Positions 1-29,631 of a DNA stretch of 29,631 nt are shown in pieces. The notes under the pieces were generated by a model. It was given only the letters and a program-made list of their open reading frames with translations, ran no database searches and was not told the DNA's origin. Numbering within the stretch: the first letter of the stretch is position 1; each line of letters begins with the position of its first letter. The translations under genes and the position numbers were made by a program. The stretch is from a virus, in the IMG/VR virus record IMGVR_UViG_3300023109_001535, positions 1 to 29,631 of that record. One strand, written 5' to 3'.

Positions 1-554
1 CTGTAGACTGTATGCCAGACCACACCGATCTTGGATCTTGATATTTTTTTAGCGAGTTCGCTTTTCTTTGGTATCGCATAAACAATCGTATTAGGATGGA
101 AAGTAACATACGATTCTCCATCAATAGTATCTGTCGATAAATCTTCTGTAGTGTAGAGAAAATCACCTTGTATCACTCCTTCAATTCCCAACTTTGCGAA
201 TTCTGAAAGTGCTACTTTGAACTTAGAGTTGAGGTCACCTTTAATAGAACTGTCATTATCAATTTCTTGGGCTGTCTTATAAACTTTTGGATTTTTGTTG
301 AACACACCTTTCTTCGCAATGAAGAACTTACCATCTGATGGATCAATGCCTGCAAAGATTGCAGGTGCACCATCCCATTTGACTGATAAGTTTACGGCAG
401 ATTTAGAATTACCACCTAACATGTCTCTGATTGCACGAAGGTAATTAATTACGTTACGTGTGCCTGTTACTCCACCATCGATCACTGCATCTTCTGCATG
501 TGTCATGTGAAGGTTTTTTTCTTCGGATAGGACGAATTGACTAAAACGTTGCAT
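1..554 (-). CDS. Conserved T4-like phage protein with nucleotidyltransferase-like motifs (3' end outside window)
   Basis: The frame is open from ATG at 554 to the window edge, giving 184 visible residues; the C-terminus is missing. It starts MQRFSQFVLSEEKN and overlaps the upstream stop by one base (TAATG), so it is the last visible gene of the operon. Residues 59-62 are KWDG, followed by GKFFIAKKG at about 75-83 and VIQGDFLY at 127-134. This order looks like motif I (KxDG), the following R/K-x-G element and motif III (GE/GD) of the ATP-dependent DNA/RNA ligase and capping-enzyme superfamily. Similar proteins are, from memory, common in marine T4-like phages and annotated as unknown. That it is a nucleotidyltransferase is an inference. 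The motif IV and V lysines would lie beyond the window, so the call cannot be completed here. Confidence 0.6.
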   Translation of the reverse strand, partial: MQRFSQFVLSEEKNLHMTHAEDAVIDGGVTGTRNVINYLRAIRDMLGGNSKSAVNLSVKWDGAPAIFAGIDPSDGKFFIAKKGVFNKNPKVYKTAQEIDNDSSIKGDLNSKFKVALSEFAKLGIEGVIQGDFLYTTEDLSTDTIDGESYVTFHPNTIVYAIPKKSELAKKISRSKIGVVWHTVY

Positions 555-1657
555 TAGAATCTGATGTCCTTGTTAACTGTGATGTCTGGTTGGAGTCCAA
601 AGAACTTCAACACATTTGACATTTTACCACGAACATACTGAGTAGCTTTGCTGATGTAACCACCAACTTTACCCTTGACTGTCTGCAACATACGTCTGAA
701 TGAATTCTCGTCCAATTGTTCAGTTTCTTCTTTAAGGTTCGCATCCACAATAAGAGAAATTACAGACCAGAAATTATACTCACCTGTCTTCTTACCTTTA
801 AGTTTACGTGAAGATGTTTTGAAACGTGCCTGTAGTTTCATTTGATCTGCAATCATTTTGCAGTACGCATCGTCATTTACAGATGTAATTTTTGTTGAAG
901 ACCCACTATGATCTGATACTACCATAAACTCTGCCGCAGAATTACTGCCTGTTCCATACTTCATGAACCCAGACATTGCCTCACGTGCAAATTCTATTTT
1001 GAATTGTTCATTTGTTTGGAATAGTACGCCTAGTTCATTCATAATCGTCTTGTGTGCCGCCTCTCCTTGGTTGACAAGAGGGTTCTCACGAGATTTGATG
1101 AGAGGACGTAGTTGAGTTGGTGCCAGAGATGTGGTCACAAAATCCTCAAAAATCCCCACAACCTTTTTCAATTGTGCGGATTCTTCGATTTTAGATTTTT
1201 CCATCGCTGCATAAAATGTTGCAACTGATTCTGATTTACCACCAGACATTAACTGAGCCATTCCAATTTTCAGTGATAAACGTTTATTACCAATCAGAAT
1301 GTCACACTTAGGTGTAGTGTCTGTTGCACCATAAGTCTTCCAGAAACCAGTCAGTTTAGATTTAGCACGTCCGTACTGTTCTGCCTTAACATTATTACCC
1401 AACTTAAAATGGTCTTTAATGTCTTGTGCAATACGTTTACCCGCTTCGATGTACTCAGGATTCTGTAGAAGTAAGGTGTGTACTTTATCAGTAATACCTG
1501 CAGTTGAGGCATCGAAGGGTTGGTTAGTAATTGCATACCAACCCATAACGATTGCAGCCTCGAAATCTTCTGCTTTGATTTTAGATTCCGTGATGTAAGA
1601 TTTGTAGGATTTCATGTTCGAACTCAAATTATTTGTTGCTTTCGAACTATTTATCAT
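554..1657 (-). CDS. Conserved phage protein, possible PD-(D/E)XK-like fold
   Basis: This is a 367-residue ORF whose ATG overlaps the gp41 stop as ATGA, which suggests translational coupling. Residues 117-130 contain PKCDILIGNKRLSLK. The D119 ... S128-L-K130 spacing resembles the D-x(n)-(E/S)xK core of PD-(D/E)XK nucleases, and AQLMSGGKSES follows; this reading is inference only. The first 14 residues are low in complexity and M15 (ATG at 1615) begins MKSYKSYITESK, a plausible alternative start. A late-promoter-like GATAAATA lies across the first codons and would make a transcript that can only use the M15 start. No signal peptide or membrane segment is seen. I do not recognise a definite family. 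Its position next to gp41 fits a DNA-handling role but does not prove one. Confidence 0.7.
   Translation of the reverse strand: MINSSKATNNLSSNMKSYKSYITESKIKAEDFEAAIVMGWYAITNQPFDASTAGITDKVHTLLLQNPEYIEAGKRIAQDIKDHFKLGNNVKAEQYGRAKSKLTGFWKTYGATDTTPKCDILIGNKRLSLKIGMAQLMSGGKSESVATFYAAMEKSKIEESAQLKKVVGIFEDFVTTSLAPTQLRPLIKSRENPLVNQGEAAHKTIMNELGVLFQTNEQFKIEFAREAMSGFMKYGTGSNSAAEFMVVSDHSGSSTKITSVNDDAYCKMIADQMKLQARFKTSSRKLKGKKTGEYNFWSVISLIVDANLKEETEQLDENSFRRMLQTVKGKVGGYISKATQYVRGKMSNVLKFFGLQPDITVNKDIRF
1648..1655 (-). promoter_or_regulatory. Possible late promoter (GATAAATA)
   Basis: GATAAATA on the minus strand matches the NATAAATA late-promoter motif of T4-like marine phages. It falls inside the first codons of the 554-1657 gene, about 33 bases upstream of the in-frame ATG at 1615. 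It could give late expression of the two leftmost genes independent of gp41. The same 8-mer also occurs inside genes by chance, so confidence is low. Confidence 0.35.
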
Positions 1658-3063
1658 TGCAAACCACTCACGTCATCAAAGATATTCTTCTTTGTTTTCT
1701 TGAGTGCAGGTAGTTCACTAGGGAGTGCAGGTTTGGTAACCTGACTGTTATTGTCCATAGACTGACCAATATTATCCTGCGCACTTGGTTCGAGGTCATA
1801 GATCTTCATCTTGGATCGATCAATACCTACGAGGAACCTACGGTAATATCCAGTATCACCCCAACGGTTCTTCAACTGTTTCAACATAAGTTGTCCTAGT
1901 TCATCTAGTTCTTCTGTAGTCACCAGTCCTAGAATGCAGTCGGCAGTGTGCGTAATTCCCATACTCTCAGAAGTATTAGTAAGGTCAACGTCACTATTCC
2001 CATAGCCGTCACGATTGAACTGAGACGAAGTAACCACAGCACAATTAAATTCCATTGCAAGTCCACGTACCTCTTCTGCTATTGATTTTACAAGTGTGTA
2101 ACTATTTGCTGCGGCGGCACCTTTAACACGTGCGGATGCACAGATATTCAAATAGTCTACGAAGATAAGATCAGGTACAAACCCTTTCTTCATTCGCAAT
2201 TCATTCAACAGGTGTCTGAAGTGACCAGTATGTGCTGATCCTGTAGGATATTCTTTTACAATCAGTTTACCTGTCGTCTTAGATTTGTATCGTCCCATAC
2301 GTTTCTCAAACACATGACGTGGTGTAGTGGATACTTCATCCAACGTCACATCCATGATGTTCGCATCAATACGACGACCAATCTCTTCCTCTGCCATCTC
2401 CATAGTAATATAGAGGACATTGTTACCGTACATCAGTGCATTCGCCGCCATGTGACATTTAAGTAATGACTTACCACCACCAGTCGTGGCGAGTAGTACA
2501 GTCATAGACTTACGAGGCAAACCACCTTTGGTGATCTTATTCAGAATATCAATGTCAAAGGGAATGCGTTCTTCTTTTCGGTGATAGTACTCGTACCGAT
2601 CTTCGCTCTCTTCTAAGAAGTCGTGTCCAACACTTGTGTCGAAACTGATACTGAGAGAGTCAGATAGGAGTTGGGGGATAGAACCTTTATCAAGTCCTTC
2701 ACCTTCACCTTCAAGAATGTTGATTGACGAACGAATAGAGTTGTACAGATCACGATCTTGACAGAACCTTTCAGTCTCATCAATAAGAAACTGCATGTCT
2801 GTTGTGTCATCACGAGAGATACTGGATACTTCAGACTGAGCGTCTTTGTATTGATCCTCGTTCAAGTCTTTACGTTTGTCAATGGAAAGCTTGAGAGCCT
2901 CCACGGATGGAGGCTCCTTGTATTGTTCGACATACGTTACAAATGTTTGGAACACTTTACGTAGCGTGATGTCTTCGAAGTAATCTTCCTTCAGATATGG
3001 GTATACCTTGCGGTAGTATTCATCATTAAGAAGTAGATTCGATAAGATCGTCTGTTCTATCAT
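1654..3063 (-). CDS. 41: gp41 replicative DNA helicase (DnaB-like)
   Basis: This is the T4 gp41-type replicative helicase, a hexameric 5'-3' helicase that unwinds DNA at the fork with primase gp61 and is loaded by gp59. The N-terminal ~150 residues form the DnaB-like helical domain (EQTILSNLLLNDEYYRKV). The RecA-like core has Walker A ATTGGGKSLLK near residues 192-202 and Walker B DLIFVDYLN. The tail is acidic and polar. The frame also opens at a GTG at 3075; I prefer the ATG at 3063, which has GAG about 9 bases upstream, whereas the GTG has only an A-rich leader. Either way the start lies inside the end of uvsX (38- or 50-base overlap), and a promoter lies just upstream within uvsX. The stop overlaps the next gene as ATGA. 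About 469 residues is normal for gp41. Confidence 0.93.
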   Translation of the reverse strand: MIEQTILSNLLLNDEYYRKVYPYLKEDYFEDITLRKVFQTFVTYVEQYKEPPSVEALKLSIDKRKDLNEDQYKDAQSEVSSISRDDTTDMQFLIDETERFCQDRDLYNSIRSSINILEGEGEGLDKGSIPQLLSDSLSISFDTSVGHDFLEESEDRYEYYHRKEERIPFDIDILNKITKGGLPRKSMTVLLATTGGGKSLLKCHMAANALMYGNNVLYITMEMAEEEIGRRIDANIMDVTLDEVSTTPRHVFEKRMGRYKSKTTGKLIVKEYPTGSAHTGHFRHLLNELRMKKGFVPDLIFVDYLNICASARVKGAAAANSYTLVKSIAEEVRGLAMEFNCAVVTSSQFNRDGYGNSDVDLTNTSESMGITHTADCILGLVTTEELDELGQLMLKQLKNRWGDTGYYRRFLVGIDRSKMKIYDLEPSAQDNIGQSMDNNSQVTKPALPSELPALKKTKKNIFDDVSGLQ

Positions 3064-4084
3064 TGTGGTGCTCACTGTTTAATTTGTACTTGCGCTCAAT
3101 ATACACGTTAAATGCATCGTTGTCAAGTAGTTTTTCAAAGAATGCATCATCTTTTTCGATATCTTTCAATCGACGACGAGGTTCAATGATTTCTCCTGTG
3201 TCTAAGTCTACAAGGTTATACCAACCCTGCGTGGACTTAGCAATGAAACCAGCTTCCAATGCGAGGTCAAACAATGCCGACCACTTCTGGATGCCGCTAT
3301 CATATAGGACAGTGAATGGAAGTTTAGATTTCTCTTTGACAAATCGTGACTTCTCAATATTGATAGTGAACTTAAATCCTGCGAGATCTGTACCATCCTT
3401 CTCTTGCGATTTGGTAATGATAAAGATCTGGTTTGCAGAATAGTAGATCCCTGTACCACCAGACACGATGGCTTTTGGGAACATACCGATCTCTTGGTAC
3501 ACGTGGTTGATTGCAAGTAACGGAATGTTTCTCGCAGTTAACTTAGGCGTAACAATACGGAAGAGAGATTTGAGTGCTTTGGCACGAGACATATCGGCAA
3601 CTGCCTTCTCGTTCATTGCATCGTCAACTTCTTTCTTCGATGCGAGGTTACCAACCGAATCGATCATGACGAACACATTGTCATCTTTCTCAATCTGATC
3701 TAACCTCTTAGTAATATCGAACTTAAGTTCTTCGACATTCTCTACTGGGATATGGATCACACGATCCGTATCGATGTTGTAACTTTCTAGATATTCTGGT
3801 GTGATACCATATTCAGAGTCATACAATAGTGCAACTCCGTCTGCGAATTTATCTAGATAGGCTTTCATGCAGTACAAAGACAGTAAAGTCTTAAATGACT
3901 TTGATTGTCCTGCAACCACAGTTAAGCCTGGGATTAGTCCACCCTTCAATGACCCACTAAATGCAATGTTAACGATGGGAAGTTCCGTTTGAATAGGATT
4001 CTTCTCTTCGAAAAAACTGGACTTACTGAGGATTGACGAGGACTTCACTGCTCCTGATTTGAGCATCTTGTCTAAAAGACTCAT
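3026..4084 (-). CDS. uvsX: UvsX RecA-like recombinase
   Basis: This is the strand-exchange recombinase of T4-like phages, which coats ssDNA, drives recombination-dependent replication and repair, and works with gp32 and a UvsY mediator. The Walker A motif GQSKSFKT at residues 59-66 has the UvsX-specific SKSFK form. A Walker B-like VFMIDSVGNL follows, then AINHVYQEIGMFPK. The tail is acidic and polar. Length (352 residues) is close to the family norm of about 390, slightly short. It lies 3 bases from the preceding small gene and overlaps gp41, in a replication operon gp33-gp59-gp32-x-uvsX-gp41. UvsY itself is not visible in this window. Confidence 0.95.
   Translation of the reverse strand: MSLLDKMLKSGAVKSSSILSKSSFFEEKNPIQTELPIVNIAFSGSLKGGLIPGLTVVAGQSKSFKTLLSLYCMKAYLDKFADGVALLYDSEYGITPEYLESYNIDTDRVIHIPVENVEELKFDITKRLDQIEKDDNVFVMIDSVGNLASKKEVDDAMNEKAVADMSRAKALKSLFRIVTPKLTARNIPLLAINHVYQEIGMFPKAIVSGGTGIYYSANQIFIITKSQEKDGTDLAGFKFTINIEKSRFVKEKSKLPFTVLYDSGIQKWSALFDLALEAGFIAKSTQGWYNLVDLDTGEIIEPRRRLKDIEKDDAFFEKLLDNDAFNVYIERKYKLNSEHHNDRTDDLIESTS
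3098..3126 (-). promoter_or_regulatory. sigma70-type promoter inside uvsX, upstream of gp41
   Basis: On the minus strand TTGACA (3126-3121) is followed after 17 bases by TATATT (3103-3098). Both boxes are strong matches to host sigma70 consensus. It lies about 35 bases before the gp41 ATG, so it would give gp41 and the genes after it a separate early start. Confidence 0.6.
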
Positions 4085-4087
4085 TAT

Positions 4088-4399
4088 TTAATTTCCCTCT
4101 GCGATTTGCGCCAACTTTGCTTTGTAACTTTCGATCTTTTCTACACGATCAGGCCAGAAGATTGTACTCTTCTCTGGTGATTTGCATAGGTTGTCAAGGA
4201 AAGGAACAACTGATTGATACAGTTTCTCCAAACTTGCTTCCAATGCGATCTTCTCATTAGTGAGATCACTGAGTTGCCCTTCGAGATCGTCTGCGGCAGC
4301 TTTAGTAGCTACCGCAGTTTCTTTTACTGCTTCAATCTCATCATCGATGAAACTGAAACCAAAGTCGAAATCGATTATATCAGATGTCGATTTGTTCAT
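4088..4399 (-). CDS. Small conserved protein between gp32 and UvsX
   Basis: This 103-residue protein has an acidic N-terminus (DIIDFDFGFSFIDDEIEAV), a middle with heptad-like Ala/Leu/Glu spacing that suggests a coiled coil (about 25-65), and a C-terminal part with PEKSTIFWPDRVEKIESY. From memory, proteins with the DFDFGF start and the PEK-x-IFWPxR-x-EK end occur at the same place in other marine T4-like phages and have no assigned function. It lies 6 bases after gp32 and 3 bases before uvsX, so it is co-transcribed with the recombination genes and may act with them. It is not recognisable as UvsY. Confidence 0.75.
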   Translation of the reverse strand: MNKSTSDIIDFDFGFSFIDDEIEAVKETAVATKAAADDLEGQLSDLTNEKIALEASLEKLYQSVVPFLDNLCKSPEKSTIFWPDRVEKIESYKAKLAQIAEGN

Positions 4400-4405
4400 A
4401 CCGTC

Positions 4406-5347
4406 TTAACCTTTTGCAAGTTCCTTGAAGATTGATAGATCGTCGTCATCATCTACATCAGAAGTCGGTGCAGGGGCGGATTTAAAAGGTATGTCATCCG
4501 ACTGTACCTGTGCCGCTACTGGCGCTTTTGGTGTATAAGACGTGCTCAAGTCTAAACCATCGTCGTCATCGTCATACGAACTAGACGCTGTTGGACCTGC
4601 ATCTTCACCAAGATCTAACACTCTATATAGTTTTGTTTTCAAATCTGAATAAGACTTGAAGTTCTTGGCATCAAGAAGTTCTTGTAAAGAATGTTGTTGG
4701 TTGTAGATGGTTTCCAACTCATCATCATCTGTGGCCATTGCTGATGGCGCATCAAATTCTGACTTGTCGTAGTTTGGATAACCTTCGAACTGACGGATCT
4801 TCAGACGGAAGTTTGCACCTTCCCAGAAGTCGAATGGGTTCACTGGTGATTCGTCTTCGAACGTTGGGTTCATCAAGTCATTCAACTTGTCGAAGATCTT
4901 CTTACCGTATTGGTACATGAACACCTTACCTTCGTTCTCAGGATTTGCACCATCCTTGATCACTAAGATATTTGAAATGTACTTCAGTCGACGTTTCTGT
5001 TTACGTGCTTGCTCTTTATCAGAGTCGATACCTGAGTTCCAGAGTTTGGAATTGTACTCTGACACTGGATCATCTTGATTCAATGTAGTCAGAGAGTTTT
5101 CGATATACCATTGACCTGATGGTCCTTGGAAACCGTGATCCCAGATGCGTACAAATGGCATCTCTTCACCTGCAGGTTCAGGCAAGAAGCGAATGATTGC
5201 AAAACCATTACCCGCTTTGTCACGAGTTGGTTTCCAAAACTTTCCTTCATTAGGATCTGAATATGATTTTGTGGAAATTTTATCTAGCTGGGCATTCAAC
5301 TTATCAAGTGATGACGTGCGAGATTTCTTAAGTGCTGCGAATGACAT
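4406..5347 (-). CDS. 32: gp32 single-stranded DNA-binding protein
   Basis: gp32 binds ssDNA cooperatively at the fork and organises replication, recombination and repair. The N-terminus (MSFAALKKSRTSSLDKLNAQL) fits the basic cooperativity domain. The OB-fold core includes FWKPTRDKAGNGFAIIRFLP and later NPFDFWEGANFRLKI. The C-terminus is strongly acidic (DDDDD near 265 and again near 300) and ends DLSIFKELAKG, the usual protein-interaction tail. The whole protein has no cysteine, so the zinc site of T4 gp32 is absent. A good ribosome-binding site (AAAGGAG) lies about 8 bases before the ATG, after a 47-base gap from gp59. A sigma70-like promoter inside gp59 would give gp32 its own leader. Confidence 0.93.
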   Translation of the reverse strand: MSFAALKKSRTSSLDKLNAQLDKISTKSYSDPNEGKFWKPTRDKAGNGFAIIRFLPEPAGEEMPFVRIWDHGFQGPSGQWYIENSLTTLNQDDPVSEYNSKLWNSGIDSDKEQARKQKRRLKYISNILVIKDGANPENEGKVFMYQYGKKIFDKLNDLMNPTFEDESPVNPFDFWEGANFRLKIRQFEGYPNYDKSEFDAPSAMATDDDELETIYNQQHSLQELLDAKNFKSYSDLKTKLYRVLDLGEDAGPTASSSYDDDDDGLDLSTSYTPKAPVAAQVQSDDIPFKSAPAPTSDVDDDDDLSIFKELAKG

Positions 5348-5394
5348 ATATTGTCTCCTTTGTATAGCAGTGTATTACGTTATATTGCGATGTA

Positions 5395-5994
5395 TTAGAT
5401 GTCAAAGTGATTCTTGACAATAGTCTTGAACCGTTTCATATCTAACATCAAGAAAGGAAAATACTTCCTTGAATGATGTATTATATCAGATGCCACGAAT
5501 TTGTCAAGCAAATTCTGCTCCCAATACGAAAAAATATTTGCAATGTGTACTAGTATTGCAAATGTTTCCAGTGTTATCTTCTTCTGTAAGTACAGAGTCA
5601 ATACGACTGGGTGTTGACCATCGGTTACGAAGTTGGATTTCCAGTCATCTTCGAGATGCTTTAAGTCCGACTTGAAAGTGTAACCTAACGAATCAATTCT
5701 TTTCTTCCATTCGACGTACAAGATGTCGTCCTCTGCGATATCTCGAATCCATGCATTTGGGTTCTTGACTAAGTTTGCCAGAAGGACGTTCTCGTAATCG
5801 TCTTGTTTAGTTAGTTTTGCAAAGTAAAATGCATCAGGGCGACTTTTAAATGTGTCGAATGAGGCTCTTACTTTACCGTTATATTTATGAAAATCATAAC
5901 TTGGAGATGTGAAATGTTTCTTCATTGCAAGGTACTTTATGTACGCCGCATATGACTGATCATTCACATAACTCGGTAATGTCCTGTTGTTCAT
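5395..5994 (-). CDS. 59: gp59 helicase loader
   Basis: gp59 loads gp41 helicase onto gp32-coated fork DNA. The 199-residue, mostly helical protein has the expected features: an aromatic/basic N-terminal region (YAAYIKYLAMKKHFTSPSYDF, about residues 15-35), NPNAWIRDI in the middle, and a basic C-terminal end KRFKTIVKNHFDI. Position supports the call: it is directly upstream of gp32 and overlaps gp33 by 35 bases, the same gp33/gp59/gp32 grouping seen in T4. Length is close to T4 gp59 (217). Confidence 0.85.
   Translation of the reverse strand: MNNRTLPSYVNDQSYAAYIKYLAMKKHFTSPSYDFHKYNGKVRASFDTFKSRPDAFYFAKLTKQDDYENVLLANLVKNPNAWIRDIAEDDILYVEWKKRIDSLGYTFKSDLKHLEDDWKSNFVTDGQHPVVLTLYLQKKITLETFAILVHIANIFSYWEQNLLDKFVASDIIHHSRKYFPFLMLDMKRFKTIVKNHFDI
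5480..5507 (-). promoter_or_regulatory. sigma70-type promoter inside gp59, upstream of gp32
   Basis: On the minus strand TTGACA (5507-5502) is separated by 16 bases from TATAAT (5485-5480), with TGA just before the -10 as an extended -10. It would start a transcript about 125 bases before the gp32 ATG, matching the heavy independent expression known for gp32 in T4. Confidence 0.6.
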
Positions 5995-6211
5995 CGTTGC
6001 GTTTTACCATTCTCAAAACTACAGCTTCTGATCTGATCTTCTCTTTTAGAATAGAGGATTTTTTGATCACATCTGCAACTGATTCAATTTCTAGGTTATG
6101 CATCTGGGCATAATCTACTAGTGCATCTATGTAAGGAACCCCATTTGCGACAGCGTCTGCAATTGCGAGGTGTATTTTTTCTGGTGTCAGCGACACCACT
6201 GTTTCATTCAT
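5960..6211 (-). CDS. 33: gp33 late-transcription co-activator
   Basis: gp33 bridges host RNA polymerase and the sliding clamp to activate late promoters. This 83-residue protein has PYIDALVDYAQMHNLEIES followed by a basic helix (SSILKEKIRSEAVVLRMVK) and an acidic end, the pattern I know from gp33 of marine T4-like phages. It overlaps gp59 by 35 bases and follows the bilin reductase with a TAATG overlap. The NATAAATA late motifs in this window are the sites it would help to read. The call rests on position plus short sequence similarity. Confidence 0.75.
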   Translation of the reverse strand: MNETVVSLTPEKIHLAIADAVANGVPYIDALVDYAQMHNLEIESVADVIKKSSILKEKIRSEAVVLRMVKRNDEQQDITELCE

Positions 6212-6891
6212 TAATCTGAGATCTCCTGAAATAATATGTTATTGATATAATAATCTTTGTCCTCATCGGAGATACCCATGGCACGAATACTATTATGTAA
6301 CTGATCGTTCTTCTTTTGGTTGATACAGTAGTTGTTAAGGAGAGGTCTTGTTGGCATCCCCATCTCTACTGATTCGTCGTTCATCTTATCTAGATAATAA
6401 CATATTAATTCGGTGGTGGCAAGCAAAAACTGATCTGTTTCTTCTGCCCTTACGTTACCAACAGCCATCATGTGGTCACTGAAGATTGCTTCTGCCCACT
6501 CTGGGAGTTGACGAGGTTTCTTCCAAGTAAATTTATCTGCCTCTTTGTTAAAGTGTTGACACATTACGTGATCTTCTGTACACACTGGTGAGAAGTCAAA
6601 GAACGCACCACTGATCTTGTTAGGACCTGCAATGATGTCGCACCCAAGTATAGGCATATCAAAACCATTCTTTGGGAAGATGTTCAGATGTAGTAACCAG
6701 AGTTTACGTGAGTCGAGAATGTCAATCGTCTTGAGGTGACACTTCTCTACAACTTCACCAGTCCAGAACCTATCTGACCACCCAGTGAACTCTTGTACGT
6801 GTAATGGATTGTGATACGGATCAAGGTACTTGGTGAACAAGTCTGCAATCGTGTCAGAAAACTGTATGAGTTTTTCAGTGTTCTCAGTCAT
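6211..6891 (-). CDS. pcyX: Ferredoxin-dependent bilin reductase, PcyA/PcyX-like
   Basis: It reduces biliverdin IX-alpha, made by the adjacent heme oxygenase, with electrons from ferredoxin. Residues 64-85 match the PcyA active-site segment: His68 aligns with PcyA His88 and Asp85 (in GCDIIAGP) with Asp105, with identical 17-residue spacing. The C-terminal QKKND (192-196) matches the family KND motif. PcyA Glu76 has no acidic equivalent that I can align with confidence: residues 52-60 read HLKTIDILD. Loss of that Glu is a feature I recall for the phage PcyX group, which makes phycoerythrobilin. Length (226) fits. It overlaps the heme oxygenase by 8 bases and gp33 by 1. PcyA and PebS remain alternatives; a bilin reductase is near certain, the PcyX subtype less so. 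Confidence 0.85.
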   Translation of the reverse strand: MTENTEKLIQFSDTIADLFTKYLDPYHNPLHVQEFTGWSDRFWTGEVVEKCHLKTIDILDSRKLWLLHLNIFPKNGFDMPILGCDIIAGPNKISGAFFDFSPVCTEDHVMCQHFNKEADKFTWKKPRQLPEWAEAIFSDHMMAVGNVRAEETDQFLLATTELICYYLDKMNDESVEMGMPTRPLLNNYCINQKKNDQLHNSIRAMGISDEDKDYYINNILFQEISD

Positions 6892-7420
6892 TTTTACTCA
6901 ATTCTTCGAATGAACGAAATGCGAAATCAAAACAAATTCTTCCTTCATCTGCCATAGAATCATCAAGTAGTGTACGCATACCTTGAATGAGATCGTAACG
7001 ATCATCAAAGTCGTAGTACTTACCACTGCCTGGAACTTTCTTCTTAATCATCTGACCACCATGTAGATCACCAAAGTGTCTTACATATACGTGCGCAAGA
7101 AGCTTGTGATTGTCATGTTTAATAGTATCGATGTAGTTCACGTATTCGACAGTTGTATCCAGTGCATTTTCAATTGCACTCAGGTTTTCTAGTTCCATCA
7201 ATTCATGCATGTCTTCAAAGATTGCGTTCGCACGAAAGATGGAGTGAAACTTTGGATCAAGATCTACCACACCTTCTAGCGCACCGTAACAAATCATCTG
7301 ATTGAACAGATACAGTTGATAATCTTTCGGTTCAATATTTCCCGACATAAGTGCTGTTGCGAATGCAGATGTTTCTGCACGTTCATGATGTTCCCAAGTG
7401 AGTTTTTTCAAATTACTCAT
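6884..7420 (-). CDS. hemO: Heme oxygenase
   Basis: It opens heme to biliverdin, iron and CO. The N-terminus has WEHHERAE, with His12 as probable proximal heme ligand (HxxAE). The distal helix has FGDLHGGQ (116-123), matching the GDxxGGQ signature, with His where many family members have Ser. Length is 178 residues, short compared with about 240 for cyanobacterial HO1, which suggests a compact bacterial-type enzyme. The start overlaps the upstream methyltransferase-like gene by 4 bases (ATGA type) and the stop overlaps the bilin reductase by 8, so heme oxygenase and reductase are translationally linked. A perfect consensus promoter lies about 535 bases upstream. Confidence 0.92.
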   Translation of the reverse strand: MSNLKKLTWEHHERAETSAFATALMSGNIEPKDYQLYLFNQMICYGALEGVVDLDPKFHSIFRANAIFEDMHELMELENLSAIENALDTTVEYVNYIDTIKHDNHKLLAHVYVRHFGDLHGGQMIKKKVPGSGKYYDFDDRYDLIQGMRTLLDDSMADEGRICFDFAFRSFEELSKND

Positions 7421-8133
7421 TTACTATCCTCTCCAAAAGTGTACCTTGTTGTGCCGTCTTTTTTCTTTTCTACTTGCAGTTCGATCTGACCAAACAAAAA
7501 ATATCTAACTCCACGTTCTTCAGGTATCTCTTTCTCTATTATAATTTGGTTTCTCGCAGGCAAATGCGATTTAAATTCTTCTAATGAATGTACACAGTTA
7601 ATGTGACCTTCGATGTCTGTCATATTGTTTGACTGAACTGCGAAATATATATCTCTGCGTTTCTTCGTCCAATGACTTTGAAACTTTATCAACTCGTGCA
7701 TCTTCATCTCTATATGTTCGGAAGACGTATTGATTATCAGTAGGTCTACCTCTTCACCAAAGACTGGATGCTTTTCCTTTGTCAAGTCTGCCGATCTAAA
7801 CTGCACGTTATCGTATTCATTTATTATAGATGCAATGTGATTCGCTTCTTTATCGATATCAAAACAAAACATCTCCTTTACAAGTGGTGCAAGTACTGGA
7901 ACTAATATCGATCCGTACCAAGAACCAATGACTATTACTTTCATTTCTTTGTGTATTATACCACTTGTTAAGACACTTGTCAAGAGTTCTTTTTTCGAAA
8001 TGAATTGATTTTTACTAATCGAATCGAAAATGTCCACAGTTTTCTCTGGAAACCTTCTACTCACCTCAAAAATATTTTGTGCATATCCTATATCGAATTT
8101 ATTATCAAACAGATCTATTTTTTGCATACCCAA
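7417..8133 (-). CDS. SAM-dependent methyltransferase-like protein
   Basis: This 238-residue protein has VIVIGSWYGSILVPVL (about 66-81) in place of a GxGxG motif I, then an acidic strand end CFDID and a later DLLIINTSSEH that fits motif IV of class I methyltransferases. The N-terminal FEVSRRFPEKTVDIFDS recalls a family found in marine T4-like phages. Substrate is unknown. It overlaps the carbamoyltransferase upstream by 19 bases and heme oxygenase downstream by 4, so it joins the enzyme cassette to the bilin module. A consensus promoter is embedded in its own coding sequence. An alternative internal ATG at 7944 would give a protein starting MKVIVIGSWYG, which keeps the Rossmann core. Confidence 0.65.
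   Translation of the reverse strand: MGMQKIDLFDNKFDIGYAQNIFEVSRRFPEKTVDIFDSISKNQFISKKELLTSVLTSGIIHKEMKVIVIGSWYGSILVPVLAPLVKEMFCFDIDKEANHIASIINEYDNVQFRSADLTKEKHPVFGEEVDLLIINTSSEHIEMKMHELIKFQSHWTKKRRDIYFAVQSNNMTDIEGHINCVHSLEEFKSHLPARNQIIIEKEIPEERGVRYFLFGQIELQVEKKKDGTTRYTFGEDSK
7955..7983 (-). promoter_or_regulatory. Perfect sigma70 promoter inside the methyltransferase-like gene
   Basis: On the minus strand TTGACA (7983-7978), a 17-base spacer and TATAAT (7960-7955), with TGG just before the -10 (extended -10). Transcription would start near 7948, giving an early transcript that begins with heme oxygenase and bilin reductase (and perhaps a short methyltransferase form from ATG 7944) and continues into gp33-gp59. 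Confidence 0.75.
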
Positions 8134-9698
8134 TCCTCAATCACCAAATAATGTAGTCCAGTTCTCTTGAATGTATCTACGGCATTCTGTGGTGTCTCGA
8201 CAATAGGTTCCTGACAATTGAAACTCGTATTCAACAACATAGGAACGCCAGTCTCTTCTTTAAACGCACTAATCAGCTTCCAGTACTTCTCGTTAAAAGA
8301 CTTGTCTACCGTCTGTATACGTGCAGTACCGTCGACGTGAACGATGCCTGGCACTACAGATTTCTTCTCTTCTTTGACAGGCATGATGCGTGACATGTAA
8401 GGAGAGGGTTGATTCGTATCAAAGTATTCCTGATAGTCTTCGATCAATACAGATGGAGCGAATGGACGGAAGTCCTCTCGCTTCTTGATATCTCTATTGA
8501 TGATGTTCTTAATCTCAGGGTTACGAGGATCTGCGAGGATGGATCGATTACCCAGTGCACGATTACCACTCTCTGATCTACCTTGATACCAACCTACAAT
8601 CGCTCCGTTTGCAATTTCCTTCGCAATAAATGGATATATGTCATCCATATTCATTCGTTCATAATTCATATCACCAAAAATCTCTTCTTTTATTTCATGT
8701 TCAACGCCAGCATATACGGGCGGAATATGTGTATTGTTATTTAGGACATAGTCTGCCATCATATACATGCCCAAAGACTGTCCTTCATCACCAAGTGCAG
8801 GTGGAATGTACACGTTCTTGTATATCTTTGAGATCATTTCATTCATGTAACCGTTGTACGCCACACCACCACTCAGTGCCACACTGTCAGATGTTTTATG
8901 TTCTTTTATCAAGTCCATTATACGGTCATAAGTTAACTGTTGCATCGTTGCAGCGAGATCTCTGCCAGGGATCTGTTTCTTGTTACAGAAAGAGAGAATT
9001 TCAGACTCGTGCATGGGAAGAAATTTATTAGAACCCCCATCCCTAGAAATTTCATCTAATACTGGATATAGTTGTTGATCCACCTTACCGAATGCCGCTA
9101 AACCCATTACTTTACCAACTTCGTGATCTAACCAGATACGTCTATCCATTAATTTACCAACTATCGAAGTGGTTGCAATCCATGTTCTACCAAGATTGAA
9201 AGTATTGCTTAGGTTCGTAACGTTCTGATCTTTGTCGGCAATGAAACTTGTAAACCTGTTACCCCCACCATCAATCGCAAATACATCACATTCGTCAAAT
9301 CCACTTTGGATGTATGAATACGCCGCATGAGCCTGATGATGATCCGCATAGAATAGGTTATCTTTATAATAGTGTTCGAAAAGAGTCTTTGGATTGTAGT
9401 CTAATAACGCCTCTTTGTGAGGAATGAGATCTGACCAGAATCTAAAAAAAGCATTATTTCTAGGTATAGACATCGCCATGACATCATATTCATTCCACTG
9501 TGGAGTGATTACATTTTCATAGTGGAGCATCATCCCATAATCATTTGGATGACAGGATTTGAGATCTCTTGGTGTTGGATCTGCTCTTGTTCCAATTCTG
9601 TTACCTTTGACACGTGAATATCTTTCGGCAACCCAATGAGTTTTACCATCATACCATGTTTGATCATGTGATGTTAATGCAGATCCAATTAATTTCAT
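8115..9698 (-). CDS. Carbamoyltransferase (NodU/CmcH/TobZ family), full length
   Basis: It transfers a carbamoyl group from carbamoyl-phosphate, through carbamoyl-adenylate, to a hydroxyl of a sugar or other small molecule. The N-terminal Kae1-like domain has the metal-binding HHQAHA at 120-125, IDGGGN at 142-147, LSGGVAYNG at 275-283 and LGDEGQSLG at 302-310. The C-terminal YrdC-like domain (from about 365) has GWYQGRSESGNRALGNRSIL, RPFAPSV and LLNTSFNCQEPIV, all typical. Length 527 is a little short of TobZ-type enzymes but complete. Its ATG overlaps the stop of a paralogue that lacks the C-terminal domain. Acceptor is unknown; linked aminotransferase and glycosyltransferases suggest a sugar or glycan. 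Confidence 0.93.
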   Translation of the reverse strand: MKLIGSALTSHDQTWYDGKTHWVAERYSRVKGNRIGTRADPTPRDLKSCHPNDYGMMLHYENVITPQWNEYDVMAMSIPRNNAFFRFWSDLIPHKEALLDYNPKTLFEHYYKDNLFYADHHQAHAAYSYIQSGFDECDVFAIDGGGNRFTSFIADKDQNVTNLSNTFNLGRTWIATTSIVGKLMDRRIWLDHEVGKVMGLAAFGKVDQQLYPVLDEISRDGGSNKFLPMHESEILSFCNKKQIPGRDLAATMQQLTYDRIMDLIKEHKTSDSVALSGGVAYNGYMNEMISKIYKNVYIPPALGDEGQSLGMYMMADYVLNNNTHIPPVYAGVEHEIKEEIFGDMNYERMNMDDIYPFIAKEIANGAIVGWYQGRSESGNRALGNRSILADPRNPEIKNIINRDIKKREDFRPFAPSVLIEDYQEYFDTNQPSPYMSRIMPVKEEKKSVVPGIVHVDGTARIQTVDKSFNEKYWKLISAFKEETGVPMLLNTSFNCQEPIVETPQNAVDTFKRTGLHYLVIEDWVCKK

Positions 9699-10756
9699 TT
9701 GAATATATCTTCTGTTACCTCATGAACTTTTCCTGCAAATGGTTCTGGAATATCTTTCCTACCATTCAGAACATAGTTACAATGCATGTAAAGACCCATA
9801 GACTGACCTTCGTCACCAGGCGCATTTGGTACAAAAACATTTTCCCAATGTTTGGTATATTTTTCGTTGAGATATCCATTGTAAGATACACCCCCTGCAA
9901 CACACAGATTGTTTGATGTCTTATGTGGTAGGATTGTGTCTAGTACAATTTCATTTGTAAACTTCTGAAGAGTGAATGCCATGTCTTCTTTCCACATCGC
10001 ATCATTAGTGTAAGGATCGAAGAACTTTTCTTCTGGCCAATACTTACCGTCTTTCACTTTGAACTCTTCGAACATCAGATAGAAAATATCTTCCCATCTT
10101 GGTGAATACTTACCGAACCCTGCAAGTCCCATTAACTTACCTTCGTTAAGAACACCAAATCCACCAAGTCGTGTCATGACATTCCACAACCAACCAACTG
10201 GAAGATCGTTACTTAGATTGATTATCTCTTGTGTATCTGATGGAATAAAAATAGCTCTGAATGTATTACCTTGTCCATCAATGATAAAGATATCTGATTC
10301 TTCATAACCAGAGGATAGGAACGTGTGTGCGGCATGACACTGATGATGATCTGCGTAATAGACATTGTCTTTCGTCAGATGATCCCAAAGATGTTCTGGT
10401 ACATACTCGTCTGTTTCTTTGGCGAAGTCATTACCAAGTTTATGGAAGTACGCATCTCTACCATAGAGTTTCACTCCATTGACTGTTATATTAGTCGCAA
10501 AGATTTCGTCACTGTCAACGTGACTATCCCAAAGGTTATTATACATGTTTTGAAAAGGAATTTGTTCATTGATAACTTTGTTATCTAGATCCTTATACCA
10601 TCTGCGTTGTTGTTCGACACTCGCACCGTATTTTAGTTTCCAGTAACAATGTTTACGACGAGAAGAATCATCATACCTTTCATATTGTATGTGATATTCT
10701 CCATCGTATGTGTTGTGATCATGTAAGTTTAGAGGTTGGGCAAAGATCTTTTTCAT
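9695..10756 (-). CDS. Carbamoyltransferase paralogue with N-terminal domain only
   Basis: This 353-residue protein is paralogous to the next gene (8115-9698) over the N-terminal Kae1-like domain. It keeps HHQCHA (137-142), IDGQGN (159-164), VAGGVSYNGYLNEK and PGDEGQSMG. It ends at HEVTEDIFK, exactly where the paralogue has HEIKEEIFG just before its YrdC-like C-terminal domain. The stop is joined to the next ATG as ATGA, so the end is clean and not a random frameshift. In TobZ the C-terminal domain makes the carbamoyl-adenylate, so this protein should not complete the reaction alone. It may pair with the full-length partner or have a different job. The metal site looks intact. Confidence 0.85.
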   Translation of the reverse strand: MKKIFAQPLNLHDHNTYDGEYHIQYERYDDSSRRKHCYWKLKYGASVEQQRRWYKDLDNKVINEQIPFQNMYNNLWDSHVDSDEIFATNITVNGVKLYGRDAYFHKLGNDFAKETDEYVPEHLWDHLTKDNVYYADHHQCHAAHTFLSSGYEESDIFIIDGQGNTFRAIFIPSDTQEIINLSNDLPVGWLWNVMTRLGGFGVLNEGKLMGLAGFGKYSPRWEDIFYLMFEEFKVKDGKYWPEEKFFDPYTNDAMWKEDMAFTLQKFTNEIVLDTILPHKTSNNLCVAGGVSYNGYLNEKYTKHWENVFVPNAPGDEGQSMGLYMHCNYVLNGRKDIPEPFAGKVHEVTEDIFK

Positions 10757-11565
10757 TATCCAACCATCTTATCAAGTATCTTTTCCATCATTAAAGCTTC
10801 GACTCCACTGTCTCGTCTGGACAATTTCTCTGTACAGTTCTGACAATACTTCTCGAACTCGAATAATTCAAAGTTCATCATCTTATCAATATTTTCTTGT
10901 GTCACGTCAAAGTGCCGTGAACCATTGATCACCTTCTTACTACAGTGCCTAATCTTTTTCAATTCGAAATCAATTACTGGAACACGAGGGAACAAAGAAC
11001 ACATTCGTCTTGTCATCTCTGGTTCCTGATCGAACTTATCATAGGTGGGTGATCGTGAGTTGTATTCTTTGAACTGTGTGTTCTTGTGGTATAGATGCAT
11101 AAGACCATGCTTCTTTCTATACTCTTCAAAGTTCGGTGTCATAATAATCAGATTATAATTGTTGTTATCATTCACTGTTAAGAAGTCATAGTTACCTAAC
11201 TTTTCAATACGGTCTTCATAGAAGTCCAACACTAAGTGTTCCACATAATGGACTGCAGGATCATCTAAGATGTGAGGATAGAATTTCCGAATCAAACTGT
11301 TAGACAGAACAACTGGCGTGAGATTAGGATATTTCTTAATCTCATCGATGACTTCATCTAAGTTGTTAGTAAGTGCAGGTTCACCACCAAGTAGGTTGAT
11401 CCTCGCTTTGTATGGACTTAACCATTTGAGTAACGGTGATATGAAATCCATGTCCACATCTAAGTTACGCATCTCAGTTGTCCACGCAGTACAATAGTGG
11501 CAAGATTTGTTACAAGACTTTGTAAGATAAAAGTCTATACCAAATCCAAAGGCTTCTGATGACAT
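10756..11565 (-). CDS. Radical SAM protein
   Basis: The CxxxCxxC cluster-binding motif is at C18, C22 and C25 (SCNKSCHYC) and the GGEP SAM-binding motif at 60-63. It makes a 5'-deoxyadenosyl radical to act on an unknown substrate. The C-terminal part (about 190-250) has further cysteines (RRMCSLF, RHCSKK, CQNC), spaced as if to hold an auxiliary iron-sulfur cluster of SPASM/twitch type. Length is 269 residues. It shares one base with each neighbour (carbamoyltransferase paralogue and DegT aminotransferase), so the three are tightly coupled. A possible late motif lies about 32 bases before the ATG. Confidence 0.85.
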   Translation of the reverse strand: MSSEAFGFGIDFYLTKSCNKSCHYCTAWTTEMRNLDVDMDFISPLLKWLSPYKARINLLGGEPALTNNLDEVIDEIKKYPNLTPVVLSNSLIRKFYPHILDDPAVHYVEHLVLDFYEDRIEKLGNYDFLTVNDNNNYNLIIMTPNFEEYRKKHGLMHLYHKNTQFKEYNSRSPTYDKFDQEPEMTRRMCSLFPRVPVIDFELKKIRHCSKKVINGSRHFDVTQENIDKMMNFELFEFEKYCQNCTEKLSRRDSGVEALMMEKILDKMVG

Positions 11566-12662
11566 TATAAAATTCCTGTGATTGACTCTATGACTGTATT
11601 TATTTCATCGTCCGTAAGGAAAGGATTGATAGGAAGTGACATAACTGTCCTTGATGCGTTCACTGAGTTGGGTGTATCACAGTTATATCCATTCAATACT
11701 GGATTTTCTGTAAGTGAACAATCATAGTGGACTTTAGGACTCCACTTCTTTGACATCTTGATAGACTGTATTACGAAGTCTCTCGTCTCTTGATCATCGA
11801 ACCGTACCACGTATTTGTGGTAATTGTGTTGCAACGTACTACGAGGTTTCTGTGCTTGCGTGATGAGTTTTCTCTTAAACGCTGCATCATACTTCTTTGC
11901 AATCTCTTGTCGTTTGGATTGCCAGACTGTTAAGTGTTGTAATCTCCAATTGATGACCTCTGCATTTGGTACATATAGTTTAGAGTTCATAGACCCAGGC
12001 ACTACGAACAACTCTCCCTGTTTACCGTGTCGACGCATTGACATAACTCTTTGTGCCATGTCTTTATCGTTAGTCATAAACATACCACCGCCTGCAAGAC
12101 CTGCGATAACCTTGTTTGAATTGAAACTTAAAACACTGCAGTCACCAATAGTTCCTGCTTTACGACCATCAAGACTTGACCCAAGACCTTGTGCGGCATC
12201 CTCTACGAAAAGAATACCTTTGTCTTTACACCAATCTTCAATCTCTCTAGTGTCATTCATAGATCCATACAAGTGAGTATAAATGAGTGCCTTGGTATTG
12301 TCAGTGTAGTTGTCTTTGATAGACTGGAAGTCTAGGTGATAGGTGTCGATATCGATGTCTGCGAATACAGGTGTTGCACCTACACGTGTGATGCACGTTG
12401 CAGAGGATATCCATGAGAAGTTTGTCACAATAACTTCGTCACCTGCACCAATACCATTCGATGCTAGTGCGAAGTATAGTCCATCTGTTGCGTTTGCGAC
12501 ACCAACGGCATAATAACGACCTGTAAATCGTTCAATGTTCTTCTCTAGGAATTCAACACTACCATCATATTCTTTTCTCATCGCTTTGTCAAGTAGGGTA
12601 TGGTAGTGAGACTGGTTATAGTCCCACTCACGATCCCATGCATCATAAGGTATCAATTTCAA
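11565..12662 (-). CDS. DegT/DnrJ/EryC1/StrS-family aminotransferase
   Basis: This is a PLP-dependent aminotransferase of the type that converts keto-sugars to amino-sugars. The PLP lysine is K184 in SFNSNKVIAGLAGGG, D155 in FVEDAAQ contacts the PLP ring nitrogen, and TDGLYFAL near 59-66 fits the cofactor phosphate region. The length of 365 residues is normal. It is the first gene after a perfect sigma70 promoter and is followed without a gap by a radical SAM gene and the two carbamoyltransferases. The combination points to an amino- and carbamoyl-modified sugar or related metabolite, but no nucleotide-sugar dehydratase is visible in the window to supply the keto-sugar. Confidence 0.9.
   Translation of the reverse strand: MKLIPYDAWDREWDYNQSHYHTLLDKAMRKEYDGSVEFLEKNIERFTGRYYAVGVANATDGLYFALASNGIGAGDEVIVTNFSWISSATCITRVGATPVFADIDIDTYHLDFQSIKDNYTDNTKALIYTHLYGSMNDTREIEDWCKDKGILFVEDAAQGLGSSLDGRKAGTIGDCSVLSFNSNKVIAGLAGGGMFMTNDKDMAQRVMSMRRHGKQGELFVVPGSMNSKLYVPNAEVINWRLQHLTVWQSKRQEIAKKYDAAFKRKLITQAQKPRSTLQHNYHKYVVRFDDQETRDFVIQSIKMSKKWSPKVHYDCSLTENPVLNGYNCDTPNSVNASRTVMSLPINPFLTDDEINTVIESITGIL
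11597..11604 (-). promoter_or_regulatory. Possible late promoter (AATAAATA) before the radical SAM gene
   Basis: AATAAATA on the minus strand lies in the 3' end of the aminotransferase gene, 32 bases before the ATG at 11565. Position is right for a late promoter, but A at the first place and the frequency of such 8-mers in AT-rich DNA make this weak. Confidence 0.25.
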
Positions 12663-12684
12663 ACTCCTGTACGTATTTTAGTGT

Positions 12685-12713
12685 ATTATACCATTAAAGA
12701 TTCGATTTGTCAA
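12685..12713 (-). promoter_or_regulatory. Perfect sigma70 promoter upstream of the aminotransferase
   Basis: On the minus strand TTGACA (12713-12708), 17 bases, TATAAT (12690-12685), with TGG before the -10. The -35 and most of the spacer overlap the last codons of the 778-residue gene. Transcription would start about 15 bases before the aminotransferase ATG and cover the aminotransferase, radical SAM and carbamoyltransferase genes. Confidence 0.8.
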
Positions 12714-15030
12714 GTTCATATGACCCATCATCGTGTTCTTTTTCTGTCATTTTTGCAGTTTTTCCCCAAGACTCTATAAGAGCTTTTCTTTCTTCTGTCA
12801 TGGGTCTGGGTTCATAGAACTCTTCAAGTTCTGGGAAGACATCAAACAAATGCATCTCCCATCTTGTTCCCTCATAGTATTTATCTTGAAGTAACAAGTA
12901 CTCAAAAATGTCTTGAAGATCTACGTGTTTTTCTGCAGGACGACTTAATGCCGCTTGAATATCTGGCCATTCTGCATATTTTGGTATCAGATCTTTTTTG
13001 ATCTTCTCTGGTAGATTGTTAGTTCTCAACGCAGGAGGGTTCTCTAACATCGCCCAGTTCAACTGATCAATAACAGGATTTTGTTTACACCAATCAACCA
13101 CTTCATAGAACCTCATTGCACTCAAGAAAGATACTAGTCCGTTAAAGTCCACAACTGCGTTGTCAAATGCACCACAGAGTTCGACGTTCTTCTCAACCTT
13201 TGCCCAGTCAGTTCTTCTACGCATGTATTCGATTACTGGACCGACACCGTCAACTGATGCAACAACTGCAACATGATTGAAGTAAGGAATATAGGTAAGA
13301 AGATTGTGTTTACCTGCCTTGGTTTCTGTCAAGTTAGTTTGGTACTTCAGAGAAATTTTCTTTGAGTGTCCACGATCAATCAGTGCGTCCAACATTTCAT
13401 ATTGTTTTTTCATAATCAAAGGTTCACCACCAATGATTTTGATACTCTTAATATAAGGTGCAAGTTCAACAATCTGATCGACAGATCCCTGTGTCTTATC
13501 TCTTAAAACACTTTGTACAAGTCTTCCATTTGGATTAGAGTTCTCACCGTGTGTGTAAGATGACCACACTCCTTTAGTAACCACACCAGCTTTCAAACTT
13601 TTCATTCGTGTAGTAGAATTAATGAAGTCACACATGTAACAATCAATATTACATTCTGATCCATAGATCTTTAACTGGACTTCGAATATTCTTTCACTTG
13701 GTGTATTGAACTCTTCTTTATAGTAGTGAGAGTTCTTAATCTTAAACTGACCAGTTTTTCTAAACTTGTCTACCTTCGACTCAATCTTATTCCAGAAAGG
13801 TGGATCATTCGTATGGATCTTCAAACAGTTGGTACGTCTTGAACGACCATACTTCTCTTCATCTGTATAACATCGGTTGCAGATCTTTTTAACGTTCCTC
13901 AGATCAGATCCAGGCGTTGTCATCTCACGTCTGATAGAGTTCATGTATTCACTATCTTCCATCCACTCAACAAGACTTACATCTTCTACTGACACACCAC
14001 TTGATGCACCGAAACAACATGCCTGATACATACCGTCAAGTTCTGCATAGATCTGAGTAAATGGAATAGTACAGAAAAAGATATCTTTTGCCTTTGCGAG
14101 TTGAACAATTGAATTGTCCAACGCAGTTGTCATCTCACCTTTTTCGTCCATGTTCTGCCACCATGCGGCAGTACTGATATGGCCTGGAGTGTTCTTATCG
14201 CCAGGTCCGCCTTTAGTAAGATGGATGGGGTGATCTTTCCATACAACTGGTAGATCTCCAACTGGCCAGTCAAACGCCCATGCTTTTTCCTCACACCAGA
14301 AACACATTCTACATTCTGTTGTACCATCACAGGTTAAGTATGGAGATGTTCCAACGCAAGATCTACATATAGGAAACAAATCTGACATCAAACCATTTTC
14401 AATGAAAACACCTGCGACAAACTTCTTATCTACATTACAATAAGGTTGATAGATGTTGAACGGTGGCCATTTAGTACTCAGTCTCCACTCTTCTATTGTG
14501 TCGAGTTCTTGATCTCTGCGTCTTTCGCCCTTCTCAAAGAAATCTAGTTTGCGCATTTCTTCTGAAGGTGGGTTGCGTGTCATACCATCAAGACGAATCG
14601 CATTAGGATCGACTTTCTGTGCCTTTTCCATCATTGCCCAAGAAATTCTATCTACTTGAATAATCTTCGAGACTTGTCTTCGTCTCGGCATAGCTGCAAA
14701 TGTTTCATTCTGTGCAGTGATCTCATCTACCTCTGCGTGAGTAATGAAGGTTTCATCCTTGTCATTGAAGTCATGGATCTCAATAGGTGGAATATTATTG
14801 TCTGGGAATTTGTTTTGCATCCACTCAACAATCAAACGTGCCGCAACCGCATCTTTCGGTGCGTTTTGATCTCGACATGTATATGGTACAAGTTGTACTT
14901 GTGGAAAATGTTTTGAAACCAAATACATGAGACTACAAGAGTCAAGTCCACCCGACATAGAGATAGGACATAATTTTGGAATTGTGTCTGGAAACAAGTT
15001 TATTGTTTGATCACCGTGTGTAATTTTCAT
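12694..15030 (-). CDS. Fusion: QueC-like PP-loop ATPase + SPASM-like region + radical SAM
   Basis: This 778-residue protein has three parts. Residues 20-260 are a PP-loop ATP pyrophosphatase: SGGLDS at 26-31, and a cysteine cluster C222, C225, C234, C240, C243, C246 that looks like a zinc site of the QueC type. Residues 270-410 hold a SPASM/twitch-like region (YQACCFG, C384, C387). Residues 450-690 are a radical SAM core with C460-x3-C464-x2-C467 and GGEP at 534-537. Parts two and three are paralogous to the next gene upstream (15596-17026) over its whole length, sharing KGGPGD, EMTTP, EKEYGRSRR-like and LKIxTND segments. A PP-loop domain activates a carboxylate or similar group with ATP, so the fusion may carry out two steps on one substrate. 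The substrate is unknown. Confidence 0.85.
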   Translation of the reverse strand: MKITHGDQTINLFPDTIPKLCPISMSGGLDSCSLMYLVSKHFPQVQLVPYTCRDQNAPKDAVAARLIVEWMQNKFPDNNIPPIEIHDFNDKDETFITHAEVDEITAQNETFAAMPRRRQVSKIIQVDRISWAMMEKAQKVDPNAIRLDGMTRNPPSEEMRKLDFFEKGERRRDQELDTIEEWRLSTKWPPFNIYQPYCNVDKKFVAGVFIENGLMSDLFPICRSCVGTSPYLTCDGTTECRMCFWCEEKAWAFDWPVGDLPVVWKDHPIHLTKGGPGDKNTPGHISTAAWWQNMDEKGEMTTALDNSIVQLAKAKDIFFCTIPFTQIYAELDGMYQACCFGASSGVSVEDVSLVEWMEDSEYMNSIRREMTTPGSDLRNVKKICNRCYTDEEKYGRSRRTNCLKIHTNDPPFWNKIESKVDKFRKTGQFKIKNSHYYKEEFNTPSERIFEVQLKIYGSECNIDCYMCDFINSTTRMKSLKAGVVTKGVWSSYTHGENSNPNGRLVQSVLRDKTQGSVDQIVELAPYIKSIKIIGGEPLIMKKQYEMLDALIDRGHSKKISLKYQTNLTETKAGKHNLLTYIPYFNHVAVVASVDGVGPVIEYMRRRTDWAKVEKNVELCGAFDNAVVDFNGLVSFLSAMRFYEVVDWCKQNPVIDQLNWAMLENPPALRTNNLPEKIKKDLIPKYAEWPDIQAALSRPAEKHVDLQDIFEYLLLQDKYYEGTRWEMHLFDVFPELEEFYEPRPMTEERKALIESWGKTAKMTEKEHDDGSYELDKSNL

Positions 15031-15039
15031 TTGTTTGCC

Positions 15040-15609
15040 CTAACTATCTTTCATTCGTTCTAGTTCTGCGATAAAATCTATCGACTGTACAACACCTGCT
15101 TCTTTTGATTTACGCCAGAAGTCTGCAAATGCAACTATGTTTCTTTCTTTTTGATCTCTACCTGCGGCTTGGTACTCAATACACATTGGTAAATAGACTT
15201 TCACATCGTGACCTTCTTTTGCCCATGGAATTGCAGAATACGGTGTTTGATCTAATACACACCCTTTTGTATTTGTACCACCAAAGATAACTCTTCGAGG
15301 AATTACACCTTTATCAAACAACATAGTTTCGATGCTATGTATTGTGGGATATCTCACAGGATCTATTTGAACCCACCTGTGGAAGTCGTCAGCCTCTACC
15401 TGTTTGCGCAATTCGTTCATTTTAAACTCAGATTCTCTTTTATGATCTGACAAGATTATGAATTTCTTATGTCTACCAAAGAGCAAACCTCTCAGAGTAC
15501 TCCAACGAAGTTCTTCAGACGCTTCATCTGTTGACAGGGGATGTCCTTCGAAATGAATAAGGACAATAACATCTCTTAAATGAGCTTGTTTCTTTTTATT
15601 CTTTGCCAC
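15040..15609 (-). CDS. Isochorismatase-like (cysteine hydrolase fold) protein, probably degenerate
   Basis: Residues 106-150 (RRVIFGGTNTKGCVLDQT ... VYLPMCIEYQ) resemble the strand-Cys-helix part of isochorismatase/nicotinamidase enzymes, with C117 at the nucleophile position. The usual N-terminal catalytic Asp (in a LIxxDxQ stretch) is not there: the matching strand reads VIVLIHFEGHP, with H19 in its place. No clear Lys of the Asp-Lys-Cys triad can be assigned. So the fold call is moderate and hydrolase activity is doubtful. It overlaps the radical SAM gene upstream by 14 bases and lies 9 bases before the PP-loop fusion gene, so it probably serves the same pathway. Confidence 0.5.
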   Translation of the reverse strand: MAKNKKKQAHLRDVIVLIHFEGHPLSTDEASEELRWSTLRGLLFGRHKKFIILSDHKRESEFKMNELRKQVEADDFHRWVQIDPVRYPTIHSIETMLFDKGVIPRRVIFGGTNTKGCVLDQTPYSAIPWAKEGHDVKVYLPMCIEYQAAGRDQKERNIVAFADFWRKSKEAGVVQSIDFIAELERMKDS

Positions 15610-17026
15610 GTTCTAACACTCCACTATCGTACATTTTCTCGTGTAAGTCCTTACCCATCCAGTAAGGTTTCAATTCTGGATATAGATCCCATAGACTACC
15701 TTTAAAATCAGAGTTTCTATATCTTAGATCCATCCTCAACAAATAATCAAACGTGTCTTGATAACTCAGACCACCGTTATCTTCTCTTAGTACCTGTTGA
15801 ATGTCTGGGAAGTTATCATACTTAGGTATCAACTCCTGTTTAAGATCGTAAGGTAATACGTTTGCAGCTAACAGTTTGGGGTTTCTGATTTCCGACCAGT
15901 TCATCATAGACAACCAGTCGTCATTTGCTTCTGCCCATTCAATTAATTCGTAGAACCTAATAACACTCAGGAAGTTGATAACTCCATTAATATTAATTCT
16001 AACATTAGGGAACTCAAGAACTGTTTTAATATTCGCCTGGATTGTTTCCCAATTTGATTTACGTCTCATGTAATCGTTATATTTACCAACACCATCAAGA
16101 GATATTGTGAATTCAAATATATCGAAATGAGGAATGTAATCAAGAATATTCTTCTTACCGTTTGGACCATCTAATTCAAGAGATGCCATGTTAGTTTGGT
16201 ACTTAACCATTATTTCTTTAGAATGTCCAGATTCTACGATACCATCAAAGACATCGTAGAATGATTTCATTACAAGTGGTTCACCGCCAATAAATTTTAG
16301 ATTACGTATATACGGTGCAAGCCTTACAATGTTATCAGCAAACTTTGATTGCACCTGTCTCTTTGGATTATCGTTTGGCAACAGTGATCTTGCAGCGAAA
16401 ACTTTTTGTCCCTGCATCGATTGCGATTGCATAGTCTGTGATCGTGTCGACGAATCAAATGGCATACACATAAAACAATCAAGATTACATGTGTTACCAA
16501 AAGTCTTGATTTGCATTTCGAAAACTCTGGATTGCATTCTTGCCTTACCAGTGTCTCTGAAAACCTGAACTGCTTCTGCAATCATTGGCCAAATACCAAC
16601 ATCATTTGTTTGGATTTTTAGAGATGCCTGTCTACGTGATCTTCCATATTCTTTTTCTTGTCTAATACAGTGCTCGCAGACATGTTTACAAGTCTCCAAA
16701 GGATCGTTTGGAGTTGTCATCTCTTTGCGCATCTTATTGAGAGTTTTATCATGGACAAAATAGTCTTCGATACTTTTCTCTCTGATGTTTGGTGGTTCAT
16801 CATCTGGTGCTTCCATTGCCCAAGAACAAGGTAGGAATCGTCCCTTCACATCCGTATAGAGTAATTGAAACGGCGCAGAACAAAACCAGATGTCACCATC
16901 TCTGATTTGATCTTCGAAGAGTTTAAACTCTTGAAACCAAGAACTCATGTCAACAGTACCATCACCAAGGTACATGTCGCCAGGACCACCCTTCCAGAGG
17001 TGTGATTGGTTACTGTTGTTACTCAT
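15596..17026 (-). CDS. Radical SAM protein with N-terminal SPASM/twitch-like cysteines
   Basis: The radical SAM core has C180-x3-C184-x2-C187 (NTCNLDCFMC) and GGEP at 247-250. Before it, residues 45-125 hold WFCSAPF, KGRFLPCSW (C67) and C113-x3-C117-x2-C120, followed by EKEYGRSRR. This N-terminal part reads like the auxiliary-cluster region of SPASM/twitch proteins, which usually lies after the core. The full 476 residues are paralogous to the last ~510 residues of the PP-loop fusion two genes downstream. Overlaps with both neighbours (14 and 8 bases) show a single operon. Phage radical SAM proteins of this kind are, from memory, annotated as twitch-domain proteins; the substrate is unknown. 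Confidence 0.85.
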   Translation of the reverse strand: MSNNSNQSHLWKGGPGDMYLGDGTVDMSSWFQEFKLFEDQIRDGDIWFCSAPFQLLYTDVKGRFLPCSWAMEAPDDEPPNIREKSIEDYFVHDKTLNKMRKEMTTPNDPLETCKHVCEHCIRQEKEYGRSRRQASLKIQTNDVGIWPMIAEAVQVFRDTGKARMQSRVFEMQIKTFGNTCNLDCFMCMPFDSSTRSQTMQSQSMQGQKVFAARSLLPNDNPKRQVQSKFADNIVRLAPYIRNLKFIGGEPLVMKSFYDVFDGIVESGHSKEIMVKYQTNMASLELDGPNGKKNILDYIPHFDIFEFTISLDGVGKYNDYMRRKSNWETIQANIKTVLEFPNVRININGVINFLSVIRFYELIEWAEANDDWLSMMNWSEIRNPKLLAANVLPYDLKQELIPKYDNFPDIQQVLREDNGGLSYQDTFDYLLRMDLRYRNSDFKGSLWDLYPELKPYWMGKDLHEKMYDSGVLERGKE

Positions 17027-17960
17027 CTTTTAATGATCCTTTAAGTGGGTTCTCATTAATAGGTTGTTGCCAAGATATCTTTTCAACACCCTGATCTGTT
17101 TTACCATCTGGCGCAATTCTCAATCCAAAATCAAAATCTTCGTCTGACATCACTTTCCAAGGTGCTCTGTTTTCTTGTTGTTGTAAAACGGTTTGTTCTG
17201 GCGGGGGTGGAGGGTTTTCTTCCAACCAACGTCTTCTTGGAATGTTATGCCAACTCTCTAGTTGTTTGGTTCTGTGTGCCCAGTACTCTTTCTTTACTCT
17301 TGCTTCTCTATGCTTTGCATCAGGTGCGCCTAATTTAAAGTCAACGTTATCTCTGAGTAACGGATTGTCTGTACGGAAACCTCTATTAGTATTCACCACA
17401 AGTAGTGCAAAGTCTTCCTCTTTGGCGATCTCAATTGCACGTTCTAGTTCATGTTCGTTGTAACCAAAGACGATATACTGCCATACAATACAGTGTCCTA
17501 AATCACGACCTTGTTTCATACGCTTCCATACGTCATCAAAATTAGAACCAATACGATAGAGTTCACTCTTCTTGTCAATACCATCTACACCAAAGTACCA
17601 AGCGTTCTCACCTACACCATAACTATATGCTTCGTCCCACCACTTATCTGGTTTACCACTACCGACTGTTGCAATACGAACTGCTTTCTTCTTACCATCA
17701 CATATCTTTAGAAGGCTTAAGAAGTCTTTGTGGTAGATTGGATCTGAGATTTGACCACAGAAAGTAATGCCGTAATCATAGTAGTCCAATATCTTTTTAA
17801 ATTGTTCTGGTTCCAAGTCAAAAGATCTACGAATTTGCGTTTGACTCGTAGTCTTCTGTCTAATGCACTGAGGGCATTTGAAAATACATCTATGCGAAGT
17901 GTCAATGTTCGGACGACTTCGTCTCTGATTTTTTACGTACAGATCAGTTATTCGACTCAT
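17019..17960 (-). CDS. Radical SAM protein
   Basis: C25-x3-C29-x2-C32 (HRCIFKCPQC) is the cluster motif near the N-terminus. The usual GGEP is replaced by FCGQISDPIYH around residue 68-78, a variant seen in diverged radical SAM enzymes. A Pro-rich linker (ENPPPPPEQ, about 246-254) leads to a polar tail with no extra cysteine cluster that I can see. Length is 313 residues. It overlaps the glycosyltransferase/SPASM-like gene upstream by 17 bases and the next radical SAM gene by 8. Since the upstream neighbour carries SPASM-like cysteines without a radical SAM core, the two could act as partners. Confidence 0.8.
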   Translation of the reverse strand: MSRITDLYVKNQRRSRPNIDTSHRCIFKCPQCIRQKTTSQTQIRRSFDLEPEQFKKILDYYDYGITFCGQISDPIYHKDFLSLLKICDGKKKAVRIATVGSGKPDKWWDEAYSYGVGENAWYFGVDGIDKKSELYRIGSNFDDVWKRMKQGRDLGHCIVWQYIVFGYNEHELERAIEIAKEEDFALLVVNTNRGFRTDNPLLRDNVDFKLGAPDAKHREARVKKEYWAHRTKQLESWHNIPRRRWLEENPPPPPEQTVLQQQENRAPWKVMSDEDFDFGLRIAPDGKTDQGVEKISWQQPINENPLKGSLKDE

Positions 17961-19164
17961 TGAACTGCCACTCCACTTCTCTTCGTTCTTCTTTTTTTAA
18001 TTTTTCAGAACTTATATTAACTCCACATTTCTTTTTACACATGTATGGTGCACTCTCAGGGCTCCATAAAAGTGTTTGGAAAAAGTTTTCCCATTCGTCA
18101 GATGTATAGATGTCCTCTAGCTTTTCATTATTTGAAACAGCGAGGTGTTCATCTTTCAACCCATGCGCAGTAATCCACCTATGAACAGGCGGATCATCTA
18201 ACCAACAGCAAGGTAGCATAAACCCATCTGAAGTATATGCTGCCCCTTTACTATTGTCACCATGTTTAGGACCTTTATTAAATAAAAATGCGAGACACCT
18301 TGGTTGTATTTTCATGAGATTTTTAAACGCTTTTATAATTGGTTGAATATCAGGTTTGGTATTACCCTCTTTTAATCTATTCCAGTACACATAACCACCG
18401 TCTCTGAGAGATTTATCTCTTTTGTAAATCATCTCCTTGCCGTAGTATTTGCATTCCTGAATAATGCGTGGTGCAGGATCAAAGTGATCTTTTGTATAAA
18501 CGTATGTATTGAAAATACCCAGAAAGTTTTCTACTGGGACAAATATATTATTGAATGCAGGATTTACCCAGTGTTCATCATATGTGATGATACCGTGATC
18601 GAAATATTTGGGGAGTTCTCTTGCCGCTACAGTATAGTATATCATATTCGTACCCAAGAAAAGGTATTCGAACTGAACATCATCTTTGTGTTCTTTGTAG
18701 ATTTTAAAGTTAATATGTTTTTCGAAGTGTTCACCAACACCTTCAGGATACACATCTGTATCACACAAGTCTTCTACTTGTTCTGGGTTAAAGAACTCTA
18801 TAGCTTTGGGATATTCGGTTGGATGGTTTGATGAATATACACTGATCAGTCTTCTAGAGAAAAGTTCTCTTAAGTTTTTCTTTGATCTATTGTCATAACC
18901 ATCAAAGTTTTTGTACGCTTGGGTAACCATACTTCTACCCATTACCATCGTTATGGGGTATTGGACATTATATTTAAAGTAAAGATATTTGGAATGGACG
19001 TATTTACTATTAATCGTATCGATATAATCTTGTTGATCATATAAACGATGTGGTACAACAACTACACGTGCACGAACACCACTTTCATTTAAGAGAGTAC
19101 AATATTCATAACTGTACAACAATAAACCATCTACTGGTTTTGATGTAACCACAATGTTAATCAT
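17944..19164 (-). CDS. Glycosyltransferase-like protein with C-terminal SPASM-like cysteines
   Basis: This 406-residue protein starts INIVVTSKPVDGLLLYSYEY, which looks like the first Rossmann strand and helix of a GT-B glycosyltransferase. DPAPRIIQECKYYGKEMIY (about 229-247) followed by GGYVYW resembles the donor-binding region of GT-B enzymes. From about 290 the character changes: KGAAYTSDGFMLPCCWLDD (C319, C320) and C376, C380 look like a SPASM/twitch peptide or iron-sulfur region. The combination is unusual. It overlaps the radical SAM gene downstream by 17 bases. The glycosyltransferase call is tentative, and the SPASM-like call rests on cysteine spacing and the DGxxLPCCW segment. Confidence 0.55.
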   Translation of the reverse strand: MINIVVTSKPVDGLLLYSYEYCTLLNESGVRARVVVVPHRLYDQQDYIDTINSKYVHSKYLYFKYNVQYPITMVMGRSMVTQAYKNFDGYDNRSKKNLRELFSRRLISVYSSNHPTEYPKAIEFFNPEQVEDLCDTDVYPEGVGEHFEKHINFKIYKEHKDDVQFEYLFLGTNMIYYTVAARELPKYFDHGIITYDEHWVNPAFNNIFVPVENFLGIFNTYVYTKDHFDPAPRIIQECKYYGKEMIYKRDKSLRDGGYVYWNRLKEGNTKPDIQPIIKAFKNLMKIQPRCLAFLFNKGPKHGDNSKGAAYTSDGFMLPCCWLDDPPVHRWITAHGLKDEHLAVSNNEKLEDIYTSDEWENFFQTLLWSPESAPYMCKKKCGVNISSEKLKKEERREVEWQFNESNN

Positions 19165-19167
19165 CGT

Positions 19168-19746
19168 CTATTCACTTTCTAATAGGTACTTGGAGAACCA
19201 AGCCTGTTCACGTTTCATCTCTTTATATCTTTGGTTGAACAGATATATTGGAGCGTCTGTTTCATCTAATACAGTTCGAAAGGATACGTATCCATCTTCC
19301 TCTGTGTACCGTTTTGGTATTGTATGTTCATAGAGGTATTGATCCATGCCTCGTCTGTAGTACAACAAACAGTACTCCTCGTCTTTATGAAAACGTTCAG
19401 TTACGTAAGATGCATCGCCTGCCCAAGATATAATAGAAGAGTTGAATGGAGTGTGAAACTCTTCACGCCAGTGCGCATGACACACTGTAAAATCTTTTCT
19501 TATAAAATGATTGCAGTCACCTTTGATGATTACATCTAAGTCGAAGTATATGTTTTGTCCGTCTTTGTATTTATCAAACATTTGAAGTTTATTGAACACA
19601 CCATAATCGTCATCGTACAGATCTTCATCTATGCAAACGAACTCATCATAGTCTAATCCTGAGTAAGTGTCAACCATATGTTTAAGATTGTCTTCATACC
19701 ACTTATCGTATTTGGTGCCTGTTCGGACACAAATCACTCTTAACAT
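19168..19746 (-). CDS. Small GT-A-like glycosyltransferase
   Basis: The 192-residue protein begins MLRVICVRTGTKYDKWYEDNL and has IYFDLDVII at 67-74, where DLD (69-71) fits the metal- and donor-binding DxD of GT-A enzymes. NSSIISWAGD follows, like the acceptor-side segment of related enzymes. It is paralogous in outline to the next gene upstream (same RxGxKY...YE start and DxD). The start shares one base with the upstream stop. Compact length suggests a single catalytic domain. The transferred sugar cannot be told from sequence. Confidence 0.65.
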   Translation of the reverse strand: MLRVICVRTGTKYDKWYEDNLKHMVDTYSGLDYDEFVCIDEDLYDDDYGVFNKLQMFDKYKDGQNIYFDLDVIIKGDCNHFIRKDFTVCHAHWREEFHTPFNSSIISWAGDASYVTERFHKDEEYCLLYYRRGMDQYLYEHTIPKRYTEEDGYVSFRTVLDETDAPIYLFNQRYKEMKREQAWFSKYLLESE

Positions 19747-20453
19747 TACTTAACCCTTGTATATTGATCGAAGTATTTCCATGTATGGGGTAGATTGTCT
19801 TCATGGGTGAAGTGAACGAGTTTGATCTCTTCATTAAAGTCACCAAACCACGCATACTCTAAACCAGTAGCGTGGGCATATTTTGCGTTGAAATGTTTTT
19901 GCCATTGAGTGTATACTATAGGTGACATATTATCATCACTCAACCATCTTGTTTGCCATGCGTTAGGAAGTGTAATAAGTTCAAGTTGTTCCTTAACTGC
20001 ATCTTCAACAAAATACTGTTCACCATTAACTGGGCCACTTGTAATTCCTGCACGGATATACAGACTTTGGAAATGCTGTGGATCTGACATAAACTTTTCG
20101 TAGATGTAGTTACAGTCTTTAGGATAGTATTTGTAGAACCCACCGTTAATAGAATAGTCTGGATGTAGAGTATCTCTCCACCAGGCTCTCATTGCAAGAA
20201 ACTGACCACGTTCAACTGGGTAATCGAATACTTTCTTAAAATCGTTGATGAGTAGAAGATCAATATCCATCACGCACACTGGTTCTTCATCTGCAAGGTT
20301 CATCACAGACATTTTATTCCACTGTAGTTTTACTGAGGGATCGTATGCTTCTCGAATCCAAACGAGTTCGTAATCATCTCCAAGTTTGGATTCTAAATAA
20401 TCTTCGTATTCGGGACCATACTTATTCCCGATTCTCACAACAAATATTTTCAT
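19746..20453 (-). CDS. GT-A-like glycosyltransferase
   Basis: This 235-residue protein begins MKIFVVRIGNKYGPEYEDYL and has VCVMDIDLLLIND with D63-x-D65 in the DxD position. SINGGFYKYYP near 125-135 fits the loop after the second half of the GT-A fold. A tryptophan-rich end (AWQTRWLSDDN, HTWKYF) may bind a sugar acceptor. It lies 8 bases after the 168-residue gene, itself just after the structural genes, so it is likely transcribed with virion proteins. Acceptor and sugar are unknown; glycosylation of a virion or surface component is a reasonable guess. Confidence 0.65.
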   Translation of the reverse strand: MKIFVVRIGNKYGPEYEDYLESKLGDDYELVWIREAYDPSVKLQWNKMSVMNLADEEPVCVMDIDLLLINDFKKVFDYPVERGQFLAMRAWWRDTLHPDYSINGGFYKYYPKDCNYIYEKFMSDPQHFQSLYIRAGITSGPVNGEQYFVEDAVKEQLELITLPNAWQTRWLSDDNMSPIVYTQWQKHFNAKYAHATGLEYAWFGDFNEEIKLVHFTHEDNLPHTWKYFDQYTRVK

Positions 20454-20461
20454 GGTATAGT

Positions 20462-20968
20462 TTATTCACTTTCAGGTGCAGGTGTCTCTTCTACTGGTGT
20501 TTCAATTGCAGTAACAATGTCTAAAACTTCTTTGTAAGTTTTTGCCTGTCGGATTTTTCTTTTGAGATCACTGTCTTCACAGTTTACAACAACCTCTTGA
20601 TCAAAAGCTTCGATCTTGAATTTGAATAGTTCTTCTGCAGTAATATCATCTTCAGTCATTGCCAGAAGACCGTAGATTTTCTTGAAACCAAGTTCTGTAC
20701 TGTCAATAATACCTTCACGTTCGGCAATTAACATAACTTCTTTCTCGAAACCTTTACGGGCACGACGACGATACTCACGTGTCGCTTCTTCGATTTTATC
20801 TTCATCCCAACCCTCTGCAACGAGGTCACGATAGTTCGCATCCTTCTCGTCCACAGGACAGAAGAACCTACGGATTTTGTCATCTCCGCCACGCCATTCA
20901 ATGTTAATAATTGTTTTCTCTTGGTCAAAATAGAAAACATCAATGATGTTGTTACTAAATTCCGCCAT
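20462..20968 (-). CDS. Conserved phage protein of unknown function
   Basis: This is a 168-residue, acidic, mainly helical protein. It has FFCPVDEKDANYRDLVAEG, a basic helix (EYRRRARKGFEKEVMLIAE) and a proline/glutamate-rich tail (PVEETPAPESE). A similar protein appears, from memory, near structural genes of other marine T4-like phages without assigned function. It lies 10 bases after one structural gene and 8 bases before a glycosyltransferase. No enzyme motif, signal peptide or membrane segment is seen. Confidence 0.7.
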   Translation of the reverse strand: MAEFSNNIIDVFYFDQEKTIINIEWRGGDDKIRRFFCPVDEKDANYRDLVAEGWDEDKIEEATREYRRRARKGFEKEVMLIAEREGIIDSTELGFKKIYGLLAMTEDDITAEELFKFKIEAFDQEVVVNCEDSDLKRKIRQAKTYKEVLDIVTAIETPVEETPAPESE

Positions 20969-20978
20969 TTTCCACTCC

Positions 20979-21956
20979 TTAAGTTCTTGTCACATATAAT
21001 CCATATGTGGATATCGTTGTTGCTACCCCATTTGGGAATTCTTGTGATCTGTAATCGTCTACGCCTACAAATCTAGTTGTATATCCTGTTGCACTCGTAC
21101 CATTCAATCTAGTGTCTGCAATTGCTGAACCACATAGTGTTCCAGATCCATCAGGTGCTTTCAAAAAGTAGGATAGTTGATACCCTGCTTCTGACTCTGC
21201 TGCGTATTTTACAAATCCCCCAAGGAAATTGTCCCAAGTTGCGGCAGGTGGTGCTCTTAGATCTGTAACGCCACCAGTAATATCAATAGCGAGAGGAATA
21301 ATGGCACCTGCAGTTGCGTCACCATTAAACCTATGTAAGTAATAATTATTTATGTCGATTGGTTGATCTAATGATTCGGGAATACCTGCTGATGTGAACA
21401 GTGTTGTATCCGCACGAGTATCAATGAAGATAGGATCTGCTGATACCAGAGTTGCACCTGCCAAAGAGTTGGAAGTACTGATCGTGTAAGATCCACCCTT
21501 CTTACCAGTATCTGTCTCTCCATTACCTGATGCGATCATACCAATCGCTTCATCAACAAATGTATCAATCATATCTTGTTGCGTCATCGCTTTGATTTCA
21601 CCTGCTGTGGCATCCCAATAAACTGGATAACTGAGGTTCGCATCTGAAGGATAAGCTTGTGGTCCGTTTGTTGTCTGGTTAACGTGATCATATGTCAATG
21701 AGACTTGTGATATATCAGCAGTGGCTGCTTCAGCCACGTATGTTACGGTTCCAATTGATGCGGCACCTGCTTGCATTCTTGTGTCAGTCAACACATCTCC
21801 TGCATTTCCACCAGTCGCAACACGACTGAGAATAACAGAAGGGTCAAGAGAGTATTGATAAACCATTCGTTCGCAGACATCGGTTACCTGCGCCGTGGTC
21901 ATTGATCTCATATCATTGTTTACTGTGTCCCAATATAGTGGCGAACGTACTGTCAT
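20979..21956 (-). CDS. Virion structural protein (paralogue A)
   Basis: It begins MTVRSPLYWDTVNNDMRSMT and is clearly paralogous to the next gene upstream, which begins MTVRIPLYW. Each protein holds an internal repeat: an LYW...MT element at the start and a second one near the middle (here YPVYWDATAGEIKAMTQQD), each followed by a helix. DTRMQAG and DTRLNG also recur. Composition is rich in Thr, Ser, Ala and Gly with few charged clusters, like tail or neck-fibre proteins. From memory, MTVRSPLYY-type proteins are virion-associated in cyanophages. The exact place in the virion is unknown. Confidence 0.75.
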   Translation of the reverse strand: MTVRSPLYWDTVNNDMRSMTTAQVTDVCERMVYQYSLDPSVILSRVATGGNAGDVLTDTRMQAGAASIGTVTYVAEAATADISQVSLTYDHVNQTTNGPQAYPSDANLSYPVYWDATAGEIKAMTQQDMIDTFVDEAIGMIASGNGETDTGKKGGSYTISTSNSLAGATLVSADPIFIDTRADTTLFTSAGIPESLDQPIDINNYYLHRFNGDATAGAIIPLAIDITGGVTDLRAPPAATWDNFLGGFVKYAAESEAGYQLSYFLKAPDGSGTLCGSAIADTRLNGTSATGYTTRFVGVDDYRSQEFPNGVATTISTYGLYVTRT

Positions 21957-21965
21957 ATCGTTTCC

Positions 21966-22937
21966 TTACGCTCGTTTACAAGTTAAATAGTATGTGGTCA
22001 AAACAGTCTCAACTCCATTCGGAAACTCTTGTGTAATATAAGAGTCGATGTTAAGGAGACGTTGTAAATAACCTCTGGAAGATAGACCTGAAAGACGAGT
22101 ATCAATCATCGTACCTCTTCTGTTTGATGCAGTAGAAGCTTCTTCGATTGCATAGACGATTTTATTTCCAGTTTCTGTCGCTGCATGTCTGATTGCAGGA
22201 CCTAGTAACGCATCTAATTTAGTGTTATTATATTCTTGGATCATCGGATTTGTAGCATTTGTTAGATACATTGGTCTCACTGTTGGAGCAGGAGCAGTTG
22301 CAGAAATACCATATTGATAGAGGTAATATGTTTCTTCTGTACTAGGTCTGTCTCTCACGGTATCTGGTAATGCGCTTGCGGCAGGGAATGCATCTACATC
22401 GGCAATCGTGTTTATGAATATTGGATTTGCGCTTACTCTTACTAAGTCATTTGGTACTGTTGCACCTGCTTCTAAGATCTCGTAAGTACCTGCTTTTTCA
22501 GCGTTGGAAGAACCACTTGTTGTTAACTTAATAATTGCAGGTTCAATAAAAGTATCAATGAAATCTTGTTGCGTCATAGATCTGATGTTATCATTACTAT
22601 CAATGTAGGTAGGATATACAATGCTATTAGTGTCTGCAGGATAGGAAGTACCACTTGCAGTTCCCTTAGATATGTGATCGTAAGTGGTTACCACCTCTTC
22701 GATGTTAGGTGTTTCATCCGCTCTAGCAAATCTATCTACTCTAGAAACGGATTCCCCAGCTTGAAATCTGGTGTCTTCCATTGCAGACAGGTTACCAGAT
22801 GCGGCTACGTATGACAATGTGGCAGACGGATTCTGCCCGAACAACCAAATTGCACGTGACTGAATCTGTTCTACATGAGCAGCAGTCATCGGTTTGAAAC
22901 CGTCACTTGCCCAATATAGTGGAATTCTTACTGTCAT
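21966..22937 (-). CDS. Virion structural protein (paralogue B)
   Basis: This 323-residue protein is a paralogue of the following gene (325 residues), arranged in tandem with a 9-base gap. It begins MTVRIPLYWASDGFKPMT and repeats the theme as YPTYIDSNDNIRSMTQQDF. It shares DTRFQAG, the TYDHI segment, SANPIFI(N/D)T and an end of the form QEFPNGVxTxxxTYxL with its partner. The two have diverged well beyond recent duplication. It is the first large gene after the late promoter at 23189-23196, which fits a late virion protein. Confidence 0.75.
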   Translation of the reverse strand: MTVRIPLYWASDGFKPMTAAHVEQIQSRAIWLFGQNPSATLSYVAASGNLSAMEDTRFQAGESVSRVDRFARADETPNIEEVVTTYDHISKGTASGTSYPADTNSIVYPTYIDSNDNIRSMTQQDFIDTFIEPAIIKLTTSGSSNAEKAGTYEILEAGATVPNDLVRVSANPIFINTIADVDAFPAASALPDTVRDRPSTEETYYLYQYGISATAPAPTVRPMYLTNATNPMIQEYNNTKLDALLGPAIRHAATETGNKIVYAIEEASTASNRRGTMIDTRLSGLSSRGYLQRLLNIDSYITQEFPNGVETVLTTYYLTCKRA

Positions 22938-22957
22938 TGTACTTCGCCTTCCGACTA

Positions 22958-23143
22958 TTATGCTTCAGGAGGACCAAATACAGTTTTTAATTTAGTGCCT
23001 GCAGAATTATAAATTATCAGTTTATTATCTGCCACTCTGATTGCATCTTCGATTGTCTCGTTGGAAGTTGCATCAGTACCTTCTATATTTTCTAGTTCTT
23101 TTCCGTCATCTATAACAGTTACGGTTCCAACTTTGAAAGCCAT
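22958..23143 (-). CDS. Small protein at the head of the structural operon
   Basis: This 61-residue protein (MAFKVGTVTVIDDGKELEN...) resembles the short N-terminal module with which many marine phage tail-fibre proteins begin, but here stands alone. The rest is an acidic stretch and IIYNSAGTKLKTVFGPPEA. It lies about 46 bases after a late promoter and 20 bases before paralogue B. Function unknown; a small virion or fibre-assembly component is plausible. Confidence 0.6.
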   Translation of the reverse strand: MAFKVGTVTVIDDGKELENIEGTDATSNETIEDAIRVADNKLIIYNSAGTKLKTVFGPPEA

Positions 23144-23188
23144 GATGATGTCCCTTTAATATCTTGCGGTTATTATTCATCTCGAAAT

Positions 23189-23196
23189 TATTTATG
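23189..23196 (-). promoter_or_regulatory. Late promoter (CATAAATA) for the structural operon
   Basis: CATAAATA on the minus strand, 46 bases before the 61-residue gene ATG and outside any CDS, matches the NATAAATA late motif of T4-like marine phages. It would be read with the phage late sigma (gp55 type) and gp33. It lies just past the 3' end of the tmRNA. Confidence 0.7.
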
Positions 23197-23204
23197 CAAT
23201 ATGT

Positions 23205-23471
23205 AAAATGTCCACACTTCTGTTGCTAGGCAGTGGACTCTCCCCCTGTGATTACGCCGCTAGACGTAACTCAGATGGTGCGAAATTATCATTTGCACTT
23301 GTAGTTTTTGACCGAATAACGTAGGTCAACACGATAATCTCCACTCAACTAGCCCGTCTGTCGATCCTAGTTCATCCCCATCAAAAGCACACTCAGTAAA
23401 TGTGTTTATGGTGGAGATGTGGGGTACTGCCCCCCAGTCCAGTCCGTCTTCGAATCGCTTCATCGATTACA
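23205..23471 (-). ncRNA. ssrA: tmRNA (SsrA), circularly permuted two-piece form
   Basis: On the minus strand the acceptor piece comes first, about 23471-23409, ending in an encoded CCA (23411-23409). A short intervening segment (23408-23380) follows, then the coding piece from 23379. The coding piece begins GGGGATG (23379-23373), which pairs with CATCTCC (23419-23413) into a 7-bp acceptor stem with a G-U as the third pair, the alanine identity signal. A TAGGATCGACAG stretch matches the conserved tmRNA D-region. The T-arm is TGGGG/CCCCA with a 7-base loop GGCAGTA. The tag frame, 23296-23252, reads ANDNFAPSELRLAA then TAA, a typical SsrA tag ending LAA. A GTCCAC/GTGGAC hairpin (23238-23233 with 23215-23210) lies near the 3' end. 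Ends of the mature pieces are approximate. Ribosome rescue is the expected role. Confidence 0.95.
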
Positions 23472-23477
23472 TCTTTA

Positions 23478-23506
23478 CTTATACTCTATCATACTGCATT
23501 TGTCAA
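23478..23506 (-). promoter_or_regulatory. sigma70-type promoter of the tmRNA
   Basis: On the minus strand TTGACA (23506-23501), a 17-base spacer, TATAAG (23483-23478). Transcription would start near 23471, just before the acceptor piece. Confidence 0.75.
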
Positions 23507-23518
23507 TACCTAATCTAT

Positions 23519-23532
23519 CTATTTATAAATAG
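23519..23532. promoter_or_regulatory. Palindromic two-way late promoter
   Basis: CTATTTATAAATAG is a perfect 14-bp palindrome. It contains TATAAATA on the plus strand (23524-23531) and the same motif on the minus strand (23527-23520), overlapping by four bases. Plus-strand reading leads to the EF-hand membrane protein (ATG 53 bases on). Minus-strand reading leads into the tmRNA and the structural operon. Both motifs are exact T4-type late promoters. Confidence 0.7.
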
Positions 23533-23584
23533 TCTCGTGAATTCTTCGGCATGATTGATCAACATTATAAATCAGGAGATATTT

Positions 23585-23920
23585 ATGTCAGAAGACAATA
23601 AAAAGACCATCGACGCATCTGCAGTAGCAGGAATGGATGTGAACGGTGATGGACACATTTCAGCAGAAGAACTGGAAATGCATTTAGAGTTCAAACGCAA
23701 AGCGCTTGAAGATCAAGATGCACAAAGAGATGCCATGAGAAACATGACATGGTTTGCTCTAATGGGTATGCTACTTTATCCGTTCGCAATTATCCTTACG
23801 TCATATTTAGGTCTAGACCAAGCGGCAAATATTGTTGGTGATATCGCACCTACGTACTTTGTTGCAATTTCAGCTTTGGTTGCTGCATTCTTTGGTGCAG
23901 ATGCGATCCGCAAGAAATAA
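23585..23920 (+). CDS. EF-hand membrane protein, holin-like candidate
   Basis: The start is placed at ATG 23585 because AGGAG lies at 23574-23578; an upstream in-frame ATG at 23555 lacks such a site. The 111-residue product has one EF-hand loop at 18-29 (DVNGDGHISAEE; D18, N20, D22, H24, S26, E29). A polar helix and two hydrophobic segments (about 55-75 and 88-107) follow, then a basic end RKK. Proteins of this layout occur, from memory, in other marine T4-like phages and are sometimes proposed as holins. It is expressed from the palindromic late promoter and lies near a secreted cell-wall hydrolase, which supports a lysis role, but holin function is inferred. Confidence 0.75.
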   Translation: MSEDNKKTIDASAVAGMDVNGDGHISAEELEMHLEFKRKALEDQDAQRDAMRNMTWFALMGMLLYPFAIILTSYLGLDQAANIVGDIAPTYFVAISALVAAFFGADAIRKK

Positions 23921-23921
23921 C

Positions 23922-23950
23922 AAAAAAGGGGAGACCTTAAAGATCTCCCC
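23922..23950 (-). terminator. Intrinsic terminator of the second RNA gene
   Basis: On the minus strand GGGGAGA (23950-23944) and TCTCCCC (23934-23928) form a 7-bp stem with a 9-base loop, followed by six T (23927-23922). On the plus strand the hairpin has no T run after it, so it mainly ends leftward transcription. It sits right after the EF-hand gene stop and protects that gene from convergent transcripts. Confidence 0.85.
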
Positions 23951-24272
23951 CTCATAATATAATGTGTGGGGTGGATTTACTTATTACCACCAAGAAAGCA
24001 CTTGAAGACTCGTGCAACTCACTTTCTACCCAGATGCAGGCGCTAACCCAGACCGCTAAGTCTCTTCTCTGTTACCTTGATGCCGTCCCCCGACATCGCT
24101 TCAGTCACCACGATCCCACTCCGTCGAGTGAAGAAAACTGTGTACCATCGGGCAAATCTATTAATAGTCCCGATGGTAAATGTTCGGCTGTAAGTCAAGA
24201 GAAAGAATCTCACCTCAACACTATTGGCGTACCGACATTTTTAAGATCGTTGAGTCGTTATTAACAACTCAT
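23922..24272 (-). ncRNA. Unclassified structured RNA gene (~350 nt)
   Basis: This is a discrete leftward transcription unit, from a strong sigma70 promoter to a strong intrinsic terminator, with no minus-strand ORF of note. It is visibly richer in G+C than the genes around it and full of hairpins: a perfect 10-bp stem (24143-24152 with 24169-24178), CACTC/GAGTG with a four-base loop (24117-24130), GATGYC/GRCATC near 24079-24097, GCAC/GTGC (23998-24015) nested inside AGAAAG/CTTTCT, and a GAGTYGTTA hairpin at the 5' end (24252-24270). I find no tmRNA tag, tRNA or signal-recognition motif. A short stretch ACAGAGAAGAGACTTAGCGG recalls the 3' part of RNase P RNA but the other core elements are missing. 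Function unknown. Confidence 0.7.
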
Positions 24273-24278
24273 ATAAAC

Positions 24279-24307
24279 ATAATATAGTATTCTTTCACAT
24301 TTGTCAA
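24279..24307 (-). promoter_or_regulatory. sigma70-type promoter of the second RNA gene
   Basis: On the minus strand TTGACA (24307-24302), 17 bases, TATTAT (24284-24279). The start would be near 24272. It lies just after the stop of the cell-wall hydrolase gene; the A/T runs at 24322-24340 hold no clear terminator. Confidence 0.75.
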
Positions 24308-24340
24308 GCTCTAATTTACGTTTTTTTAAACTTTTTTTTA

Positions 24341-24856
24341 TTATCCTTCCCAACGGTAATAAATGTGTGCACCCAAACGTCCAACTTGTTGTAACGTACG
24401 TGCCCAACTAGGGTTCACATAGGTTGCGTGGTAATGGGTTGCACCCTCAGTGATACCACGGTAACGATTAAACTCAAGCATTTGATATGCGATCAACTGC
24501 GATTCGTTCCACAGATCATCGTCTTGTGGATTGTCTGCTTTACCGTCACAGTACCAAGAGAACTGACACTTGTTACGTTTCATTTGACCATTACTATGTT
24601 GTTGTCCCTGTTTGACAACTTCACATATTGTATTGGGGTAACGTGTATCGAGCATACGATTGATAACTACGTCTGCAACACCAGCTTTATCTGCTAGGTT
24701 ACTACTACGTGCTTCATAGTATATGTTCAAAGATAGACATACATGTTCTTCTTGTTCAAAGATTATTTCTTGTTGTGCTGCTTGCACTACTGGAACTGCA
24801 AGACCACTCATTACGATTGCACCTGTCATTGCGGCACTTATCACATTCTTTAACAT
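24341..24856 (-). CDS. Secreted cell-wall hydrolase, SleB / Hydrolase_2 type
   Basis: The start is set at ATG 24856, which has AGCAGG about 9 bases upstream and begins a clear signal peptide (MLKNVISAAMTGAIVMSGLAV, cut likely after VQA at residue 26). The frame stays open upstream to 24976, but that would put the signal peptide inside and run past the promoter. The mature domain has LSLNIYYEAR with Glu48 as probable catalytic acid, VADVVINR, and QFSWYCDGK, all typical of SleB-type lytic enzymes that cut peptidoglycan. Length is 171 residues. Export by the signal peptide fits action in the periplasm, at lysis or earlier. A sigma70-like promoter lies upstream. Confidence 0.9.
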   Translation of the reverse strand: MLKNVISAAMTGAIVMSGLAVPVVQAAQQEIIFEQEEHVCLSLNIYYEARSSNLADKAGVADVVINRMLDTRYPNTICEVVKQGQQHSNGQMKRNKCQFSWYCDGKADNPQDDDLWNESQLIAYQMLEFNRYRGITEGATHYHATYVNPSWARTLQQVGRLGAHIYYRWEG

Positions 24857-24898
24857 TATTTTAACCTGCTCAATTTGATTCGTTTCTTTTGTACAATC

Positions 24899-24927
24899 AA
24901 TGTACCATACTACTAAACACTTGTCAA
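24899..24927 (-). promoter_or_regulatory. sigma70-type promoter of the cell-wall hydrolase
   Basis: On the minus strand TTGACA (24927-24922), 17 bases, TACATT (24904-24899), with TGG before the -10. The ATG is about 45 bases downstream. It stands back to back with a plus-strand late promoter. Confidence 0.6.
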
Positions 24928-24937
24928 CCCCTTTTCG

Positions 24938-24945
24938 CATAAATA
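24938..24945 (+). promoter_or_regulatory. Late promoter (CATAAATA) for the plus-strand cassette
   Basis: CATAAATA on the plus strand lies 25 bases before the ATG at 24970, in a non-coding gap, with an AAGGAG ribosome-binding site in between. It fits the T4-like late motif and would drive the small acidic gene, nitroreductase, SDR and hydroxylase genes. Confidence 0.65.
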
Positions 24946-24969
24946 TAACGAATGTAAGGAGACATATCA

Positions 24970-25266
24970 ATGCCACATGAACTCAGATTCACAACAGATC
25001 CTAGTCTTGCAACGCACGATGACATCCCAGAAGAGGATGATGTTACACCTGCGGCACACGCAATCTTCGAAGCTTATTTGGCGGATGGAAGAATAACTAG
25101 CTCTGTGAGAGAGAACGAAGATGCAATCGCAAACACATACGATAGTATCATCACTTTTGTAGACGAGGCAACCTGTGACGCATACCTAGCCGAAATGGAA
25201 GGTATAAACGAATTCGATAAGAGTGGTGCGTCAAGAACCAATCTTTCAAGAGGTGATGTAGATTAA
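24970..25266 (+). CDS. Small acidic protein of unknown function
   Basis: This 98-residue protein (MPHELRFTTDPSLATHDDIPEEDDV...) is strongly acidic and has no motif that I recognise. AAGGAG lies 8 bases before the ATG. Its stop overlaps the nitroreductase start by one base (TAATG), so the two are coupled. Residues 70-82 (DEATCDAYLAEME) may form a helix. It could be a small partner of the following enzymes; nothing more can be said. Confidence 0.65.
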   Translation: MPHELRFTTDPSLATHDDIPEEDDVTPAAHAIFEAYLADGRITSSVRENEDAIANTYDSIITFVDEATCDAYLAEMEGINEFDKSGASRTNLSRGDVD

Positions 25267-25982
25267 TGAATAAAGATGAATTATTGAGTGCCATACAAGG
25301 CACAAACCCCTGTCAAAGAAACTGGGATCATTCCCAGACTATTCCTACAGAAGATGTCAATTTGTTATTGGAGTCTGTCAAACAGGCACCAACAAAACAG
25401 AATGAAACCAATTACAAGATATATTGGACAACTGACAGAACGAAGATCCAAGAGATCTACGAGAGAACACCGTACTTTGCAGTATACGATACTGATGGAT
25501 CAACACCTATCAACGAGAGAGGTGAGACTCCACCAGAGTATAATGTAACTAACCCACAAGTAAATGCCAATATGATCATTGCCATATGTGATGATTGGGA
25601 TCAAGAACTCGCACGAGGACGCACACATATGGTTGTTGATGATGATACAATCGAAGAACATCTCTACACGCATATTGTTAAGAACAGAATTATGGATATT
25701 GGTGTTGGTATTGCATTAGGACAAATTTGTCTTACCGCTAACTTACTAGGATATAAGACAGGAATGTGTTCAGCGTTCAACGAAGACGAAGTTCTAGGAA
25801 TTCCAGATACATTCTGCAAATCAATCATTGGAATAGGATATCCTCAAGATGGTGTCAACAGAAGAATGCATCCAGATGTACTCAATAGTGACATCGTTGA
25901 AGAAAATATGAGAACTGGTGCACTTACTGATAACTGGATTTTTCCTTCATTCGTGAAAATGCCAGATGTAACGGAGATATGA
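25266..25982 (+). CDS. Nitroreductase-family flavoprotein
   Basis: The 238-residue protein has the nitroreductase layout: an N-terminal helix with CQRNWDHSQTIP in place of the RRSxRxF segment, LLLESVKQAPTKQNETNYKIY matching the SPSxxNxQPW FMN region, a long central helix (DIGVGIALGQICLTANLLGYKTGM), and SIIGIGYPQDG near the end, like the GYP motif. FMN-dependent reduction with NAD(P)H is expected, substrate unknown. The linked SDR and dioxygenase suggest a pathway of redox steps. An acidic insert with ARGRTHMVVDDD around residue 115-130 is not typical. Confidence 0.8.
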   Translation: MNKDELLSAIQGTNPCQRNWDHSQTIPTEDVNLLLESVKQAPTKQNETNYKIYWTTDRTKIQEIYERTPYFAVYDTDGSTPINERGETPPEYNVTNPQVNANMIIAICDDWDQELARGRTHMVVDDDTIEEHLYTHIVKNRIMDIGVGIALGQICLTANLLGYKTGMCSAFNEDEVLGIPDTFCKSIIGIGYPQDGVNRRMHPDVLNSDIVEENMRTGALTDNWIFPSFVKMPDVTEI

Positions 25983-25983
25983 C

Positions 25984-26415
25984 ATGGGATTTTATATCAC
26001 TGGTACACGGAGAGGATTGGGTAAAGTACTTGCATGGAAGTTCGGTAATACGGGATCGATGAGACACTGTGATGTGTTCATCAATTGCAAACATAACGAC
26101 TTCGATCAAGTTGATATGCTCTATCAAGCGCACGAGGCGGGTGTAAAGAGAATTATTAACATTGGTTCTAACTCACCAGATGAGACCAAGAGAGACCCCC
26201 ACATCTATGCCGTTCAAAAAGCAGCACTTGATGCAGCTAATGATCAATTGTTTTACCAAGGTGTCAACACGACTAACATAAGGTTTGGTTGGTTTGACAG
26301 TGAAAGAGTTGCACACGTAGATGCAAAGAAATTAGACATGGACTATTGTGCAGAAGTTGTTCAATGGGTTGTGGATCAACCACATCGAATAAAGGATATT
26401 ACAGTATGCATATAG
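25984..26415 (+). CDS. Miniature short-chain dehydrogenase (SDR)
   Basis: Only 143 residues, against about 250 for classical SDRs. It keeps the cofactor motif TGTRRGLG (6-13), a serine after the central strand (INIGS, S62) and the YAVQK motif with Y75 and K79. The serine usually lies near 139 and the tyrosine near 152, so about 75 residues between the first helix and the fourth strand are missing, roughly the second and third strand-helix units. The NNAG segment is replaced by INCKHN. The ATG follows the nitroreductase stop by one base, with GGAG 7 bases before. The gene is intact, so the compact form is probably real. Activity cannot be assumed. Confidence 0.75.
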   Translation: MGFYITGTRRGLGKVLAWKFGNTGSMRHCDVFINCKHNDFDQVDMLYQAHEAGVKRIINIGSNSPDETKRDPHIYAVQKAALDAANDQLFYQGVNTTNIRFGWFDSERVAHVDAKKLDMDYCAEVVQWVVDQPHRIKDITVCI

Positions 26416-26906
26416 ATGTACTTAGAATTGTAGAAGAGATTGCGCCTTTGATGTACCAGATGTCAGAGGAACAAGACTGTCGCCATCAGATTATGCTTCA
26501 AGGTTGTAAAAATCAGAGACCAGAAGAAGAAGACTTCGACCCCTACTTGGGAACTCAAGGTTTCAAATGGTTAAGTGAGGAAGGATACATAGAGTATGAG
26601 TTCAGAAACCCCATTTATGATTATCTAGAATATACGAATAAGGTCATTGCGGATCTCAAGATACACCGAACTAGACTCATCTGTTTGAGACCCCAAACAT
26701 GTTACACTTACCACAAGGACTTCTCACAGAGGATACACATCCCTCTTATTACGAACCCGAACTGTTTCTTGATCGTTGATGATGAACTTAATAGGTATCC
26801 TGCAGATGGTAGTTCATATCTCATAAATACTACGAAGCACCACACAGCAGTCAATGCGTCCAAAAGAGACAGATGGCACATTGTAGGGTGTACTTCACAA
26901 AGATAA
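26406..26906 (+). CDS. 2-oxoglutarate/Fe(II) dioxygenase, Asp/Asn beta-hydroxylase-like
   Basis: The start is set at ATG 26406 (MHIDVLRIVEE), overlapping the SDR stop by 10 bases; the frame is open further upstream, but only inside SDR coding sequence. The 166-residue product has YHKDFSQRIHIPL with H103 and D105 as iron ligands, FLIVDDE, then NTTKHHTAVN with H145/H146 as the third ligand and R154/R156 for 2-oxoglutarate. This is the pattern of the aspartyl/asparaginyl beta-hydroxylase family. A hydroxylated substrate, protein or small molecule, cannot be named. Confidence 0.8.
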   Translation: MHIDVLRIVEEIAPLMYQMSEEQDCRHQIMLQGCKNQRPEEEDFDPYLGTQGFKWLSEEGYIEYEFRNPIYDYLEYTNKVIADLKIHRTRLICLRPQTCYTYHKDFSQRIHIPLITNPNCFLIVDDELNRYPADGSSYLINTTKHHTAVNASKRDRWHIVGCTSQR

Positions 26907-26914
26907 AATAATGC

Positions 26915-26943
26915 TTGACAAGTTTGTAAGACGGTGGTATAAT
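26915..26943 (+). promoter_or_regulatory. Perfect sigma70 promoter for the plus-strand methyltransferase
   Basis: TTGACA (26915-26920), 17 bases, TATAAT (26938-26943), with TGG before the -10. It lies in the only gap of the plus-strand cassette, about 32 bases before the ATG at 26975, so methyltransferase, SGNH and ligase genes can be read early and separately from the genes before them. Confidence 0.85.
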
Positions 26944-26974
26944 CGTTTTACGCTTTTAATACAATGAGGCTGTT

Positions 26975-27487
26975 ATGAAAGAAGTTATTGAATACTTTAA
27001 AAATAGTTGGCAACAAGACTTCTCTAAATTCACATTCAGTGGATGGGAACTTCTTAACCGAATAGACGCAAATGAGTCAATACTTGACGTTGGTTGCGGA
27101 TACAATCCTTTTAAAAAACATTTTAAAAACGTTTATGGTATCGATCCTGCGATTGATGCGGCAGATGAACTGACATCTATTGATGACTTTGTGTCTGATA
27201 AAAAGTGGGATGTTGTCCTAGTACTTGGAAGTCTCAACTTCGGAACGAAGGATCTAGTCAAATCTCAAGTCGAGAAAGCTGTTCATTATTGTAAACCTGG
27301 CGGGCGGATCTATTGGAGACAAAATCCAGGCGATAATGATCATCCCTATGATGGGATCGACACTATCACGTTTTTTGGTTGGACGTTTGAGGACAACTAT
27401 GAATGGGCGAAAGAGTTTGGATGTAAGATTGTCGAAGTTAGGTGGGATACTGGAAATCGTATCTACGCAGAATGGAAAAAGTTATGA
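26975..27487 (+). CDS. Class I SAM-dependent methyltransferase
   Basis: The 170-residue protein has motif I LDVGCGYNPFK (about 37-47), an acidic strand end YGIDPAID, WDVVLVLGSLNF as motif IV and YCKPGGRIYWRQNPG near motif VI. This is a compact methyltransferase without an added substrate domain. GAGG lies about 9 bases before the ATG. Its stop overlaps the next start as ATGA. The substrate is unknown; position suggests the same pathway as the SGNH hydrolase and ligase that follow. Confidence 0.85.
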   Translation: MKEVIEYFKNSWQQDFSKFTFSGWELLNRIDANESILDVGCGYNPFKKHFKNVYGIDPAIDAADELTSIDDFVSDKKWDVVLVLGSLNFGTKDLVKSQVEKAVHYCKPGGRIYWRQNPGDNDHPYDGIDTITFFGWTFEDNYEWAKEFGCKIVEVRWDTGNRIYAEWKKL

Positions 27488-28371
27488 CAACTCTTATTGT
27501 AGGTGGATGTAGTTACACAGATAAAGACTATAAACCATATCACGATCATAATATAAAGACATGGCCATCGTTTCTTCAAGAACATTATGGTTATGAAAAC
27601 ATGGTGAACACTGCAAGTGGTGGTTATGGTAATAGAAATATTGTTAATAGTGTCATAGATTCTATCCTAGATCACGAGATGAAAGACGAAGTTGTTGTAT
27701 GCGTTGCGTGGTCAGAACCTTATAGATTATCTTTTATAGACGATCCAGATCTAGATCATCCTGTGTTTCTCTTTAGTGATGAAGAGTATGAACGTAGACT
27801 TACCTTCTCTGATAAACTTGCAGGATACTTTAAGTTCATCGAAGATGGTAGAAAAGAATTAATTAAGTATATTGTAAGAAGACAAAAGAAGATTGGTAGT
27901 TCAGATCCTCTTCAAAAGATGATTGATCTTAACAGTAAAGTAATCATTCAATCATATAGGAACAAGTTTTACCTTCAAGACTTCTGTTACAATAGAGATA
28001 TACCTTTATTTCACATGAACACGTTCGATCCGTTTGCATTTGACAGACAATTGAGTTCTGAACTGTACATGCCGAACAATAAAGAAGCACAACAGAAAGC
28101 TGCAGATGCCGCAATAGAGATTATACGAGAGTCTCAGTACTTCAAGAAAGTCGAAAAAGACATTGGGTACATGGGGCATAAATATAATTTATATAATGAT
28201 CTTTCGTCTCATGGATATTTCATAGACGACAATGGTAAAATAAACAGACATCCAAACCAAGAGGGACACAAGTTCATCTCTGAAAGGTTTAGAGAGTTTA
28301 TTGATCTTGGAGATCGACTATATAACCACACGGAATCCTCGTACAGAGACGTTTTATATTTATGGGAGTAA
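27484..28371 (+). CDS. SGNH/GDSL-like hydrolase
   Basis: The start is set at ATG 27484, joined to the methyltransferase stop as ATGA; a longer frame from 27442 would add 14 residues inside the upstream gene. The 295-residue product has VGGCSYTD with Ser10 in block I, NTASGGYGNRNIVNS as a block II/III segment, VVVCVAWSEPYR, and HPNQEGH near residue 265 in the place of block V. These fit the SGNH esterase/acyl-hydrolase family, which acts on acyl groups of sugars or lipids. Related genes occur, from memory, in other marine phages. Confidence 0.7.
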   Translation: MTTLIVGGCSYTDKDYKPYHDHNIKTWPSFLQEHYGYENMVNTASGGYGNRNIVNSVIDSILDHEMKDEVVVCVAWSEPYRLSFIDDPDLDHPVFLFSDEEYERRLTFSDKLAGYFKFIEDGRKELIKYIVRRQKKIGSSDPLQKMIDLNSKVIIQSYRNKFYLQDFCYNRDIPLFHMNTFDPFAFDRQLSSELYMPNNKEAQQKAADAAIEIIRESQYFKKVEKDIGYMGHKYNLYNDLSSHGYFIDDNGKINRHPNQEGHKFISERFREFIDLGDRLYNHTESSYRDVLYLWE

Positions 28372-28374
28372 TTG

Positions 28375-29631
28375 ATGAATCCGTTTTACACAATAGTACC
28401 AGATGATAATATCGCACTTAGCGACATCGATGGTTCAATCACCTACAGAGAATTAATAGATGCCGCCATTGTAAAGCGGGATCATTTAGTGAGCCTTGGT
28501 TACAAACACGGTCACCGTTTTGGTATCTCAGGAAAAAATGATATCAGAACATATATTTGGTTTCTTGCAGGACAAATGTTGAGTAGTGTGGTTGGTCTTC
28601 GTAATGACTATAGAGAGAATGATTGGGGTTTCAAAGTCCCCTCTGCAAATCTCAACGTAACAATTGATCTTGGTCAAAACGATGACGAGATTAAAATTGA
28701 ACACAGACATTTTGATAAAGTAACAGAATGTTATAAAGAATACGCCGTATATTTTAGTAGTGGAACCACATCGAATACTTGGGGACAGTCTCAGGCTACA
28801 CCAATGGTATGGGATGTGGATGATTACAACTGGGGTATGGGTATTGATATCGTAAACTATAATCGTAGCGTTATTAATCCGTATTATCGTGAAAACAATA
28901 TGATTAGACGAAGTGACGACAATATTCAGATCCAACCAATGTCTTCTTGGATTGGATGGGGACAAGAGTGTACAACTCTTAACCTTATCAAACATGGACA
29001 CACAGTACTAGTAGATGACCCTGAAGATTGGGACACACTGGTAGAACGACACAAACCAACATGGACAGTAATGTTTCCTATGATTGGTTTCAAACTTATG
29101 GATGTCAACAAAGGTACAGATCATAAGATTGGATGTGTTGAATTTTCTGGTGCACGTGTTACTGATAAACAACTTCAACAATTTAAAGACTTCTTTAACT
29201 GTGATCTTTTCGTAAGTCATTACGGAACAAGTCAGTCTGGTAACTTTATGCACAATGCAGGAGATGGTAGTAACCTTCAAAACATTGGTAAACCATGTGA
29301 AGGATTTACACATGCATATGGTAAAGACTTTGTACGCATTGGTAATAAAGGAACATTAGAAGTTAAATGGCATGGAAGTCCTCAACACTATTGCAATGAC
29401 GATGGGTATTACGATACCAACGATGTTGTTGAAATGGGAGACGATGGAAACTACGTCTTCAAAGGACGTGCCAATGAAATGTTGATGATCCGTGGTGGGA
29501 GTAAATTACTTGCACCTACGATTGAAGACAGAGTACTAGAGAATTTTGGTGTGAAGGAAGCATATGTCTTCCCAGTACCAGAGAGTGATGTAGAAGGTAA
29601 ACATGACATTAGTCGAGAGGAAATCGACGAT
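28375..29631 (+). CDS. AMP-forming ligase of the ANL (acyl-CoA synthetase) superfamily (3' end outside window)
   Basis: The frame is open from ATG 28375 (GGGAG 6 bases before) to the window edge, 419 residues. The phosphate-binding motif reads YFSSGTTSN (126-134) in place of YTSGTTG, without the usual PK after it. HYGTSQSG fits motif A5, and YYDTNDVVEM ... YVFKGRANEMLMIRGGSK fits A7-A8 with the hinge, followed by the start of the small C-terminal domain. It should activate a carboxylic acid as an acyl-adenylate; the catalytic lysine of motif A10 would lie outside the window. It is 3 bases from the SGNH gene. The whole cassette may make an acyl or amide product. Confidence 0.85.
   Translation, partial: MNPFYTIVPDDNIALSDIDGSITYRELIDAAIVKRDHLVSLGYKHGHRFGISGKNDIRTYIWFLAGQMLSSVVGLRNDYRENDWGFKVPSANLNVTIDLGQNDDEIKIEHRHFDKVTECYKEYAVYFSSGTTSNTWGQSQATPMVWDVDDYNWGMGIDIVNYNRSVINPYYRENNMIRRSDDNIQIQPMSSWIGWGQECTTLNLIKHGHTVLVDDPEDWDTLVERHKPTWTVMFPMIGFKLMDVNKGTDHKIGCVEFSGARVTDKQLQQFKDFFNCDLFVSHYGTSQSGNFMHNAGDGSNLQNIGKPCEGFTHAYGKDFVRIGNKGTLEVKWHGSPQHYCNDDGYYDTNDVVEMGDDGNYVFKGRANEMLMIRGGSKLLAPTIEDRVLENFGVKEAYVFPVPESDVEGKHDISREEIDD

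Follow-up and report, generated by a model that had tools for sequence, protein, structure and literature searches.

A marine T4-like phage with a two-piece tmRNA gene, and putative small protein genes in the intervening segments of its relatives

The window, i.e. the whole analysed stretch of 29,631 nucleotides from the virus record IMGVR_UViG_3300023109_001535, contains on its minus strand (23471-23205) a complete circularly permuted (two-piece) tmRNA gene. The gene is very probably an intact, phage-owned tmRNA of the alphaproteobacterial type in a marine T4-like phage, serving ribosome rescue with host factors. In permuted tmRNA genes of phages, the intervening segment is probably a site where small protein genes recur; in the window this site is in its empty state. 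Two-piece tmRNAs in marine phages are already known and the gene in the window is an added member of this group; a small protein gene within the spacer was found nowhere described.

ARAGORN predicted a permuted tmRNA at c[23161,23501] with the tag ANDNFAPSELRLAA*. On the same strand, the Rfam models RF04321 (tmRNA_permuted) and RF01849 (alpha_tmRNA) matched at 23471-23252 with 114.4 bits (cut-off 47, E 6.4e-22) and at 23510-23209 with 109.9 bits (cut-off 50, E 2e-29), respectively. Both scores exceed twice their cut-offs and the RF01849 match covers the full model (positions 1-355). The agreement of ARAGORN with the two models bears out the first-pass annotation in its proposal of a phage-encoded permuted tmRNA. 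Its outer bounds (23205-23471) were accurate to a few bases, the 3' end of the coding piece being uncertain by several bases, and all the parts that it had read on the minus strand were located: the acceptor piece with CCA, the 29-base segment and the coding piece with the tag. The CCA-bearing acceptor piece is encoded upstream of the coding piece, which begins with GGGGATG at 23379. The acceptor stem of 7 bp (GGGGAUG/CAUCUCC) has the G-U third pair described earlier (G3-U70) and, together with the T arm, extends across both pieces, while the tag frame is accompanied by a resume region and has a hydrophobic AA end. The T loop GGCAGUA corresponds to the type GGC(A/G)GUA of the alphaproteobacterial alignment. 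Upstream, a promoter-like sequence TTGACA-17-TATAAG (23506-23478) agrees with the consensus in 11 of 12 positions; it was missed by a standard promoter scan, which demands T as last base, and found by direct search. From its spacing, the start of transcription is predicted near 23471. The orthologue in the related genome G002 has TTGACA-17-TATAAT at the same place (12/12 positions), and no promoter-like sequence was seen at the equivalent place in a third genome, G003.

Table 1 Features of the permuted tmRNA gene and its surroundings in the window
Feature	Position	Strand	Basis
-35-like TTGACA of a sigma-70-type promoter, upstream of the tmRNA	23501..23506	-	sequence
-10-like TATAAG	23478..23483	-	sequence
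Acceptor piece, 3' part of the tRNA-like domain, encoded CCA ending at 23409	23409..23471	-	RF04321, RF01849, ARAGORN
T stem-loop UGGGG-GGCAGUA-CCCCA	23420..23436	-	sequence, alpha_tmRNA consensus, covariation in 71 viral cores
Intervening segment, 29 nt, presumed excised; hairpin fold; 'empty', without ORF	23380..23408	-	sequence
Coding piece: 5' acceptor strand, D-like region, tag ORF, 3' stem-loop	23205..23379	-	Rfam, sequence
Acceptor-stem 5' strand GGGGAUG, pairs with CAUCUCC (23413-23419)	23373..23379	-	sequence; covariation of pairs 5 and 6
Tag reading frame ANDNFAPSELRLAA + stop	23252..23296	-	ARAGORN, sequence
3' stem-loop GUCCAC...GUGGAC around the alpha-type motif AGCAACAGAA	23210..23238	-	sequence, alpha_tmRNA alignment
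CATAAATA, putative T4-late-promoter-like motif, downstream, ahead of the next gene	23189..23196	-	kept in G002, G003

The assignment to a T4-like phage made in the first-pass annotation agrees with a gene block of gp32, gp41, UvsX and gp59 homologues in the window (phrog_224, phrog_19, phrog_97 and phrog_269 in PHROG). The window is a 29.6-kb fragment, and the viral loci compared with it are metagenomic contigs, some possibly mis-sorted. In the relatives, the tmRNA lies upstream of gp33-gp59-gp32 on the same strand, usually separated from them by a heme oxygenase and a bilin reductase gene. In the window and G002, about 14 kb of further sequence lies between the tmRNA and the heme oxygenase gene, and G003 has a longer version; the additional genes in the window and G002 code for radical SAM proteins, Nol-like carbamoyltransferases and an aminotransferase. 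This cargo island occupies 8115-21000 (-) in the window, with several radical SAM proteins, two Nol-like carbamoyltransferases and the aminotransferase, and G002 keeps the order. The heme oxygenase adjoins a ferredoxin-dependent bilin reductase at 6211-7420 (-), a PcyX-like cassette located near the tmRNA in most relatives. A small membrane protein with an EF-hand-like stretch (23588-23920, +) is encoded divergently from the tmRNA and is its neighbour in relatives as well. Upstream of the tmRNA in G002, two tRNAs surround a sub-threshold match to the manA RNA (L249:483-821; 40.6 bits, cut-off 55.2).

In G002 (locus L249) and G003 (L247), the tmRNA has the identical position, flanked by the divergent EF-hand gene and a gene for 61 amino acids. 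A three-way alignment showed that stems and tag are kept: the tags of the window and G003 differ only synonymously, including TAA/TAG, and the 3' stem varies on both sides in the orthologues around an unchanged loop. Among 71 distinct viral cores, retrieved with a pattern in which the CTCC/GGGG half was the only fixed part of the acceptor stem, the acceptor pairs 5 and 6 and the T-stem pairs 1-3 each occur as at least four pair types and are paired in 67-71 of the cores; the near-constant G-U third pair is not independent evidence because the search pattern fixed CTCC and GGGG. In a tmRNA tree with weak deep branches and a bootstrap that was not fully settled, the window grouped with G003 (100/99), both with G002 (100/99), and all three inside a phage clade of 15 (98/98) that stands apart from the sampled bacteria. 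With structure and tag kept in syntenic copies and its grouping among phage tmRNAs, the gene looks maintained and no relic. In this T4-like group, the two-piece tmRNA has a fixed site at which it is stably kept, and this speaks for selection by the phages; the gene in the window is a well-anchored extra case of phage-encoded ribosome rescue.

Contrary to the first-pass annotation, such genes are not rare. Of the 53 two-piece tmRNA structures that Buchholz et al. counted in genomes of phages, 50 were marine or aquatic, and permuted tmRNAs occurred in 17 of 47 contigs similar to phage Melnitz (Buchholz et al. 2022, PMC9004378). One strict pattern retrieved at least 120 viral stretches. Permuted tmRNAs were present in 13 of 80 loci picked only by gp32 similarity (ARAGORN) and in 9 of 38 whole records (Rfam), both lower bounds from a material consisting mostly of fragments. 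The lineages previously listed for permuted tmRNAs, alphaproteobacteria and some cyanobacteria, stand but have to be completed by a third, the Betaproteobacteria. Six viral permuted tmRNAs (L105, L126, L154, L163, L174 and L186) have unusually long predicted tags of 21-31 residues, e.g. ANDNALSNVTFVDFSAPVTAVNEDFALAA.

From the gene, its structure, tag, conservation and position, we infer the following course of processing and function. The sigma-70-type promoter would yield a single precursor RNA, in which host RNase P may cut before G23379 and 3' processing may free the CCA at 23409. The 29-nt segment would be lost, with the two pieces held together by the acceptor and P2 helices. Recognition of the G3-U70 pair by alanyl-tRNA synthetase would lead to charging with alanine, and host SmpB would deliver the tmRNA to ribosomes that have stalled on a broken message. 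Such a ribosome would then move to the tag frame, add (A)ANDNFAPSELRLAA and end at UAA, and the LAA end would direct the tagged product to host ClpXP. Cleavage by tRNA-processing enzymes, alanylation, SmpB delivery, tagging and proteolysis are here presumed from known tmRNA biology. A two-piece tmRNA was reportedly described for Caulobacter by Keiler and colleagues in 2000 (cited in PMC9004378). No SmpB gene was detected in the complete Melnitz genome or in 13 partial phage records (the control was positive in 10 of the 14 genomes), and host SmpB is therefore the likely partner, although this phage might encode an SmpB outside the 29.6-kb fragment. The benefit for the phage may be that ribosomes remain available during infection, when host RNA is degraded. 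That the phage tmRNA takes over or backs up ribosome rescue, as stated in the first-pass annotation, is a reasonable inference.

Other origins and roles have to be weighed against this ribosome-rescue function. The gene might be a relic or a recent capture of host DNA, i.e. the scar of a prophage att site, a transduced host tmRNA or an assembly join, since tmRNA genes are common integration sites and gene exchange with a temperate phage has been considered (Buchholz et al. 2022, PMC9004378). However, the gene is complete with an intact tag, related phages have orthologues at the same place, and it nests among phage tmRNAs in the tree. In addition, a comparison with 385 alphaproteobacterial genomes yielded short best matches, reaching at most 77% identity over about 90 bases or 97% identity over a stretch of 36. 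Considering the weak bacterial matches, the shared phage locus, the tree and the kept structure, we rejected the host-DNA scar or recent capture, which is extremely improbable.

A transcript with the structure of a tmRNA could also act as a decoy, binding up SmpB or alanyl-tRNA synthetase and thereby blocking trans-translation in the host; an inhibitory tmRNA-like RNA has been reported for mycobacteriophage DS6A (PMC11915505). The DS6A RNA lacks a tag frame, whereas tag, stop and resume region of the window tmRNA are intact and under constraint, which makes a decoy quite improbable. The tagging of host proteins, with degradation redirected to recycle amino acids or to remove host factors, was proposed for Melnitz (Buchholz et al. 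2022, PMC9004378) and would fit the early-type appearance of the window promoter. A tmRNA, however, picks stalled ribosomes and not host proteins as such, and we consider this role unlikely. Compared with the benefit of freeing ribosomes, host-protein tagging and a decoy role are less likely.

In some relatives, ribosome rescue by the two-piece tmRNA might extend to messages from its own gene. In a phage whose gp32 is 85% identical to that of the window, the intervening segment of the orthologous tmRNA is filled, whereas that of the window is empty. The G002 orthologue has an intervening segment of 149 nt with the open frame MNWDWHWISWFRGVPFQWGEFRLNNGNPYKSYRFGPLLIRVFMKGLK and a Shine-Dalgarno-like site. 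This segment and the 29-nt segment of the window have common ends (TAAACACAT ... GTGTG-TTTGA-like), so that one and the same site is empty in the window and G003 and filled in G002. Neither the window nor its tmRNA contains a copy of the nested proteins, tblastn matches in the window being the tmRNA itself. At the locus linked to gp33-gp59-gp32, the filled segments of many relatives comprise 100-190 nt with a Shine-Dalgarno-like site and a putative gene of 30-55 codons. Two scans for tmRNAs with long segments yielded 223 distinct segments in 161 clusters, and 78 clusters had an ATG frame of at least 25 codons inside the segment, compared with 23.8 expected from dinucleotide shuffles. A sample of further long-segment loci had the surrounding tmRNA confirmed by Rfam, and many also adjoin gp59 and gp32.

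The nested peptides fall into several mutually unrelated families, defined by the in-segment peptides only; a cluster linked solely via 3' tmRNA sequence was split. The MNWDWHW family (MNWDWHWISWF...) was found in 45 viral loci, with nested frames at L249:1600-1743, L027:4447-4578 and in L258-L302 and a relative in L027/L028. Its ATG is located mostly exactly 18 nt after the CCA and has a Shine-Dalgarno-like site; Rfam confirmed the surrounding tmRNA in most loci tested, and L265, L267 and L292 have the gene without a tmRNA. The larger MKNPLVREVSKWMFRAYIVWSICADITLLAGIIYLVFF family (L426, L429, L444, L472 and others) is unrelated to it and codes for a short membrane-like peptide. In-segment pN/pS was 0.31 in 37 loci of the MKNPLVREVSKWMFRAYIVWSICADITLLAGIIYLVFF-type family, the other two frames of which had values of 0.87 and 1.70 and were full of stops. 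It was 0.21 in 19 loci of the MNWDWHW family (from a codon alignment, one member starting at a different codon), 0.30 in a family of 7 loci, 0.46 in 6 loci of a Melnitz-type family, and 0.45, 0.22, 0.29 and 0.32 in smaller families. Shuffles and pN/pS treat non-independent sequences and the counts are indicative; the interpretation of the nested frames as protein-coding genes is supported by these patterns. Some families also occur free-standing, one directly upstream of a tmRNA and in phage C48C1. The family that is free-standing in C48C1 matches Pfam DUF6356; the remaining nested families had no firm matches. In L268, a CCA acceptor end is directly followed by a frame of a nested family (1110-1250), and a separate beta-type permuted tmRNA (1826-2047; RF01850, 104.3 bits) lies about 580 nt downstream of this frame.

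In 18 of 19 frames of the MNWDWHW family, the reading frame passes the presumed cleavage site and stops inside the tRNA-like domain, in G002 at GGGGCTGAAATAG. With the stop codon in the tRNA-like domain, as in several families, only the uncut precursor would allow full translation; once excised, the segment would be a non-stop message and hence a natural substrate of the same tmRNA. This would be a feedback between the message of the nested gene and the tmRNA. A survey of tmRNAs from 2025 mentions no protein genes in intervening segments, where it does note a tRNA gene and a repeat (PMC11915505). Text searches of the literature, covering few subscription papers, found no report of protein genes in tmRNA intervening segments. 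If true, the spacer genes would represent a new overlapping-gene arrangement in which RNA maturation competes with protein translation. Annotation loses both genes: ARAGORN gave no call for the tmRNAs of G002 and G003, both found by Rfam, so that published ARAGORN counts are probably low, and the Melnitz record has only SsrA over its nested frame.

The closest described system is the two-piece tmRNA of the cultured marine Methylophilales phage Melnitz (Kyanoviridae) (Buchholz et al. 2022, PMC9004378). Like the window, this T4-like phage has an alpha-type permuted tmRNA with an ANDN...LAA-type tag, located on the same strand upstream of gp33-gp59-gp32; its gene order is tmRNA, late-transcription coactivator, helicase loader and ssDNA-binding protein. 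In contrast, its intervening segment has 142 nt with an open frame versus 29 nt in the window, a glutamine riboswitch (RF01739, 52.8 bits) directly follows its tmRNA and was looked for and absent next to that of the window, and in the window additional genes spanning about 17 kb separate the tmRNA from gp33. The Melnitz ssrA segment has an unannotated nested frame, MFKWLSKTRLVVITRDYFRERNRKADAKIPKYLSG... (L202:3888 onward; MZ577097.1 46096-46227), and related frames occur in L450 and L538. The alphaproteobacterial permuted tmRNAs (RF01849) resemble the window in gene order, the T loop GGC(A/G)GUA, GGAUCGAC, tag type and the 3' GCAACAGAA stem-loop. They differ in score, with 158-203 bits in three Rickettsiales-like genomes versus 109.9 bits in the window, and in the region after the tag, which is shortened in the window (model positions missing). 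The merged permuted-tmRNA model (RF04321; PMC11915505) is matched over its full length with no material difference.
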